Shown one piece after another: positions 1 through 64,000 of a stretch of DNA of 64,000 bases; within the stretch, counting starts at the first letter, position 1; the number at the start of each line of letters is the position of its first letter. The position numbers were made by a program, and so were the translations under genes. The notes beneath the pieces are model-generated. The model saw nothing but the letters and a program-made list of their open reading frames with translations, was not told the origin of the DNA and did no database searches. The stretch comes from Bacteroidia bacterium (GTDB lineage Bacteria > Bacteroidota > Bacteroidia > J057): the NCBI GenBank assembly GCA_033391075.1, contig JAWPMV010000001.1, positions 3,906,001-3,970,000 of the forward strand. The letters are read 5' to 3'.

Positions 1-639
1 TTTTGTCTATTGGGAGGAAGTGGCAGTGGAAAGTCTGTAACCATAAAACTAATTCTGGGTCTGGAGGAACTGGATGAAGGAGAGCTTTTTATAGATGGCA
101 AATTGAGCTGGGGGTTCAAGCCGGAAGACTGGCAGGAATGCCTATCCAATTTTGGAGTAGTCTTTCAGGGCGCAGCTTTGTTTGATTCCCTGAATGTCCT
201 CCGAAATGTGGGCATCAAGCTATTTGAAGAACGCCAACATAGCCCCTCTCAGATAGAAGGACTGGTCGTAGAAGCCCTGGAAGCCGTAAACCTTAGCGGC
301 GACATTCTCCAAAAATATCCCGCTCAACTTTCAGGCGGAATGAAAAAGCGGGTAGCCATTGCCCGAGCCATCCTACACAAACCCAAATATCTGGTATACG
401 ATGAGCCTACCACCGGACTTGATCCCGTGAGCGCAGCTGTGATAGACGAGCTGATTCAAAAGCTTTCAGAGGACAGTGAACGCACTTCTATCATCATTAC
501 CCATGATATGCATACCGTTGAGCAGATAGCCTCTGATGTAGCCATGATTTATGATCGAAAGATTTTATTTCAGGGAAGCCGGGAGGATTTCTTCCATAGT
601 GAGCGCGAGGAAATAAAGGCTTTTTTGAAAAGGAGTTGA
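1..639 (+). CDS. ABC transporter ATP-binding protein, MlaF-like (5' end outside window)
   Basis: ATPase subunit of an ABC transporter, most like MlaF, the cytoplasmic engine of the MlaFEDB/Mce lipid transporter that moves phospholipids between the membranes. All nucleotide-binding motifs are visible: Walker A GGSGSGKS at the very start, the Q-loop in VVFQGAALFDSL, the signature LSGGMKKRVAIARA, Walker B YLVYDEPTTGLDP and the H-loop ITHD. The reading frame is open to base 1, so the N-terminal strand before Walker A lies upstream; the TTG at 10 is inside Walker A and is not a start. The MlaE permease and an MCE protein would be expected next door, but they are not in this window. The match to MlaF over other ABC ATPases rests on the FQGAALFDSL and LSGGMKKRVAIARA segments typical of Mce-linked ATPases. 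The gene ends in a long inverted repeat that it shares with the convergent sufU. Confidence 0.85.
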   Translation, partial: FCLLGGSGSGKSVTIKLILGLEELDEGELFIDGKLSWGFKPEDWQECLSNFGVVFQGAALFDSLNVLRNVGIKLFEERQHSPSQIEGLVVEALEAVNLSGDILQKYPAQLSGGMKKRVAIARAILHKPKYLVYDEPTTGLDPVSAAVIDELIQKLSEDSERTSIIITHDMHTVEQIASDVAMIYDRKILFQGSREDFFHSEREEIKAFLKRS

Positions 640-643
640 AGAA

Positions 644-709
644 GTGTTTTAGTTTGGCAGTCTTGTAGTTAAGAAGTCTTTATCAATACCAACTACAACA
701 CTAAAACAC
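644..709. repeat. Imperfect inverted repeat between convergent genes (family member 1)
   Basis: GTGTTTTAGT at 644-653 pairs with ACTAAAACAC at 700-709, and TTGTAGTT at 663-670 pairs with AACTACAA at 691-698. There is a 9-nt bulge on the left arm and a 20-nt loop. It fills the gap between two convergent stop codons, so it could end transcription from both sides. It shares its GTGTT/TAGTGTT vocabulary with the repeats at 3732-3803, 47524-47588 and 48725-48805. Confidence 0.6.
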
Positions 710-717
710 ATTTCCAT

Positions 718-1143
718 TTAATCTTTCCCCACAAATTCCACCATCTCTTCCCATGCCAAAGTCGCGCATTTCATTCGGCCGGGAAAATCACGGGCAGCTC
801 CGAAGGCTTCAAATTCTTCAGGCAGTTCATCCGTCTTTCCTTCTTCAGTCAAACTCGCTAAATATTCCCTTGCCATTTCCCGAGCCTCTTCCAGGCTTTT
901 TCCTTCCAGGAATTCCACTAAGACAGAAGTAGAAGCCTTTGAAATCGCACATCCGTATCCATGAAAACTCAAATCCTTGATTTTACCATCCTTTAGATCG
1001 AAGTACAAATGAAAACGATCTCCACACAGGGAATTATAGGCATCCAAATGCTGGCCTGCTTCTTCTCTCTTTTCATAGTTCACAGGCTCTTTGCTGTGCT
1101 TGAGAATGACACTTTGGTATAATTCTTTGAGTCTGGGATTCAT
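718..1143 (-). CDS. sufU: SufU-type Fe-S cluster assembly protein
   Basis: NifU/IscU-fold protein of 141 residues that works with SufS in the SUF pathway. It accepts persulfide sulfur from SufS and/or serves as a scaffold. The three conserved cysteines are present: C40 in SLCGD (with D42), C65 in GYGCAISKAS and C126 in MKCATLAW. The extended segment between the second and third cysteine is typical of SufU rather than IscU. Its ATG overlaps the sufS stop by four bases (ATGA), so the two are translationally coupled. The SufBCD scaffold genes are not in this window. In Gram-positive bacteria SufU is a zinc-dependent sulfurtransferase partner of SufS; I infer the same relation here from the pairing. 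Confidence 0.9.
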   Translation of the reverse strand: MNPRLKELYQSVILKHSKEPVNYEKREEAGQHLDAYNSLCGDRFHLYFDLKDGKIKDLSFHGYGCAISKASTSVLVEFLEGKSLEEAREMAREYLASLTEEGKTDELPEEFEAFGAARDFPGRMKCATLAWEEMVEFVGKD

Positions 1144-2348
1144 GAGAAAAAGCGATGAATATTTTTGAGTTCAGCAGCAAGGCGGTCTATTTCTTCTTCC
1201 TGGCTATATATACTAAAAGATGCCCGAGTCGTAGCAGGTATTTCCAATAAATCCATCAAAGGCTGCGTACAATGATGGCCTGCCCGCACAGCTATTTGTT
1301 CAGCTCCTAAAAAAGTAGCTACATCATGCGGATGTACATTCCCCAACATAAAAGAGACTATCCCACTACAATGATCTGATTGTCCGATAATTCTAATCTC
1401 TGGGACCTCCCTCAGCTTATCCAGGGCATAAGCTCGCAGTTCTTTCATTCGTTTATGAATTTCCCCTCGATCAAAAGCAGCCAAATAATCTACTGCATAA
1501 CCTAATCCAATTACACCGGCAATATTCGTAGTGCCAGCTTCAAATTTCTGAGGCGCAGGAGCAAAAGTCGTATCCTCATAACTCACCAGACGAATCATAT
1601 CCCCTCCAAAGCGTACAGGCTGCATTTCTTCCAGATAAGCCGCTTTGCCATATAAAACACCTATACCCGTAGGTCCAAACATCTTATGTCCGGAGAACGC
1701 CAGAAAATCACAATCCAAAGCTTTTACATCTACCGGCACATGGGCAATACTCTGAGCGCCATCAAGAAGAACGGGAATATCATACTTATGCGCTTCGCTT
1801 ATCATTTCCTCTACCGGATTGATACTTCCCAGGCTATTGGAGATATGCACCACCGCCAGCATTTTCACCCGATCGCTTAGCATTCCCTGAAAAGTCTTAA
1901 TATCAATTTCTCCTTTTGCGTTTAGGGGAATGATGCGAAGCTTTGCACCTCTCCATTTGCAGACCATTTGCCAGGGAATAAGGTTGGCATGATGCTCCAT
2001 AGCGGAGATCAATACTTCATCACCGGGATTGAGTCTTTGAGCTAAAAATCCATGCGCGACCAGGTTGATGCTATCCGTAGTGCCACTTGTGTACACGATT
2101 TCTTTTTCCGAATCCGCCCCAATCAGGGAAGCGACTTTTTGCCTAACGGCCTCATATTTGGCACTAGTTTGAGCTGCCAAATCATATATGCCTCTATGGA
2201 TATTAGAATTCTCAGATCGATAGAAGTTGGTAATCCCGGCAATAACGGACTCAGGTTTATGGCTGGTAGCCGCACTATCCAGATACACCAGCTCGGGATG
2301 CTGGCTAAAAATCGGAAAGTCTCCTCGAATATCTGTAACGGACCGCAT
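1140..2348 (-). CDS. sufS: Cysteine desulfurase SufS
   Basis: PLP-dependent group II cysteine desulfurase of 402 residues. It removes sulfur from L-cysteine as an enzyme-bound persulfide for Fe-S cluster assembly. The PLP lysine is K222 in SGHKMFGPTG. The catalytic cysteine is C360 in RAGHHCTQPLM, on the short loop typical of SufS. Other cofactor contacts are the MEHHAN histidines (119-120) and D196 in LLDGAQS. The length is normal for the family. The ATG at 2348 fits the SufS N-terminus, with FPIF and YLDSAATSHKP following at the usual distance. It is the first gene of the sufS-sufU unit and is divergent from moeA across 180 bp that contain paired TAAATTTG elements. Confidence 0.95.
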   Translation of the reverse strand: MRSVTDIRGDFPIFSQHPELVYLDSAATSHKPESVIAGITNFYRSENSNIHRGIYDLAAQTSAKYEAVRQKVASLIGADSEKEIVYTSGTTDSINLVAHGFLAQRLNPGDEVLISAMEHHANLIPWQMVCKWRGAKLRIIPLNAKGEIDIKTFQGMLSDRVKMLAVVHISNSLGSINPVEEMISEAHKYDIPVLLDGAQSIAHVPVDVKALDCDFLAFSGHKMFGPTGIGVLYGKAAYLEEMQPVRFGGDMIRLVSYEDTTFAPAPQKFEAGTTNIAGVIGLGYAVDYLAAFDRGEIHKRMKELRAYALDKLREVPEIRIIGQSDHCSGIVSFMLGNVHPHDVATFLGAEQIAVRAGHHCTQPLMDLLEIPATTRASFSIYSQEEEIDRLAAELKNIHRFFS

Positions 2349-2391
2349 ATATAACTCTGAGCTGGAAATAGAATAAATGCTGAACAGCTAA

Positions 2392-2421
2392 CAAATTTAG
2401 GAAAGATAAGTTTTAAATTTG
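2392..2421. promoter_or_regulatory. Divergent TAAATTTG elements between sufS and moeA
   Basis: TAAATTTG lies on the plus strand at 2414-2421, and its exact reverse complement lies at 2392-2399. Each fits the Bacteroidota -7 consensus TAnnTTTG and points towards one of the two divergent genes. I found no clear -33 TTTG at the proper distance for either, so they could instead be the two halves of an operator with a 14-bp spacer. Confidence 0.35.
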
Positions 2422-2528
2422 CCCGCTATAAGACTCATGAAGATAATTGACAATAATGAATCCATCTGCCATCCCGGACATCTGATAGATTCCCGAATGA
2501 CAAGATGTATTTCTTAGTAAGACGAAAT

Positions 2529-3725
2529 ATGATAGCTGTAGAAGAAGCCCTCCGATTAATCTCCGAAAATACCTTCGACTTTGGAACCGAAGAAGTTCAT
2601 CTCGATAATAGTTTGGGAAGAATCCTCCGAGAAGATTTTTATGCCGATAGGGATTTCCCTCCCTATAATCGGGTAACCATGGATGGAATAGCCATTGCCC
2701 ATGCAAGCTTTGCTTCCGGACAAAGGAATTTCAACATAGAAGGCGTAGCGGCGGCAGGCTCTCCCCAGCAAAGACTTTCTGATCCAACCAACTGTCTGGA
2801 AGTAATGACAGGAGCCATATTACCTGCGGGCTGCGATACTGTGATCCGATATGAGGATTTAGCGGAAGGTGATGGGCAAGTGAGGATTCAATTGGATAGC
2901 ATGATCCATGGTCAGAATGTTCACAATAAAGGAGAAGATAGGGCTCAGGGTTCCGTCATTGTTAAAAAAGGGAAGAAAATATCTTCTGCAGAAATTGGAG
3001 TTGGAGCAACGATAGGGAAAGTGCAGGTCAAGGTGAGTTCTTTGCCCAAGACTCTGATCATCTCAACCGGCGACGAACTGGTGGAAATTCAGGAAAGTCC
3101 CCTCCCCCATCAAATTCGGCGGAGCAATATTCATCGACTCAAGTCCACCCTCAGGAATTACGGCATAGAAGCAGATAGTCATCATTTTGATGATGATTTC
3201 GAAGAGATCAAAAACAAACTTCAGCGTATGATTGAGGAGTATGACGTAATTCTCTTAAGTGGTGGAGTGAGTAAAGGAAAATTTGACTATCTGCCCGAAG
3301 CTTTGGAAGCCGTTGGCGTTCAAAAGCTGTATCATAAGATTCAGCAAAGACCAGGGAAACCAATGTGGTTTGGAAGAGCGCCCAAGGATACCTTTGTATT
3401 TGCGTTACCCGGAAATCCCGTTTCTTCTTTCCTCTGTATGCATCGATATTTTCTCACTTGGCTTAGAGAGTCTTTGCAATTGCAGGCAGCGGATATCCCC
3501 CAGGCAGCCTTAGCTGCTCCCATCCATTTCAAACCCAATCTCACCTATTTTGCACAGGTAAAACTATCTTATACGCCAGAAGGGAAGGTACTCGCCCATC
3601 CAGTAGAAGGTAATGGCTCTGGCGATCTGGCAAATCTGGTCGATGCAGATGCATTCATTCAGCTTCCACAAGGAAAGGATGTGTATGAAGCCGGAGAGGT
3701 GTATGCTTTGTTGTTTTATAGGTGA
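2529..3725 (+). CDS. moeA: Molybdopterin molybdenumtransferase MoeA
   Basis: Inserts molybdenum into adenylylated molybdopterin in the cytoplasm, the last step of basic molybdenum cofactor synthesis. Family motifs run in order (numbering from 2529): PPYNRVTMDG (about 44-53), EVMTGAILPAGCDTV (from about 91), STGDELVE (about 179-186), SGGVSKGKFD (about 244-253) and LPGNPVSS (about 293-300). The C-terminal domain IV is complete, giving 398 residues, normal for MoeA. The frame is open from 2505, but the ATG at 2529 (MIAVEEALRLI) matches the usual MoeA start MISVEEAL better, so I chose it. Neither start has a strong Shine-Dalgarno sequence. No other mo genes are visible. The neighbouring SufS could supply sulfur for molybdopterin, but that link is only positional. 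Confidence 0.93.
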   Translation: MIAVEEALRLISENTFDFGTEEVHLDNSLGRILREDFYADRDFPPYNRVTMDGIAIAHASFASGQRNFNIEGVAAAGSPQQRLSDPTNCLEVMTGAILPAGCDTVIRYEDLAEGDGQVRIQLDSMIHGQNVHNKGEDRAQGSVIVKKGKKISSAEIGVGATIGKVQVKVSSLPKTLIISTGDELVEIQESPLPHQIRRSNIHRLKSTLRNYGIEADSHHFDDDFEEIKNKLQRMIEEYDVILLSGGVSKGKFDYLPEALEAVGVQKLYHKIQQRPGKPMWFGRAPKDTFVFALPGNPVSSFLCMHRYFLTWLRESLQLQAADIPQAALAAPIHFKPNLTYFAQVKLSYTPEGKVLAHPVEGNGSGDLANLVDADAFIQLPQGKDVYEAGEVYALLFYR

Positions 3726-3731
3726 TAAAAC

Positions 3732-3803
3732 GTGTTCTAGTGTTCAGGTGTTCTCGCATTCCATTTAACACTAGAATACCAGAACACCTGCGCACAAAAA
3801 CAC
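3732..3803. repeat. Long imperfect inverted repeat downstream of moeA (family member 2)
   Basis: The core CAGGTGTTCT at 3745-3754 pairs perfectly with AGAACACCTG at 3781-3790. Outer GTGTT (3732-3736) pairs with AACAC (3799-3803), and inner ATTC (3758-3761) pairs with GAAT (3774-3777), with a 12-nt loop. It sits between the convergent moeA and SRPBCC genes, so it is probably a bidirectional terminator-like element. It also contains TGCGCACA just outside the core; the closely related repeat at 47524-47588 is followed by the same word. Confidence 0.6.
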
Positions 3804-3804
3804 T

Positions 3805-4335
3805 TTATTTCCCCCTCTCTATCTCCTCAGCTTCTTTCTTCAAATCGGCCGCAAACTGTTCGAAGGAGGCGTCGAAAGGAGGAATGCTTCCTGCTGCCAT
3901 GGGGAACATCAAGCCACCGATTTTTTCACGCATTTCAAATATGCATCCGTCGGCAGTCTTCCTAAGGGTATACTTCCGCACGCCCTTAAAAAAGGGAGCC
4001 GCTCCATCAGACCAAAGCATTTTCTGTTCGGGAATCATTTCTTTCACCTTGAGTTTGAAGGTTCTCTTTTCATCGACCACAGACTTGAGCTTGATTTTGT
4101 TTCCCTCTTCTATATCGCCTTCAAAAAAGGTGATGGTGGAGTTCCAGCGTGTGATATCAGAACCATTGGTGAGGAGGGACCAAACTATGGCCGGATCAGC
4201 TTTGATCTCAATAGACACCGCAGTTTCCCTGCTAAAGGTTTTTTTTAGGGTACTTGCTTTCCCGTTTTGTGCTTGTGTGAAAGATGGATTTGCCATAATT
4301 GTCAGGATTAGAAAAAATACTTGAAAGTTCTTCAT
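3805..4335 (-). CDS. Exported SRPBCC-family protein
   Basis: Protein of 176 residues with an N-terminal signal peptide (MKNFQVFFLILTIMANPSFTQAQ, given here only as a hydrophobic stretch ending in QAQ). It is followed by a START/SRPBCC helix-grip domain. Supporting features are ETAVSIEIKADPAIVWSLL (the usual first strand and helix of polyketide-cyclase/AHSA1-like proteins), DITRWNSTITFFEGDIEEG, then alternating strands and a long C-terminal helix (FEQFAADLKKEAEEIE). These folds bind hydrophobic ligands in a central cavity; the ligand here is unknown. Export is unusual, since most SRPBCC proteins are cytoplasmic. It lies 49 bp behind the cysteine-bearing sigma factor on the same strand and is probably co-transcribed with it. 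An open antisense frame of 200 codons over this gene is a shadow. Confidence 0.75.
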   Translation of the reverse strand: MKNFQVFFLILTIMANPSFTQAQNGKASTLKKTFSRETAVSIEIKADPAIVWSLLTNGSDITRWNSTITFFEGDIEEGNKIKLKSVVDEKRTFKLKVKEMIPEQKMLWSDGAAPFFKGVRKYTLRKTADGCIFEMREKIGGLMFPMAAGSIPPFDASFEQFAADLKKEAEEIERGK

Positions 4336-4384
4336 TGTTTAATTTTTCCTCTTTGACGTCTGAGGAAAAAGAAATGATAGGATT

Positions 4385-5185
4385 TCAATCACTTTTTTCT
4401 AATAAATTTTCCATGACCTTTCTATTGTGCTCTAAATGATGGAGTTGCAGTTCGGCCGCATCAGAGGTAAAGGGGTCAATTCCCTGTACGATCTGCATGC
4501 GAAGGTCGAATAATTCGTCTTTTGTTTTCTTTTGTGCCTCTTTGTACATCTTAATCTTTACCAGTTCCTCCTGGCTATTTTGTTTGGGATTAAAGATGCC
4601 ATTGAGCTCGGTACATTGATGACAGATGCCTTCCTGATTTATCAGGGAGCAGCGACGATCAAAAATCTCGAGCATTTTGGTACGTGCCTGATGTAAATGG
4701 TATTTGACAAGGGCATCAGTCCTATCCATGATCTGGGCAATCTCTTTCACCGTGAAGTTGTAAACTTCCTTTAGCAATAAACAAATCTGCTGTTCCAACA
4801 TCAGCGACTTCCCTATGCAGGTAAAACAGAAGGTAATATGCTCCTTGATTTCAAATTGCCCTTGGGGAGAGGTCATCCGGATATTCATGGCCTCCTGAAA
4901 GAACTCCCGATTGGACATGGCAGCTTCTTTGCAGATATCTCCTACATTTTCCGGCCATCTTTTCTTAGCTCGAAGAAGATCGCGGGCCAAATTAGAAGCT
5001 ATGCTAAATATCCAGGTTTTCATGGAAGAGTCTCCCCGAAAACTATCAATCTTTTCAGAAGCCTTTATAAAAGTATCCTGAAGAATATCCTCCGAATCCT
5101 GCACAGAAGCAGTCATTCGGAGGAGGTATGATTTGAGTTGACCTTTACTTTCTTCGAAAGTGGTAGTCAGTTCCTGAATTTTCAT
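4385..5185 (-). CDS. ECF-type sigma-70 factor with CxxC motifs and a C-terminal extension
   Basis: RNA polymerase sigma factor of 266 residues, longer than the usual 160-200 of ECF factors. Region 2 covers about 14-75 (YLLRMTASVQDSEDILQDTF, then FRGDSSMKTWIFSIASNLARD). Region 4 covers about 130-175 (LLLKEVYNFTVKEIAQIMD, LVKYHLHQARTKM). Between them, and just after region 4, are two CxxC motifs: C120/C123 in FCFTC and C188/C191 in GICHQC. Further cysteines are C85, C135 and C179. A charged helical tail of about 70 residues follows. No anti-sigma gene is adjacent. The cysteines suggest metal or redox control built into the sigma factor itself, as known for CorE-type ECF factors, but homology to CorE is not shown. 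The SRPBCC gene immediately downstream is the likely first target or partner. Confidence 0.82.
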   Translation of the reverse strand: MKIQELTTTFEESKGQLKSYLLRMTASVQDSEDILQDTFIKASEKIDSFRGDSSMKTWIFSIASNLARDLLRAKKRWPENVGDICKEAAMSNREFFQEAMNIRMTSPQGQFEIKEHITFCFTCIGKSLMLEQQICLLLKEVYNFTVKEIAQIMDRTDALVKYHLHQARTKMLEIFDRRCSLINQEGICHQCTELNGIFNPKQNSQEELVKIKMYKEAQKKTKDELFDLRMQIVQGIDPFTSDAAELQLHHLEHNRKVMENLLEKSD

Positions 5186-5208
5186 GATCGATTTGAAAAG
5201 ATTCTTCT

Positions 5209-6480
5209 CTATTCAAGGATTGCCTGATAAACCAGCGAATGGAATTCTCTTTGGTGATTGAGATGCGCATAAGGCATCAACTGTATCATCTGAATGATGA
5301 TGAGATCTTCTTTAGGATCGATGCGGAAATAGGTTCCGGCTGCACCTCCCCATCCATAAGTTCCCTTAGAACCCAGATTATTGGTGGCAGCCAGGTTTTT
5401 GGTAACTGAGAATCCCAGTCCAAAACCAAAGGCATCGGTTGGATGAACCACCGGTCCACCGGCATGTTCTATTCCTTCCGTATGTACCTGAGTCATTAAT
5501 TCAATACTTTTAGGACTTAAAAGTCTCTTTCCATTCAATTCTCCCCCATTTAACAACATCTGGCAGAATTTGAAATAATCTTCAGAAGTTGAGAGTAGGC
5601 CACCCCCACCGCTAAACATTGTAACTGTTTTGGCGAAGCGACTTTTGGAAGGATGATCCTGTACATCAATACCACCCATCATTTTGGGTTTGTAACAGGT
5701 TGTAAAACGATCCACTTTTTCCTGTGGAACTTCAAAGAAGGTATCATCCATTCCCAGAGGGGAAAAGACATGTTCTTTCAGGTAAACATCAAAAGATTGG
5801 CCGGAAGCTACCTCTACAATGATCCCTAAAATATCTGTTGAGATTCCATATCTCCAGCCTGTTCCGGGTTGAAAGTACAAAGGCATAGTTGCCACCTTAT
5901 CCGCAAATCCCATCATGGATTGTTCAAACCAGAATCCAGTAGCACGATACATTGAATCTACATAGGTTCCCTTTCCCCAGCCATATCCTAAACCGGAAGT
6001 ATGGGTAAGCAGATCCACAATTCTCATAGGTTTCTTTACAGCCTCCGTTTCGCCACTTTTGTCATCCTTTACCACTGCTTTCATTTTCTTAAAGGAAGGG
6101 ATGTATTTATGAACCGGATCATCCAGCTGCAGTTTTCCTTCTTCATAAAGCATCATGATCGCGACAGAAGTAATCGGTTTACTCATAGAATATATCCGAA
6201 AAATGGAGGATTCATCCATTTTCTTCCCACTCTCCTTATCAGCAAAACCCATAGATTCAAAATGAATGATCTTGCCTTTTCGGGCTACGAGGGTTTGCAT
6301 ACCTGCAAACTTATTTTCGTCCAGGTAAGATTGGAAATGGCTACCGATCCGGCCTAGCCTTTCCGCAGACATGCCCACTTCTTCGGGGCTACTCATATAG
6401 CTGTCTTGCGCCTGCCCGGTGGCTAGCACAAACAAAAAGACAATACAGAGGGAACTGAAATATTTCAGGTAGGTATTCAT
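5209..6480 (-). CDS. Serine hydrolase, beta-lactamase/class C penicillin-binding-protein fold
   Basis: Exported protein of 423 residues: a signal peptide (hydrophobic residues 8-20, QAQ at about 23-25) and then a Beta-lactamase (PF00144) domain. The active-site S98-x-x-K101 is in IYSMSKP. The second motif is Y211 in WRYGIS, so it is YxS rather than the YxN of true class C lactamases. DLLTHTSGLGYGWG (about 156-168) and GWGGAAGTYF near the C-terminus are also family-typical. Such proteins act as esterases, D-amino-acid peptidases or transpeptidase-like hydrolases in the periplasm; substrate cannot be read from sequence. It starts 90 bp after the TPR lipoprotein stop and is separated from it by a strong hairpin, so it probably has its own promoter. 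Confidence 0.85.
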   Translation of the reverse strand: MNTYLKYFSSLCIVFLFVLATGQAQDSYMSSPEEVGMSAERLGRIGSHFQSYLDENKFAGMQTLVARKGKIIHFESMGFADKESGKKMDESSIFRIYSMSKPITSVAIMMLYEEGKLQLDDPVHKYIPSFKKMKAVVKDDKSGETEAVKKPMRIVDLLTHTSGLGYGWGKGTYVDSMYRATGFWFEQSMMGFADKVATMPLYFQPGTGWRYGISTDILGIIVEVASGQSFDVYLKEHVFSPLGMDDTFFEVPQEKVDRFTTCYKPKMMGGIDVQDHPSKSRFAKTVTMFSGGGGLLSTSEDYFKFCQMLLNGGELNGKRLLSPKSIELMTQVHTEGIEHAGGPVVHPTDAFGFGLGFSVTKNLAATNNLGSKGTYGWGGAAGTYFRIDPKEDLIIIQMIQLMPYAHLNHQREFHSLVYQAILE

Positions 6481-6542
6481 AAGTAGTTTTTAAAGGCCTA
6501 AATCGTAATTAAGATAGGCAGGAATTCAGGAGAATGAAAATA

Positions 6543-6564
6543 GGGCAGCCTAAATCAGCTGCCC
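6543..6564 (-). terminator. Rho-independent terminator of the TPR lipoprotein gene
   Basis: GGGCAGC at 6543-6549 pairs perfectly with GCTGCCC at 6558-6564 around an 8-nt loop. On the minus strand it lies just past the stop of the TPR gene and is followed by the T-rich TATTTTCATT. It separates that gene from the serine hydrolase gene. Confidence 0.65.
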
Positions 6565-6570
6565 ATTGTA

Positions 6571-8289
6571 TTATTTTATTCTGGAAGAACTTAATTCTAT
6601 ATCTGCTCCTGACCAGGCAACTGCCAGAAGGACTTCCATCTCCTTTGCTTTGGCATTTTCATTTAATTTCTCATAGGCCAGTTTCATCCCGTGATAGGCC
6701 CAGCCATTTTTAGGCAATCGCTTGAGATCTTCTTCATATGTTTGGAGCGCAGCTTCATAATCCCCTGCCTCAATTTGAACTGCTCCCAAATGATGCCTTA
6801 CGGAGAAAAACCAATCCGGAGGCTCATTATAGTTGAGGGCATCTTCTATTTCGATTGCTTCTGATAAAAGACTCATACTCTCTTCAAATTCTCCTTCGGA
6901 TGCTAAAATTTCAGCTTTGAGCACTCGTTTTCCAATCTGCAGCAAATTAGCTACCGAGTTGATGTCCCAAATCGTCATTTCTTCGAAAGACTTATCCGCT
7001 GCGAAATCCTCTAGTTTTTGCAATTCCGATTTTGCCTTATCCATTTCTTTTTTTCCGAGGAAAGCCATCCCACGGGAATAGGCCCGTATCGCATTAGGGT
7101 ATTTGAGGGACGGATCATGTTTAATCCTTTCCAAGATTTCGTCCCACATCCCAAACTTCACATAGATAAAGTAGGGGATGGTATAATAATGCTGGAGCGT
7201 ACCCCAGCCCGGTTCTTTCATGAGCTGTTTATGGGTATATGTCGCTGTTTTTATCGCTCCTTCCAAAGCCCATTTGCTATTTCCTTCCAAAGTAGCTGTA
7301 GCTGCGAGGAAATGATAGTTGTGGGGATATAAACCCAATGGATAGGCTCCCTGTGCATGGCAATTGGAAAGATAGATGCTATCTACATCCACTGCTGCAA
7401 TATTTGAAAGGGTTCCTTTATGGTATTCACCCGTACGGATATGGATATGAGAAGGCATATGAACCAAATGCCCGGCTCCCGGTACCAGACCTTTATCGAA
7501 CATCTCCGCACTTTCATTTCCCAAATCAGGATTATTTGAAGCTTCTACAGCATGGATGTAAAAGTGATGAGCACCCGGATGCTTTGGATTGATATCAAAA
7601 ACCTGTTCGATAGCAGCCAATATATCCGGTGTCCATGATTTGGGATTTCCTTCTTTATCCCATAGGTCCCAGGGGTGCAGGTCCATGACGGATTCTGCAT
7701 ACATAGCTGCGATATCCGCATCATCGGGATACTGATCAAAAACTGATTTCATGGCTTCCGAATAGGCGATATCCAGGGAACTTCTATCTTCCGGAGGCTC
7801 TGGAGTATAGCGATTGCCCATTGCTTGTATCAAAGCCTGTTCTTTAGGGCTTGTATTGGGAGCCAATTCGATAGCTTTTTGAATGGCAGCATAGGCGCGC
7901 TCATAATTATCGCTTTCCATGCCTGCATTGTAATTCGGTCCCAGGACATAGGAAAATCCCCAATAAGCCATGGCACATTCCGGATCCAGCTGTGTCGCGT
8001 AATAAAAAGAACGGGCAGCTTCCCCATGATTGAAACCATAGGCGAGGGTCAATCCCTGGTTAAAATATTTTTGAACCAATTCATTTTTCGTGCTAATGGG
8101 AAAATTCAGCACATCGAGTCCATCCAATAAGGGGGCTTTACTTTCTGTTTTGAACCAATCAATATCCGAGCTTTTTGCGCCACAGATGTTGTAGGTTTTC
8201 TTAGGACTTGCAGCGAGCTCTTTTTTAGGGCTCTCACAGGAATTTAGTATGATTCCTATACCTGCGATAATAAATAATAGGCGTTTCAT
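6571..8289 (-). CDS. TPR-repeat lipoprotein
   Basis: Lipoprotein of 572 residues. The signal sequence ends in the lipobox-like ILNSC with C18 as lipid anchor. The body consists of TPR-like helical pairs, for example NQGLTLAYGFNHGEAARSF followed by LDPECAMAYWGFSYVLG, and near the C-terminus DYEAALQTYEEDLKRLPKNG and WAYHGMKLAYEKLNENAKA. The arrangement matches a widespread uncharacterised family in marine bacteria in which TPRs flank a central histidine-rich segment. That segment here includes HPGAHHFYIHAVEAS and GHLVHMPSHIHIRTGEYH. The central histidines could bind metal; this is inference. No catalytic domain is recognised. The gene is preceded by about 180 bp of AT-rich DNA that probably holds its promoter. 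Confidence 0.75.
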   Translation of the reverse strand: MKRLLFIIAGIGIILNSCESPKKELAASPKKTYNICGAKSSDIDWFKTESKAPLLDGLDVLNFPISTKNELVQKYFNQGLTLAYGFNHGEAARSFYYATQLDPECAMAYWGFSYVLGPNYNAGMESDNYERAYAAIQKAIELAPNTSPKEQALIQAMGNRYTPEPPEDRSSLDIAYSEAMKSVFDQYPDDADIAAMYAESVMDLHPWDLWDKEGNPKSWTPDILAAIEQVFDINPKHPGAHHFYIHAVEASNNPDLGNESAEMFDKGLVPGAGHLVHMPSHIHIRTGEYHKGTLSNIAAVDVDSIYLSNCHAQGAYPLGLYPHNYHFLAATATLEGNSKWALEGAIKTATYTHKQLMKEPGWGTLQHYYTIPYFIYVKFGMWDEILERIKHDPSLKYPNAIRAYSRGMAFLGKKEMDKAKSELQKLEDFAADKSFEEMTIWDINSVANLLQIGKRVLKAEILASEGEFEESMSLLSEAIEIEDALNYNEPPDWFFSVRHHLGAVQIEAGDYEAALQTYEEDLKRLPKNGWAYHGMKLAYEKLNENAKAKEMEVLLAVAWSGADIELSSSRIK

Positions 8290-8472
8290 GTATGATATGG
8301 TATGATATGTTGTTTGTTTGCTTACCGATATACGGAGGGAAATTCTCGAGAGATACCCCGGTTTTCCGTTATTTTTTTTGCCTTAAAAAGAGTATCGCTT
8401 TTTCTAAAGGATACAGATAAGGAGGAATTTTTTTATTAAAAGTTGTACATGAGTCTATAAGTCAGGCTCCAT

Positions 8473-9570
8473 TTATCCGACCTTCTGTTTCACATCATAG
8501 AGTTCCATTTCTTTCTCTTTCCCTTTCAGGTAAATAGAACCTCGTGATTCCAATTTCCAGGCTTCCACATTGCTACTCAAATATGCTTTCAGTTTCTCAG
8601 AGATAAGCAGGCTGGAATTCAGCGCATTGCACTTCGACTGGATACGGGCAGCCGTATTTAGCACATCTCCCGAATAGGTAATTTCTCTTTTTATGATGCC
8701 CACCTCCCCGGCAATTACCTGTCCCAAATGAAGACCTGCTTTAAACTCCGGAAAAATACCAAAAGCCTGTTCATAGGCTTCTTTTTTCTCCATCAAGCCT
8801 TCCCTGATGTTAAAAAAGCAAGATAGGCAAAGGGCTTTTTCCTCCTCCTCTCTTTCCATATCCCAGGAAACTACCACCTCATCTCCTACATATTGATAAA
8901 TCTCAGCTTTGGAGAACAGGATCGGATCGGTAATATCGCTGAAGACTTCTTTCAAAAACTCATGGTACTTTTCCTCTCCCAATTTCTCGGCTATCGTTGT
9001 TGAGGATTTCAAATCCAGAAACATGAAGATTCGATTTTCTTTCAGGGGCGAATGATACTTTCCAATAATCATTCGCTGGAGGTTTCGAGGACCAAACTTA
9101 TCGCTGATTTGTAGGGTAAATTGAGTAATCACAACCACTATTCCCCAAAAAACCACATTCTTGAGATGCTCGGTTGTCATGATTTGCTCGAAAAAATACC
9201 GTTGAGCAACTGGATTTCTAAAAGGATTGCCTGAGAGGAAATAGGTACCAAAAGTTGCCGTTACCAGGGTTATACAACTTACAATCAGCAGAAAGATGCC
9301 TCCAGCAGCCAAAATAGACTTATAGTAGGGTCGGCTCCTCGAGTGCTTATTTATCTCGGTCAAAGCGATCCCTCCCAAAAAGCCGCCCATCAAACCGGCA
9401 AAGCAATTAAACGCAAGGCTTCTAAAGAAAGAATAGCTTTCAATAGCTCCTTTTGATATACCGCTCATCAGGAGGAAATGGTCGTAAATAGTAACAAATA
9501 GGCCTATTGACAGCCAAACCAGGGTAATGTCCCAGACCCGGCGCATTTGAATAGCCTGGCTAGCATTCAT
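8473..9570 (-). CDS. Membrane-bound class III nucleotidyl cyclase
   Basis: Protein of 365 residues with four predicted membrane helices (about 13-33, 49-71, 85-112, 137-155) and a C-terminal class III cyclase homology domain (about 180-360). The two metal-binding aspartates are D186 in IFMFLDLKSST and D230 in YVGDEVVVSW. The transition-state pair is N305 and R309 in GDVLNTAARIQ. At the base-selecting positions the usual lysine is Q226 and the usual aspartate is T298. It would make a cyclic nucleotide at the inner face of the membrane, but cAMP as product is uncertain. No receiver, HAMP or cyclic-nucleotide-binding gene lies next to it. It is a single gene with about 50 bp on its upstream side and 180 bp downstream. 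Confidence 0.85.
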   Translation of the reverse strand: MNASQAIQMRRVWDITLVWLSIGLFVTIYDHFLLMSGISKGAIESYSFFRSLAFNCFAGLMGGFLGGIALTEINKHSRSRPYYKSILAAGGIFLLIVSCITLVTATFGTYFLSGNPFRNPVAQRYFFEQIMTTEHLKNVVFWGIVVVITQFTLQISDKFGPRNLQRMIIGKYHSPLKENRIFMFLDLKSSTTIAEKLGEEKYHEFLKEVFSDITDPILFSKAEIYQYVGDEVVVSWDMEREEEEKALCLSCFFNIREGLMEKKEAYEQAFGIFPEFKAGLHLGQVIAGEVGIIKREITYSGDVLNTAARIQSKCNALNSSLLISEKLKAYLSSNVEAWKLESRGSIYLKGKEKEMELYDVKQKVG

Positions 9571-9622
9571 ATCTGTATTATTAGGTTAATGCTGTCCTAA
9601 GAATACAAAATTTTGCTGATAA

Positions 9623-11185
9623 TCAGGGTTTTATGACAAATTTTTGTGTGTCAACAAAACCTTTAGCATCAATTTTAAGGATATAAACCCCCGGGATCAG
9701 ATGTTCTGTATTCACGGGCATTTGATGAGTTCCAGGACCAAAGGGAGCATTAGACTGAACTTCCTTCATCAGTTGCCCTTTCACATTATAAATCGCCATA
9801 TTCACCCGATTGCTTTGGCTCAATTTAAATCTGGCTTGAATTTCTCCTTTTGCCGGATTGGGGAAAATATCGAATAGTCGATTGCTCCCAACAAAGAGTC
9901 TATCCTCATCATCTGATAAAACGATATTCTCATCACCTGGCTCATAATCCACATAGGCAATGGGAAGGAAATACATTTCATCTTCGGTTCGTTCTCCCCA
10001 GCTAGAGAATTGGGGAGGATTGTTGGGATTTTCGGGATTGTTGCTGGTATTGTCATAAGTCGCATAGGCATGTATAGAGGAGCCTTGCTCAACTTTTATC
10101 AGACGGTCGAAAGAGTAGGTTCCCTGCCAGTTGAAGTCCCATTGAGGAATGGAAATCAGATTGGTGGTATCGCCCTGCGGATCGATAGCCATGATCTCCC
10201 AACTTTGTCCCAGCAGATGCATATGCGGAGAAATACTGATCAGGCTCAAATCTCTGGGGGCCTGCCATACTCCGTGAAAAGTCTTCACCTGGTTGGCCGG
10301 AATAAAGAAAGGAGGATTAGTGATAGTTCCGGGTAAAGGGAGTAAAATCTTATAGTCAATTTGGCGTTCGAGAGGTCGATCTACGAAAAAGATATTTACA
10401 CTGGAAGAATCCCATTCGTCTATGGGTGAAGGCGCATAATGCATTTGAATTAACATATCTGCTCCTCGAGGAATGATCTGTCCCGTTCCTTCCGGATAGA
10501 ATCTAGGAATTTGTCCCGGCACATAACTCGGATATAAATTATCGATAGCACCTGTAACGCCAAATCCTCCAAATCCATCATATCCATATCCGGCTTCTCT
10601 GGCATCATTGGCCCTGCCGGTTCCCGTTGTATCGGCCGAAATCAGGGCATGGTGAACAATCTTTCGGTTTCCGGGTCTTAATTCCACTGCTGCGACTTCC
10701 TTATCCTCTGAGAAATTAGTAGGCAAAACAAATACCCGATAACCATCTTCATTATTGCCGTTATGTTTGTAAGCTTCAGCAAAGGAGAAAACTACATCCG
10801 GAGTACCCAAAGCAGAACCCGAAGGATAGGTAGGTGGGTCGGTAAAATCAGCAGGATCTCCCTCTGGCGTACCTCCATCTGCCCATTGTGCGATGAGGGA
10901 AATTTCATCATCCGTAAGGAAATTTTCACCTAGAAAGGAATTGTACTCAGGATCTGCTTTCCAGGGAGGCATAATCTTTTCAGCCGTAACGTATTTGATG
11001 GTACTGGCCCATGTGGATACTTCTGCATAGTTTGTCAAAGCCATGGGACCTATCTCTCCCGGCCTATGGCAAAAGGTACAGTGATTGTAAACAATGGGAG
11101 CTATATCTCGATTGTAGGTGGGAGTTTGGCCCAGAAGAGGAAAGACAAATGAGATACAAAAAAGAATGAGTAGTAGCTTCTTCAT
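9623..11185 (-). CDS. Cytochrome c / copper type II monooxygenase-like fusion with T9SS sorting domain
   Basis: Secreted protein of 520 residues. After a signal peptide, a small c-type cytochrome domain carries the haem motif C36-x-x-C39-H40 and a likely axial Met72 in IMPPW. A PHM-like (peptidylglycine/dopamine monooxygenase) two-copper region follows. HH178-179 and H249 in QMHY match the CuH ligands, and H321/H323 in SPHMHLLG with M404 in ERTEDEMYF match the CuM ligands. The last 80 or so residues (from LFDIFPNPAKG) form a T9SS type A sorting domain, so the protein is exported to the cell surface. The known family hydroxylates substrates using O2 and reductant; here the haem domain could feed electrons. 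The substrate is unknown. It lies 14 bp behind the thioredoxin-like gene. Confidence 0.82.
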   Translation of the reverse strand: MKKLLLILFCISFVFPLLGQTPTYNRDIAPIVYNHCTFCHRPGEIGPMALTNYAEVSTWASTIKYVTAEKIMPPWKADPEYNSFLGENFLTDDEISLIAQWADGGTPEGDPADFTDPPTYPSGSALGTPDVVFSFAEAYKHNGNNEDGYRVFVLPTNFSEDKEVAAVELRPGNRKIVHHALISADTTGTGRANDAREAGYGYDGFGGFGVTGAIDNLYPSYVPGQIPRFYPEGTGQIIPRGADMLIQMHYAPSPIDEWDSSSVNIFFVDRPLERQIDYKILLPLPGTITNPPFFIPANQVKTFHGVWQAPRDLSLISISPHMHLLGQSWEIMAIDPQGDTTNLISIPQWDFNWQGTYSFDRLIKVEQGSSIHAYATYDNTSNNPENPNNPPQFSSWGERTEDEMYFLPIAYVDYEPGDENIVLSDDEDRLFVGSNRLFDIFPNPAKGEIQARFKLSQSNRVNMAIYNVKGQLMKEVQSNAPFGPGTHQMPVNTEHLIPGVYILKIDAKGFVDTQKFVIKP

Positions 11186-11199
11186 AGGGAAAAATAAGC

Positions 11200-11730
11200 T
11201 TAGGGTTTCTGAAAACTAATAAAGCAGCCAACAGCCTGGGTGCGGGAGATTTCCGGATCACGACCAGCGAGGACATCATCCAATGCATCCTCAAGTTCAT
11301 GTTTTGTGATTACTCTTCGCCGGCGTCCAGGTCGATCATAGGCATTATCTATTCTGCCTCGATATATAATTTCCCCTTCAGCATTCGTCAAAACAACCTC
11401 CGGAGTGATCTGTGCTTCAAATAAACGGGCCAGGGCCTGATTTTCATCCAGCTTTAGTTCAAAAGGGAATTGGTATTTTTCTTTAAATGCCTGAATCTTA
11501 TCAGTTCGAGAATCTGAAAAGGGGAAAAGGCCGGTAAAGCTGATTCCCTCTTTTGCATATTTATCATGTAATGCTCGCAAAGTCAGGCTGTAGTATTGGC
11601 ACATGGGGCATTCCTCTTCGAGGAATATATATAGATAGGCTTTGCTTGTGGAAGTCTCTCCCTGAGCCCACAGAGAGCTACAGATGAATCCGCTTAATAC
11701 AAAGGTCAGGGACAGAGCAAGTCTTTTCAT
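11200..11730 (-). CDS. Exported thioredoxin-like protein with CPMC motif
   Basis: Protein of 176 residues from the ATG at 11730; an upstream in-frame start adds nine residues, but the signal peptide (MKRLALSLTF..., ending at WAQ) begins at this ATG. The thioredoxin-fold body carries C41-P-M-C44 at the active site, the strand ISFTGLFPFSD, the cis-proline region QITPEVVLT and REG-like IIYRGRIDNAYD. A further cysteine, C169 in AVGCF, lies at the extreme C-terminus. It precedes the cytochrome/copper monooxygenase gene by 14 bp and is surely co-transcribed with it. A role as periplasmic reductase or assembly factor for copper or haem in that enzyme is inferred from the pairing. Confidence 0.8.
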   Translation of the reverse strand: MKRLALSLTFVLSGFICSSLWAQGETSTSKAYLYIFLEEECPMCQYYSLTLRALHDKYAKEGISFTGLFPFSDSRTDKIQAFKEKYQFPFELKLDENQALARLFEAQITPEVVLTNAEGEIIYRGRIDNAYDRPGRRRRVITKHELEDALDDVLAGRDPEISRTQAVGCFISFQKP

Positions 11731-11758
11731 ACAATTTGATTCTCTTTTAAAATACAAA

Positions 11759-12100
11759 TTATCCTCCGGACTGCTTGCTTTTGTAGCCCATCTTGCTGAG
11801 CTCGTTTTTTACTTTGTCTACAAAATCTCCTTGCAGCAAAATTTCGCCCCCTTTTACCGAACCTCCACACCCGCATTTCTGCTTGAGGGTTTTCCCCAAA
11901 TCCTTTAGGTCATCATCCGTTCCTACAAATTGGTAGATTTTGGTGACCATTTTATTCCCTTTAAGACGTTGGCGACTGATCCGCAAATCCTGTTGCTGGG
12001 GAGGCAGGGTTTCTTCTACATACCCTTCATCATATCCATATTCGTAATCCGGGTCTGTAGAGAAAACGATGCCGGATTTTTTATTTCTTTTCTTTGCCAT
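11759..12100 (-). CDS. yciH: SUI1/eIF1-like translation factor, YciH family
   Basis: Protein of 113 residues with a C-terminal SUI1 domain: RISRQRLKGNKMVTKIYQFVG, then DLKDLGKTLKQKCGCGGSVKGGEILLQGDF, the diagnostic YciH/eIF1 segment, and VKNELSKMGYKSK at the end. The N-terminal 45 residues are acidic and probably disordered. YciH in Escherichia coli binds the 30S subunit and can affect initiation fidelity under stress; it is not essential. The gene is upstream of the thioredoxin-like gene by 28 bp and may be read with it. It is divergent from the TonB receptor gene. Confidence 0.88.
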   Translation of the reverse strand: MAKKRNKKSGIVFSTDPDYEYGYDEGYVEETLPPQQQDLRISRQRLKGNKMVTKIYQFVGTDDDLKDLGKTLKQKCGCGGSVKGGEILLQGDFVDKVKNELSKMGYKSKQSGG

Positions 12101-12415
12101 GTGGGTAAATAAGGTATTGGAGTTGGGCTGTGTTGATGTCTTAACGATAGAGATTTGTAAAATTAGGGAATATGGGGGAAGGAACCAATGGGCCGTATTT
12201 TATCCTATCTCCGCTTTTCAAGCAACATTCTCTCTAAATTCAGCTCGCTAAGAAGCCATAAAGCTTCTTAAGGGAATAAGACTCGTGGCATCCAGAGCCC
12301 GATCTCATTTTCCAAAACAAACAGAATCCTTGCACTAATTTGATTTCCTTCTTTGTATATTAGAGACAAGAGCAAAGAACTATCAAAATATTAGCCCACT
12401 CATCGTGCAAATAGA
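12101..12415. promoter_or_regulatory. Divergent intergenic region between yciH and the STN-TonB receptor
   Basis: Gap of 315 bp without a gene. It contains an 8-bp inverted repeat, TAAGAAGC at 12249-12256 with GCTTCTTA at 12263-12270 around a 6-nt loop. There is no following T run, so it looks more like a protein-binding site or leader hairpin than a terminator. Promoters for both flanking genes must lie here, but I found no convincing -33/-7 pair. Confidence 0.3.
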
Positions 12416-15127
12416 ATGAAGTATCTTGCTTTTCTCCTTTTCCTCAGCCTTATTATATTCCCTTTTTTAGAGGTGAAAGGGCAAATTGCAAGAACCGGGC
12501 AAGTCCTATCCATTTCATTTACCGAAGCCTCTTTAGCTGAAATCTCTCTACAGCTGGAGGAGAGATGCAATTGCAAGATATATCTGGCACATTCAGAAAG
12601 TAGTTTTAAGCCCCTTACTGCCAGCTTCCAGGACCAATCTGTAGAAGAAATACTAAGCAATATTCTAGAAAATACCCCCTTAAGTTTTATTTCCTACGAT
12701 CAACAACTCATCGTCATAGGAAAGCGAAACAATATTGAGCGCAGCCGCAGTGCAAAATCCTATCAAAGTCTGGAAAAGAATATTGAGATTTTGAGAGCGC
12801 CTGAGCCGGGGATAGAGGTGATTGGAAAAATCGATGGGAATTCTGAGGGAAAGCTCCCTCAACTAAGCGGAAGGATACGTGATCAGGAAACAGGAGATGG
12901 AATTTCCGGAGCCACTGTTTTTATTAGCTCTGCTGAGCGCGGAACAAGCAGTGATCAGGAGGGTAGATATACGATTGAGTTAGAAGCTGGATCTTATGAT
13001 TTAATTGTCCAATTCATTGGATACCGGAAACGAAAAATTCCTATCAGGCTGATCAGTTCCGGGCAGTTGGACATTTCCCTCATCAAAGCTGATATCCAAT
13101 TAGATGAAATCGTACTGGAGGCTTATGCCAGTGACAGAAATGTAGAATCAAACCAAAGCGGCTTGATCAGAATAAACATGAAAGAAATCGAAAGATTGCC
13201 CAGCTTCCTGGGAGAAGTAGATGTGGTAAAAAGTCTGTTATTACAACCGGGGGTTTCTTCTATAGGTGAAGGCAGTAGTGGTTTTAATGTGCGAGGAGGA
13301 AACACAGATCAAAACCTGGTATTGCTAGACGAAGCCATGTTATTTAATAGTAGTCATGCCCTGGGATTTTTTAGCACTTTCAATTCGGATATCGTTCAAG
13401 ATGCGACCTTATATAAAGGCAACATTCCCGCAAAATATGGAGGAAGGATATCTTCTGTACTGGACATGGGCGTAAAAGACGGGAATTTCGAAAAAATCAA
13501 CATAAAGGGAGGATTAGGAATAGTATCAAGCCGACTGATGATAGAGGGACCTATCAACAAACACAAAACCTCCTTTTTAGTCTCAGGCCGGAGCACTTAT
13601 TCCGATTTTCTGTTAAATGCAATCAAAATCCCGGAGGTAAAAGCCAGTTCCGCTTTCTTTTATGATGCCAATATCAGATTGACGCATCGCATTGATGATC
13701 GAAACATCATTTCCCTTTCAACTTATCAGTCAAAAGATAGATTCTCCTATAATGATGAATTTGGCTTTGACTATCAGACCTCAATAGCTCAGATGTCCTA
13801 CCAAAGGATCCTGGGCAAGCACGCACTATCCAGCTTCAATCTTGTTTACGGAGCCTATCAAAGCAATCAGCAGGAATTGAGACCCAGTATAGCCTCTAGC
13901 CTTAGTGTGGGAAATTCCTATTGGAAAGCCAAAGAGAATTTCAATTTCTCCAAAGACAGATTTTCGATGGATGCCGGCATTTCGGCTATTTTGTATAAGG
14001 TAAATCCGGGTGAATTGAAAGCCAATGGTCCGACTTCCGCTATTTCAGAAAGAAAAGTTGAGCGGGAAAGGGGCTTAGAACTGGCAACTTATGTAAGTGG
14101 GACCTACGACTTTTCTCCCCGACTATCTGTAAATAGCGGCTTACGCTTCACCCATTTCCGCTATCTGGGTCCCGGCAGCCTACACATCTACCAAAATCCA
14201 GATCAAGTACGTGAAGATGAAATCATCGGAATCCAGGACTTTGATTCGGGCACCATTTTTAGCGAAGGGAAAGTTGAACCCCGACTTTCAATAAGGTATA
14301 AACTAGACTCGCAGTCATCTCTTAAATTCAGTTATACTCGGAGCAGTCAGTTTATCAACCAGATTTCTAATACTGAAACGCCCTTGCCAACTGACATTTG
14401 GCAATTGTCGAGCCCTTATATCCCTACTCACCTATCCCATAACTTTTCTTTGGGTTACTTCAGAAATTTTGATCAAAATAAATGGATTAGCTCACTGGAC
14501 ATTTTTTATCGGAATATAGACCAATTGTTTGATTACAAGGATTTTGCTGAGCTGGTAAGCAATGAGCATATCGAAACAGAATTGAGACAAGGAATAGGGC
14601 GCAGCAGGGGCATAGAATTGAGTATCAAAAAACAGCTGGGATTTATTCATGGCTGGTTTAGTTATACCTTTTCAAGAAGCGAACGAAAAGTGATGGAAAT
14701 AAATGAAGGTCAATGGTATCCTTCAACTTTCGATAAACCCCATGAAGCATCTCTGGTAACAAATATTCAGCTGAGTAAAAGAAGCACGATCTCTTTTAAT
14801 TTTAATTATGCGAGTGGAAGACCTATAACCATACCCATTGATAGGCACCTTATAGATAATCGATTGATTCTGTTAAACTACTCTCAGAGAAACGCTTTTA
14901 GAATACCCGATTACCATCGCCTCGATATTGCATATACCTTAAGTCAAAGTTTTAGGAAAAGTCAGAAGTTGAAAAGTAGTTGGACTTTTTCCGTCTACAA
15001 TATCTATGGACGGAGAAATCCATTTGCAGTATTTGTAGATCAGGCCATAGTGGGTGATCCCAAAATCAAAAGACTATCTGTATTGGGTAGCGCCTTTCCT
15101 TCTCTTACCATTAATATTGAGCTATGA
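12416..15127 (+). CDS. TonB-dependent receptor with N-terminal STN signalling domain
   Basis: Outer-membrane receptor of 903 residues. In order: signal peptide (to about 23); an STN domain (about 29-102; SFTEASLAEISLQLEERCN, QSVEEILSNILENTPLSF); a CarboxypepD-like domain (about 145-235; LSGRIRDQETGDGISGATV, SSDQEGRYTIELEAGSYDL); a plug domain (VVKSLLLQPGVSSIGEGSS, FNVRGGNTDQNLVLLDEAML); and a beta-barrel. STN domains normally signal to a FecR anti-sigma factor, but none lies near this gene. It overlaps the DUF4249 gene by four bases (ATGA) and heads a three-gene operon. The substrate is unknown. The DUF4249 pairing is seen widely in Bacteroidota and is distinct from SusCD. Confidence 0.9.
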   Translation: MKYLAFLLFLSLIIFPFLEVKGQIARTGQVLSISFTEASLAEISLQLEERCNCKIYLAHSESSFKPLTASFQDQSVEEILSNILENTPLSFISYDQQLIVIGKRNNIERSRSAKSYQSLEKNIEILRAPEPGIEVIGKIDGNSEGKLPQLSGRIRDQETGDGISGATVFISSAERGTSSDQEGRYTIELEAGSYDLIVQFIGYRKRKIPIRLISSGQLDISLIKADIQLDEIVLEAYASDRNVESNQSGLIRINMKEIERLPSFLGEVDVVKSLLLQPGVSSIGEGSSGFNVRGGNTDQNLVLLDEAMLFNSSHALGFFSTFNSDIVQDATLYKGNIPAKYGGRISSVLDMGVKDGNFEKINIKGGLGIVSSRLMIEGPINKHKTSFLVSGRSTYSDFLLNAIKIPEVKASSAFFYDANIRLTHRIDDRNIISLSTYQSKDRFSYNDEFGFDYQTSIAQMSYQRILGKHALSSFNLVYGAYQSNQQELRPSIASSLSVGNSYWKAKENFNFSKDRFSMDAGISAILYKVNPGELKANGPTSAISERKVERERGLELATYVSGTYDFSPRLSVNSGLRFTHFRYLGPGSLHIYQNPDQVREDEIIGIQDFDSGTIFSEGKVEPRLSIRYKLDSQSSLKFSYTRSSQFINQISNTETPLPTDIWQLSSPYIPTHLSHNFSLGYFRNFDQNKWISSLDIFYRNIDQLFDYKDFAELVSNEHIETELRQGIGRSRGIELSIKKQLGFIHGWFSYTFSRSERKVMEINEGQWYPSTFDKPHEASLVTNIQLSKRSTISFNFNYASGRPITIPIDRHLIDNRLILLNYSQRNAFRIPDYHRLDIAYTLSQSFRKSQKLKSSWTFSVYNIYGRRNPFAVFVDQAIVGDPKIKRLSVLGSAFPSLTINIEL

Positions 15128-16206
15128 TCAGAAAATCTCAGATATGGAAATGGACCTGCATAATTCTGGCTCTCTTTTTTTGTTTTCAAGCCTGTATCGA
15201 TACTATAGAAATTGATCTACCTGAAAGCGATGGAGGAAGACTTGTTATAGAAGGTTCGGTAGAAAGAGGTCCAGATGCCTATGTCATTCGGGTTTCGGTT
15301 CGACGTACAGGACAGGACATCCGGGATATTGTTTTGAAACTGGAAGAAGCAGATATTTTTCTCATCATGAATGATGAAGAGGTACTTCCTCTCATCAATA
15401 ATGAAGCCCAGTTGATCGAAATTCGCTCCTTTCATTTTCGACATGGAGCAGATCCCGCGAGTGCAAATTTCAGAATAAGAGTCAGACTTAAAGATGGTCG
15501 TGTTTTTGAATCAGAGGATCAGAAAATCCTGGATCCCGCTGCTTCTTCCTCTCTTGCAGTCAATATGTCCGAACGTAGTCTGGTGAATGATGCAGGTATT
15601 TTGATCCAGGAAGATTATGTTGAGCTTTCTGTCAATACAGCATTAAGGAATGACCTGGGTGAAGAACTCTCTTATTTATGGGAGGTTTCGGGTGTATATG
15701 AATTTCGGGAAGTAGCATGGACAGATGATCCTGGGTTTTTTCCCTCTACCTGCTATGTCCCGGTTTCCAGTCCTCCCGATGAAATCAATGTGATCCTTGC
15801 CAGCGAATTAAGTGGAGATAGCTTGTCAAATCATAAAATAGCTGAAACAGAAGCCGACTTTCGCTTCGTAACTGGCTACTATTACACGGTTTTGCAAAAA
15901 ACAATAGATGAAAAAACTGCGAAATATTGGAATCAAGTTGCGGTAAACATTAGCCGAGATGGCACCATTTTCGATCCACCTGCCGGGCAAATAGAGGGCA
16001 ATATTCGAAATATTAATGACGAGCAAGACGAAGTATTGGGCTATTTCTATGTTGCGGGAGTTGATACCCTGAGGTATCTGACAATTCCAGATGAAACCGG
16101 CAATCAACGACATCCTTGTGCGATCGAACCCCGTCAACCCCTATGCTGCGATTGCCTGGCTTCCCTTGTCAATAGCACCCTTATAAAACCTCGTTATTGG
16201 GATTAA
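15124..16206 (+). CDS. DUF4249 family lipoprotein
   Basis: Lipoprotein of 360 residues. The signal sequence ends in FQAC with C24 as the lipid anchor. The start of the mature protein (IDTIEIDLPESDGGRLVIEG) is typical of DUF4249, with RVSVRRTGQ, the DGRVFESEDQKIL strands, and TGYYYTVLQKTIDEKTAKYWNQV later. A cysteine cluster (PCAIEPRQPLCCDC, near residues 333-346) precedes the C-terminus, as is common in the family. It probably sits on the outer membrane as partner of the TonB receptor that precedes it with a 4-bp overlap, possibly doing for that receptor what SusD does for SusC. No direct functional data on the family are known to me. Confidence 0.85.
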   Translation: MIRKSQIWKWTCIILALFFCFQACIDTIEIDLPESDGGRLVIEGSVERGPDAYVIRVSVRRTGQDIRDIVLKLEEADIFLIMNDEEVLPLINNEAQLIEIRSFHFRHGADPASANFRIRVRLKDGRVFESEDQKILDPAASSSLAVNMSERSLVNDAGILIQEDYVELSVNTALRNDLGEELSYLWEVSGVYEFREVAWTDDPGFFPSTCYVPVSSPPDEINVILASELSGDSLSNHKIAETEADFRFVTGYYYTVLQKTIDEKTAKYWNQVAVNISRDGTIFDPPAGQIEGNIRNINDEQDEVLGYFYVAGVDTLRYLTIPDETGNQRHPCAIEPRQPLCCDCLASLVNSTLIKPRYWD

Positions 16207-16208
16207 AT

Positions 16209-17837
16209 ATGAAGGCTATCCCTCAGCTCCTCGTCTTACTATTTTGCCTAAAGGCGTTAAGTCCTTTACAAGCTCAATCTGCTTATTTGCAGCTTGACAA
16301 GCCTTATTATTTCAATGGAGAATACATTTTTTATACGTTCTTTTTAGGCGAAGTAAAAACCGATTCAGCTGTACTTTTACTTAGACTTGTTAAAGAAGGA
16401 GAAGTACTCGATCAGCATTATCAGGCAAATGATGAAGGATTTACAGGGGGATATTTCAAGCTTGCTCACGAACTCCGTAGTGGTATTTATGAAATTCAGG
16501 CCTTTGCCTTTGATAAGAAAAATGGAAGTCCCATCGACTTATTCAATACTCCAATCTCGATTTTTGGTGAAGATAGTCCATCAAAAAAGCCTGCTCATTT
16601 TATCAGCTCCAATTCCCCTCCATTGCCGGACAGAAATTCAGCTATCCAGCTGAGATTTAAGACGGATGATGCCCCAGAGTCAGTTTTAACTTCTTGTACG
16701 ATTCAAGCTCTACCTGAGGGAAGCAGCCAACTTTCTATTGCAATTCGAAAACTCAGAGAGGAGACTCACTTATTAAGCAATATCCGATACTTCCAGCATG
16801 AACTGGATGTGCGATCCTGTGTAAGTCAGTTACCCATTTTGGGTTATAAGTCCAGATTAGATTCAGCCTCCTCAGAAAGTGCCCTGATTTATGCATTTCA
16901 GGCAAGGTCCTTACTATTTCAGCTTGCCTCTATGGATTCTAATAGAAATGTTCCTATTGAATTCCCCAGAATGTATGGCCCAAGTGAAATACAGTTTCTT
17001 GATTTTTTTCTATCTCGTCCGGCACAATTGGAGCCCTTTACTATACCCCCACCAGAAAAGTCAGAACATATAAAAATAAAAGACGCAAGCATATCTGCTG
17101 AATATTTACTCCTGCAAAAACGGAAGCAGATTTTTCAACTCTTCCATCAATTACCACATCAGGTAATAGCAGAGAATTCAGCCCTCAGGCAAAAACTTCC
17201 CGAAGCGGATTTCGAAGTAGACGTACAAGATTATGCAGTTAAAGGGAAATTGAGCGATCTGTTTTCAGAATTTGTTTCTCCCTTGAATTTCCGAAAAAAG
17301 AAGGGAGTAGATCCAATCAGGGTATATTATAGATTTAAGGGGAAGCCGATTTACCACAAATTTCCACCTTTATTTGTTGTTAATGGAATCGCGACACAAG
17401 ATGCAGATTTCATTTGTTCCCTGCTTTTACAAGAAATAAAAACTGTCCACGTTTATAGTGAGCCAGAAACTTTAGGTGCTATTGTGGGGAGCTATAATAT
17501 TGGGGGATTGGTAGTCTTAGACTTAGTTGATCCCTTATTCAAACTCCCGGAGGAACTCAGCTTGCCGGGGATGAAGATTCCCGGTTTGCAGTTGCCCATC
17601 ATTTATCCAATCAAAGGGGAGATGGAATCCGAAACCCCACGAATTCAATCCTTGCTGTATTGGTCTCCCCATCATGCGCTTGAGTCGGAAAATCAGGTTC
17701 AACTTACATTTCCCACCCCAGACTTATTTGGGAAATATTGCCTTGATATGCTTATTCAGGATTCGAGGGGCAAAGTTTATGTGGAGAGCATTCCTTTATT
17801 ATTTGAGGAAAATGTCTGGCGACGCATAGGAAATTGA
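16209..17837 (+). CDS. Exported MG2-like protein with a TonB-plug-like segment and no barrel
   Basis: Protein of 542 residues from the ATG at 16209; a TTG twelve bases upstream is unlikely to be used. A signal peptide ends at QAQ. The next 100 residues resemble an alpha-2-macroglobulin MG2 domain: YLQLDKPYYFNGEYIFY is the classic first strand, followed by DEGFTGGYFKLAHELRSGIYEIQAF. A variable middle part follows. Residues about 380-437 resemble a TonB plug (PPLFVVNGIATQDADF, IKTVHVYSEPETLGAIVG, GGLVVLDLVDP), yet no beta-barrel follows. It is the third gene of the receptor/DUF4249 operon, two bases after the stop. It may contact substrate or dock to the receptor. I do not know a named family. 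Confidence 0.65.
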   Translation: MKAIPQLLVLLFCLKALSPLQAQSAYLQLDKPYYFNGEYIFYTFFLGEVKTDSAVLLLRLVKEGEVLDQHYQANDEGFTGGYFKLAHELRSGIYEIQAFAFDKKNGSPIDLFNTPISIFGEDSPSKKPAHFISSNSPPLPDRNSAIQLRFKTDDAPESVLTSCTIQALPEGSSQLSIAIRKLREETHLLSNIRYFQHELDVRSCVSQLPILGYKSRLDSASSESALIYAFQARSLLFQLASMDSNRNVPIEFPRMYGPSEIQFLDFFLSRPAQLEPFTIPPPEKSEHIKIKDASISAEYLLLQKRKQIFQLFHQLPHQVIAENSALRQKLPEADFEVDVQDYAVKGKLSDLFSEFVSPLNFRKKKGVDPIRVYYRFKGKPIYHKFPPLFVVNGIATQDADFICSLLLQEIKTVHVYSEPETLGAIVGSYNIGGLVVLDLVDPLFKLPEELSLPGMKIPGLQLPIIYPIKGEMESETPRIQSLLYWSPHHALESENQVQLTFPTPDLFGKYCLDMLIQDSRGKVYVESIPLLFEENVWRRIGN

Positions 17838-17935
17838 TTTTAGCAAGAAGTAGGTCCAGGCTTTTCAATTTATACCTCCTCGATAGGAACCCTCAATCTT
17901 GAATCCATATTCACACAGATGGTATACATAGACAA

Positions 17936-17976
17936 AGGGCCTACCAAGCGAAGTCGGCAGACCCTCTTTTTGTAGC
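17936..17976. terminator. Imperfect hairpin between convergent genes
   Basis: AAAGGGCCTACC pairs imperfectly with GGCAGACCCTCTTT, and a T run follows on the plus strand. It would terminate the MG2-like operon. The two internal mismatches make this call weak. Confidence 0.35.
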
Positions 17977-17988
17977 TAGTATTATTTC

Positions 17989-18579
17989 TTACTTAGCTTC
18001 GTTTAGTTCGATATTGCAGGTGATTCCAATTTCCTGGCTCACTACCAATCCTCCTGTTTCCAGGGCACGGTTGAATTTGATCCCGTATTCAAAGCGATCA
18101 ACGGAACCTGTCACCTTAAATCCTGCTTTTCTACCCCTCTGCCCCAGAGAGACACTTCCATTGTACTTGACATCAAATTTGACTGGCTTCGTGACATCTC
18201 TCATCGTAAAGTCTCCAACCAGATGGTATTGCTCTCCGTCTTTTTCAATTTTGCCTTTAAATTTGATTTCCGGATAGGTCTCAGCATTGAAAAAGTCATC
18301 GGATTTCAAATGTCCATCTCTTCGTTCATTGTCTGTATCGATAGAGGCAACCTGAGCCGTAAATTCTACCTCTGCCCCATCAAAGTCCTCCGGAGCATTG
18401 CTTACCGTACCTGAAAAGTCTTTAAATTCTCCATCCACTTCACTGATGACCATGTGGACAGCTGTAAAACGAATATCAGAATGGTTCTTGTCAATGTTCC
18501 AACTGCTTTGTGCAAGCAGGAAATTGAAAGAAGCGAGAGCAAATAAAAGGAGGATCGTGATTTTTTTCATGTTTCTCAT
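17989..18579 (-). CDS. YceI family periplasmic lipid-binding protein
   Basis: Protein of 196 residues: signal peptide ending at LLAQ, then a complete YceI lipocalin-like domain. Diagnostic segments are WNIDKNHSDIRFTAVHM, IDTDNERRDGHLKSDDFFNAETYPEIKF, YHLVGDFTMRDVTKPVKF and GFKVTGSVDRFEYGIKFN. Members bind isoprenoid or polyprenyl lipids in the periplasm. It is a single gene between the MG2-like operon (convergent) and the dienelactone hydrolase gene. No cytochrome b561, its usual partner in Proteobacteria, is nearby. Confidence 0.92.
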   Translation of the reverse strand: MRNMKKITILLLFALASFNFLLAQSSWNIDKNHSDIRFTAVHMVISEVDGEFKDFSGTVSNAPEDFDGAEVEFTAQVASIDTDNERRDGHLKSDDFFNAETYPEIKFKGKIEKDGEQYHLVGDFTMRDVTKPVKFDVKYNGSVSLGQRGRKAGFKVTGSVDRFEYGIKFNRALETGGLVVSQEIGITCNIELNEAK

Positions 18580-18660
18580 CTTTTAACGGAAATTTGGATT
18601 TGTATTAGTTTCTCTTGTATTAGATCAGACAATTAGCAGGAGATTTTCATTCCCTGTTTT

Positions 18661-19548
18661 CTACTTCAAATGTTTTTTAAAGAATTTAACCGTTCTTTTC
18701 CAGGCCTTCTCTGCTGAGGCTTTTTCATATCGGGCTGTTGTATCATTGTGGAAACCGTGATTGGCTTCTTCATATACAAAAGCTTTGTATTTCTTTTTAT
18801 TTGCCTTTAAAGCCGCCTCATACTCCGGCCAGCGTGCATTTACCCGCTTATCCAATTCGCCAAAATGTAGCAATAAAGGAGCTTGAATGTCGGGAACCAT
18901 TTCTACCGGAGCCGGGCCTCCATAAAAAGGAACAGCAGCTCCCAAATCTGAAACTTTCGCCGCCATCATATTGCAAATCCATCCTCCAAAGCAGAAGCCT
19001 ACTACACCGACCTTGCCGCTACATTCCGGATGTGATTTCAGGTATTCAAAAGCAGCAATGAAATCTTCCAACATCTCATTTCGATCTCTTTTCCTCTGCA
19101 TTGTTCTGCCTTCATCATCCGTACCCGGATATCCTCCCAACGGCCATAGTGCATCCGGGGAAATTGAGATAAAGCCTGCCAATGCTGCTCTTCGACCGAC
19201 ATCTGCTATATGGGGATTTAGGCCTCTATTTTCATGAACGACCACAATACCTGGCAATTTCCCTTTGGCATCTACTGGCCGGGAAAGTTGTGCCCGGATT
19301 TCCCCACCTCCTTTGGCCGAATTGTAGGTAACATTTTCTGTTTTCAGTCGAGGATCATCCTGCTTGAGCTGAATCTTACTTTCATAATCGGGCATGATAA
19401 AGCCCAATAATGAGCTGACGGTTAATCCCCCTACAGCATAGAGAGACAATTTATCCATGAATTGCCTTCGATCCAGCCGGTTGTGGGCATAGTCGTCATA
19501 GAGATCAAAAACTTCCTGATCGATGTCTTCTTTTCGTAGTTCTTTCAT
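18661..19548 (-). CDS. Dienelactone hydrolase family protein
   Basis: Alpha/beta hydrolase of 295 residues. The DLH triad is C186 in GVVGFCFGGW, D233 in HFGELDKRVN and H264 in EANHGFHND. E106 in VHENRGL is the conserved residue that activates the cysteine. The N-terminus is unlike that of cytoplasmic DLH: after about 28 polar residues comes DRRQFMDKLSLYAVGGLTVSSLLGF, a twin-arginine-like export signal, so the enzyme is probably periplasmic. Several bacterial DLH proteins share this layout. The natural substrate is unknown; the family hydrolyses lactones and esters. A single gene, divergent from nothing; it sits downstream of the LytTR regulator gene on the same strand with a 67-bp gap. Confidence 0.88.
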   Translation of the reverse strand: MKELRKEDIDQEVFDLYDDYAHNRLDRRQFMDKLSLYAVGGLTVSSLLGFIMPDYESKIQLKQDDPRLKTENVTYNSAKGGGEIRAQLSRPVDAKGKLPGIVVVHENRGLNPHIADVGRRAALAGFISISPDALWPLGGYPGTDDEGRTMQRKRDRNEMLEDFIAAFEYLKSHPECSGKVGVVGFCFGGWICNMMAAKVSDLGAAVPFYGGPAPVEMVPDIQAPLLLHFGELDKRVNARWPEYEAALKANKKKYKAFVYEEANHGFHNDTTARYEKASAEKAWKRTVKFFKKHLK

Positions 19549-19615
19549 AGCGGTATGATTTAGGTTTGCGTTATTTTTCTGAATTGAGGATATACAACAT
19601 AAGATACAATTCTAC

Positions 19616-20308
19616 TCATTTAAGAAATCGCTTGGTGAATGCTTCTTTATATGCTCGGCCAATAGGAACGATACTTCCACCCTTGAGATAGATCTGATTC
19701 CCGGCGACTTTTTCCACCCAGGAAGTATTGATCAAATAGGACTTGTGTACGCGGGTAAATTGCTTCTCGCCCAGGCTTGATCCCCAATATCTTAAACTCT
19801 CCTGTGAAAGCAGTTTCTTATGGGCAAGATGAATCTCCGTATAATCTGAATCGGACTTGATAAATAAAATATCTGAAACAGATACCTTAATATGCTCATA
19901 GCCTGATTTAATGAAGATTTCCCCTGAAGTCAAAGCAGCTTCTTCTGGCTCTTTCCCTTCTTGGATATTGGGGACTTTAGCAACTGCTTTGACAAAGCGC
20001 TGAAAAGAAAACGGTTTCAACAAATAATCAATCACATTCAAATCATAGCTTTCCAGGGCATAATCGGGAAATGCAGTCGTAAGGATAATGTGGGGAGGAT
20101 GAGCCAGGCTTTTGAGAAAATCCAGTCCGGAGAGTTTAGGCAAATGAACGTCCAGAAAGATAAGTTCCACTTTCTGAGACTGTAAAAATTTTAAAGCCTG
20201 AATGGCATCTGAGAAGGTCGCCTGTAAATCAAGGGTCCCCAGGTCATCGATGAATTTTTTCAAAATTCGCTGTGCGGGTGGCTGATCTTCAATGATGATA
20301 CAGTTCAT
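19616..20308 (-). CDS. LytTR-family response regulator
   Basis: Response regulator of 230 residues. The receiver domain (1-120) has the acidic pair E7/D8, the phospho-acceptor D53 in FLDVHLP, T77 in LTTAFP and the lysine in LLKPF. A LytTR DNA-binding domain covers about 130-230 (FIKSGYEHIKVSVSDILFI, DYTEIHLAHKKLL, FTRVHKSYLIN, IPIGRAYKEAF). It overlaps the histidine kinase gene by four bases (ATGA), so the two form a pair. LytTR regulators bind paired sites in promoters. Candidate targets are the divergent thioredoxin genes, but this is only positional. Confidence 0.93.
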   Translation of the reverse strand: MNCIIIEDQPPAQRILKKFIDDLGTLDLQATFSDAIQALKFLQSQKVELIFLDVHLPKLSGLDFLKSLAHPPHIILTTAFPDYALESYDLNVIDYLLKPFSFQRFVKAVAKVPNIQEGKEPEEAALTSGEIFIKSGYEHIKVSVSDILFIKSDSDYTEIHLAHKKLLSQESLRYWGSSLGEKQFTRVHKSYLINTSWVEKVAGNQIYLKGGSIVPIGRAYKEAFTKRFLK

Positions 20309-21336
20309 ACTAATTCCGCTTGATGAAGATTAAGAGAAAGGTACACATCATATTGCTGTTCTCCTTCCTGGATTATCAATTCGTACTCATTTGGGTACAA
20401 TAGCTCCAGACGCTTCCTGACGTTTTCCAGACCGATTCCTTTGGAGAGATTCTCTGTATTTGAAATCGGGAGAAAATTATTGCTACAATAGAATTCCAAT
20501 ATTCCGGAAGGGGAAATATCCATTTTTATGTCGATCTGAATATTTTCTGCCTGACTTGCCTGGCTATGCTTAAAAGCATTTTCAATGAATACAATGAGAA
20601 TCAGAGGTGCAATTGCGAAAGATGAGGGAATCTCTCCACACCGAAAATTGACATCTCCTCTTTCTTCAATCTGCAGTTGACTCAATTGAGTAAAATTCTT
20701 CAGATGCTCTATCTCTTTTTTGAGGGGGACAAAATTGGATCGACACTCATAGAGCATATAGCGCAATACTGAACTCAACTCTAAAATGATTTCAGGCGTC
20801 TTGGGGGAAGCCTCTATCGCATAGGAATACAGATTGTTGAGGTTGTTGAAAAGGAAGTGGGGATTTATCTGAGAGTTCAGGAATTGCAGCTCGCTTTCTT
20901 TTATTGCTTCCTTAAGCTTATCGACTTCTTTTTGTTTCTCTATTGCATCCCAGGCAAATTTAAATCCAACCAGAATGACGATAACAGGCAAGACCTCCCA
21001 TAAGGTAAAGAAGATACCCGGAAACCTTAGTCCTCTACTGTCCGGGTAAAAAATTTGTTCAAGCAAAAGCTCCTCGCTCAGGATCACATACATCACAAGG
21101 AGCGTAGTAAAAAAGAAAAATTCCAGGTACTTTTTTTTGTAAAAGAAGGTAGCCAGAAGGACATAATTGATCACAAATGCAGGGAGTGCATTGTTGAGGA
21201 AAAATATGACATGCAGATATTCGAATCGAGGATTATCTTCATCAAAGGAATAAAAGGAGAAGAGCAGCAAGTGGAGTACGAGCTGAAAAATTAATTCTCG
21301 ATAGGGCCTGAGTATATTCGATAGCCGCTCTAACAT
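20305..21336 (-). CDS. LytS/YehU-type sensor histidine kinase
   Basis: Membrane histidine kinase of 343 residues. Four hydrophobic segments fall at about 12-30, 42-65, 70-90 and 107-128, with no large extracellular sensor domain. A short coiled-coil linker follows (IEKQKEVDKLKEAIKESEL). The His_kinase (PF06580) domain has H160 in QINPHFLFNNLNNLY as phosphorylation site, and the ATP-binding N box FIENAFKHSQ and G box GIGLENVRKRLELLYP. It is the partner of the LytTR regulator that overlaps its 3' end. The signal is unknown; such kinases often sense envelope state or small molecules within the membrane. Confidence 0.92.
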   Translation of the reverse strand: MLERLSNILRPYRELIFQLVLHLLLFSFYSFDEDNPRFEYLHVIFFLNNALPAFVINYVLLATFFYKKKYLEFFFFTTLLVMYVILSEELLLEQIFYPDSRGLRFPGIFFTLWEVLPVIVILVGFKFAWDAIEKQKEVDKLKEAIKESELQFLNSQINPHFLFNNLNNLYSYAIEASPKTPEIILELSSVLRYMLYECRSNFVPLKKEIEHLKNFTQLSQLQIEERGDVNFRCGEIPSSFAIAPLILIVFIENAFKHSQASQAENIQIDIKMDISPSGILEFYCSNNFLPISNTENLSKGIGLENVRKRLELLYPNEYELIIQEGEQQYDVYLSLNLHQAELV

Positions 21337-21570
21337 ATATTAAACTTACTAATCCCCACATAAAGCTGAAAATCAAGTCTCTGAACAACCATTTTTTACC
21401 TGCAATCGACAGTCTTTTTGAAAAGGCCCGTGAAAAATAGCATTTCATCGGACATTCCTCATGCTTGATAGATTGATTTTGTAGGAGTAGGGAATGAAAG
21501 AGAAATTAAGCTTGTCTAAAGGAAAATTCCCCACCCCACTCCTCCAAATTGTACCACTAAACAAAGTGAA

Positions 21571-22110
21571 ATGAAGTTTTACAAACTTTGGAGTTTGCTT
21601 CCAATATTCTGCTTTTCCGTGATCTTTTCAGGATTCCAAACGGAGGAAAAACTTATCGAAAAAAAAGAATCCTGGCCGGAAGCATCCAGCTATCTGGAAG
21701 GAGTCCCGATCTACGAGAAGTTCTCAGATCTTGAATCTTTGTTTCGATTTGAGAATGACACGACTTATGTCATCAATTTCTGGGCTACCTGGTGTAAGCC
21801 TTGCATAGAAGAACTTCCCTACTTTGAAAGCTTACACGAAAAGTATCAGGATAAAAAAGTCAGGGTTGTTTTGGTAAGTCTTGATTTTCCCCGACATCTG
21901 GAAAGCAAACTTCTCCCTTTTCTGGAGAAGCATTCACTCGCCTCTACGGTCCTGGTTCTTCTGGATGGTTCTTATAATGATTGGATAGACAAAATTTCTC
22001 CGAAATGGTCAGGAGCCATACCGGCTAGCTTGATCTATAATAAGAAGGAAAAGAGATTCTTCGAAGATGCCTTTCCAACTTATGAAGCACTCGAAGCAGC
22101 ACTTCCTTAA
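21571..22110 (+). CDS. TlpA-like thioredoxin
   Basis: Exported thioredoxin-fold protein of 179 residues. A hydrophobic N-terminus (about 7-22) is followed by INFWATWCKPCIEELPYFE with the redox pair C75 and C78, then VRVVLVSLDFPRHLESKLLPFL and the cis-proline AIPASLIYN. This is the TlpA/ResA layout of periplasmic reductases. It is followed after 27 bp by a second thioredoxin-like gene, and both are divergent from the histidine kinase. It may reduce disulfides in the periplasm; the client is unknown. Confidence 0.88.
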   Translation: MKFYKLWSLLPIFCFSVIFSGFQTEEKLIEKKESWPEASSYLEGVPIYEKFSDLESLFRFENDTTYVINFWATWCKPCIEELPYFESLHEKYQDKKVRVVLVSLDFPRHLESKLLPFLEKHSLASTVLVLLDGSYNDWIDKISPKWSGAIPASLIYNKKEKRFFEDAFPTYEALEAALP

Positions 22111-22137
22111 TTCTTGAACAATAAACCTTATTCACAT

Positions 22138-22743
22138 ATGAAAAACATTCTTTTCTTCACCGCCTTTATCGCCATCTTAGGATTTACTCCTCAGCCAAAG
22201 CTCGCGGGCATTGGAATTGGAGATATGGCTCCTGCTTTCAATTTGAAAAATATAGATGGCCAAATGTATTCTTTCGAGAATATCAAGGATGCGAATGGCG
22301 AAAGTCCTAAAGGATATATTATTGTATTCACCTGTAATACTTGTCCCTATGCAAAAGCCAATGAGAGTCGATTGATTCAGCTTCAGGAAACCTACGGACC
22401 AGCAGGTTACCCGGTCGTAGCTATCATGCCTAATAATCCTGAACGGAAGCCCGGAGATAGTTTTGATGCAATGAAAGCCAATGCTGATGAAAAAGGCTTT
22501 AACTTCCTTTATCTCATAGATGAAGAGCAAAGTGTTTTCCCTCAATATGGAGCGACCAAAACGCCCGAAGTTTTTCTCCTGGATGAGAAGCGCATTGTTC
22601 GCTATCATGGAGCGATTGATGATAGTGTAAGGGATGAAGAAGGAGTAGAAACTAAGTTCGTTGAGAATGCGATAGCAGCTATTCAAAATGGACAAGATCC
22701 CAGCCCAACTACCACCAAGTCTATTGGTTGCGGTATACGATAG
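22138..22743 (+). CDS. Exported redoxin with CNTCPYAK motif
   Basis: Thioredoxin-family protein of 201 residues from the ATG at 22138; the TTG at 22114 would add eight polar residues before the signal peptide and is not favoured. The AhpC/TSA-like body starts at GIGDMAPAFNLKNIDG. The active site is C66-N-T-C69-PYAK, a motif typical of the PRX_like1 group, and KTPEVFLLDEKR carries the cis-proline. C198 lies in the C-terminal IGCGIR. The length is normal. It follows the TlpA-like gene in one operon that ends in a strong hairpin. Confidence 0.88.
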   Translation: MKNILFFTAFIAILGFTPQPKLAGIGIGDMAPAFNLKNIDGQMYSFENIKDANGESPKGYIIVFTCNTCPYAKANESRLIQLQETYGPAGYPVVAIMPNNPERKPGDSFDAMKANADEKGFNFLYLIDEEQSVFPQYGATKTPEVFLLDEKRIVRYHGAIDDSVRDEEGVETKFVENAIAAIQNGQDPSPTTTKSIGCGIR

Positions 22744-22769
22744 ACATGATAAATATTTGGATTAGAAAT

Positions 22770-22799
22770 AACCCATTTGGCTTTCGCGCCAAATGGGTT
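22770..22799. terminator. Strong bidirectional terminator hairpin
   Basis: A perfect 12-bp stem: AACCCATTTGGC at 22770-22781 pairs with GCCAAATGGGTT at 22788-22799 around a 6-nt loop. It lies midway between the convergent redoxin and alpha/beta hydrolase genes and has short T-rich tails on both sides. Confidence 0.8.
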
Positions 22800-22815
22800 T
22801 ATTGATTTATTCCTA

Positions 22816-24138
22816 CTATTTCGATTTTCGCTTTTGACGAGCCATCCAGCCCATGAGGGTAAGCGGCTGACCATCTATCATTACAGCTTTTCCATCATAG
22901 TCCAGTTGGCATTTATTTGCATGTGAATAAATCCAGGAAAAGTGGCCCAAATAGTGGAAATTCTCTCCCCCAAATTGATTGGTAATGTCAACCACATGAT
23001 CAAAATAAGACAGATGCACATTCTCTGCACCTGCTTCGATTAACTTTTTATAGGCAGGTACAGCCGTTTCATCAGCTCTCGTTACAGGGTCATCTTTGCT
23101 ATGGATAAACCAAATCGGAAGGTCCTTGATTCTTTGGATATCATCCTCTTTGAGGTTCTTGGCATGATAGGCCAGCGCACTGGGAAAAGCAGCTGCGAAA
23201 TAGTCCGGATGAAGCAAAAGAAGTTTCAGGGTCATATACCCTCCATTGGAACAGCCCCCTACATAAATCCGATCTTCATCAATATTAGGATTCTTATCTA
23301 CATAGTCTTTAATCAAAGCCATCAAGCTTTCATTATAGGTATCATTGACTTCTCCACGTGTGTATTGCCCTTTCCCATTATCCATCCAGAAAGTAGGGCT
23401 TTGTGGAACCAGTACATAAGCTCCTCCAAAATATGCCTGAATCTCAGGAGAGGCATAATTTGCAGCCCTATTGGCTATCAGGGGAATAGTCGGATCAGTT
23501 CCTCCTTCTCCGCCTCCATGAAGCCAAATAATCAGGGGACGTTTGCCATTGGTAGAAGCAGGTGTATAAGCAGCATATGTCAGATCTATGTCCTCATGGG
23601 TAAACGTCCCGCTAAGGTCAAAGGCATCAATCAGAGGTATGATACGATCTCTTTCCTTGTTCCAGACCTGCTCATTTCTTTTGTCTGTAACGGTCAGCAT
23701 AAAATCAATCCATTGATTTCCGCTACATTTCTGATTTCCAGGAAAGTATTTGATGGGAGAACCTAACTGTTCAAAAGGAGCTGCATAAAGCACCAGGGAA
23801 ATGTGTTCTCCTTTGGGTACTCGATTTCCCCTTTCATCTGAAACATAGGCATATAAAACCCGTAACTTTCCGCTTGCCTCCGCAGCTGAAAGTTTGCCAC
23901 AACTAGTTGATCGATTGACCTCCACTTCAAAATTACTTCCATCAATTGCTGAAAGGCTTTTCGACATAGGCAGGATCACCTTACTAGCAGCAGCTCCCCA
24001 ATCGAAACCTTCTATAACCAGGGTATATTCGCCATTTTCTACTTGATGGGAATGTGAAGGTACGGCAGGAGAATTTTTCGCTATGAGTATTACCAAGCTT
24101 GAAAAAAACAGATAAACCAGAAGTAGTAGATGTTTCAT
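22816..24138 (-). CDS. Exported alpha/beta hydrolase (prolyl-oligopeptidase / PHB-depolymerase-like)
   Basis: Protein of 440 residues from the ATG at 24138; an upstream TTG would add 17 residues before the signal peptide. The N-terminal 150 or so residues form a beta-rich domain (YTLVIEGFDWGAAASKVIL, SKSLSAIDGSNFEVEV). The hydrolase domain follows: LIIWLHGGGEGGTDP (oxyanion loop), the nucleophile serine in GGCSNGGYMTLKLLL, the acid in IHSKDDPVTRADE, and a likely histidine in FHYLGHFSWIY. This is typical of exported esterases/peptidases of the Prolyl oligopeptidase or esterase D/PHB type; the substrate cannot be read. A single gene. Confidence 0.8.
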   Translation of the reverse strand: MKHLLLLVYLFFSSLVILIAKNSPAVPSHSHQVENGEYTLVIEGFDWGAAASKVILPMSKSLSAIDGSNFEVEVNRSTSCGKLSAAEASGKLRVLYAYVSDERGNRVPKGEHISLVLYAAPFEQLGSPIKYFPGNQKCSGNQWIDFMLTVTDKRNEQVWNKERDRIIPLIDAFDLSGTFTHEDIDLTYAAYTPASTNGKRPLIIWLHGGGEGGTDPTIPLIANRAANYASPEIQAYFGGAYVLVPQSPTFWMDNGKGQYTRGEVNDTYNESLMALIKDYVDKNPNIDEDRIYVGGCSNGGYMTLKLLLLHPDYFAAAFPSALAYHAKNLKEDDIQRIKDLPIWFIHSKDDPVTRADETAVPAYKKLIEAGAENVHLSYFDHVVDITNQFGGENFHYLGHFSWIYSHANKCQLDYDGKAVMIDGQPLTLMGWMARQKRKSK

Positions 24139-24361
24139 ATCAGAAAATTGTAGGATTAAGATAAGGCTAAATACTACACATTTTCTCAACAGAAAAAAAA
24201 GCTCGCCAAACCCCAGATTTCAAGCTGCGAATGACACAAAAGGCAGGGGAAAATCAATTCAGTCGTTGGGCCTTCAATACTTGCTGTTTAGCGATATTTT
24301 TTGGCTACAAATAAAACAATAGAGAATTTTGAATCATCAATACACCTCAAAAAATTTATCT

Positions 24362-26743
24362 ATGAGCTTCATGAAAAGTAGCAAAGTAATATTCTTTGTA
24401 TTTCTTCTATTTATTCAAAGTCTGCAAGCACAAAATTCCTCTTTTATAGTTAAAGGGAAAATTGTAGAAAGTCAGGAGCAAACTCCCATAGAATTTGCGA
24501 CGGTCTTGCTATTAGAGAAAGACAGCGAGAAAGCCATAGGTGGAACTACTACAGATGAAGCCGGCTTATTTGAAATCAAAACTCAAGGAAAAGACTTTCA
24601 GCTAAAGATAAGTTTCATCGGTTTTGAGACTCAATTTATCAAAGAGTTTGATGGTAAGGAGTCAATTATTGATCTGGGAGTTATCCAATTGAAGGAAGTC
24701 ATTACAACTACTGGTGAGGTAGTTATTCAGGCAGAAAAATCTCAGCTGGAATTTAAGCTGGATAAGCGGGTATTCAGAGTTGGCAAGGATTTGAGCAGCA
24801 CCGGAGCCAGTGCGCTGGAAATATTGAATAATGTCCCCTCTGTAAACGTAAATATCGAAGGGGTCATAAGTCTTCGTGGAAGCGCCGGAGTCCAGGTTTT
24901 GATCAATGGGAAACCTTCTGTTTTAACTAGTGAAGAAGGGAATGCATTGGGGTCTATTACTGCTGAAATGATCGACAGAGTAGAAGTGATTACCAATCCA
25001 TCTGCCAAGTATGATGCGGAAGGAACTTCTGGCATTATCAATATCGTTTTGAAGAAGGATGAGCGGAAAGGCATCAACGGCTCTGTAACCCTCAATACAG
25101 GCGTTCCGCATAACCATAGCCTGGGATTAAGCCTCAACAGAAGAACAGAGAAATTCAACCTATTTGCGCAGTTGGGGGCAGGCTATAGAAACCTGCCTAA
25201 TGATTCAGAAAGCATCAATGAAGACCTCAGTGATAATAGCCAGGTCAGAAGTATAGGAGATGAGGAAAAATTTGAGACCTTCCTCAATTTGAATCTAGGA
25301 GTAGATTACTATTTCGATCCCAATAATGTACTCACCCTGGCCGGAAATTTCGCCTATGAATTTGAGGACCAACCCTCGATATCAGATTTTCAGTTTTTGG
25401 ATGGTTCCGGAGCGCTACTTTCTCAATGGGAAAGAGAGGAGATCACTACGGCAACCAATCCGAAGTGGCAATACGAACTCCAGTACAAACGAGATTTTAA
25501 AGATCATAAAGAACATGATTTGCTTTTCAGCGCTTTGGGCAATTCTTTCGCCAAAGACCAGCAATCTCAATTCTTAAATACTACAATTCTGGGGGATGAT
25601 CTTTTCGGGAATCAGGAAACCATAACTGATTTTCGAGAGGATGAATACACCTTTAAGCTGGATTATACCAAACCTATATCGAAGACCTTAACGATGGAAA
25701 CAGGTGCTCAATATGTAATCACTGATGTGAGCAATGATTTCGCAGTAAATGACTGGATCAATGGCGAATGGACAGCAGATCCCAGTCTTACCAATCTGTT
25801 TGAATATGACCAAAAGGTTTTGGGCGTCTATGGTACAGGAGCTTATGAAGGAGTGAAATGGGGACTAAAATTGGGCCTGAGAATGGAAAGCACTGACTTG
25901 CAGACCTTACTGGTAAATACAGCAGAGGTCAATAAGCAGGATTTTGCCAATCTTTTCCCTAGCATCCACAGTTCCTATAAAATCAATGAGCAATTTTCCA
26001 TGCAGGCAGGCTACTCTCGTCGAATCTGGAGACCAGGACTTTGGGACCTCAATCCTTTTATGAATATCCGCAATAATTTCAGCATTCGTACAGGAAATCC
26101 CGCCCTGCAACCGGAGTTTACGGATTCTTATGAGATCACGGGTATTTATGTATTTGAGAACCTATCGCTCAACTTCAGCACCTATCACCGATTTACAACT
26201 GATGTAGTAGAACGGATCGCGACTTTCGAAAATGAAGTAAGTACAAGCAAACCTGTCAATATTGGGACAAACCGAGCTACAGGTCTTGAATTTAATGCCA
26301 AATACAATCCCGTGAGATGGTTCACCCTGCTGACAGATTTGAATTACCTCTATTTTAATCGGGAAGGAACTTTTGAAAACACCGTCTTTGATTTCAATGC
26401 AGATCAGTATTCAGCCAAAATCATGAGTAAATTTAAACTCCCGGCAGACATTGATTTCGAAATAGTAGGGCAATACAGATCTCGGGTTCAAATGGTTCAG
26501 GGAGAGATGTCAGAAAATATATTTGCGGATCTGGGCATTAGAAAAAAACTCCTCAATGGCAAAGCGGTCATCAATCTTAGCGTAAGAGATGTGTTCAAAT
26601 CCCGTATCATGGAAATCAATACCTTTCAACCTGACTTTTATCTCTATAACTGGAGAAGAAGGGGACGCTTTGTAACGATTGGATTTAGCTATGGATTTGG
26701 GAAAGGAGAAGCTATGGAATTTTCTGGACAGAAGAGATACTAG
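24362..26743 (+). CDS. TonB-dependent receptor of the outer-membrane beta-barrel (OMP_b-brl_3) group
   Basis: Outer-membrane protein of 793 residues from the ATG at 24362; the frame is open to a TTG at 24329, and another ATG at 24371 is possible. The signal peptide ends at LQAQ. A CarboxypepD-like domain (SFIVKGKIVESQEQTPIEF, TTDEAGLFEIKTQGKDF) is followed by a plug (SALEILNNVPSVNVNIEGVI, QVLINGKPSVLTSEEG, SAKYDAEGTSGIINIVLKK) and a barrel ending in an aromatic-rich strand. The order matches PF14905-type receptors, which are usually single genes without SusD. The ligand is unknown. Confidence 0.88.
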   Translation: MSFMKSSKVIFFVFLLFIQSLQAQNSSFIVKGKIVESQEQTPIEFATVLLLEKDSEKAIGGTTTDEAGLFEIKTQGKDFQLKISFIGFETQFIKEFDGKESIIDLGVIQLKEVITTTGEVVIQAEKSQLEFKLDKRVFRVGKDLSSTGASALEILNNVPSVNVNIEGVISLRGSAGVQVLINGKPSVLTSEEGNALGSITAEMIDRVEVITNPSAKYDAEGTSGIINIVLKKDERKGINGSVTLNTGVPHNHSLGLSLNRRTEKFNLFAQLGAGYRNLPNDSESINEDLSDNSQVRSIGDEEKFETFLNLNLGVDYYFDPNNVLTLAGNFAYEFEDQPSISDFQFLDGSGALLSQWEREEITTATNPKWQYELQYKRDFKDHKEHDLLFSALGNSFAKDQQSQFLNTTILGDDLFGNQETITDFREDEYTFKLDYTKPISKTLTMETGAQYVITDVSNDFAVNDWINGEWTADPSLTNLFEYDQKVLGVYGTGAYEGVKWGLKLGLRMESTDLQTLLVNTAEVNKQDFANLFPSIHSSYKINEQFSMQAGYSRRIWRPGLWDLNPFMNIRNNFSIRTGNPALQPEFTDSYEITGIYVFENLSLNFSTYHRFTTDVVERIATFENEVSTSKPVNIGTNRATGLEFNAKYNPVRWFTLLTDLNYLYFNREGTFENTVFDFNADQYSAKIMSKFKLPADIDFEIVGQYRSRVQMVQGEMSENIFADLGIRKKLLNGKAVINLSVRDVFKSRIMEINTFQPDFYLYNWRRRGRFVTIGFSYGFGKGEAMEFSGQKRY

Positions 26744-26816
26744 AACCCAGCGCCTCAGGCCCACACTCCCTTGTTCTGGTGTGCCGTGCAACACAAATTG
26801 ATAGTGTAGATTTGCG

Positions 26817-26845
26817 CCTCCCTTTGCTTCTATAGCAAGGGGAGG
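26817..26845. terminator. GC-rich hairpin between convergent receptor and tamB genes
   Basis: CCTCCCTTTGCT at 26817-26828 pairs with AGCAAGGGGAGG at 26834-26845, a 12-bp stem with one G-U pair and a 5-nt loop. TTTGCGC is repeated directly on both sides of the stem. The surrounding 120 bp are richer in G+C than neighbouring gaps and contain GTGCCGTG twice. Confidence 0.55.
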
Positions 26846-26863
26846 TTTGCGCGTGCCGTGGGG

Positions 26864-29800
26864 TCAGCGCTTTTTCTTACTTTTAAAGATATTCCCCAGT
26901 TTGTCGAAATCCTTTTTGTAGAAAATCCCCAGGCCGGTCTGTGAGGTATTATTGTAAAGTTCGCTGTCTATACCCTCGCGATTAAATACCTCCAGTACCA
27001 GTTCATTTCCTTTGTTAAGGGTGCCCAGATTATTATTGGCTCTGGGAAGAAGTTTGATAATGACTGAGAGGTTACCGATCGTTAGGTTTGAATCCTGACT
27101 TACGAGGTTTCCATCTCTTTCGATAATGACCCGGTCATTGAAAAGTTTATAGGAAACGAGGAGATTTACGTCTTTAAAATTGGTGGTTCCGAGGTTCAGA
27201 CTGAGCTTATCATCTACCGCTTGTGATAACCAGTAATTCAGTTGATTGCTTAGCATTTCAGATACACTGGTTGTTACTCCCAAAGCGGCAGCATCCTGTC
27301 CATTGATAAAGCCACCAGTCGGGGCAAATCGATTGAACACCATCAGGCTAAAGACCTGTTTATTGAGTTCCTGTTCATCATAAGTAATGGTTTTCAGATA
27401 AGAAGCTACCTGCGGGATGTCATCATTACTCATACTGGGAAGCTCAATCTCCAGGGCTATATTAGGTTCAAGCAGGGATCCCTGCATTTTCATCAATACA
27501 TGAACCGGAACCCTTACTGCATTCTCTTCATTGATTACTTCGCGTATATCTGCATAGAGAGGATAGATGGCTTCGAGATTCAACTCTGCCTCATAAGGAT
27601 CTCCGGACCAGGTGATACGGCCGCCTTGCTTTACTTCAAATTTCTTATTGAATACATTCTGTGCGGTAAAGAGATAATTCCCTTCTGTGATTTCATAATT
27701 GCCATACATTTTGAAATCCCCATCGGTATTGATCACCATGTTCAGGTTTCCAGTACCCCTTCCCTGCATGATATCCCCTACCCTTTCATCAAATATGAGT
27801 TCAACATCGCTTTCCTCCGAAACATAGGCAGTCAAATTGATTTCTACATCTTTCAGACCGGTATTGACCTTTCCATCATCCTCTTTATCTCCTTTAAATC
27901 GAATATAATCCGGACGTCCAAACTCCGAATCATAGGTAACCGGAACTTTGAGATAACTACCAGCTCCTGAAGAAGCAAAGGCATTGACGACAAGTTTTTC
28001 CAGGCTACCTGTAATATCAGCAACTCCATCTTTTACAAATACTTTCCCATAAAAGAGTTTATTGTCGCCTTTATCCGTATCCATGACCAGGAAATTTGAA
28101 ATCTTGTCCAACTGCAAGGCAAATATGAATCTCTGCAGGCCCTCATGGTAGATATAGCCATTAAAATCTGCATGATTCTGATATTTATCGAAGAGTCGGA
28201 TTTCCTCAAATTTTATGCGGTCATTGTCGAAAGCAATTTCACCATTGAAGGTGTATTCTGTTTTGAAATAATCAACGCCAAAGCCTGCATCTTTGAAATG
28301 CCCAATTCCATTTACTTTAAAATTGTCCAGATTTCCGGAAATCTTAAAACTATCCAGTTCCACGCTTCCTTTCATCCCATACAGCTGACGTTTCACAAAT
28401 GGATAAGCATATTCTAAGGGTATAGGATTATTGGTTTGAAGCTCCAGATAGAGAGGCGATTTCTTTTCATCCGCCGCATATCTACCCGCCAATACAAGGG
28501 TTGTATCTTTTTGATTCTCGTACAGCTGGCTTTTTACCCGAAACACATTCTCAGACTCTTTCCAACTCAAACTGCCAAACATGTCCCCATAATTGAAATC
28601 ATCCAATCCGAATGAATCGATCCGAACATTGCTTTCAACAAAGGGATCATTTAGAAGATTTTGTAAGGATATAGAAGCATTGAGTTTTCCATTGGGGAAA
28701 TACTCGGCGGGATAAAGGTCCTGGAAAAGTTTGAGATCCAGTTTACTCATATCCAGGGTCAGCAAATCCTCAGGATCCGGCGAAAGCATACCTTCTGCCC
28801 GGATATAAGTATTGCCATTGGAAAGCATGAGGTTCTGAATATCGAGTCGCTGCTCTTCGTAAGAGTAAATGATGGAGTCTTCCTGACTAACAGGAAGGGT
28901 ATCCCCCCTCATGACGAGTAAAGAGTTGCTGGGATTGACCGCAGATCGAATACTCCCATCTTTGGCAAAATAGGTTTTCATCTGCAACTGGACCCGATTA
29001 TTATATTTTTCCTGAACAGCTATGAAGGTACTTTCATAGTTCTTTTCCAATCCATCCAGGTTGAAACTGATTCTTTCCAACTTACCATCCTGAGGCAACA
29101 AAAGACTATCCATCAATAAGGCTCCCACTATACCCAATTGCTCATTTCTCGCCAATTTGAATAATTCTATATCAATTTGATTGCCCATCAAATTGAATTC
29201 TTTGTAGCGCAAGCTATCAAGGTTCATCTTCATGCTTACCTGCTCATACTCCCCGAACTGGAAACTTCCAGTCATAAGTCCTTGTGTACCCGGCTGTGCA
29301 GGTATTCCCAATAAGGCCAGCATCTTATTCAAGTCCTCTTTGGGAGCCATAGCAAATTGCCCACTGACTTCCGTACTGTCTATTTCCTTTTCGGCATAAT
29401 AAGCCTGACTCAGGCTATCATTATTCTCAAAGAATAATTGCGTTTCTTTGGCCAAGGTAGATACAAGCGAAAAGCCCTGACTAAGGTTGAGCGTTCCTGT
29501 TATATCAGCATCAACCACTGAACTTTTCAGGTTATAATATTTGCTCTTATTGGGGAGTCTGTCTGCACGGAACCAAAGATCCGGAATATGTAAATCCTGC
29601 TTTTCCGTGTTCTCAATCAGATCTGTATTTTTCAGGTTTAGCTCTCCGGTGATATCATCCGGAAAATTTCCTAACAGACTTCCATTTACTTCGGTGCTAA
29701 TTGAAATATCTTTTTCATACAGTCCATATCGCTTCAGATTGAATCCATCGATTCGTCCTGTGGCGGCATAAACCGGAATTTCTTTGCTTTGATCAATATT

Positions 29801-31384
29801 GAGGTCCAGATTTAATTTACCTTCCTCATCCTCTCCATATACCTTTCCAATCAGGGCATCTTTTTCAACACTGATATCCGTATAAATGGAATCGACCTTT
29901 CGCCCCATAATCTCGGAATCAATCATAAATCCTTTGACTTTCATCTGGGCAGTTGAAGTCGAAGTCCCTGAGCCATCCAATAAGACATCCACATTCAAAT
30001 TGCGGGAATCCAACACATCCTTGAAGCCCATGGCATTCAGGTTCAGTTTGTTTGTCAGGATTTTGCCAGAATATTTGGTCTGATCCGCTTTGGGAGGAAG
30101 TTGGATATGTAAATCAGCCACCAAGGTTCCTGCACTGGTGTCCTTGGCCGTTGCATTCAGGTCAAAATCAAAATAATTGCCAACCAGTTTTCCATTTATG
30201 GAAGTATTTCTAAGCTTATTCAAAAAGGCTGGCAAACCTACAGTTGGAAGCGTCTTTTTCAGATCTATAGCTGAAATTCGGGCTGTTCGGAAAAGGATAT
30301 TGATATGAGCCTCTTCTTTTTTGAGTGCATTTTCCAAAATGAAACTGGAATAGATCGAACTGGAATCACTCAGGGCCACATGAAAAGCATCGCTGTTTAG
30401 TCTTTCAATATTCCCTACAAGTTTGCCCTTCAAGCCCAATCTTCCTTTGACTGGGAGGGTATCCGGAAGGAAATGATACAATGAATTGATATCCAGTTCA
30501 CTTTCCTTTAGATCCAATTCAAAATCATCAGTAATATCCGTATCAAAGACCTGTTTTAAATCTGAATAAGGAAATGATATGCTACCCATCAATCGGCTAT
30601 CATCCATTTTTACAAGAAAGTCTTGAAAATGGACTTCTGCTCCTATTCCTTTTGTAGTATCAGGGAAAATAGAAGATAGACGAGTTTGGAGACTGTCCAA
30701 TTGAAAACCACTCAGACTTTCAATAAAAGATAATTGATCGATCCGTGCATCCAGGCTAATACCGGGATTAAAGGTCATGGCTAATTCTGTACTAATATCT
30801 TTCAGGTCCAGATTATTGAAATTAATCCTGCCTTCAACCAAAGAATCTACTTTCTGACTCAGAGAATCTATATGTCGGAATTTTGCCTTATGCAAGCTTA
30901 TATCCTGCAAAACAAAACGTAAGGGTCGTTTCGATTTGGTAGTATCGGTACTACTGAAAATGGAGAGATCAATGGGGATATTATAGGAACTGTCCACCCG
31001 ACTACGAACCAATCTGAGTTCGGGATTGAAGACCTGAACGTCTGTGATGCTTACCTTATGAACCGGTTCGCTATTAAGCAGATATTCCCATAAAGAAAAA
31101 TTCAGAAGGTCGATTTTAACGGCATTTATCTTGAGGAAATCCTCTCCATTTTTATCCGGGATTTCCAGACCCTCAAGAATCGCATAAGTTGGAAGCCCTG
31201 CATCTACCCCACTCAAATGCACCTCTGTTCCCAGGTCTTTTTCCAGCACTCCTTTGATCTTATAGACCATCCAGTTCTGGACAGGAGAGAAAGTCAGCGA
31301 GTACCCCAACAGCGATACCGTACCTAATAGAATTATTAAGCCGATACCTAACCTTCTGCCGATTTTATTAACGCGCTGTTTCAT
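26864..31384 (-). CDS. tamB: TamB/DUF490 translocation and assembly module protein
   Basis: Very long inner-membrane-anchored periplasmic protein of 1506 residues. One N-terminal membrane helix (about 13-33) is followed by AsmA/TamB-like repeats of beta strands that would form the long groove for lipid transport between membranes. The C-terminal TamB (DUF490) domain is clear: GNYLFTAQNVFNKKFEVKQG, ITWSGDPYEAELNLEAIYP, LLEPNIALEIELPS and LSLNLGTTNFKDVNLLVSY. The length fits Bacteroidota TamB homologues. No TamA/Omp85 gene is adjacent. It is divergent from tsaD. A -7-like element lies just upstream. Confidence 0.9.
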   Translation of the reverse strand: MKQRVNKIGRRLGIGLIILLGTVSLLGYSLTFSPVQNWMVYKIKGVLEKDLGTEVHLSGVDAGLPTYAILEGLEIPDKNGEDFLKINAVKIDLLNFSLWEYLLNSEPVHKVSITDVQVFNPELRLVRSRVDSSYNIPIDLSIFSSTDTTKSKRPLRFVLQDISLHKAKFRHIDSLSQKVDSLVEGRINFNNLDLKDISTELAMTFNPGISLDARIDQLSFIESLSGFQLDSLQTRLSSIFPDTTKGIGAEVHFQDFLVKMDDSRLMGSISFPYSDLKQVFDTDITDDFELDLKESELDINSLYHFLPDTLPVKGRLGLKGKLVGNIERLNSDAFHVALSDSSSIYSSFILENALKKEEAHINILFRTARISAIDLKKTLPTVGLPAFLNKLRNTSINGKLVGNYFDFDLNATAKDTSAGTLVADLHIQLPPKADQTKYSGKILTNKLNLNAMGFKDVLDSRNLNVDVLLDGSGTSTSTAQMKVKGFMIDSEIMGRKVDSIYTDISVEKDALIGKVYGEDEEGKLNLDLNIDQSKEIPVYAATGRIDGFNLKRYGLYEKDISISTEVNGSLLGNFPDDITGELNLKNTDLIENTEKQDLHIPDLWFRADRLPNKSKYYNLKSSVVDADITGTLNLSQGFSLVSTLAKETQLFFENNDSLSQAYYAEKEIDSTEVSGQFAMAPKEDLNKMLALLGIPAQPGTQGLMTGSFQFGEYEQVSMKMNLDSLRYKEFNLMGNQIDIELFKLARNEQLGIVGALLMDSLLLPQDGKLERISFNLDGLEKNYESTFIAVQEKYNNRVQLQMKTYFAKDGSIRSAVNPSNSLLVMRGDTLPVSQEDSIIYSYEEQRLDIQNLMLSNGNTYIRAEGMLSPDPEDLLTLDMSKLDLKLFQDLYPAEYFPNGKLNASISLQNLLNDPFVESNVRIDSFGLDDFNYGDMFGSLSWKESENVFRVKSQLYENQKDTTLVLAGRYAADEKKSPLYLELQTNNPIPLEYAYPFVKRQLYGMKGSVELDSFKISGNLDNFKVNGIGHFKDAGFGVDYFKTEYTFNGEIAFDNDRIKFEEIRLFDKYQNHADFNGYIYHEGLQRFIFALQLDKISNFLVMDTDKGDNKLFYGKVFVKDGVADITGSLEKLVVNAFASSGAGSYLKVPVTYDSEFGRPDYIRFKGDKEDDGKVNTGLKDVEINLTAYVSEESDVELIFDERVGDIMQGRGTGNLNMVINTDGDFKMYGNYEITEGNYLFTAQNVFNKKFEVKQGGRITWSGDPYEAELNLEAIYPLYADIREVINEENAVRVPVHVLMKMQGSLLEPNIALEIELPSMSNDDIPQVASYLKTITYDEQELNKQVFSLMVFNRFAPTGGFINGQDAAALGVTTSVSEMLSNQLNYWLSQAVDDKLSLNLGTTNFKDVNLLVSYKLFNDRVIIERDGNLVSQDSNLTIGNLSVIIKLLPRANNNLGTLNKGNELVLEVFNREGIDSELYNNTSQTGLGIFYKKDFDKLGNIFKSKKKR

Positions 31385-31400
31385 TAAGAGCTTGAATGGG

Positions 31401-31429
31401 CAAATATACGCAGCAATTATCTATCCAAA
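31401..31429 (-). promoter_or_regulatory. Candidate Bacteroidota promoter for tamB
   Basis: On the minus strand TATATTTG (31408 down to 31401) fits the -7 consensus TAnnTTTG. TTTG (31429 down to 31426) could serve as the -33 element, although the spacer of 17 bp is shorter than the usual 19-21. The resulting leader before the ATG at 31384 would be only about 10 nt. Confidence 0.35.
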
Positions 31430-31479
31430 TTGCCTGATTTTCTTAATTTTACGGGAATTTTAACATAAAGTATGACTTC

Positions 31480-32478
31480 GTGTCCTATTTATTAGCAATA
31501 GAGTCTTCCTGCGACGAAACAGCTGCATCAATTTTGAAAAATAATGAGGTGCTGGCCAATATTATTTCCTCCCAACTGGATCACAGTGAGTATGGGGGAG
31601 TAATTCCTGAATTAGCTTCGCGCCTTCATCAGCAAGCCATCATGCGTGTGATTGAAGCAGCCCTGGAAAAAGCGGAGATTAACAAAGAAGATTTAGATGC
31701 CATTGCCTTCACACGAGGGCCGGGCTTATTGGGTGCCTTATTGGTGGGAACCTGTTTTGCCAAGGCTTTTGCCTATGGGCTGGGCATTCCCCTGATTGAG
31801 GTCAACCATATGCAGGCCCATGTCCTGGCAAATTTCTTAACAGAAAGTCCTCCGGAATTTCCTTTTATGTGTTTGACCGTATCAGGGGGACATACTCAAT
31901 TGGTGCTGGTTCGCGATTATCTGGACATGGAGATCATAGGCCAAAGCATAGATGATGCAGCCGGAGAGGCTTTTGATAAAGCTGCCAAAATCATGGACCT
32001 ACCCTATCCGGGAGGACCAGAAATTGATAGGCTTTCCAAAGTCGGAAATCCCACAGCCTTTCAATTTCCCAAACCCGAGATAGGTGAATTTGAATTCAGC
32101 TTTAGCGGTCTGAAAACTTCTATTCTCTACAAGATTCGGGATGGCATGAAAACAGATCCCAATTTCCTCAAGGAGAATATGGCAGATCTGGCTGCCAGTT
32201 ATCAGCGAAGGATCGTACAGATCTTATTGGATAAACTGGCCAAAGCAGCCCAAAAATATGAAGTCAGGCACCTGGCCATCGCCGGAGGGGTATCCGCCAA
32301 CTCAGAACTAAGAAGCAGCTTCCAGGAAATGTGTAACGACAAAGGCTGGATTGCTCACATTCCGCCCTTTGAATTTTGCACCGATAATGCTGCCATGATC
32401 GGCATCGCAGGATATTATAAGTATGTACAAAAGGAATTTACGGATTTGTATGCGGTTCCTTATACGCGGGGATTTTAG
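31480..32478 (+). CDS. tsaD: tRNA N6-adenosine threonylcarbamoyltransferase TsaD
   Basis: Transfers threonylcarbamoyl to A37 of tRNAs that read ANN codons, together with TsaB and TsaE; essential in most bacteria. It has 332 residues, normal length. The metal ligands are H110 and H114 in VNHMQAHVLAN and D302 in CTDNAAMIG. Nucleotide-binding glycine motifs are IESSCDETAAS at the start, VSGGHTQLV (about 134-142) and IAGGVSANSELR (about 267-278). The start is GTG at 31480. An out-of-frame ATG eight bases upstream opens a seven-codon frame that ends inside the gene. Divergent from tamB; convergent with the ECF sigma gene 22 bp away. Confidence 0.97.
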   Translation: MSYLLAIESSCDETAASILKNNEVLANIISSQLDHSEYGGVIPELASRLHQQAIMRVIEAALEKAEINKEDLDAIAFTRGPGLLGALLVGTCFAKAFAYGLGIPLIEVNHMQAHVLANFLTESPPEFPFMCLTVSGGHTQLVLVRDYLDMEIIGQSIDDAAGEAFDKAAKIMDLPYPGGPEIDRLSKVGNPTAFQFPKPEIGEFEFSFSGLKTSILYKIRDGMKTDPNFLKENMADLAASYQRRIVQILLDKLAKAAQKYEVRHLAIAGGVSANSELRSSFQEMCNDKGWIAHIPPFEFCTDNAAMIGIAGYYKYVQKEFTDLYAVPYTRGF

Positions 32479-32500
32479 CTTGCTTTTTGCCACAAATATC

Positions 32501-33103
32501 TTAGGAATTTCCAAGAAACAGGCTCAAAATCATAAGTGAATACAGGCTTGTTGCAGGGTCCATGTTCTCAAGTTTTTGGCGCACATAGCCTCTTGCTTTC
32601 ACCAATTGAGATTTTACAGTATGGACTGAGAGTTGCAATTCCTGCGCAATTGTAGGATTGTCTTTGCCTTCAAAATAGCGCTTCCGAAATATCAGTTTCC
32701 TTTGGGGAGGTAGGCCTTCGATAATATGATCTACCTCTGATGCATACTCCTTTTTAATAAAAATAGTCTCTCCATTTTCAAGATCTATTATTGGATAATT
32801 CTCCAAAAACTTTCCTCGAAGTCTCTCATCACTGGCTATTTTCCTTAAGTAGGTATAGGTAGTATCCCGGGCTATTTTATATAAAAAGGGTCGAATGGAT
32901 TGCTCAGAATTTATCAGACTTCTTTTTTCCCAGATTTTAATAAAAACATCCGCTGTGACCTCTTCTGCTAGCTCAGGGATTTTCAACATGCTTTTGCAGA
33001 AATGATAAATAGGCACCTTATACTGCTCAAAGAGCCAATTTAAGCCCACTTTTTCGCTTCTCTTGAGGGCCTCTATATACCTATGTTCCTCTTTTACTAC
33101 CAA
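32501..33103 (-). CDS. ECF RNA polymerase sigma factor of the FecI type
   Basis: Sigma factor of 200 residues. Region 2 is at about 20-85 (LNWLFEQYKVPIYHFCKSML, ELAEEVTADVFIKIWEKR, RPFLYKIARDTTYTYLRK). Region 4 is at about 125-180 (GLPPQRKLIFRKRYFEGKDN, TIAQELQLSVHTVKSQLVKA). This is the Bacteroidota ECF type normally tied to FecR and SusC genes. It lies divergent from the FecR gene across 154 bp instead of in front of it on the same strand. It should direct transcription of the FecR-SusCD operon, and perhaps of itself, once released by FecR. Convergent with tsaD. Confidence 0.92.
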   Translation of the reverse strand: MVVKEEHRYIEALKRSEKVGLNWLFEQYKVPIYHFCKSMLKIPELAEEVTADVFIKIWEKRSLINSEQSIRPFLYKIARDTTYTYLRKIASDERLRGKFLENYPIIDLENGETIFIKKEYASEVDHIIEGLPPQRKLIFRKRYFEGKDNPTIAQELQLSVHTVKSQLVKARGYVRQKLENMDPATSLYSLMILSLFLGNS

Positions 33104-33257
33104 TAAAATAGATTACTAAATAACAGACATCTGCAATTCTTAATATACGAGAAATCGGATGTATCCACAAAAAATTTAGCCTTAGCGTAATCCTTTTGTG
33201 CTCTTGCTTGCGGATATACATAAACAAGGATTATTATCCTTCAGACTACTACTACAG

Positions 33258-34265
33258 ATGAAGCGAAAAGACCAACTCATCCAGAAACTCTATAACAATA
33301 GTTGTTCCCGATCTGAACTAGAAGAATTATTGAATTTGCTATCTGAGGAAACCTCCGATGAGGCTCCAAAGATTATGGAAGAATTATTGAATCAGATGCC
33401 TGAGATCTCCATTCAGGAAAAAAATGATTTCAGTAGGATAAAGGAACAGATAGATAGGCATATAAATAAGGAAGCCGAAAGAGAGCAGGAGTATAGCTCT
33501 GATAAAAAACTCAAGCCATTCTTTTTTAGACGGACAATGAGGATCGCCGCTTCACTCGTCTTATTGGCATCCTTTAGTTGGCTGCTTTATCAAAGTCAGG
33601 AGAGCAAGAAAAGCACAAAAACAACCCTGGCCGGGGAGATCAAAAAATTTGAATTACCTGACGGTTCCCAGGTAACCCTCAACGCCAATTCCTCTATTAA
33701 ATATGCAGAAAACTGGAAGCAAGGAGAAACAAGGACCGTTTACTTAAAAGGGGAAGCATATTTTAAAGTTGAAAAAAAGCCTGCTAGCGGAGCAAAATTC
33801 CAGGTTTTAACCAATGGCTTGAAAGTCGAGGTTCTGGGAACCTCCTTTAATGTCAAACAAAGAAATAAATCTACTTCTGTTTTTTTGGAAGAAGGGAAAG
33901 TTCGTCTCCAGGCCCCTGAAAGTGCAGAACCGGAAGTCCTATTGAATCCCGGAGAGCTGGTTCATTATTCTACCAGTAAAAAATCACTCACTTCTCCTAA
34001 AAGTGTTGATGGAAGATTCGAAACCTCCTGGAAAACAGGAATTCTCGAATTTGAAGAGGTTCCCTTACAAGAAATTCTTGAGAAACTGGCTGAAATCAAT
34101 GAATTCCAATTCGAGCTGAGAGACAGCTCCTTAGGCCAGGAATTACTGACCAGTTCAATTCCCGCTCACAATATTGAAAAAGCGATATCCATTTTAACGA
34201 AAACCAGCGGAATGAATTTCTCGCTTGAAAATGGAAAATATATTCTTCAGCAAAATGCTGAATAG
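33258..34265 (+). CDS. FecR-type anti-sigma factor
   Basis: Membrane anti-sigma factor of 335 residues from the ATG at 33258; the open frame extends upstream to a GTG at 33198, but that part is unlike FecR. The N-terminal cytoplasmic part (1-90) would hold the sigma factor. One membrane helix at about 97-113 (IAASLVLLASFSWLLY) is followed by the periplasmic FecR domain (EIKKFELPDGSQVTLNANSS, LKGEAYFKVEKK, VEVLGTSFNVKQ, FLEEGKVRL) and a C-terminal DUF4974 domain (about 265-333), which would receive the signal from the STN domain of SusC. First gene of the operon; 59 bp before SusC. Confidence 0.92.
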   Translation: MKRKDQLIQKLYNNSCSRSELEELLNLLSEETSDEAPKIMEELLNQMPEISIQEKNDFSRIKEQIDRHINKEAEREQEYSSDKKLKPFFFRRTMRIAASLVLLASFSWLLYQSQESKKSTKTTLAGEIKKFELPDGSQVTLNANSSIKYAENWKQGETRTVYLKGEAYFKVEKKPASGAKFQVLTNGLKVEVLGTSFNVKQRNKSTSVFLEEGKVRLQAPESAEPEVLLNPGELVHYSTSKKSLTSPKSVDGRFETSWKTGILEFEEVPLQEILEKLAEINEFQFELRDSSLGQELLTSSIPAHNIEKAISILTKTSGMNFSLENGKYILQQNAE

Positions 34266-34324
34266 AAGGAAGGATTGAAGCAATTTTTCATAGTCTTTTT
34301 AGCAGACCTAAAAACCAACAGCCT

Positions 34325-37300
34325 GTGTCTAATAACTCTACTACATATAAAACTGCAAGTTTACTTCTGCTTCTCTTTTTCAGCAGTTGGCTTTCATTTA
34401 GTTATTCCTTTCCAGCAAATATCCAGGATGAAAATGCTGGCCGACCGCTGGCAGAAGTCCTGGATGATCTGGGAGAAAGGTATAAAGTCTTTGTGAGCTA
34501 TCAATCTAAATTGATCAATGGGGTAGAAGTCGATTTTACTTTCAAACAGACAGAAAGTCTGGAAATGGCATTGGATCGATTATTGACTGAAATCGATTTT
34601 TCTTACGAATTATATCAGGACCAATATCTTATCATTTATAAGAATAGTAAGAAAGGTAGCCGAAATGCAAAGCGAATTCAGAAAAAAATCGCCCAAATCA
34701 AGCAGTTGGAAAAAAAGGGAAACCTTACCCTTCTTCGAAACAATAAAGATTTATCTCGGAGAAATCAGGAGGTACTTACAGAGCTAAAAAGGCGGAGAGA
34801 TCAGAGCATTTCCGGTAAAGTCACAGCAGAAAATGGAACTCCTCTAATAGGTGCAACTGTTCGGGCAAAAGAAAGCAGCCAGGGTACCCTGACCAATCAG
34901 GAAGGAGAGTATACGCTCATACTTTCGGATGAGGTAAAAAACCTGACATTCTCATATGTAGGCTATGAAAAACAGGAAGTAGAGATAGCTGGAAGAAAGG
35001 AAATAGACATTGTCCTGTTGGAAGAAATAAAATCTCTGGAGGATGTTGTGATTACAGCTTTGGGGATGAAAAGAGAAAAAAAATCCCTGGGATATGCTGT
35101 TCAGGATGTTCAAGGAGAAGTAATCCAAAAAAGCCGTGAGCTGGATGTTGTAAATTCTCTTTCAGGAAAAATTGCGGGGGTAAATATCACCCAGGGAGGT
35201 GGCGGACTTGGAGGCGGAGGAGCGAGAGTTGTAATCCGGGGAGAGACTTCTCTTTCAGGAAAAAACACTCCCTTGTTTGTGATTGACGGAATCCCCGCTA
35301 GTTCCAATGATGTTGCCTCAGATGATATAGCCTCTATTTCGGTCCTGAAAGGTCCGGCTGCGGCAGCATTGTATGGGTCGAGAGCTGCTGCCGGGGTTAT
35401 TCTTATAACAACTAAATCCGGAGCTTCTGCACAAAGTAGCCGGGTGGGAGTAGATGTAAACCTCAGTGTCTCCTCTCAACGTCCGTTTATCCTTCCCTCT
35501 TATCAAAATGAGTTCGGGCAAGGAAGCGGAAGTCAGTATCGATATTTCGATGGAAATAATGGTACCTGGCCAGATGGTTCCATCTCAAATGATGACTCAC
35601 GGATAAATTGGGGACCTCGATTTGACGGCCAACTTAGGCCTCAGTTTACCGGTAATAATCCCTGGCAGGCCTATCCGGACAATGTAAAGGAATTTTATGA
35701 GCGAGGAATCATAGCCAATAATAATATTGCGGTATATGGAGCAAGTCAGGAAGGGGATTTCAGACTTTCTTACACCAATATCATCCAAAAAGGGATCATT
35801 CCTAATACGGGACTTCAAACGGATCGTCTTGACTTTTCAGGAGGATGGAAACTATCTGATAAATGGGATGTCCGCGCAAACATAAAATATATTGATTCTC
35901 GCTCGGACAACAACCAGGGATATGATGTGCGCCTTTATCCCCGAAACATCGATATTCACGCCTTAAAATCCTATTGGGTGCCGGGTATGGAAGGCCTTCA
36001 ACAGCTTAAATGGAGAAGTAGCGCCAATAATCCCTATTTCATTTTACGTGAAAACAGAAGAGCTTTTAATAATCAAAGGCTGATCGGATATGTAATGACC
36101 AATTACCAAATCAGTGAGGAATTTTCCGTCATGGGACGCATTGGGCAAAACCGAAATTTTAACGAAAACAGTGCGCAAAATGCTTTTAGTACCGTGGGGA
36201 ACAACAATAAGTTTGGCGCATTCTCCACCGGTCAGTCTCGTTCCCGCGAATTGAATGCCGATTTCCTCTTAAAATATCAGCGGAACTTTGGTGAGGACCT
36301 GAATATTATCATCAGTGCAGGTGGCAATCATCTTCGCCAGGATGGCTCAAACATAAGCAGTTCTGTCGAACAACTATTGGTGCCGAATATATATAACCTT
36401 GGAAACAGGAGAGTATTTCCCAAGACAGGTAATAATGTCTATGAGAAGGAATTAAATTCTTTATATGCCTTCACAAATATTGGGTATAAAGATTACCTCT
36501 ATTTAGATATCACAGCCAGAAATGATTGGTCCTCAACTTTACCGACTAATAACAACTCCTACTTCTATCCTTCTGCCACTTTAAGTGCCGTGTTAAATGA
36601 AGCTATTAGCCTCCCCAAACCTATCAGTTTCTGGAAACTGAGAATCGGTCTGGCAAGAGTAGGAAACGATACAGACCCTTATGCATTACAGGATCAGTTT
36701 TTCTGGGGTACAGGAGAAAATGGTGTTGCAAGTATTATTCAAAGCAATGTAAAAGCAAATCCAGAGCTAAAGCCTGAAATTACAAGTGCATGGGAAGTGG
36801 GAACAGACATCCGATTCTTCAACAATCGTTGGAAAATGGATCTTACCTATTACAATTCTATCACTTCCAATCAGATTTTGCGTGTAGAAGTATCTCCGAC
36901 AACCGGATATGACTTTATTCTAAAAAATGCAGGAAAAATCAGAAGTAGCGGCTGGGAGCTGATCTTGAATGGCCAAATTTTCCAATCCAAGAATTTCAGT
37001 TGGCGGACGACTCTGAATTGGTCCCGAGATCGATCTATCGTCGAAGAATACGATCCAGAAAATCCTGATGCCTTTCTTTCAAGAAGTATTACTACCCATT
37101 TGTTTGTTGAAGATAAGTTGGGGGAAAGAAGAGGTGCGATGTATGGCAAAGGATACGAGCGTGCGCCCAATGGAGAAATTCTCTATACCAAATCCGGTGA
37201 CACACAAAGAAGCGATAAAATATTTCTGGGTAATTACAATCCTGATTGGATGGGTTCGCTCTACAATGAGCTGGATTGGGGACCACTTAGTCTTGCCTTT

Positions 37301-37834
37301 CTCCTAGATGTCCGATATGGAGGGGCCTTTTATTCCTCCACTAATTATAACCTGAACATACGGGGACTTTCTGAAGCAACCCTTTTAGGAGGCACAGATG
37401 CAAATGGCAATTTTACCCCCCGAGAAAACATATTGCCTGAGGGTATGTACCTGGATGAAGGGACCTATAGAAAACTGACCAAAGAGGACCTCCGAGAATC
37501 CGGATTAAGTTCTGGAGGATTGACGGGACAACAGTACTGGGAAAACATCATGGACAGTGAAATCCCTGAAGCGGTAATTTATGATGCTTCCTATATCAAA
37601 TTTCGAGAACTAAGTTTTTCTATTGCCCTGCCCAATTCTTTCATTTCAAAACTATCTCTTCAATCCGCCCGGGCAGGCATTGTAGTTAGGAATCTTGCTG
37701 TATGGACGGATGTCCCCAATGTGGATGCAGAAACTTTCAGTTTTTCTAACCAGGCTGGAGCCGTTCCCGGTTTGGACCGGGGAGGAATTCCTTCCGTGCG
37801 AAATATCGCCCTCAACTTAAACCTAAAATTCTAA
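34325..37834 (+). CDS. SusC/RagA TonB-linked outer membrane protein with STN domain
   Basis: Outer-membrane transporter of 1169 residues. In order: signal peptide (to about 30); STN domain (about 38-98; LAEVLDDLGERYKVFVSYQ, LEMALDRLLTEIDFSYEL); a basic helical linker rich in K and R (about 100-155); CarboxypepD-like domain (ISGKVTAENGTPLIGATVRA, LTNQEGEYTLILSDE); plug with the SusC signature (GGGGARVVIRGETSLSGKNT, PLFVIDGIPAS, AAALYGSRAAAGVILITTK); and a 22-strand-type barrel. The STN domain and the preceding FecR fit a sigma/anti-sigma signalling receptor. The start appears to be GTG at 34325, since no ATG lies before the signal peptide. SusD follows after 6 bp. Confidence 0.93.
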   Translation: MSNNSTTYKTASLLLLLFFSSWLSFSYSFPANIQDENAGRPLAEVLDDLGERYKVFVSYQSKLINGVEVDFTFKQTESLEMALDRLLTEIDFSYELYQDQYLIIYKNSKKGSRNAKRIQKKIAQIKQLEKKGNLTLLRNNKDLSRRNQEVLTELKRRRDQSISGKVTAENGTPLIGATVRAKESSQGTLTNQEGEYTLILSDEVKNLTFSYVGYEKQEVEIAGRKEIDIVLLEEIKSLEDVVITALGMKREKKSLGYAVQDVQGEVIQKSRELDVVNSLSGKIAGVNITQGGGGLGGGGARVVIRGETSLSGKNTPLFVIDGIPASSNDVASDDIASISVLKGPAAAALYGSRAAAGVILITTKSGASAQSSRVGVDVNLSVSSQRPFILPSYQNEFGQGSGSQYRYFDGNNGTWPDGSISNDDSRINWGPRFDGQLRPQFTGNNPWQAYPDNVKEFYERGIIANNNIAVYGASQEGDFRLSYTNIIQKGIIPNTGLQTDRLDFSGGWKLSDKWDVRANIKYIDSRSDNNQGYDVRLYPRNIDIHALKSYWVPGMEGLQQLKWRSSANNPYFILRENRRAFNNQRLIGYVMTNYQISEEFSVMGRIGQNRNFNENSAQNAFSTVGNNNKFGAFSTGQSRSRELNADFLLKYQRNFGEDLNIIISAGGNHLRQDGSNISSSVEQLLVPNIYNLGNRRVFPKTGNNVYEKELNSLYAFTNIGYKDYLYLDITARNDWSSTLPTNNNSYFYPSATLSAVLNEAISLPKPISFWKLRIGLARVGNDTDPYALQDQFFWGTGENGVASIIQSNVKANPELKPEITSAWEVGTDIRFFNNRWKMDLTYYNSITSNQILRVEVSPTTGYDFILKNAGKIRSSGWELILNGQIFQSKNFSWRTTLNWSRDRSIVEEYDPENPDAFLSRSITTHLFVEDKLGERRGAMYGKGYERAPNGEILYTKSGDTQRSDKIFLGNYNPDWMGSLYNELDWGPLSLAFLLDVRYGGAFYSSTNYNLNIRGLSEATLLGGTDANGNFTPRENILPEGMYLDEGTYRKLTKEDLRESGLSSGGLTGQQYWENIMDSEIPEAVIYDASYIKFRELSFSIALPNSFISKLSLQSARAGIVVRNLAVWTDVPNVDAETFSFSNQAGAVPGLDRGGIPSVRNIALNLNLKF

Positions 37835-37840
37835 AGAGAC

Positions 37841-39640
37841 ATGAATAGATCTCATACCAGCATATCTCTAGGTATTTATAGCCTCTTGCTCCTGCTTGCT
37901 TTGAGCATTCCTTCCTGCAACACCTGGGACAAGGATATCAATATTAACCCTAACTCTCCCAATGCGGTACTGGAGGGGGAAAACGCGAATGATATTGATC
38001 CTTCGGTTTTCATGGTCCCTATGCTTTGGTCTACCGTAGATGGATTTGACTATTTGGCCTGGAATGTAATTCCAGCAGTCACAGAATATCATGGAAAGAC
38101 TAAAAGTCTGAGTCAGGGTAATCGACATAAATCCTGGCATGCATTTGATGACTCAGGATTTTGGGTACCTATGTATAGCGCGATTCGGGTTGTAAAAAAC
38201 ATGAGGAGTGCGGCGATACAGGCCGAAGATCAACGCTACGAAGCTATCGCTGACATCTGGGAATCTTATACCTTCTCTATGATTACCAATCTCTATGGAG
38301 ATGTTCCCTACTTTGATCCTATATCAGACGATCCTCCGCTCCTGAGCACATATGATAGCCAATCAGAAATTTATCCGGCCATTCTACAAAAACTCAAAGA
38401 AGCAGGTGAAAAGCTAGGTCGGCTGGATGTACCCATCAATCAAGCCAGTGATCTGATATTCGCAGGGGATATTCTAAAATGGAAAAAATTCTCAAACACT
38501 TTACGTCTTCGTTTGGCCATGTATATGTCCGATGCAGATCCGGAAGCATCAAAAGCCATTTTATCTGAGATCCTCAATGATCCTGAAAACTATCCGATCA
38601 TGGAGTCCAATGATGATAATGCTTCTTTCAAAAATGATCCCATCGAAAGACCTTCCGTCTTATATAACATCAGCAAAGCCAAGATCGAAGAAGCACCTTT
38701 CAGCAATGTATTTATTGAACGGCTCATTTCTCTAAGAGATCCTCGCTTACCTATACTTGCGAAACCTGTTCGTCAGGTCCATAGTGATCCCAATACCCAT
38801 GTCTTACCTAGCAATCCGGGAGCGGTAAAATATGCGGGGCAATTATATGGTATAACAACAGATAATGCACATGCCGCTCAGTGGAATGGAGGTTTCCCTT
38901 TTGCGTCAGCTTTGGGAGATTTCTTTCGAAAGGAGGATGCAGAAGGCTTGCCTTTGATTGAATCAGCTTCAACTCCTACCCTTATTGCCATATATGCCGA
39001 ACAAGAATTTTTCCTTGCAGAGGCGATTGAAAGAGCCCTGATCGGAGGAAACGCGCGCGAACACTATGAAAATGGAATCAGGGCATCTATAGATTTTTAT
39101 CAAGCCAGTTTTTCTGGCTCGCTGTATGAAGGAGCTTATGGAAATGATGGCTTCAATGATTTATCTGCTTATCTGAGTCAAAGTTCTGTTGACTATGATG
39201 GGGGTAGAGATAAATTGACCCTTATAGCGGAGCAGAAATGGTTAGCATCCTTTTTCTTGGGGCTTGAGCCTTATTTCGATCATAGAAGAACCATGCTGCC
39301 TCCTTTGCGTGCCTCCTCTGGCGCGGAGAATTTTGGTCCCAATGGTAGTGGTAGCAAATTTCCCAGCCGCGCGGCATACTCAGATGCAGAATTGGCGAAC
39401 AACTCTTCAAATGTCCAAAAAGCCCGGGCAAGTGGTTTCCATATCCCTATTGATAGCGATGAAAGTCGCAATGAAGCCTTGATGTGGATACTCAATAACA
39501 GGGATTTACAAATGCCAACTTTCCAGGAACCCATTTATAGTAGTGATTATCCACTCATTCAATCTATCAATGGATCCGGGACGGACTTCAAGCAATGGTA
39601 TAATGAGCATTGGGAAACGATGTTTTGGTGGAAAAAATAA
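37841..39640 (+). CDS. SusD/RagB nutrient-binding outer membrane lipoprotein
   Basis: Lipoprotein of 599 residues that would cap the SusC barrel from outside. The signal sequence ends in IPSC with the lipidated cysteine at about 26, followed by NTWDKDININPNSPN, a typical start of the SusD-like_2 group. TPR-type helices follow (YEAIADIWESYTFSMITNLYG, DVPYFDP, LKWKKFSNTLRLRLAMYMSD), then LTLIAEQKWLASFFLGLEPYFDHRR and a C-terminal aromatic segment. The SusD-like_2 subgroup often goes with peptide or unknown substrates rather than the classic glycans. Its TAA overlaps the ATG of the next gene (TAATG). Confidence 0.92.
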   Translation: MNRSHTSISLGIYSLLLLLALSIPSCNTWDKDININPNSPNAVLEGENANDIDPSVFMVPMLWSTVDGFDYLAWNVIPAVTEYHGKTKSLSQGNRHKSWHAFDDSGFWVPMYSAIRVVKNMRSAAIQAEDQRYEAIADIWESYTFSMITNLYGDVPYFDPISDDPPLLSTYDSQSEIYPAILQKLKEAGEKLGRLDVPINQASDLIFAGDILKWKKFSNTLRLRLAMYMSDADPEASKAILSEILNDPENYPIMESNDDNASFKNDPIERPSVLYNISKAKIEEAPFSNVFIERLISLRDPRLPILAKPVRQVHSDPNTHVLPSNPGAVKYAGQLYGITTDNAHAAQWNGGFPFASALGDFFRKEDAEGLPLIESASTPTLIAIYAEQEFFLAEAIERALIGGNAREHYENGIRASIDFYQASFSGSLYEGAYGNDGFNDLSAYLSQSSVDYDGGRDKLTLIAEQKWLASFFLGLEPYFDHRRTMLPPLRASSGAENFGPNGSGSKFPSRAAYSDAELANNSSNVQKARASGFHIPIDSDESRNEALMWILNNRDLQMPTFQEPIYSSDYPLIQSINGSGTDFKQWYNEHWETMFWWKK

Positions 39641-40635
39641 TGAAAAGCATGAATATGTTAATGCATAAGAAATATCTCTGGCTCTATATGTCCTTATTCT
39701 TCCTTGTGGGTTTAAGTGCATGTGTTGATTTGGTTGATGAAGGATTAGAGGTAAACTATCCATTATCTGATGCCAGTTTAACGGTGCAGGCTATTACTGC
39801 TGAAAAAGGAGCAGTAGATGAAACCATTAGTTACCAGATTTCGGTCTCCTCCAGCGAGGATATTAAATCCTGTATTGTACAAAGCAGCAATCCGGGACAG
39901 AATGGTTCTGGCTTCAATGTAAGTGATCCAGCATTCGACGATCCCTTCATTGATCATATTTTTGGTACTGTACAGAAAAATACCCAGTCATTTACTGCCC
40001 GCTTTGATTACATCATTCCAAAAGACATTAACAAAAGTCGATTAAGCTTCTCTGTAATAGACGAAGCGGGCAAAGTAAGTATAGAAAAAACCATAGAGGT
40101 TGTTCCTTCTATTGCCAGATATAGCAATCAAAAACTGTATGCAAAGGATAAGAATTTCCAGGATGCCTTTGCCTCAATTGAAGGAGAAGTCTATGAGGAT
40201 ATAAAAAGCAATTATAGCTCTGTTTCGGAGGCAAATCGCGAGGTGCAGGAAAAAATCGACATTCTTTTTTACTATGATGCCAACGCTCGCAGATCAACAA
40301 TCGCAGCTCCGGCTTCAGAAAGATTGGGATTATCTCTTAGTGTAGAGAACAAGACTTTGTTCAAGAAACTATCCGGCCTAAACATCTCGGATATATCTGA
40401 ATTGAGCCCAGCCTATATCAGTCAATTGAGGGAGAATGCTTCTCTCTTGCAAGAAGGCTCGATGCAAATAGACAATCTCAAAGTAGGAGATGTAGTTGGT
40501 TTTATCACTGATTTAAATGCGCGCCATTCCCTCAAAACAGGCTTGCTTATAGTTACAGGTTTGCATCCCTCAACGGTACCTCAATATGATGGGGTTTCTT
40601 ATGTACTGGAATGTGATATAGTTGTTCAGGAATAA
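39640..40635 (+). CDS. Outer membrane lipoprotein of unknown function in the SusCD operon
   Basis: Lipoprotein of 331 residues from the ATG at 39640, whose A is the last base of the susD stop. Signal sequence LWLYMSLFFLVGLSAC gives the lipid anchor at about C28. The first 120 residues after it form a beta-rich, Ig-like region (SLTVQAITAEKGAVDETISY, FTARFDYIIPKDINKSRLSFSV), in which a strand ends SVIDEAGKVSIEKTIEV, as in surface-exposed fibronectin-like modules. A mixed second half follows (GEVYEDIKSNYSS). No family is recognised. By position (third after SusC and SusD) it is analogous to SusE/SusF, surface lipoproteins that help bind substrate, but I see no sequence evidence for a carbohydrate-binding domain. 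Confidence 0.72.
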   Translation: MKSMNMLMHKKYLWLYMSLFFLVGLSACVDLVDEGLEVNYPLSDASLTVQAITAEKGAVDETISYQISVSSSEDIKSCIVQSSNPGQNGSGFNVSDPAFDDPFIDHIFGTVQKNTQSFTARFDYIIPKDINKSRLSFSVIDEAGKVSIEKTIEVVPSIARYSNQKLYAKDKNFQDAFASIEGEVYEDIKSNYSSVSEANREVQEKIDILFYYDANARRSTIAAPASERLGLSLSVENKTLFKKLSGLNISDISELSPAYISQLRENASLLQEGSMQIDNLKVGDVVGFITDLNARHSLKTGLLIVTGLHPSTVPQYDGVSYVLECDIVVQE

Positions 40636-40637
40636 TT

Positions 40638-43244
40638 ATGAAAAGACAAATGATATATCGAATTAAGGTACTTCTTTGCTACTTTTTCACTCTCGCATTG
40701 ATCTTTAGCCTACCCTATTCTTTAAAAGCTCAAAGTGATTACAAATTAGCTGAGCAGGATTCCTTAGCACTAGTAGCCTTTTATTGGGCAACTGATGGCC
40801 CTAACTGGCTCTCCAATCAGCCGGGTTTTGGATTTAATGATTTGTCCTCGGAATGGCAAGGCAAATACGACGGGCAATTCAATCCCTGGTTTAGCGGACC
40901 CGCCAAAGACTGGTTTGGAGTAAAGGTAGAAAAGAGAGCTATTCCTAATTCAAATGACTCCACTTATAGAGTTACCTGGTTATGGCCGGTCATTGGTCGC
41001 CGCACAGATGGACAAAACCTGCTTAATGGCTATATCCCCAGAGAAATCGGACTACTCACTGCTTTGGAACAATTCAGGGTAAATGGGAATGATGGCTTTA
41101 GGTGGGAGCTTGTACCAGATGAATTATACCTTCCATCCTTGCAATGGTTGGATGTTGAAGCCTGCTGGTTTGGAGGAGGTGTTTCAGATGAATTAAGGAA
41201 CTGTGGTCAAATTCTTAAAATGAATTTGCGCTACAACTACTTCGATTATATCCCCAACTGGGATTTCCTTGATGAACAAGCCTTGAGAAATTTGAATGGA
41301 ACGCAGTGGCTTTATAATTCCAGGTTTTCCTATGCAATCCTCGAACAGATTATCGATTACTTCTATACCATTTCCCCAAACCCACAGGAATTTGGGGTTG
41401 AAATGCGAGATATGTTTGATGTGGGTGATGAGCGAGAAATAGTAGCCCCTCTGGGTAGCTCGGTGGACATTGTTTGTAATGATGCCGGAAATCAGGATGC
41501 ATTCATTAGCTATCAATGGTTCAAAGGAGGTCTTAGCCGATTTGGTCGTACCCAAAAGACTTATTCCATACCTTCCGTTTCTGCCAATGATTATGGGAAT
41601 TATAAAGTCCGTATCTCAAATGATTATGTAAAAACCTATGATCAAAATACCAATTATGGCGAGGTTTTTACCAAAGAAATCCATCTGGTTGAACAACCAG
41701 TTCCTCCGGTAATAGAGAAAGGAATCAGCTCGAACAATGGACAATCGCTTAGGCTCTTCTTCTCTAAACCAATGTCAAATTCAGCTTTGATCGAATATCA
41801 AAATCTGAGTGTAATGGCCGGCACAAATAATCTGAATATTCTATCGGCAACGATAAAAGGAAGATTAGAGAAACAAGTGGTCTTGGAATTGGATTCCCCG
41901 ATTAAGAATGGAGACTTGATTGATCTGTCCTACACAGGCAGTGGAAACATAGCAGATCATAATGGAGGATTACTTCAGGCATTCACAGGTTTTGAGGTAG
42001 AAAACAGGGTTAGACTAGCCCCCATAATCACCTCGGCGGCAACTAGCCTGGATGGTTCAGGTATCGAAGTATATTTCGACCAATTCATAGATGAGAATTC
42101 CTTTTCCGGAGCAAATTTCAAAGTTTTTGGAGACAGTCTATTGGGAATTTCAGCCATAAGTTTATTGCCAGGAGAAATAGACCGCCACATTTCAAAAACT
42201 GTCTTTCTTAATCTCACAGAACCCTTATTAGATACTGCTGCAAGTTTAAATATTCAGTACCTGTCTGGGGAAATTGCAGGTTTATACGGAGGGACGCTTG
42301 AAAGTAGTGATACGATAGCCATAGAAAACCGGGTATCCATTGAGCGGGAAACCATTACCTTCATTTTTGAAGATGGGAGTGAATCTCTGGATAATATCCT
42401 CCTTAGCGGCTCCTGGAAAGTTGATCCTATCCAAATGTATGACGATGGTACGCATGCTGATGCCATTGCCAATGACCATATCTGGACACATGTTACACAA
42501 TTGGTCGAGGACGATTATAGCTGGGACATCATCAGTCGGGAAGAAATAATGCGTTTCGATACGGTTGAAACGGTGGATCCCAATACTGGGGTTGTAACCC
42601 TGGTAATTACCCCCATTTCTATCAATGAAGATTCTATTTTAAGTGGAAATATACTCCTGGAACTTTCCGTAAAACCGGGCGAAGTTCTTGGAGATACACT
42701 CTATGGCATTCAAAATCGAGACGTAATTTTCAGATTGCGCACCCAGGGAGCCAGTGAAAATGTCTTCCTTATGGGAATTGAGGCAGATTGGAGCAATGGA
42801 AGGTTAATGTCAGCAATTGATCCTGGGAATCTCTATGCCGACACCCTTATAAAAATGACAGCAGGAGATCTTATTTCCTACAACTATAGAATTGGGGAAG
42901 ATTGGGAAAACCTGACTCCAGACCCCAGAGAGTATACCGTAAAAAATGGGGAGAACCTGATTCAGGACGAATTTGGTGTCTTTACAGATATCAATGAGCC
43001 CGCTCCTCCCCCACTGAGTATTTTCCCAAATCCAAGTCTGGATGGATTTATCAGAATCTCTGGATTGGAAGAAGTCGTGGATTTGGAAATCTATGACCTG
43101 AATGGACGAATGATAAAAGGCCAAACAAATCTTCGGGAGCATGAAATCACTTTAGACTTGAGTTCACAAGCCGCAGGCCTTTATGTAGTGAAAATTAAAA
43201 CCAATCGGGGATTTGTATATACCTATAAATTTCTACTTCGCTAA
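40638..43244 (+). CDS. T9SS-secreted multidomain protein with Ig-like and SwmB-like domains
   Basis: Secreted protein of 868 residues. Signal peptide to about 31. The N-terminal LRR cap EQDSLALVAFYWATDGPNWLS opens a degenerate leucine-rich region (to about 260). An Ig-like domain follows (SYQWFKGGL, NDYGNYKVRISNDYV; about 270-355), then two SwmB-like modules (LRLFFSKPMSNSALIEYQN; IEVYFDQFIDENSFSGANF). Next come strands with YDDGTHADAIANDHIWTH, a motif seen in calcium-binding or surface-anchor domains, and a C-terminal T9SS type A sorting domain (LSIFPNPSLDGF to the end). It shares its cap with the next gene and probably arose from the same ancestral unit. Likely surface binding or adhesion; no catalytic residues recognised. 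Confidence 0.78.
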   Translation: MKRQMIYRIKVLLCYFFTLALIFSLPYSLKAQSDYKLAEQDSLALVAFYWATDGPNWLSNQPGFGFNDLSSEWQGKYDGQFNPWFSGPAKDWFGVKVEKRAIPNSNDSTYRVTWLWPVIGRRTDGQNLLNGYIPREIGLLTALEQFRVNGNDGFRWELVPDELYLPSLQWLDVEACWFGGGVSDELRNCGQILKMNLRYNYFDYIPNWDFLDEQALRNLNGTQWLYNSRFSYAILEQIIDYFYTISPNPQEFGVEMRDMFDVGDEREIVAPLGSSVDIVCNDAGNQDAFISYQWFKGGLSRFGRTQKTYSIPSVSANDYGNYKVRISNDYVKTYDQNTNYGEVFTKEIHLVEQPVPPVIEKGISSNNGQSLRLFFSKPMSNSALIEYQNLSVMAGTNNLNILSATIKGRLEKQVVLELDSPIKNGDLIDLSYTGSGNIADHNGGLLQAFTGFEVENRVRLAPIITSAATSLDGSGIEVYFDQFIDENSFSGANFKVFGDSLLGISAISLLPGEIDRHISKTVFLNLTEPLLDTAASLNIQYLSGEIAGLYGGTLESSDTIAIENRVSIERETITFIFEDGSESLDNILLSGSWKVDPIQMYDDGTHADAIANDHIWTHVTQLVEDDYSWDIISREEIMRFDTVETVDPNTGVVTLVITPISINEDSILSGNILLELSVKPGEVLGDTLYGIQNRDVIFRLRTQGASENVFLMGIEADWSNGRLMSAIDPGNLYADTLIKMTAGDLISYNYRIGEDWENLTPDPREYTVKNGENLIQDEFGVFTDINEPAPPPLSIFPNPSLDGFIRISGLEEVVDLEIYDLNGRMIKGQTNLREHEITLDLSSQAAGLYVVKIKTNRGFVYTYKFLLR

Positions 43245-43263
43245 TAGACCAAAACCATTAACA

Positions 43264-46200
43264 ATGAAAAACTATTACCAACGTGCATTTCTGCTTTTGT
43301 TGACGGGGATTTTCTTCTGCTTCACTCCTGCAGCTGCACAAACTTTAGAATCAGACTCTCTTGCACTGGTTGATCTTTACAATGATTGTGGGGGTACAAA
43401 CTGGGTAGGATTCGATAACTGGTTGAACGGCCCCATATCGAGCTGGGAAGCCGTAACCATCGACTCCGCTCTGAATCGCGTAAGCCATGTAGGTTTTAAA
43501 AACATGGACTTGACTGGAAGCCTCCCAGCTTCCCTTGGGAATATGGATGAAATGAGTGGAAAGATCGAATTCCATGATGATAAAGGACTGACGGGAACCT
43601 TTCCATCTTTTATCTGGAATTGGACGAAAATAGACCGATTTCAATTAAAAAGGTCCGGTATTACAGCTATAGATACTACGGGACTTTCAAACCTTGTAAA
43701 CCTAACGGAATTCAATACTGAAGCAAATCCCATTACAGGAATGGTTCCCGGGGTAGTATTTACCCTTCCCGCTATGGAGAAGGTGTATGTCCATGATTGC
43801 AATTATGACCAACTTCCGCCTGAATTGACAAATATCACTGGCTTGACTCGTTTATACTTGAATGGAAACAACCTAACTGAGATCCCAGATATGTCGGGGA
43901 TGAGCTGGGGCAGCGGTGCAAAAGTCCGCTTTCACAATAACGCCTTAACCTTTGAAGACTTAGAAGCCAATGTAGCCTTGAATTCAGATCCAAATGTAGC
44001 GGAATTCCGCTACTCCCCGCAAGCGGTTGTAGGAACAGAGACTTACACCTATCCAGCTGCAGGTAGTGCTGTAAGCATTCCGGCAAATGTAGGCGGTAGT
44101 GACAACGTTTATACCTGGATCAAAGATGGGATACCTGTTGGGAGTAATCCTAGCTATGATATCGCGGCTTTTGATGCCAACACGCATTCTGGTACTTATT
44201 ATGCAGTTGTGCAAAGTAACATAGTAACTGGCCTGGATATCTCTACAGGGGAAACCAAATTGTTTGCTTCTGCCGCTGCACAGGATTCATTAGCACTCGT
44301 GGATCTTTACAATGATTGCGGAGGAACAGAATGGGTTGGATTTGATACCTGGTTAAATGGGCCCTTAAATACCTGGGAACAAGTGACAGTGGATAGTGCA
44401 AGTGGAAGAGTTACTCATGTGGGATTCAAGACAATGGACTTAACAGGCACTCTACCCGCTTCATTGGGAGATATGACAGAAATGGGAGGAAAGATCGAGT
44501 TTCATGATGATAAAGGATTGACGGGTGAACTTCCTGCATTTATCTGGAGATGGACAAATGTAGAACGCTTCCAGCTCAAGCGTTCAGGTATAACAAGCGT
44601 CAATACAAGCGGTATGGAGAACATGGTCAACCTTACGGAGTACAATACCGAAGCTAATCCTATTGCAGGAATGGTTCCGGGCGTAGTATTTACGCTTCCC
44701 GCAATGCAGAAAGTGTATGTTCATGATTGCGATTATGATCAACTTCCTCCGGAGTTGACTTCAATAAGTGGTTTGGATCGTTTATACCTGAATGGAAATA
44801 AGCTTACTTCAATGCCTGATATGTCAGCGATGACATGGGGAAGTGGAGCTAAAGTTCGCTTCCATAATAATGCGCTGGATTTCGAAGATTTAGAGCCCAA
44901 CATAGGCCTGAATTCAGATCCTAATGTTGCAGAATTCAGATACTCTCCTCAGGCGATGGTAGGTATGGAAATGTATACCTATCCGAATACAGGGGATAGT
45001 GTAAGTATCGCTGCAAATGTGGGAGGATCAGCAAATGTGTATACCTGGATCAAAGATGGCGCGCAAGTGGGTAGTGATGCTACGTATGATATTCCTTCTT
45101 TTGATCCTGCGACAAATTCAGGTACCTATTCTGCCGTTGTTCAGAGTACAATCGTAACAGGTCTGGATATCACCACCGCTAACACACACCTCTTTGCTTC
45201 TCCCCTGGATCAGGATTCTTTAGCCCTGGTTGACTTGTATAATACCAATGGTGGTACAAATTGGACAGGTTTTGATACCTGGCTAAATGGCCCCCTAAAT
45301 ACCTGGGAACAAGTCACTGTGGACAGTGCGACACAAAGAGTAACACATGTTGGTTTCAAAACGATGGATATTGTCGGAACCTTGCCAGAAAGCTTGGGTA
45401 ACCTCACCAGGATGGGAGGCAAAATTGAATTTCACGATGACTCCCTGATGACAGGTGAATTCCCGGCCTTTATCTGGCGTTGGGTAGATGTAGACCGTTT
45501 TCAATTAAAACGTTCAGGAATTACCAGCATGGATCTTACCGGCATGGAAAACATGGTCAATCTGACCGAATACAATACAGAAGCAAATCCCATCGGAGGT
45601 AGTGTACCAGGCGTGGTCTTCACCCTTCCTGCTATGGTAAAAGTATATGTTCATGACTGCGAATACGACGCAGTACCAGCTGAACTTACTTCCATCAGTG
45701 GTCTGGATCGTTTATACTTCAATGGAAACATGATTTCAGATCTTCCAGATATGTCCGGCATGAGTTGGGGGCCAGGTGCAAAAGTCAGGGTACAAAACAA
45801 TGCTCTTACCTTCGAAGATTTAGAAAGCAATGTGGTGCTGGAAGCAGATTCAAATGTAGCTGAATTCAACTTTTCTCCTCAAGCCCATGTAGGGATGGAG
45901 ACTTTGCTTGATTTAGCAACAGGAGACACACTGGATTTGAGTATAGCAGTAGGTGGAACAGCCAATACCTATACCTGGATCAGAGATGGATCTCCTATTG
46001 GAAATGACATGCTTTACAATGTTGATTCTGTAAGCGTTGCAGATGCAGGATTTTATCAGTTACTGGTTCAAAACACAATCGTCCAGGGACTGGATATTTT
46101 TAGTGAAATCTATCAGGTAAATGTAGATGGAGTAACAAGCATCAATGATCCTCTCTACTTTGGAGAGATAAAAGTGCTTGGAAATCCATTTGATACAAAT

Positions 46201-46389
46201 CTGAGAATAGAAACAGGTCGATTGGTCGAAGAACTATTGATTCTGGATATCCATGGGAAGAAGTTGATCTCAGAAGATATCAATGCAGATTACATGGATT
46301 TACAACTGGATGAATTAGAATCAGGTGTGTATCTCGTAATGCTTCGTTCAGGAAATGCGTTCCACTCCTTAAAAGTAGTGAAGCGATAA
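43264..46389 (+). CDS. T9SS-secreted protein with three 310-residue LRR-plus-Ig repeats
   Basis: Secreted protein of 1041 residues from the ATG at 43264; an upstream start at 43213 would overlap the previous gene. Signal peptide to about 26. Three repeats of 310 residues start at D31, D341 and D651. Each has the cap DSLALVDLYN, a leucine-rich part (VGFKNMDLTGSLPASLG, KIEFHDDKGLTG, FQLKRSGIT, VNLTEFNTEANPI, LPAMEKVYVHDC, LYLNGN, FEDLE) and an Ig-like part (about the last 85 residues; YTWIKDG, SGTYYAVVQS, IVTGLDI). A T9SS sorting domain (about 961-1041; GEIKVLGNPFDTNLRIE, LEELLILD-like, SGVYLVML) follows. Last gene of the SusCD operon. Probable surface ligand-binding or adhesin protein. Confidence 0.85.
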   Translation: MKNYYQRAFLLLLTGIFFCFTPAAAQTLESDSLALVDLYNDCGGTNWVGFDNWLNGPISSWEAVTIDSALNRVSHVGFKNMDLTGSLPASLGNMDEMSGKIEFHDDKGLTGTFPSFIWNWTKIDRFQLKRSGITAIDTTGLSNLVNLTEFNTEANPITGMVPGVVFTLPAMEKVYVHDCNYDQLPPELTNITGLTRLYLNGNNLTEIPDMSGMSWGSGAKVRFHNNALTFEDLEANVALNSDPNVAEFRYSPQAVVGTETYTYPAAGSAVSIPANVGGSDNVYTWIKDGIPVGSNPSYDIAAFDANTHSGTYYAVVQSNIVTGLDISTGETKLFASAAAQDSLALVDLYNDCGGTEWVGFDTWLNGPLNTWEQVTVDSASGRVTHVGFKTMDLTGTLPASLGDMTEMGGKIEFHDDKGLTGELPAFIWRWTNVERFQLKRSGITSVNTSGMENMVNLTEYNTEANPIAGMVPGVVFTLPAMQKVYVHDCDYDQLPPELTSISGLDRLYLNGNKLTSMPDMSAMTWGSGAKVRFHNNALDFEDLEPNIGLNSDPNVAEFRYSPQAMVGMEMYTYPNTGDSVSIAANVGGSANVYTWIKDGAQVGSDATYDIPSFDPATNSGTYSAVVQSTIVTGLDITTANTHLFASPLDQDSLALVDLYNTNGGTNWTGFDTWLNGPLNTWEQVTVDSATQRVTHVGFKTMDIVGTLPESLGNLTRMGGKIEFHDDSLMTGEFPAFIWRWVDVDRFQLKRSGITSMDLTGMENMVNLTEYNTEANPIGGSVPGVVFTLPAMVKVYVHDCEYDAVPAELTSISGLDRLYFNGNMISDLPDMSGMSWGPGAKVRVQNNALTFEDLESNVVLEADSNVAEFNFSPQAHVGMETLLDLATGDTLDLSIAVGGTANTYTWIRDGSPIGNDMLYNVDSVSVADAGFYQLLVQNTIVQGLDIFSEIYQVNVDGVTSINDPLYFGEIKVLGNPFDTNLRIETGRLVEELLILDIHGKKLISEDINADYMDLQLDELESGVYLVMLRSGNAFHSLKVVKR
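43354..46143 (+). repeat. Three direct repeats of exactly 930 bp inside the LRR-Ig gene
   Basis: The GAT/GAC codon that opens the DSLALVDLYN cap occurs at 43354, 44284 and 45214, so both periods are exactly 930 bp (310 codons). The third copy ends at about 46143, where the sorting domain begins. The copies differ at many third-codon positions and some residues, so they are old enough to have diverged, yet no net insertion or deletion has occurred. Confidence 0.9.
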
Positions 46390-46408
46390 ACCAAGCATTA
46401 TAATTAGA

Positions 46409-46447
46409 AACCGTCATTTAGTATTGAGCTGAATGGCGGTTTTTTTT
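46409..46447 (+). terminator. Rho-independent terminator of the SusCD operon
   Basis: AACCGTCATT at 46409-46418 pairs with AATGGCGGTT at 46432-46441, a 10-bp stem with one G-U pair and a 13-nt loop. It is followed by a run of eight T (46440-46447). Confidence 0.8.
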
Positions 46448-47465
46448 ACCCCCACACTTTCGTCCCCTCTGAACAATTTTTACAAATCTCGATTTCCGCT
46501 CTGGATTTGAGCAAATTTCCTCTGAAGGATTCATAAATTGGATTTCGCCAGATTTCCTCAAAGGATTTCTCCTGCAAACTCCCCATTTCATAATCAGCAT
46601 CCTTATCAAAACAACAGGGCAAGACTTTACCATCCCAGGTAATTTCCGCTCCATGCCAAAGCTTCCAACATTGGTTTTCCAGGCTATTTTTAATCTGATA
46701 GCTGCCATTAGCCTGCTTTTTATACCGACTATAGCGATCTATTGTCGGTATAAGCTCGCTTCCCTTTTCGTAGTCATAAATCTGAGCCGTTTTAAACATG
46801 ACTTTATCTACCCCCAATTCTTCTCCCATCTGTTTAATATCCTCAATCTGATGTTGGTTGGGTTTGACGACCAAAAACTGAATCATGATAAAAGGATGCA
46901 AACTATTTAGTCGCTTTCTGGCCGCTACCAGATTCCTCACCCCCTGTTTTACTTTTTCGAGATTGCCCCCAACTCTATAAGCAGCATAGGTATCCTGCGT
47001 TGTACCGTCAATAGAGATAATGATCTCCGAAAGGCCACTTTTGATGGTTTCCTCTGCCCTTGATTCTGAAAGATAATGGCCATTGGTACTTGTGGCGCTA
47101 TAAATTCCTTTCTCTTTGGCATAGGCAGCCATTTCTAAAAAATTGGGATTGAGGTAAGGCTCCCCCTGAAAGTATAACAAAAGGTATATAAGGTCCTTGT
47201 GAAGCTGATCCATGGTCGATTTGAAAAGCTCCAAATCGCCCATACCCGTAGGACGGGTAAAGGAACGTAAACCCGAGGGACATTCCGGACAGCGAAGATT
47301 GCAATGCGTCGTGGGCTCAAAGCCTATTTTTGCAGGATTTCCCCAATGCCGACTTTTCCCTAACATTCTGGAATAATGAAAGGATGACCAAAGGGCAGCA
47401 AAATTTGCCACTTTTCTGGGTCTGAGGGTTTGTGTCAGCAATCGAGCCTTGCGCAAGGATAGCAT
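46446..47465 (-). CDS. Radical SAM/SPASM domain protein
   Basis: Protein of 339 residues. The radical SAM cluster motif CxxxCxxC is C55, C59 and C62 in THCNLRCPEC. The SAM-binding GEP motif is in LLLYFQGEPYLNPNF, and ISIDGTTQDTYAAYR and the IMIQFLVVK strand complete the barrel. The C-terminal SPASM domain has cysteines for further Fe-S clusters in CWKLWHGAEITWDGKVLPCC and EICKNCSEG. SPASM proteins modify peptides, enzymes or small molecules; no peptide precursor, glycosyltransferase or partner is next to it. The last 25 codons cross the terminator of the convergent SusCD operon. Confidence 0.87.
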   Translation of the reverse strand: MLSLRKARLLTQTLRPRKVANFAALWSSFHYSRMLGKSRHWGNPAKIGFEPTTHCNLRCPECPSGLRSFTRPTGMGDLELFKSTMDQLHKDLIYLLLYFQGEPYLNPNFLEMAAYAKEKGIYSATSTNGHYLSESRAEETIKSGLSEIIISIDGTTQDTYAAYRVGGNLEKVKQGVRNLVAARKRLNSLHPFIMIQFLVVKPNQHQIEDIKQMGEELGVDKVMFKTAQIYDYEKGSELIPTIDRYSRYKKQANGSYQIKNSLENQCWKLWHGAEITWDGKVLPCCFDKDADYEMGSLQEKSFEEIWRNPIYESFRGNLLKSRAEIEICKNCSEGTKVWG

Positions 47466-47523
47466 GTAGGCAAGTTAGGAGCTTTTGGGCTTATGGGGAA
47501 GGGATGTAAGGAAAAAAGGGAAG

Positions 47524-47588
47524 GTGTTCTCGTGTTCATGGGTTCCAGTGTACATGAAATATACTAGAACACAAGAACAGGAGAATAC
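47524..47588. repeat. Long imperfect inverted repeat downstream of the HsdR_N gene (family member 3)
   Basis: The arms at 47524-47552 and 47560-47588 pair over most of about 29 bp (GTGTTCTC with GAGAATAC, GTGTTC with GAACA, AGTGTA with TATACT) around a 7-nt loop. Words are those of the repeat at 3732-3803, and TGCGCACA-like TGCGCACATT again follows on the right. Confidence 0.6.
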
Positions 47589-47599
47589 ATGCGCACATT

Positions 47600-48577
47600 T
47601 TACCTCCCTTCCGCTTTACTCGCCAACCAAATCAGGGCATAAACCGCAAAGAATTGAAAAGGAATGGACTTGATATAGGGCCAGAGATAGGTCCAGATGG
47701 GATATTCTCGGCTATTGAAGCTATCCAGGCTCCACCAGAGGGCATCCGGTTCTGAGGTCCCGACATACCATGCGGGAATCAAGAGGATCATACCAATGAT
47801 AAAGAGCATGGTTCGCTTTTTCCCTTTTTGAACGCCAAACATACGATGAGAGCGCATGAACAGAGCTCCAAAAAAGAGGCTGAATAAGCTGGCCAATGAA
47901 ATGATGAGGTTATAAATCCACAATTCATTCATCCCATAATCTTCCCACAAAAAAGTCGTCCGCTCGTAGATCCAGTCATGATATTCTGTAGCAGCTTTAC
48001 TTAAAAGTAAAGTTGAAATGATAAGAACAGAGGAAAACAAGAGGGTATCTCCCAGAATCGCATGATTTTTTAAGCCTTCCCATTTCCTTCGAACGACAGT
48101 TTTGGATTTTCTAGTCTGCTTGTAGGTAGGAATACGCCGAATGCGATTTTTGTGTCGCTCCTTAATCTTTCCTGGCATCACCTTAAAAGCGGCCGATTTC
48201 TTCCCCGCAATGGTCCATACGTATTTTGCATGGGTAGCGGCAGCATAGGAAAAACCCTGGTCTATGGCTTCATAAAAGCCAGAGGCAGAGATTTTGGGCT
48301 TTTTGCACTCCACGATGATCAAGGGTGTCTTGCAGGCAGCGTCTTCATACACGACAATATCTGCTTCTCTGGAAGAGGAACCGATCTTGATATGTTCGCA
48401 GACGCGTATCTGTTCGGCCGGATAGCCAAATTTGTAAATCAGGCTCAAATATGCCTGAATTTGTACAGATTCTTCGGGATTGCTGAGTTTGCGTGTTTTT
48501 CCCTGGGGTAGATAGGAAACCTTGTCTTGTTTCTTGTTCAGGAACAAATATCGGTCTCTTTGTGCTTGTCTTATCAA
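47600..48577 (-). CDS. Membrane protein with an HsdR_N-type PD-(D/E)xK nuclease-like domain
   Basis: Protein of 325 residues. The N-terminal part (about 10-150) resembles the type I restriction HsdR N-terminal domain found alone in many Bacteroidota: LSNPEESVQIQAYLSLIYKFGYP, CEHIKIGSSSREADIVVY, and TPLIIVECKKPKIS. The nuclease-type residues D73, E90 and K92 (ECK) are all present, plus E37. A basic stretch (about 136-170; KIKERHKNRIRRI) follows, and then four predicted membrane helices (about 177-194, 221-243, 256-272, 302-320). No helicase, methylase or specificity gene is adjacent, so it is not part of a standard restriction system. The membrane fusion is unusual to me. It may cut DNA at the membrane or use the fold for binding only. 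Confidence 0.75.
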   Translation of the reverse strand: MIRQAQRDRYLFLNKKQDKVSYLPQGKTRKLSNPEESVQIQAYLSLIYKFGYPAEQIRVCEHIKIGSSSREADIVVYEDAACKTPLIIVECKKPKISASGFYEAIDQGFSYAAATHAKYVWTIAGKKSAAFKVMPGKIKERHKNRIRRIPTYKQTRKSKTVVRRKWEGLKNHAILGDTLLFSSVLIISTLLLSKAATEYHDWIYERTTFLWEDYGMNELWIYNLIISLASLFSLFFGALFMRSHRMFGVQKGKKRTMLFIIGMILLIPAWYVGTSEPDALWWSLDSFNSREYPIWTYLWPYIKSIPFQFFAVYALIWLASKAEGR

Positions 48578-48724
48578 ATTACTCGATGTTTATGAGTGAA
48601 TTTTTAAAGGAGCTTTTGAATTCGATTTTGTCACATGTACTGCTGTTGATACAGCTATTCGGATAATATTTGGCTGGGGAATAGTTTGCTTACGGGAGAT
48701 TGGGGAGAAGGTTATAGGGAATGA

Positions 48725-48805
48725 GTTAGTGTGTTTGGGTATTAGGGTGTTAGCGTTTGAAAATCAGTTTATCCTCTAACACACAAACACCCTAAAACGC
48801 TAATA
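48725..48805. repeat. Imperfect inverted repeat downstream of the DUF1501 gene (family member 4)
   Basis: The core TTAGGGTGTT at 48742-48751 pairs perfectly with AACACCCTAA at 48786-48795. The flanks (GTTAGTGTGTTTGGG on the left, CTAACACACAAACACC on the right) can pair in a second register. It lies in the 232-bp gap between the HsdR_N gene start and the DUF1501 gene stop; the rest of that gap should hold the HsdR_N promoter. Confidence 0.55.
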
Positions 48806-48809
48806 CGGC

Positions 48810-50285
48810 CTACGCCAGTAGGCCTTTCACCACCTTCCCATGCACATCTGTCAATCGGTATCTCCTACCCTGATGTTTGAAGACCAGCTTTTCATGATCG
48901 ATGCCGAGAAGATGCAGAATGGTGGCCTGGAAATCATGGACATGAACGGGGTCCTTGGCTACGTTATAGCCAAATTCATCGGTTTCGCCATAGCTGGTAC
49001 CGGCTTTGATGCCGCCACCTGCCATCCAGGCTGTAAAGCAGCGGGGATGATGGTCCCGCCCATACCTATCACCTCTTTTGAGGCCCTGAGAATAATTGGT
49101 TCGCCCAAATTCTCCGCCCCAAATGACCAGGGTATCTTCGAGCATACCTCTTTGCTTGAGGTCTTTGACCAAAGCGGCAGATGCCTGATCGGTATCACGA
49201 CATTGTGCAGTCAGATGTTCAGGGAGGTCATTATGGTGATCCCAACCCTGGTGGTATAGTTGAACAAATTTCACATCTCTCTCAATCAGCCGTCGAGCCA
49301 AAAGGCAATTAGCAGCATAGGTCCCAGGGATACGTGATTCTTCTCCATACATCTCATAGATGTAATCCGGCTCGCCAGATACGTCCATGACTTCCGGGAC
49401 AGAAGATTGCATGCGGTAAGCCATTTCGTATTGGGCGATGCGGGATCGAACTTCCGGATCGCGAACTTCCTGATGGTAAAGCTGATTGAGCTGTTTGATG
49501 AAGTCCAGGCTTTGCCTGCGGCTGATATCGGATACGCCTTCCGGATTGCTGAGAAAGAGCACCGGATCTTTGCCTGAACGAAATTGTACGCCCTGATGCA
49601 GCGAAGGTAGAAATCCCGTTCCCCAGAGTCGGGAGGAAAGCGGTTGTGCGGCTGCGATCCGACCGGATCCTTTCGACAGCAATACACAAAAGGCCGGCAA
49701 ATTTTCATTGCTACTTCCCAATCCATAACTCAACCAGGAGCCCATGCTCGGGCGGCCACTTCTCTGAGAACCGGTTTGAAAAAAGGTCATAGCCGGATCG
49801 TGATTGATAGCTTCTGTATGCAGGCTTTTCACAAAACAAAGATCATCTGCTATACTGGCTATATGAGGTACAAGATCACTCACCCAGGCTCCGGATTGGC
49901 CTCTTTGTTTAAATTCTCTGAAAGCAGCTTTCAGGGGAAAAGCAGCCTGATTAGCGGTCATCCCAGTCAATCTTTGCCCCATACGAATCGAATCGGGCAA
50001 ATCCTCCCCTTCCCGATCACGCAATAAGGGCTTGTAATCGAAAAGTTCCATTTGGGCAGGTCCTCCACTTTGAAACAAATAAATGACTCGTTTGGCTCTG
50101 GCGAAATGATGGGGTTGAATCAGGCCTCCTATCCCTTGACTTTCTGTTGGAAGGGGAGTTTCTCCGCAGCCGGGAAGTAAAGCACTCAAAGCCGCAACAC
50201 CTATACCTGCACTAGCCCGACTCAGGAAATGCCTGCGACTCAATTGCAAAGGGGAAGTATCTTCTGGAAGTTCCTTATGTTTCAT
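48810..50285 (-). CDS. DUF1501 family protein, twin-arginine exported
   Basis: Protein of 491 residues. The signal has a twin-arginine motif (SRRHFLSRAS, R17-R18), a hydrophobic stretch and LLPGC with C40, possibly lipidated though proline at -2 is not canonical. The DUF1501 body has the alkaline-phosphatase/sulfatase-like fold: AKRVIYLFQSGGPAQMELFD, EAINHDPAMTFFQTG, RPSMGSWLSYGLGS, VIWGGEFGRTNYSQG, RDHHPRCFTAWMAGGG and DVHGKVV near the end. In Planctomycetes and Verrucomicrobia DUF1501 genes follow PSD1/DUF1549-DUF1553 genes just as here. Function is not established; a role in degrading or handling sulfated or other polymers at the surface is often supposed. It follows the PSD1 gene by 18 bp. 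Confidence 0.9.
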   Translation of the reverse strand: MKHKELPEDTSPLQLSRRHFLSRASAGIGVAALSALLPGCGETPLPTESQGIGGLIQPHHFARAKRVIYLFQSGGPAQMELFDYKPLLRDREGEDLPDSIRMGQRLTGMTANQAAFPLKAAFREFKQRGQSGAWVSDLVPHIASIADDLCFVKSLHTEAINHDPAMTFFQTGSQRSGRPSMGSWLSYGLGSSNENLPAFCVLLSKGSGRIAAAQPLSSRLWGTGFLPSLHQGVQFRSGKDPVLFLSNPEGVSDISRRQSLDFIKQLNQLYHQEVRDPEVRSRIAQYEMAYRMQSSVPEVMDVSGEPDYIYEMYGEESRIPGTYAANCLLARRLIERDVKFVQLYHQGWDHHNDLPEHLTAQCRDTDQASAALVKDLKQRGMLEDTLVIWGGEFGRTNYSQGLKRGDRYGRDHHPRCFTAWMAGGGIKAGTSYGETDEFGYNVAKDPVHVHDFQATILHLLGIDHEKLVFKHQGRRYRLTDVHGKVVKGLLA

Positions 50286-50303
50286 TTCTTTTGAGGCTTT
50301 TGA

Positions 50304-53300
50304 TCAGGCTTTCTGGATGCTTTCAGTTAGGTTCAAAATAGCATTGGCCAACTGGGCATAAGCAGCAAGTTCCGTTTTATCAAATTCTTCCGTATCCGGG
50401 TATTCACCAATATTCAAATAGGCAACTGCCTTTGGGGGGTCTTTCTTAAATGCCTGGCGATGTTCGATTAACAATTCTTCCAGAAGTTCTAGCTCTTTAT
50501 CTGAAGCAGCACGCGAAGTCGCCAACTTAAAAGCAAAGCTGATCCGATCTCGATCATTGGATCCGCCCTCTCTCAGCATCCTTTCTGCAATCAGACGAGA
50601 AGCTTCAATAAATTGAGGATCATTTAGCATAACCAGGGCCTGCATAGGCGTGCTGGTAGATTGCCTTCTGACCGTACATTCCTCTCTCGGAGGTGCATCA
50701 AAAATGATCATGGATGGAGGAGGAATGGTACGCTTCCAAAAGGTGTACATACTCTTTCTATAAAGATCCTGTCCATGATCCTGTATGTATTTTCGCAAGG
50801 GCTGATTTCCTGAGGCAGTTTCCAACCAAAGTCCATCCGGATGATAGGGTTTTACACTAGGACCTCCGATTTTTGGGCTTAACAAACCGGAAACAGCAAG
50901 CGCATGATCGCGAACCATTTCTGCCTGTAGACGAACTACCGGGCCTCTCGCGAGGTAAATATTCTGAGGATCGATTTCCTGGAGTTTTTTATTGGAGGCA
51001 ACGCTTTGTCTGTAGGTGGCAGACATCAGCATTTTTTTGAGGAGCGCCTTTAGATCCCAGCCTGATTCTCTGAAATCTATCGCCAGCCAATCCAATAATT
51101 CAGGATGAGTAGGCAAATCTCCCTGGCTTCCAAAATCTTCCGGTGTTCCGACAATCCCTCTTCCAAAGATCATTTGCCAATAGCGATTTACGGCTACCCG
51201 AGCAGTGAGGGGATTCTCTGCATGGAAAAGCCATTGAGCAAAGCCAAGTCTGTTTTTGGGAAGCTCCTCCGGAAAGGAGAGTATATGAGCAGGTGTAGCA
51301 GGATATACCCGTTCTGTAGGAGCTTCATATGAACCTCGATCCAGCATATAAGTCGGACGCAGAGAATCCATATCTGCCATGATCATGGTTGGCTTTAGGA
51401 TAATATCCTCTGTCCTCATTTCTCGAATCTTGTACTCTTTTAAGCGCTGGACATGACGCTGATAGGTTTTGTCCTGAGAATGGAGATATTGATAGGCCAG
51501 GCGTTTATCGGCATCATTTACCTTTCTTGCTTCCAGATTTGCCAAAGGATTGTAGTGCTTAAGCTCTTGGACTTCCTGTTGATCGAGTCGCCGATTGAAA
51601 AACATCAGTTCATCCAATCTCCCACTGATCATTCCTCTCTCTTCAGCTCTACGCCCTATTTTCATGCGAGAATGAGCTTTAACGGAAGACTTCAAATCAT
51701 CGGACAATGAAATCCCTTCCAATTGTTCTCCGTCCAAATAAATGCTCACACCTTTCTGACTTCTTGAGCCATCATAGGTGAGACTTACCTGCACCCACCT
51801 GTCCGGAGGTATTTCTTCCCTGCTTCTGATTTTTAGTAATTGTTTTCCCACGCGCCCCTTAAGAGAAAACTCCAGATGCCTATCCCAGGAAACGTAGAAA
51901 TCCATGCCTCTGGCTTTTTCCTCGCCCTCAAAAATCGGAGCCAGAATTGCTCCCCCAGCTCCCCCATGTACGCTGTACAACCAGCAGGAAAAACTAAAAG
52001 CTTTATTAGGATTAAAGTCTGGAATTTTTCCGAGGTCCAGATAATTTTTGCTATTAAACTCCAGGGCTCCTGAGGAATAGCCGGATACCGGAACCGGTTG
52101 ATTATAGGCTTTGCCAGGACGAATTCGTCCTTTTTCTTCTTTTACTATATCATCTTCCAGGTAGTCAAGCGGAAAATAGGCAAGCAAACCCTTCGGTATA
52201 GTAGCTTCTTGTGGCTCATTAGGTTTTAATTTCTCCTCTTCTATCTCCTTGCTGAAAAATAGTTTTTCATATTCTGCCAACTCACGACTTTGATCCTGAA
52301 CCAATTTTTTCGTGTAGGCCTTATAGGATTCCACCGTTTCTTCGGGTAAAGGTAAGCTTGGCTCAGCTACTTCCACATTATATTCCACCCTTCCCGCTTC
52401 CGGAACAGAATTGAAAAAGCTAAACATTTGATAAAACTCCTTCTGCGAAATGGGATCAAATTTATGGTCATGGCATTGTGCACAGGCCATAGTAAGGCCG
52501 AGGAAAGAAGTTGAAACAGTGTGCACACGATCCAACACATATTCCACCCGATACTCTTCATCAACCACTCCTACCTCCTGCGTAATTTTATGATTTCGAT
52601 TAAAACCAGTAGCCAATTTCTGTTCGTAAGTGGGCTCAGGCAGTAAATCACCCGCCAATTGCCAGCTTACAAACTGATCATAGGGTAAATTTTCATTGAA
52701 AGCTTTTATCACCCAATCTCTCCAGGGCCACATACTTCTTTCGATATCATCCTGATAGCCATGTGAATCAGCATAACGTGAAACATCCAGCCATTCCATA
52801 GCCAATCTTTCTCCAAAACTCTCAGATTCCATAAATGCATCAATGATTTTCTCATAAGCATCCGGAGAATCATCCTCAAGAAAGGCATCAATTTCCTTTA
52901 TATCCGGGGGCAATCCTCTTAGATCAAAAGAAAGTCTTCGGATCAATTTTTCCTTGCTCGCTTCCGGAGAAGGTTGGAGTCCCTGCTCCTCCATTTTTAT
53001 CCGGGTAAACTGGTCGATTTCATTAGTACCCCAACCACTATTCTTTTTGGGTGTTTCGGTCTTTTGTGGGGGAATAAAAGCCCAATGGTCCTTCCATTCA
53101 GCTCCTTGCTCTATCCATTTTTTCAGAATTTCTATTTCATGTGGTTCCAGAGACAAATTAGACTCAGGAGGAGGCATGACTGTCTCAGGATTATTGCTGA
53201 TGATCCTGTGATAAAGGCTGCTGGCATCAAGATCCCCGGCTACTATAGCGTAGGAAGTTTCAGAACTATCCAGCATAGCAAAGGCTCCCTCTTTGATGTC

Positions 53301-53504
53301 CAGCCTCAGATTTGCTTCGCGAACCTTTTCATCCGGACCATGGCATTTAAAGCATCGGTCTGAAAGAATAGGTTTGACATGAAAATTGAAATCTATTTTA
53401 TCTGGAATACTGGCAATAGCAATCTTTTCCTCCTCCCCTTTTGAACAAGCAAGAAGTAAACAAAGAATAGGGATAAGACTTAGAGACCAGTGCTTCATAA
53501 TCAT
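50304..53504 (-). CDS. PSD1 protein: cytochrome c, DUF1549, LamG and DUF1553 domains
   Basis: Lipoprotein of 1066 residues; LLAC gives the lipid anchor C20. The start is ATG at 53504, with a second ATG two codons later at 53498. The planctomycete cytochrome C1 domain has the haem motif C51-x-x-C54-H55 and [29 protein letters not shown]. DUF1549 follows ([44 protein letters not shown]). A LamG/concanavalin-like domain (about 440-640; [23 protein letters not shown]-like) is inserted. DUF1553 closes the protein ([46 protein letters not shown]). It overlaps the preceding gene by four bases. Role unproven; the haem and lectin-like parts suggest a surface redox enzyme for a polymer. Confidence 0.92.
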   Translation of the reverse strand: [1066 protein letters not shown]

Positions 53505-54919
53505 TCAGATTGGGAGTCCTCTTCATCTCCACTATCTGCAGAAGCTAGCTCAAATCCGATATTGACTTCCACCTTAGGATGATCTGCCCTAAACTTCAGG
53601 GCAGCTTCTTTACTTACTTTGCTTTGCCAGAGATAGAGATTTTTCAGACTGGATAAAGCTGCTATGGGTTCCAAACCAGCATCCGTAACTTCGGTAGCAT
53701 ACAGATTGAGAGATTCCAGATTTTTCAAGCCTGAGAGGGCTTTCACCCCTTCATCTGTTATGGGATTTTTCTCCAGGCGCAAACGGCTCAAATTTTCCAG
53801 CTTTCCAATCGCTGCTAACATCTCATCGCTAATGTTCATTTTCGCCAAATTGAGCCAGGTAATATGCTTTTGAGCTTTCTCAAGGCTTGCGATATTTTCA
53901 GGACTGAGCTCCACGCCGGATTTTGGACTTACGCTGAGCAAATTATTTGTCTCTGCCAAAGCGCTTACTTTAAACCCATTGTTTTCGATTTCAGCAATAA
54001 TCGCATCATCCAAAGGCTCAACTTTTATCAGCTCAACAAAGGGTCTGGGCTTGGTATCCAGGCTATATTCTGCCATGAGTAAAGACTTCATATCTTCAGA
54101 TACTTCCTGAGAAGTAATCGAATTATCAAATTTTGCTCCATTATTGATCCACCATTCTATCACTTTTATTTCCTGGAAAGTAAGGGGATCGCCTTCGGGA
54201 GGCATTCTTTTTTCGCTGCTGTTGGGAAGGGTTACTCTTCGAAGCATTTCACTCTCCCAGGATTTGCCAGCTATATAAATAGGTCCATGACTTCCTCCTT
54301 CTGCTAATGTTTCCGGAGTGGTCATCAAAAGCTTCCCTTTGGTTTTGCTTTCATTATGACAGCTAAAGCAATTTTCCTCTAAAATTGGTTCTACCAAATG
54401 CTGATATACCATTACCGAATCCGGGCGCAGAGGTAAGTTGCGATTATTTTCCTCTTCGGCAACATCTCCTCCTTTCAGGAATGCAGGTGCATAGGCAAGC
54501 AGATATCCTTCTCCATGGGTGATGTTTCCTCCCAAATGCCCAGCTACTGTCAAAAGAATAACCATTGCAGCACTCATGCCGGTCAGAATCTTTTTATCCA
54601 GACTTTTGTCGGGGCGATGAAACCACCAGAGTACGGATGCAAGCACCGCCAGCCCCACTCCGGTCCATCTGTGCCAAAAGATCGCGTCATCATTATATCC
54701 TCCTCCATCAGCCAATTGCCAACCAAAAAAGGCAGCAAAAATTGCTGAAATTGCTCCCCAGAAAAAACTGTAGCTAATGGCTCTGCTTAGGCCTTCGGAA
54801 GGAGATTTACTGTTTCTCCATTTCAAAAAAACCGCCAGCAGCAAAATCCCTATAGGAAAGTGAACAATCAGCGGATGAAAACGGCCGAGAAACAGACCAA
54901 AATCTGATGCAAGTAGCAT
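53501..54919 (-). CDS. DUF2231 membrane protein fused to a cytochrome c domain and LRR
   Basis: Protein of 472 residues. Four membrane helices at the N-terminus (about 14-32, 48-70, 84-100, 110-130) match DUF2231, starting FLGRFHPLIVHFPIGILLL. Then a planctomycete-type cytochrome c domain with C184-x-x-C187-H188 in EENCFSCHNESKTKGKLLM and RMPPEGDPLTFQEIKVIEWW. Leucine-rich repeats (about 330-445; LAAIGKLENLSRLRLEKNPI, VKALSGLKNLESLNLYATEV) end in an acidic tail. First gene of the three-gene operon with the PSD1 and DUF1501 genes. The membrane part could bring electrons to or from the surface cytochrome domain of its neighbour; this is inferred from domain content. Confidence 0.87.
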   Translation of the reverse strand: MLLASDFGLFLGRFHPLIVHFPIGILLLAVFLKWRNSKSPSEGLSRAISYSFFWGAISAIFAAFFGWQLADGGGYNDDAIFWHRWTGVGLAVLASVLWWFHRPDKSLDKKILTGMSAAMVILLTVAGHLGGNITHGEGYLLAYAPAFLKGGDVAEEENNRNLPLRPDSVMVYQHLVEPILEENCFSCHNESKTKGKLLMTTPETLAEGGSHGPIYIAGKSWESEMLRRVTLPNSSEKRMPPEGDPLTFQEIKVIEWWINNGAKFDNSITSQEVSEDMKSLLMAEYSLDTKPRPFVELIKVEPLDDAIIAEIENNGFKVSALAETNNLLSVSPKSGVELSPENIASLEKAQKHITWLNLAKMNISDEMLAAIGKLENLSRLRLEKNPITDEGVKALSGLKNLESLNLYATEVTDAGLEPIAALSSLKNLYLWQSKVSKEAALKFRADHPKVEVNIGFELASADSGDEEDSQSE

Positions 54920-55087
54920 GTGTAGAAAGTAGTTAGAGTTAATTATCCTTATCCAGAAGGGAAGTTAGCAAAGGGAACTTCTCTTCTCTAAATTATATCA
55001 TCTAAAATAAGTAAGTATGCCTTAAATTGAAACCCCGAATGTGAATACGCAAAGAATATTTGTAAATGCTGCTGGAAATCAATTTCT

Positions 55088-55105
55088 TATCCTATTTTTA
55101 GGATA
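55088..55105 (+). promoter_or_regulatory. Hairpin over the presumed ribosome binding site of the VOC gene
   Basis: TATCCTA at 55088-55094 pairs perfectly with TAGGATA at 55099-55105 around a TTTT loop. The AGGA within the right arm is the only Shine-Dalgarno-like stretch before the TTG start at 55108, so folding would hide it. The stem is AT-rich and weak. Confidence 0.35.
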
Positions 55106-55107
55106 TT

Positions 55108-55962
55108 TTGTTTCCTGCATCTATTTCTTTATCATTTGGCAATTTCCTCATTACTTTAAGCTCTAGTCCTATCATCCTCCCTATCCATCATATCGTACTT
55201 GGCGTAAAGAATCTCTCTGAGGCCGTGGCCGAATTTGAAGCTCAGGGTTTCACCCTAAGTGAAGGAGGGCAACATCAGGGAGGATTCTCCCACAATGCAC
55301 TTATCCATTTTGAAGACGGCAGTTTTCTAGAGCTTTTTGCTTTTAGAAGCAGTCTCAAAGTTGCTTTATTACGCCTGGCTGATCGACTGGGCTTACTTGA
55401 AAAGATGAAAGCCCGGGAAAAAATGGGGCACATGCCACGCTTCATGAAGTGCTTACATGGGGAAGAAGGGATTATGGACTTTGCCATGTTGGTTCATGAC
55501 ATTGATAAATACAAAGACAGGGTTTCTTATGAGGATATTGGTCCAGCAATTCCCTTTTCACGAATTCGACCAGATGGCAGTGAGATCAGTTGGAAATTGG
55601 CTTTCCCCACTGAATTGAAGCTCCCTTTTCTCATGAGTCCTTATCAACCTCCACAAGAAGTTCCTGAGGATAAACGCAAACATTCAAATGGAGCTTTAGG
55701 AATCCGCCAATTGGATATAATTGTTCAGAACTGGGATAATCATTTCCAATCTTTTTTGCGCTTTTTAGATACTACCCCTCAGATTGGCAGAGAAGCCAAA
55801 GAGCCCAAGGCTTCCTTTATGATAAATAAGCAGCATATCCTCCTCAAATCCACCAGCGATGCCAGATTTTGTGGCATCCATAAAATACACCTTCTAGGTG
55901 CTCAGGGAGAGAAGAAAGAGATAAATCTGAGAAATATCCTGATTGATATTCATCAAAGCTGA
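55108..55962 (+). CDS. VOC/glyoxalase-like domain protein
   Basis: Protein of up to 284 residues related to the glyoxalase-like (PF13468-type) VOC family: PIHHIVLGVKNLSEAVAEFEAQGFTLSEGG is the first beta-alpha-beta module (about 25-55), followed by FSHNALIHFEDGSFLELFAF, where H and E residues (including E77 in FLELF) may be metal ligands. The second half is less conserved (LGIRQLDIIVQNWDNHFQSF). The start is uncertain. A TAG stop lies 9 bases before the TTG at 55108, and no ATG occurs before the first conserved strand, so TTG at 55108 is the best choice. Substrate unknown. A single gene between the divergent cytochrome operon and the convergent DUF6909-like gene. Confidence 0.7.
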   Translation: MFPASISLSFGNFLITLSSSPIILPIHHIVLGVKNLSEAVAEFEAQGFTLSEGGQHQGGFSHNALIHFEDGSFLELFAFRSSLKVALLRLADRLGLLEKMKAREKMGHMPRFMKCLHGEEGIMDFAMLVHDIDKYKDRVSYEDIGPAIPFSRIRPDGSEISWKLAFPTELKLPFLMSPYQPPQEVPEDKRKHSNGALGIRQLDIIVQNWDNHFQSFLRFLDTTPQIGREAKEPKASFMINKQHILLKSTSDARFCGIHKIHLLGAQGEKKEINLRNILIDIHQS

Positions 55963-55966
55963 GTTC

Positions 55967-57712
55967 CTAGTACACCTTTTCAGGCTGCCCTACTCCCGCT
56001 TTTATCGGGGATTTCGGTCCCAGTATCTTATCCAGAATTTTTCGGGTTATGAGGTAAGTGGGTCTAACCCCAACTGCTCCCAAACTCCCTGATGCCAACG
56101 TACTTCCCGTTTCCAGGGGATTATCAGAAGCATAATACGCATATCTCAATATGACATCTTTGCTAATATTCTTTCTGATCCAGGCCGCAGCCTGTATAGC
56201 TTTCTGATAATGCGCTCCTTCCATTTCGAGTCCGATGGCTTGCCAGCTGGATTTCTTAAAGTAAAACAATACATCTTTATTCTGCAGAGAGGTGCCCAAT
56301 ACCGTGATCATTGGCCCTTCACATACATGGGTTTCTTCAGATGAAAAATCCTCACATTTCAGATCATTATCAAAAGGATAGTTATCAGCAGTTCCTTCAA
56401 AAACATGTGCATTGGGGATCATGATATCTCCCTTTCCCCCGGTAAGAATGCCTGCTTTTCCCATGATGGAAATTGATTCCACAGTCATAGCAATACTTTC
56501 ATCTTCTATATCATAGGGCTTAAGCAACTCATCCATGGTCTCATAGGCTTGCTCTCCAAAGGCATAATCCATGACCAGGATTATAGGTTTGTCTTCTTTT
56601 AAAGCCTGGGCATCCAGACTTAACTCAGGAGAAAGTTTATCCAGATCCAGCTTTGCCGTATCGAAAATCTGTACGGTAATATTGGTTCCAAAAGGATCAT
56701 CCAGCTCGTACATGCCGTGTGCAAGTGCGTATTTTTTGACCCGTTCCATCATCGCCGCTTGCTCTGGTTTGGATAGTTCCAGAGCCATCTCTTCTATGCT
56801 ATGTTTTGCACTAAGGTTCTTTCTCAGAGCCGGGAATGCATATAAGCTATTGACTACACTATGCAAATTGGCACTGATAATATGCAGAGGTCTATCCAGT
56901 AGCTTCTCTTTATGAAGGAATCCTTTGATTTGATTGGCCCACCTTTCTCCGTAGATATGGTGTCCAATTCTTTCTCTCAAGGTAGGACTAAAGCTCACCA
57001 TGCGAGATTTGTTTTTCTCTTCATCTTCCATCGCCACATAGCCCAACCAATAAACCACATGAAAAAGCCGGCTATTCATGCCCGTTTTAGGCTGAAGCTT
57101 TTCATAAGCGGCCCGTGTTTCATTAAAACTCCTCCCAAGCAAGGTGCTCAGGTATATCAGTGCCAGCTCCTCATTTTTCGCATCAATATTTGTTTCTCCT
57201 TTGACAATCTTTCCCAATTTTTTCCATTCCAGTGTGAAGGTACCATCATCATCGCGGGCATTGCGCTTGATTTTCTCTCCCTCTACGTACATGAAAGTCA
57301 GGTGAGTCAGGATATCATAGATTTCACTTCTGCCCCGAGTGATCTCAATAAACATTTGCTCCTTATCTACCCGATAGCAATTCCTTCTCCGCTTACTCGG
57401 TACAATCACCTCAAAACCTGTTGTACTAAATCCTTCTTCCGAAATGAGCTTTATATAGCGACATTCTTCGATCCCTTTGGGAAGACGGTCAATCACATAT
57501 ACCAATCCCTCAAGTTCAACTTTGTTGGGATCTCCCATATCCCCATAAATTTCCGGGCTCAAGGTAAGAAGGGCATCCGTCAAGACCTCTCCCGATGCGC
57601 CTAACTGCTTATACCAACCTCTGTTGGCGAGATGTCGCATCTCAATATACAGTCGCTCTATAGCTGCACGGGCTTCTCTTGCTTTGGTGAGTTCTTCTTC
57701 CTTATTGATCAT
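55967..57712 (-). CDS. DUF6909-like protein with a nucleoside-phosphorylase-like C-terminal domain
   Basis: Protein of 581 residues. It resembles a conserved Bacteroidota family (I recall it as DUF6909). The start at 57712 is preceded by a clear AAGGAG (57724-57719) seven bases upstream; an ATG at 57733 lies before this site and is less likely. The N-terminal half is mostly helical, with conserved RRRNCYRVDKE and LTHLTFMYVEGEKI. The C-terminal part resembles the PNP_UDP/AMP-nucleosidase fold: SISIMGKAGILTGGKGDIM (about 413-431), IPNAHVFEGTADNYPF, MITVLGTSLQNKDV and GLEMEGAHY (about 494-502), the ribose-binding motif of that fold. A nucleosidase or phosphorylase activity is inferred, not shown. 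Single gene, convergent with the VOC gene 4 bp away. Confidence 0.75.
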   Translation of the reverse strand: MINKEEELTKAREARAAIERLYIEMRHLANRGWYKQLGASGEVLTDALLTLSPEIYGDMGDPNKVELEGLVYVIDRLPKGIEECRYIKLISEEGFSTTGFEVIVPSKRRRNCYRVDKEQMFIEITRGRSEIYDILTHLTFMYVEGEKIKRNARDDDGTFTLEWKKLGKIVKGETNIDAKNEELALIYLSTLLGRSFNETRAAYEKLQPKTGMNSRLFHVVYWLGYVAMEDEEKNKSRMVSFSPTLRERIGHHIYGERWANQIKGFLHKEKLLDRPLHIISANLHSVVNSLYAFPALRKNLSAKHSIEEMALELSKPEQAAMMERVKKYALAHGMYELDDPFGTNITVQIFDTAKLDLDKLSPELSLDAQALKEDKPIILVMDYAFGEQAYETMDELLKPYDIEDESIAMTVESISIMGKAGILTGGKGDIMIPNAHVFEGTADNYPFDNDLKCEDFSSEETHVCEGPMITVLGTSLQNKDVLFYFKKSSWQAIGLEMEGAHYQKAIQAAAWIRKNISKDVILRYAYYASDNPLETGSTLASGSLGAVGVRPTYLITRKILDKILGPKSPIKAGVGQPEKVY

Positions 57713-57871
57713 ATATTTCTCCTTAATGTTCACTAGCTAAATTCTCGTAAAATTACGAAAAGTCTTACGCTTATTTTTACGGTTCTTTTTTGATTGGGTT
57801 AAAGGCCTGAACCATGAAATTTGGCCTTACTATCATTTCTTATAACCTAATTCATAATCAAGCGATTAGCT

Positions 57872-57897
57872 CGAAAACGATAACGCAATCGATTTCG
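57872..57897. promoter_or_regulatory. LacI-operator-like palindrome
   Basis: A 26-bp sequence in which 20 positions match their own reverse complement: CGAAA, one base, CGAT, two bases, CG, two bases, ATCG, one base, TTTCG. The central CG and the CGAT/ATCG half-sites are typical of LacI-family operators. It lies 22 bp before TTGACA in front of the sucrose phosphorylase operon. Confidence 0.45.
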
Positions 57898-57918
57898 GAA
57901 ATTTATTCGAAAATTGCC

Positions 57919-57948
57919 TTGACAGCTTGCCGAAAAATCCTGTATATA
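57919..57948 (+). promoter_or_regulatory. Sigma-70-like promoter candidate for the GH13 operon
   Basis: TTGACA at 57919-57924 and TATATA at 57943-57948 with an 18-bp spacer. The form is Escherichia coli-like rather than the Bacteroidota TTTG/TAnnTTTG type, and the leader would be about 135 nt, so it may be a chance match. Confidence 0.3.
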
Positions 57949-58091
57949 GAAAAAGTAAAGCCTATTATTTATGTGGAAATATGCTACTTCCTCCGGTCAT
58001 TTTTTTGGATAAAATGGCAGATTGCTTCCCCTAAATTATAGGCAACAAACTCGAATTTCAGAATCTATCATGAACGCTTTTCCTGCCTGGT

Positions 58092-59591
58092 ATGAAGAAT
58101 AAAGTTCAGCTTATCACCTACGTAAATCGATTTGGGGGAAAGACGCTATCCGATTTGCAAGGCTTATTGGAGGGACCTTTGAAAGGGCTTTTTGGCGGTG
58201 TCCATATCCTGCCTTTTTACTACCCTATTGACGGCGAAGATGCTGGCTTTGATCCGATTGATCATACGCAGGTTGATCCGCAATTGGGAGATTGGGAATC
58301 AATTAGATCTTTATCTGATGAAGTCGAGATTATGGCTGATCTGATCGTGAATCATATGTCTGCCGATTCTCCACAGTTTCAGGATGTCATGGAGAAGGGC
58401 TCCGATTCGCCACATGCAGATCTATTTCTGACCTATTCCCGGATTTTCCCTAAAGGGGCTACCGAAGAAGAGCTTGTACAAATCTATCGGCCGCGTCCTG
58501 GTTTTCCATTTACAAAAATGAAGTCCCAAAACGGGGAGCAAAAACTGTACTGGACGACCTTTACGTCCAAACAGGTCGATATTGATGTAAAACATCCTGC
58601 CGGCAAGACTTATCTGGAAAGTATACTGAAGAAGTTCCAGCAGGCGGGGATTGGAATGATCCGAATAGATGCTGTAGGCTACGCCATCAAAACTCCCGGG
58701 ACCACCTGCTTTATGACCCCTCATACCTATGAATTTATTGAGGACTTAAGTGCAGCGGCTGGGCAGTTGGGTATAGAAGTTCTGGTTGAAATACATGCAT
58801 ATTATAAACAGCAGATAGAAATTGCCAAAAAGGTAGATCGAGTCTATGATTTTGCTTTGCCTCCTCTCATTTTACATAGCCTCTTCAAACAAGATTCTGC
58901 AGGAATAAAAAAGTGGCTGAAAATTAGCCCAAGAAATGCCATCACGGTTCTGGATACTCATGATGGAATTGGTATCGTAGATATTGGTGCTGGTGCTTTG
59001 GCAGGAGAAGAGGAAGGCCTGATTGCACCAGAGGATATTGACGATCTGGTGGAAAGCATTCATGAAAAAAGCCAGGGAAAATCAAGGCTGGCAACAGGCG
59101 CAGCCGCTTCCAATCTGGATCTCTATCAGGTCAACTGTACTTTCTTTGATGCATTGGGAGGAGATAGGCATCAGTATTTATTAGCAAGACTTATCCAATT
59201 CTTTTGTCCCGGAATACCTCAAGTATACTATGTAGGTTTTCTGGCTGGAGAAAATGATATGAACCTCCTGGAAAAAACAGGAGTGGGGAGAGACATTAAC
59301 CGAGAATACTTTAGCCGTGAAGCACTTCTGGAGCATTTGGATAAGGATGTTGTGAAAAATCTTTCTCAACTAATCCGCTTTAGAAATGATCATCCGGCCT
59401 TCGAAGGGGAATTTGAGCTCAAGGATTCCGATAGTAAAAGTTTGATTCTCCGCTGGGAGAAAGATGAAGACTATGCGGAATTATCTCTCGATCTGGAAGC
59501 TTATGAATTCCAGCTGAGTTTTAGTGCTAATAATCAGGAAAGGAGCGTCAAAAACCACTTTGATTTTTCCCTCGATAGCATCAGAGCCTAA
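58092..59591 (+). CDS. sucP: Sucrose phosphorylase (GH13 subfamily 18)
   Basis: Cytoplasmic enzyme of 499 residues that splits sucrose with phosphate into glucose 1-phosphate and fructose. The catalytic residues are D193 in IRIDAVGYA (nucleophile), E233 in VLVEIHAYY (acid/base) and D291 in LDTHDGIG. Residues that line the active site of the Bifidobacterium enzyme are present at matching places: D50, F53, H88, P134-R135 (in YRPRPG), H235, D343 and Q346 (in NLDLYQVN) and R400 (in GRDINREYF). This set argues for sucrose rather than glucosylglycerate or sucrose 6'-phosphate. No signal peptide. It is 38 bp before the second GH13 gene and they form an operon. Control by a LacI-type regulator is suggested by the upstream palindrome. 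Confidence 0.93.
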   Translation: MKNKVQLITYVNRFGGKTLSDLQGLLEGPLKGLFGGVHILPFYYPIDGEDAGFDPIDHTQVDPQLGDWESIRSLSDEVEIMADLIVNHMSADSPQFQDVMEKGSDSPHADLFLTYSRIFPKGATEEELVQIYRPRPGFPFTKMKSQNGEQKLYWTTFTSKQVDIDVKHPAGKTYLESILKKFQQAGIGMIRIDAVGYAIKTPGTTCFMTPHTYEFIEDLSAAAGQLGIEVLVEIHAYYKQQIEIAKKVDRVYDFALPPLILHSLFKQDSAGIKKWLKISPRNAITVLDTHDGIGIVDIGAGALAGEEEGLIAPEDIDDLVESIHEKSQGKSRLATGAAASNLDLYQVNCTFFDALGGDRHQYLLARLIQFFCPGIPQVYYVGFLAGENDMNLLEKTGVGRDINREYFSREALLEHLDKDVVKNLSQLIRFRNDHPAFEGEFELKDSDSKSLILRWEKDEDYAELSLDLEAYEFQLSFSANNQERSVKNHFDFSLDSIRA

Positions 59592-59629
59592 ACAAAGGTC
59601 AATCATTTATCCAAACAAAGATTAAACCT

Positions 59630-61279
59630 ATGAGAACCTGGTGGAAAGAAGCGGTCATTTACCAGATCTATCCTCGAAGCTTCAAAGACAACAACAATGA
59701 CGGAATTGGAGACCTGCAGGGAATCATCGAAAAGATTCCTTACCTCAAGGAACTGGGCGTAGATATCATTTGGCTTAGCCCCATTTATCAATCTCCCAAT
59801 GATGATAATGGCTATGATATCAGCGATTACTACAACATCCTGCCAGAGTTTGGTAGTATGGAGGATTTTGAAGAAATGCTGGAGAAAATGCATGCAGCCG
59901 GCTTGAAGCTGGTCATGGATTTGGTTGTCAATCACAGTTCAGACGAACACCAATGGTTTCAGGAATCCCGAAAGTCAACAGATAATCCCTATAGGGACTA
60001 CTATATATGGAAAGCGCCTACAGCAGATGGCGGCCCTCCCAATAACTGGAAATCTTTCTTTTCCGGAAGCGCATGGGAATGGGACGAATTAAGCGGAGAG
60101 TATTATCTACACCTGTATACCCGCAAACAACCTGATCTCAATTGGGAAAACCCCAAAGTTCGGCAAGAAATCTACCAGCTTATGCGTTTCTGGCTGGACA
60201 AGGGCATAGATGGTTTCCGCATGGATGTCATCCCGCTTATCAGCAAAGATCCCGAATTCAGGGATAAGGATTGGAAAAGCTTAGGAGCTGACTTCGGAGA
60301 GGCATATGCCAGTGGCCCAAGGGTACACGAATTTCTGCAGGAAATGAATCGGGAGGTACTTTCGAAATATGACATGGTCAGTATAGGAGAAGGTATTGGG
60401 GTTAGATCAGACAATGCCAACAAATATGTAGGGGCGGACAGAAATGAACTTAGCATGGTCTTTCATTTTGGCCATATGTTTATAGACCATGGAGAGTTAG
60501 GGCGGTATTATCCCAGAGATTTTGAGCTTCACGAATTTATGGGGGTATTTGAAGAATGGGAAGAAGCTTTGGGAGATCAGGGTTGGGGAACCATCTATTT
60601 GGGGAATCACGACTTCCCTCGTGCAGTTTCCCGTTTCGGGCAGGAAGGCGAATACCGTGAGCTTTCTGCAAAAATGCTCGCTACCTTGCTCATGACACGC
60701 AAAGGTACTCCGACCATTTACCAGGGAGATGAAATCGGCATGCAGAATACTGATTTCAAAATGCTGGAAGAATATAGAGATGTTGAAGCCTTTAATGCAT
60801 ACCAGGAACTGGTCCTTGAGGGAGACATGCCTAAAGAAACATTTCTGACGGCAGCCAGAACACATGGCCGTGATCATGCCAGGACCCCCATTCTCTGGGA
60901 GGATGGCCCATTTGGAGGGTTTAGTGAGGCAAAACCCTGGATAAAAGTTTCAGAAGACTATCCGGAGATCAATGTCCAAAAAAGCATCAGCGACCAAAAC
61001 TCCGTTTTTTATTTCTATAAGAAGCTAATGAATCTGAGAAAGGAAAACTTTTCCTGGGTTTATGGAAAAACCGAAGTACTCCAGGAACTTCAAGCTCCTC
61101 TTTATGGATATTATCGAAAGCATGAGGAAAGCACTTTTTTAGTCCTGCTGAATTTCTCTTCCGAAATACAAAACATTAAACTCGATTTGAGTAATGCAGA
61201 ATTGATCATTGGAAACTATGGTCAGCTAGAAGAAGAACAGCAAGTCCAAGGTTGGGAGTCCCGCGTTTACAGATTATAA
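59630..61279 (+). CDS. Oligo-1,6-glucosidase / alpha-glucosidase (GH13, subfamily 31 type)
   Basis: Cytoplasmic alpha-glucosidase of 549 residues. The catalytic residues are D199 in GFRMDVIPLIS (nucleophile), E254 in SIGEGIGV (acid/base) and D328 in LGNHDFPRAVS. The calcium loop DNNNDGIGD is at about 20-28, and VVNHSSDEHQWF (99-110) is the first conserved GH13 region. The residue after the nucleophile is V200. In this subfamily valine there goes with alpha-1,6 specificity (Bacillus cereus oligo-1,6-glucosidase has D199-V200), while alanine or threonine goes with alpha-1,4. Isomaltose-type oligosaccharides, panose or sucrose-like sugars are therefore likely substrates. Second gene after sucrose phosphorylase; no export signal. 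Confidence 0.92.
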   Translation: MRTWWKEAVIYQIYPRSFKDNNNDGIGDLQGIIEKIPYLKELGVDIIWLSPIYQSPNDDNGYDISDYYNILPEFGSMEDFEEMLEKMHAAGLKLVMDLVVNHSSDEHQWFQESRKSTDNPYRDYYIWKAPTADGGPPNNWKSFFSGSAWEWDELSGEYYLHLYTRKQPDLNWENPKVRQEIYQLMRFWLDKGIDGFRMDVIPLISKDPEFRDKDWKSLGADFGEAYASGPRVHEFLQEMNREVLSKYDMVSIGEGIGVRSDNANKYVGADRNELSMVFHFGHMFIDHGELGRYYPRDFELHEFMGVFEEWEEALGDQGWGTIYLGNHDFPRAVSRFGQEGEYRELSAKMLATLLMTRKGTPTIYQGDEIGMQNTDFKMLEEYRDVEAFNAYQELVLEGDMPKETFLTAARTHGRDHARTPILWEDGPFGGFSEAKPWIKVSEDYPEINVQKSISDQNSVFYFYKKLMNLRKENFSWVYGKTEVLQELQAPLYGYYRKHEESTFLVLLNFSSEIQNIKLDLSNAELIIGNYGQLEEEQQVQGWESRVYRL

Positions 61280-61369
61280 ACAAAAGAAAGCCTGGTCAGT
61301 AATATTCTCGAAATACTTAAATTTTCTCACGAAAAATGAGTTGATTTGTAGTCTAAGTCGTTCGAAAAT

Positions 61370-63748
61370 ATGAACCTAAAGTTAAGGGCTGGCTATATAT
61401 ACTTACTTCTTGCACTAAGCTTCGGTTTTCTAACTGAATCAAAGGCACAAGACTTTCGCCAGCAAGTCAGGGGAAAAATCTTTGATGAACTGAATAAGCA
61501 GGAACTGGATGCAGCAAGTATAAAGCTGATTCAGGGAAATCAGGAATTAACTACTTCCAGCAAGAAGGATGGCAGCTTTGAGTTTGAAAATGTACCGGTA
61601 GGCAGGTACATTTTGCAAGTCCTCAAAGAGGGCTATGCAGTCTATCAAATCCCGGACCTTGTAGTCAATGCGGGAAAAGAACTAAACCTGGAGATTCCCT
61701 TAAGTTTTTTCAGTTACAGTTCTGATGAAATCGAGATTTCCCAGTATAATTCCAGAAAGTATAATCTCAGCAGCGTAAGTACGCGGGTTTTCACCGTAGA
61801 AGAATCCCAAAGATTTGCAGCTACCTACTACGATCCTGCTCGTCTGGCAGCCAATTATCCCGGAGTAGCAGTTACGGCTGATGAATCTAATAATCTGGTG
61901 ATCCGGGGTAATTCTCCTAATGGAGTCTTATGGCGCCTGGAAGGAGTAGATATTGTAAACCCTAACCATCTCACCAATGCTGGTACTTTTACCGATCGTC
62001 TCACCCAAAGCGGTGGGGGGACCATTATTCTAAGTAACCAGCTGCTTTCTGATTCTCGCATACAAACCGGGGCTTTTGATCCGCAATATGGAAATGCCCT
62101 TGCGGGAGTTTTTGATATGCGTTTGAGAAAGGGAAACAATAAAAAACATGAGTTTATCATCCAGCCCAGTTTGATTGGTTTAGATCTATCAGCAGAAGGC
62201 CCTATAGGAAAAGGTGGGAGCTCTTATCTCGTCAATTATCGTTATTCGACCATCGGTTTGTTTGCCCTCATGGGACTCGAGGTTTCTCCGGAAGACATCA
62301 CCTATCAAGATTTCGCTTTCAATGTGAGTGTGCCTACCGAGAAAGCCGGAACCTTTACTTTCTTCGGAATGGGTGGATTGAGTAGCAATAGATTTGATGC
62401 TCCCAGAGAAGATAGTTTGATCGAAGAAAATCGCGATCGTTTTGATGTGGATTTTTCCTCCAACATGGGTGCTATGGGTATGACCCATCGCCTAAATATC
62501 GGAGAAAAAACGCTCTGGAAAAGTGTACTTGCAGCCTCAGCAATTGATAGCAAGCGAGAAGAAAATTTTGTTCGCACATTCAGCCAGACAGATCCTTCCA
62601 CTTTTGATGAAATCAAGCAGGAGAAACTTTCTTTCACCTCCAGCCTCTCTCACAGAATTAATTCCAGTTTTAATCTTGAAGAAGGATTTTTCCTGACACG
62701 CCTGGGATACAACATGAATAGTGAACAGTATTCTTTGGAAAATCCAGGATCAGCCGCTCAATTATTGGCCCGAGCAGAAGGAACTTCCCTCCTGTTTCAG
62801 CCCTATGTTGCCGCCATCTATTCGCCCAATAGCAAATTGCGTCTAAATGCTGGTCTTCATGCGGTGTATTTCGGCCTCAACGGAAGTACAGCTGTAGAAC
62901 CCCGACTTAATATAGACTATCAATTCTCTCCCAAATCCAGAATTACAGCGGCCTATGGACTTCATAGCCAATTGCAATTATATGGGACATATTTCACAGA
63001 ATTTGAAGGTAGATCTCCCAATAGAGAACTGGACTTTACCAAAGCTCACCATGGAGTAATCCGTTTCCTTCAAAGCCTGACTGAGGGTCTTTCTTTGAGT
63101 GTGGAAACCTATTACCAATCCCTGTATAATGTCCCGATCTCACAGGATCCGACAAGTAATTTCTCTGCCCTCAATCTTTTCGAAGGTTATGTAACTGATT
63201 CTCTCGTAAATGAAGGAAGCGGCAGAAATTATGGGATTGAAGTAAGCCTGGATCAAGACTTGAAAAATGGTTTTTACTATCTGGTAAGTGGCTCGATATA
63301 TGAGTCTAAATATACCGGAGCAGATGGAATTGAAAGGGATAGTCGCTTCAATGGAAACTACCTTTTTAATGCAGCTGCCGGGAAAGAGTTTGAACGAAAT
63401 ACCTCCAAAGGAAAAAATAAAATATTCGGAATCAATCTCAGCCTGACCTATCAGGGAGGTTTCCGGGATTCTCCTATTGATCTGCTAGCCTCTCAAGCTG
63501 CGCAAAGAACAGTCTTTGATTTGAGCAATCCTTTTAGTGAAAGATTTCCCGATTTCTTTAGAACAGATTTGCGACTGGTATTTAAAAGGAATAAATCCGG
63601 CTTTACCCGGACGTTCGCCCTCGATATCCTCAATCTTACCAATCGGGCAAATGTGGCCTTTCGGAGATATGACTTGGTAAGTAATAGTGTAGTTAATAAA
63701 ACCAGTTTTGGTTTACTGCCTTTGCTTAGTTATCGGATGGAATTCTAA
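61370..63748 (+). CDS. TonB-dependent receptor downstream of the GH13 genes
   Basis: Outer-membrane receptor of 792 residues. Signal peptide (to about 27, ending SKAQ); CarboxypepD-like domain (about 32-110; VRGKIFDELNKQELDAASI, SSKKDGSFEFENVPVGRYIL); plug (ARLAANYPGVAVTADESNN, VIRGNSPNGVLWRLEGVDI, GNALAGVFDMRLRKG); and a beta-barrel that ends in FGLLPLLSYRMEF. It lacks SusC signatures and has no SusD partner. It follows the glucosidase gene by 90 bp; the gap has no clear terminator, so co-expression with the two GH13 enzymes and a role in taking up their sugar are possible. Which inner-membrane transporter would be used is not visible. Confidence 0.85.
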   Translation: MNLKLRAGYIYLLLALSFGFLTESKAQDFRQQVRGKIFDELNKQELDAASIKLIQGNQELTTSSKKDGSFEFENVPVGRYILQVLKEGYAVYQIPDLVVNAGKELNLEIPLSFFSYSSDEIEISQYNSRKYNLSSVSTRVFTVEESQRFAATYYDPARLAANYPGVAVTADESNNLVIRGNSPNGVLWRLEGVDIVNPNHLTNAGTFTDRLTQSGGGTIILSNQLLSDSRIQTGAFDPQYGNALAGVFDMRLRKGNNKKHEFIIQPSLIGLDLSAEGPIGKGGSSYLVNYRYSTIGLFALMGLEVSPEDITYQDFAFNVSVPTEKAGTFTFFGMGGLSSNRFDAPREDSLIEENRDRFDVDFSSNMGAMGMTHRLNIGEKTLWKSVLAASAIDSKREENFVRTFSQTDPSTFDEIKQEKLSFTSSLSHRINSSFNLEEGFFLTRLGYNMNSEQYSLENPGSAAQLLARAEGTSLLFQPYVAAIYSPNSKLRLNAGLHAVYFGLNGSTAVEPRLNIDYQFSPKSRITAAYGLHSQLQLYGTYFTEFEGRSPNRELDFTKAHHGVIRFLQSLTEGLSLSVETYYQSLYNVPISQDPTSNFSALNLFEGYVTDSLVNEGSGRNYGIEVSLDQDLKNGFYYLVSGSIYESKYTGADGIERDSRFNGNYLFNAAAGKEFERNTSKGKNKIFGINLSLTYQGGFRDSPIDLLASQAAQRTVFDLSNPFSERFPDFFRTDLRLVFKRNKSGFTRTFALDILNLTNRANVAFRRYDLVSNSVVNKTSFGLLPLLSYRMEF

Positions 63749-64000
63749 TTGAGTTCAGACTTAGTTGGAAAGAGTGTTGGTGACTTGGAGTTTCAGCAGG
63801 AGAATATTCTTCAGTGGTTGGCTTTGGCCTCTGCGATTTTTGCTCCAGCTTTTTCTAAAAGAGCTGAAAAAATGCCGCACAAGATCGTCTTGAATTTTAA
63901 AAAATAAGCCTTTAGTTGAGTTAAATCATTTGATTTGATTTTTGAAGCCGACTAACTTAGTGCTTCAAAAATATTGCTATGTGGAACCTCAATAAAATCA
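63749..64000. other. Unresolved 3' flank with small open frames and a hairpin
   Basis: The final 252 bp hold no recognised gene. A 52-codon frame (63749-63907, plus, TTG start, directly after the receptor stop in the same frame) and a minus-strand frame ending at 63811 with the protein-like end SALLEKAGAKIAEAKANH are both open, but the latter has no good start. A near-palindrome, TTTTTGAAGC at 63939-63948 with GCTTCAAAAA at 63962-63971, may be a terminator for a gene beyond the window. Confidence 0.3.
63939..63971. terminator. Hairpin near the window end
   Basis: A perfect 10-bp stem, TTTTTGAAGC (63939-63948) with GCTTCAAAAA (63962-63971), around a 13-nt loop. The A/T ends make it suited to act as a terminator in both directions. 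Confidence 0.45.

Follow-up and report, generated by a model that had tools for sequence, protein, structure and literature searches.

A conserved SusC-SusD cassette with two LRR/Ig-type secreted proteins, perhaps for capture and import of an alpha-mannose-containing glycan

Introduction

What does a Sus-like outer-membrane uptake operon import when no degradative enzyme is encoded beside it, and is such an operon a unit in its own right? The question is raised by a locus in a 64,000-nucleotide stretch of DNA (the window) at 3906001-3970000 on contig C1 of a 9.49-Mb Bacteroidia genome in 5 contigs. An earlier note, made from the sequence alone, had described six tightly linked genes with no enzyme among them and had proposed an undescribed uptake system. 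The missing enzymes alone are unremarkable, since a CAZyme gene is absent from around half (52%) of 28,250 susC/D loci in the portion of the PULDB survey available to us (PMC6499787). The interest lies in what accompanies SusC and SusD, in whether the same genes recur together elsewhere, and in what adjoins them where they do.

Results

Six plus-strand genes, all of them open, are separated by gaps of 59, 6, -1, 2 and 19 bp, exactly reproducing from the ORF coordinates the tight linkage first described. The first encodes a FecR anti-sigma factor (33258-34265; Pfam FecR 71 bits, FecR_C 31.6 bits; a longer start at the GTG at 33198 is possible). The second encodes a SusC TonB-dependent transporter (34325-37834), in which barrel, plug and CarbopepD_reg_2 all exceed their Pfam cut-offs, and the third, 6 bp downstream, a SusD (37841-39640; SusD-like_2, 238.7 bits), the substrate-binding lipoprotein lid; with these SusC-type features present and SusD following, the two are predicted to form a lid-and-barrel outer-membrane importer. 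A surface lipoprotein (39640-40635) and two secreted proteins, P5 (40638-43244) and P6 (43264-46389), complete the row. As had been claimed, a terminator closes it: an intrinsic hairpin on the plus strand running into a T run (about 46406-46444; -21.4 kcal/mol, z -5.9, with none of 200 shuffles equally good), which a simple terminator scan did not list. The Bacteroidota-type promoter had a single match in the whole window and none at the operon (chance mean 1.95), and sigma-70-type matches in the window were at chance level. The six genes stand as members, but the original account omitted a divergent one that belongs to the set, an ECF-type RNA polymerase sigma factor on the minus strand (32501-33103; Sigma70_r2 and r4_2 above the Pfam cut-off); by ORF coordinates, 154 bp separate it from FecR, which starts at 33258. 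The SusC N-terminus carries an extra domain that matches FecR_C at 24.9 bits (cut-off 24.4) and no STN model, and that we read as STN-like; with this putative signalling domain, the sigma factor and FecR, the ECF/FecR trans-envelope signalling set is complete.

The lipoprotein has no Pfam family above its cut-off, and its profile found only chance matches among solved chains. Its structure model (pLDDT 74.5) suggests an Ig-like N-terminus and a C-terminal alpha/beta domain of DUF4466-like fold, matching 4ei0 (DUF4466) with a VIA Z of 17.3 over 259 residues at an rmsd of 7.4 (the next row scores 11.6); the large rmsd may reflect two domains set at different angles. PF14725 (DUF4466) is matched by one of seven lipoprotein members (E 5.6e-4), and a search of that family with the window lipoprotein gave no match; Cys28 is invariant in the seven. 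P5 opens with a DSLALV...NW stretch of the type found at the start of each P6 repeat, continues with an Ig domain (Ig_3, at its cut-off of 30) and further beta domains, and ends in a type IX secretion (T9SS) sorting tail at 41 bits (cut-off 27). P6 consists of three LRR-Ig repeats with a period of 310 aa and mutual identities of 64-77% (LRR_8 35.5 bits, Ig_3 37.2 bits, both above cut-off), followed by a sorting tail that, at 23.6 bits, falls under the cut-off of 27. The claim of two T9SS proteins is thus upheld for P5 and weaker for P6; the LRR/Ig label first given to P6 holds, and the SwmB-like label is weak, SWM_repeat scoring 22.2 bits in P5 against a cut-off of 27. We discarded a fold assignment for P5, since its model is poor (pLDDT 57) and its structural matches are mostly generic Ig chains. 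Stand-alone P6-like proteins occur in genome G067 (L155 9113-10714, L156 8549-10108), where the neighbours fetched include no SusCD homologue, so this type of protein also occurs outside uptake loci.

The absence of an adjacent degradative enzyme is confirmed. The Pfam-scanned ORFs between 1 and 57.7 kb of the window, which are all but a few smaller ones, include neither glycoside hydrolase nor lyase, sulfatase or phosphoesterase. The gene of hydrolase type closest to the operon lies on the far side of TamB and TsaD, at 22816-24189, and encodes an EstA_Ig_like/Peptidase_S9-family esterase. Two adjacent alpha-amylase-family (GH13-like) genes lie at 58092-61279. Elsewhere in the window, a tight plus-strand row at 12416-17837 (a TonB receptor with FecR_C/STN-like N-terminus, a DUF4249 lipoprotein and a family-less protein) constitutes another uptake operon without enzymes. 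A minus-strand gene at 47600-48577 has the odd architecture of a Type I restriction HSDR_N_2-like nuclease domain with a long C-terminal part in which membrane segments are visible by eye. Three minus-strand genes follow in a row at 48810-54919 (DUF1501; PSCyt1-PSCyt2-LamG-PSD1; a DUF2231/PSCyt1/LRR protein), Planctomycete-type cytochrome genes inside a Bacteroidota genome; homologues of all three are present in L107 (Arundinibacter).

SusC, SusD, lipoprotein, P5 and P6 form a real conserved cassette. It was found in at least 11 carriers, after removal of two probable duplicates: the window genome (G000), G217, G331, G852 (L059), G870, G901, G1023, G1063 (L055), G1074, L056 and L057; the genome searches are samples, and more carriers may exist. 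Eight of the 11 belong to one family, f69, which would be Saprospiraceae in the wide sense because L055, a Saprospiraceae MAG, and L059, a Lewinella, fall in it; L056 is a Bacteroidales MAG, and G217 and G331 belong to the same genus. Many carriers lie on contigs that break off early; wherever the gene order is readable it is the same. SusC-SusD-lipoprotein are in order in 10 of 11 (SusC is cut in two of them, and G870 begins at the lipoprotein), lipoprotein-P5 in all 10 that are readable (G1023 ends at the lipoprotein) and P5-P6 in all 7, two of these being partial; no other gene of at least 100 aa is listed between the cassette genes in the carriers. Such repeated occurrence of all five genes in one fixed order makes chance linkage unlikely. 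The earlier note had called for a search for its six-gene set in other genomes and had placed the secreted proteins in the uptake unit. What recurs is the five-gene cassette, a distinct unit in which P5 and P6 are kept with SusC, SusD and the lipoprotein; in the seven other carriers where the start of SusC can be read, the extra N-terminus is always missing, and the six of these with a readable upstream flank show no flagged ECF or FecR homologue next to SusC, so that these signalling parts are seen, among readable carriers, only with the window copy.

The individual searches trace the reach of the cassette. The SusD search of 395 genomes of the class, at E up to 1e-40, returned two copies at 77-79% identity (G217, G331) and four more at 33-35%. 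In a 395-genome sample of the phylum, P5 was found at 52-55% in G217 and G331 (50 genomes had some match, the rest being partial and at 2.6e-10 or weaker), and in a phylum sample of that size a three-row lipoprotein profile brought back the three genomes already known plus G413, a weak match. P6 is present at full length in the same three among 365 genomes of the class and partially in G067, G086 and G211, where the stretches fetched around the matches hold no SusC/SusD homologue. A SusD profile scan of public genome contigs placed five loci (L055-L059, 45-80%) among its best 80 matches, four of which contain the lipoprotein and P5, and the lipoprotein profile found 8 copies in 398 genomes of G217's family.

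The copy in the window was probably acquired horizontally, which is the simplest reading of two facts: within the order, none of the 21 other genomes, 12 of which share the window's family and several of which are incomplete, has the lipoprotein, and SusD matches seven f69 copies at 76-80% identity (L056 at 69%, L057 at 52%), where TsaD, a housekeeping gene beside the operon, is only 55-56% identical to those of G217 and G331. In four genomes of the window's own family TsaD is 66-70% identical, in two of them (G005, G012) it adjoins TamB as it does in the window, and the stretch fetched around it holds no operon homologue in any of the four. The window copy nests among f69 copies in an 11-row SusD tree (95/95) and in the P5 tree (95/93); an earlier 87-row SusD tree again put it among f69 copies but next to other rows, so that its exact place differs between the two, and the lipoprotein tree gave no resolved placement. 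SusC is 69-71% identical to the G331 and G217 copies, the two compared. A less simple but conceivable alternative is vertical descent with many losses under strong constraint on SusCD, since lipoprotein, P5 and P6 are 47-62% identical to f69 copies, near the TsaD level.

Seven loci have a readable upstream flank: the window, G217, G331, G1023, G1063, G1074 and L056. In four of them a GH92 alpha-mannosidase gene is found no more than 8 kb from SusC, at 130 bp in G217 (divergent), 4.4 kb in L056, 6.0 kb in G1074 and 7.5 kb in G331. If a PUL is defined by a CAZyme adjacent to susCD, and 8 kb is taken as adjacent, these four qualify and the window does not. The earlier note had held that homologous loci with adjacent CAZymes would mark the operon as a reduced standard PUL; loci with a CAZyme beside or near the cassette exist in G217, G1074, G331 and L056, so that this expectation is borne out in part, and no GH92 is near the cassette in G1023 or G1063/L055, nor in the window itself. 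Within the reach available to a control, GH92 was present in 3 of 7 carriers vs 4 of 75 loci around more distant SusD (Fisher p 0.012, uncorrected, with GH92 picked after being seen, G217 and G331 in the same genus and the controls from other families). The control loci, L060-L134, are in many cases clipped by contig ends, and three of the four positives are from one genus; single-sequence searches of the 75 also found sulfatases in 6, Exo_endo_phos homologues in 2 and myo-inositol oxygenase in 1. We regard the enrichment of GH92 near the cassette as suggestive. The GH92 of G217 is the only match in its genome, whereas the G331 genome has six and GH92 is common in some genomes; that of L056, only about 28% identical to the G217 and G331 proteins, is therefore of another subfamily.

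For the window copy, the most telling evidence is that the GH92 of G1074 is 71% identical to a GH92 encoded on contig C4 of the window genome. The C4 protein, about 50% identical to those of G217 and G331, retains the Glu common to six GH92 proteins compared, and the 20 kb fetched around its gene holds no SusC/SusD homologue. The remaining GH92 matches in this genome are a partial one on contig C1 and one on C5 that adjoins a further SusCD.

Beyond GH92, the neighbours differ from carrier to carrier, and none of the enzyme or transport families seen beside other carriers occurs among the window's neighbours. In G217, GH92 is followed by a methyltransferase gene beyond the oxygenase discussed below, and there is a sulfatase at a distance of about 6 kb from SusC. 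Between SusC and GH92 in G331 lie genes for a TonB receptor, a T9SS protein and a GH115-like protein, with GH28 further out and a sulfatase about 5 kb off beyond P6. L056 has GH28 as well as GH92 upstream; G1023 has an oxidoreductase, a SASA esterase and a TRAP-type binding protein; G1063/L055 has an FMN-dependent dehydrogenase and an FGGY sugar kinase upstream; and L059 has an AP_endonuc_2 gene. The SSF symporter gene that lies past P6 in G217 and G331 was considered as an inner-membrane partner and rejected, being missing after P6 in the window, L057 and L059, the other three carriers with a readable flank there. In G1074, PSD1 and DUF1501 genes precede GH92 outward from SusC. The like pair in the window (DUF1501 and PSCyt/PSD1, 48810-53504, minus strand) is a doubtful member and was rejected as a firm part, as DUF1501-type matches number 14 in the genome and the window copy, ranking second, is not the clear best match of the G1074 gene. 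Two observations concern more distant SusCD pairs: one in L070 (Splendidivirga corallicola) has in its vicinity a homologue of myo-inositol oxygenase and an SSF symporter closely resembling that of G217/G331, and those in L051 and L052 (G340, G034) adjoin PF01663/sulfatase-superfamily phosphodiesterase-like genes, with GDPD_2 and HAD-type genes also in L051, and are possible organophosphate or phosphonate uptake loci.

Discussion

Our leading reading, which we hold tentatively and at somewhat less than even odds, is that of a mobile capture-and-import cassette with dispersed enzymes, perhaps for an alpha-mannose-containing glycan or glycoconjugate. We infer binding, transport, regulation and substrate from the observed gene order, domains, conservation and GH92 genes of relatives, by analogy with established knowledge of T9SS, SusCD and ECF/FecR systems. 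P5 and P6 would be exported by the type IX system and remain at the cell surface, and a large substrate would be held there by their LRR and Ig domains. Pieces of this substrate would be handed to the SusC barrel by SusD and the DUF4466-like lipoprotein, with TonB powering import. In the window genome, substrate binding may turn the operon on through the STN-like domain of SusC, FecR and the divergent sigma factor. The cutting enzymes would be encoded elsewhere, the likeliest being the GH92 alpha-mannosidase on contig C4. The GH92 neighbours make an alpha-mannose-containing substrate the most likely one, and in this respect the cassette's relatives resemble alpha-mannan PULs such as that of Salegentibacter Hel_I_6, which, in the portion of PMC9213526 available to us, combine SusCD with GH92 exo-alpha-mannosidases. 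Unlike such PULs, the carriers have no GH76 among their Pfam-scanned neighbours, and in the window GH92 is not adjacent.

Peptides are a serious rival substrate, even if we consider it unlikely that the cassette is a peptide or glycoprotein importer of the BT2263-2264/RagAB type, in which the LRR/Ig proteins would hold protein, surface proteases encoded at a distance would cut it and SusCD would import the peptides. LRR and Ig domains are often protein-binding. BT2264, which reportedly has a peptide ligand, is by far the closest solved chain to the window SusC (E 1.3e-98, the next solved SusC being at 3e-42), and it is again the closest when a profile of three SusC copies is used. Moreover, an S9/BD-FAE-type hydrolase, a Peptidase_M19 membrane dipeptidase (2.8 kb past P6) and a D-serine-dehydratase-type gene all lie within about 5 kb past P6 in G217. 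Against this, the alignment lacks a 19-residue plug stretch of BT2264 in the window SusC, the plug being equally short in L056, G1023 and G1074; we read the missing stretch as the long plug loop that contacts the ligand in BT2264, as described in the part of PMC7782687 at hand. SusD is only distantly similar to BT_2263 (E 1e-12), and no peptidase family exceeds its cut-off among the Pfam-scanned neighbours of carriers other than G217.

It is improbable, in our estimate, that the substrate is a glycan or glycolipid with phosphodiester links, such as inositol-phosphate mannosides, released and trimmed by GH92 and phosphoesterases. Phosphoesterase-family genes do occur by three carriers (the metallophosphoesterase PF00149 upstream in L056; PF01663 in L057 and LamG-Exo_endo_phos in L059, both after P6), and myo-inositol oxygenase follows GH92 by 30 bp in G217, running divergently from the cassette, and lies 20 kb from SusC in G331. 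PF00149/PF01663 proteins are also found in 576 of 14,713 susC/D loci without CAZymes, sulfatases or peptidases, by the portion of PMC6499787 consulted. However, these are three different enzyme families in one carrier each, none is near the window copy, and myo-inositol oxygenase has no match in the window genome.

That the operon is an ordinary reduced PUL, stripped of the enzyme genes once beside it and now decaying or out of use, seems to us similarly improbable. Relatives with CAZymes exist and the window copy has none, but its six genes are open and tightly spaced, its SusC and SusD are highly conserved, and the ECF, FecR and STN-like domain found only here among readable carriers suggest use. 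Vitamin or metal uptake, a vitamin complex having been among the substrates first suggested, was set aside, with SusD present and no vitamin or metal genes among the scanned neighbours.

How far, then, is the proposal of an undescribed system supported? A distinct conserved unit is supported; an undescribed system free of enzymes is not, as GH92 is near four of seven loci and CAZyme-less loci are common. The loci without adjacent CAZyme, sulfatase or peptidase in the PULDB survey (PMC6499787, as far as available) share the SusC/SusD pair, and what the window adds is a fixed DUF4466-like lipoprotein and two T9SS-type LRR/Ig proteins. Among the matches listed, the nearest SusCD outside the cassette set is a GH95/GH29/sulfatase locus of Arenibacter certesii (L058), which shares the ECF-FecR-SusC-SusD order, with SusD 45% identical; unlike the window, it has a Big_5 + LamG third gene, no P5 or P6, and its own enzymes. 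The literature searched yielded no publication on DUF4466 and, judged by title and abstract start, no description of SusD, leucine-rich repeats and type IX secretion together. On this thin literature basis the new part is the fixed cassette itself, two LRR/Ig T9SS proteins with a DUF4466-like lipoprotein, for which we found no description. A bolder extension, to us a long shot, is that T9SS LRR/Ig proteins rather than enzymes first capture a mannosylated, phosphodiester- or inositol-bearing glycoconjugate (a glycolipid anchor or glycoprotein) and pass it to the lipoprotein and SusCD, a surface receptor stage of which the literature searched holds no description for SusCD systems.

The mobile capture-and-import cassette would link substrate capture with LRR/Ig T9SS proteins and with DUF4466, a fold family that has no assigned function. 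The comparison of carriers suggests alpha-mannosides as a testable substrate class and points to candidate partner enzymes encoded at other sites of the genome. Since the parts of the cassette stay constant across lineages and the adjoining enzyme varies or is absent, it may offer a handle on the CAZyme-less susC/D loci, most of which, among those surveyed, are without a known substrate.
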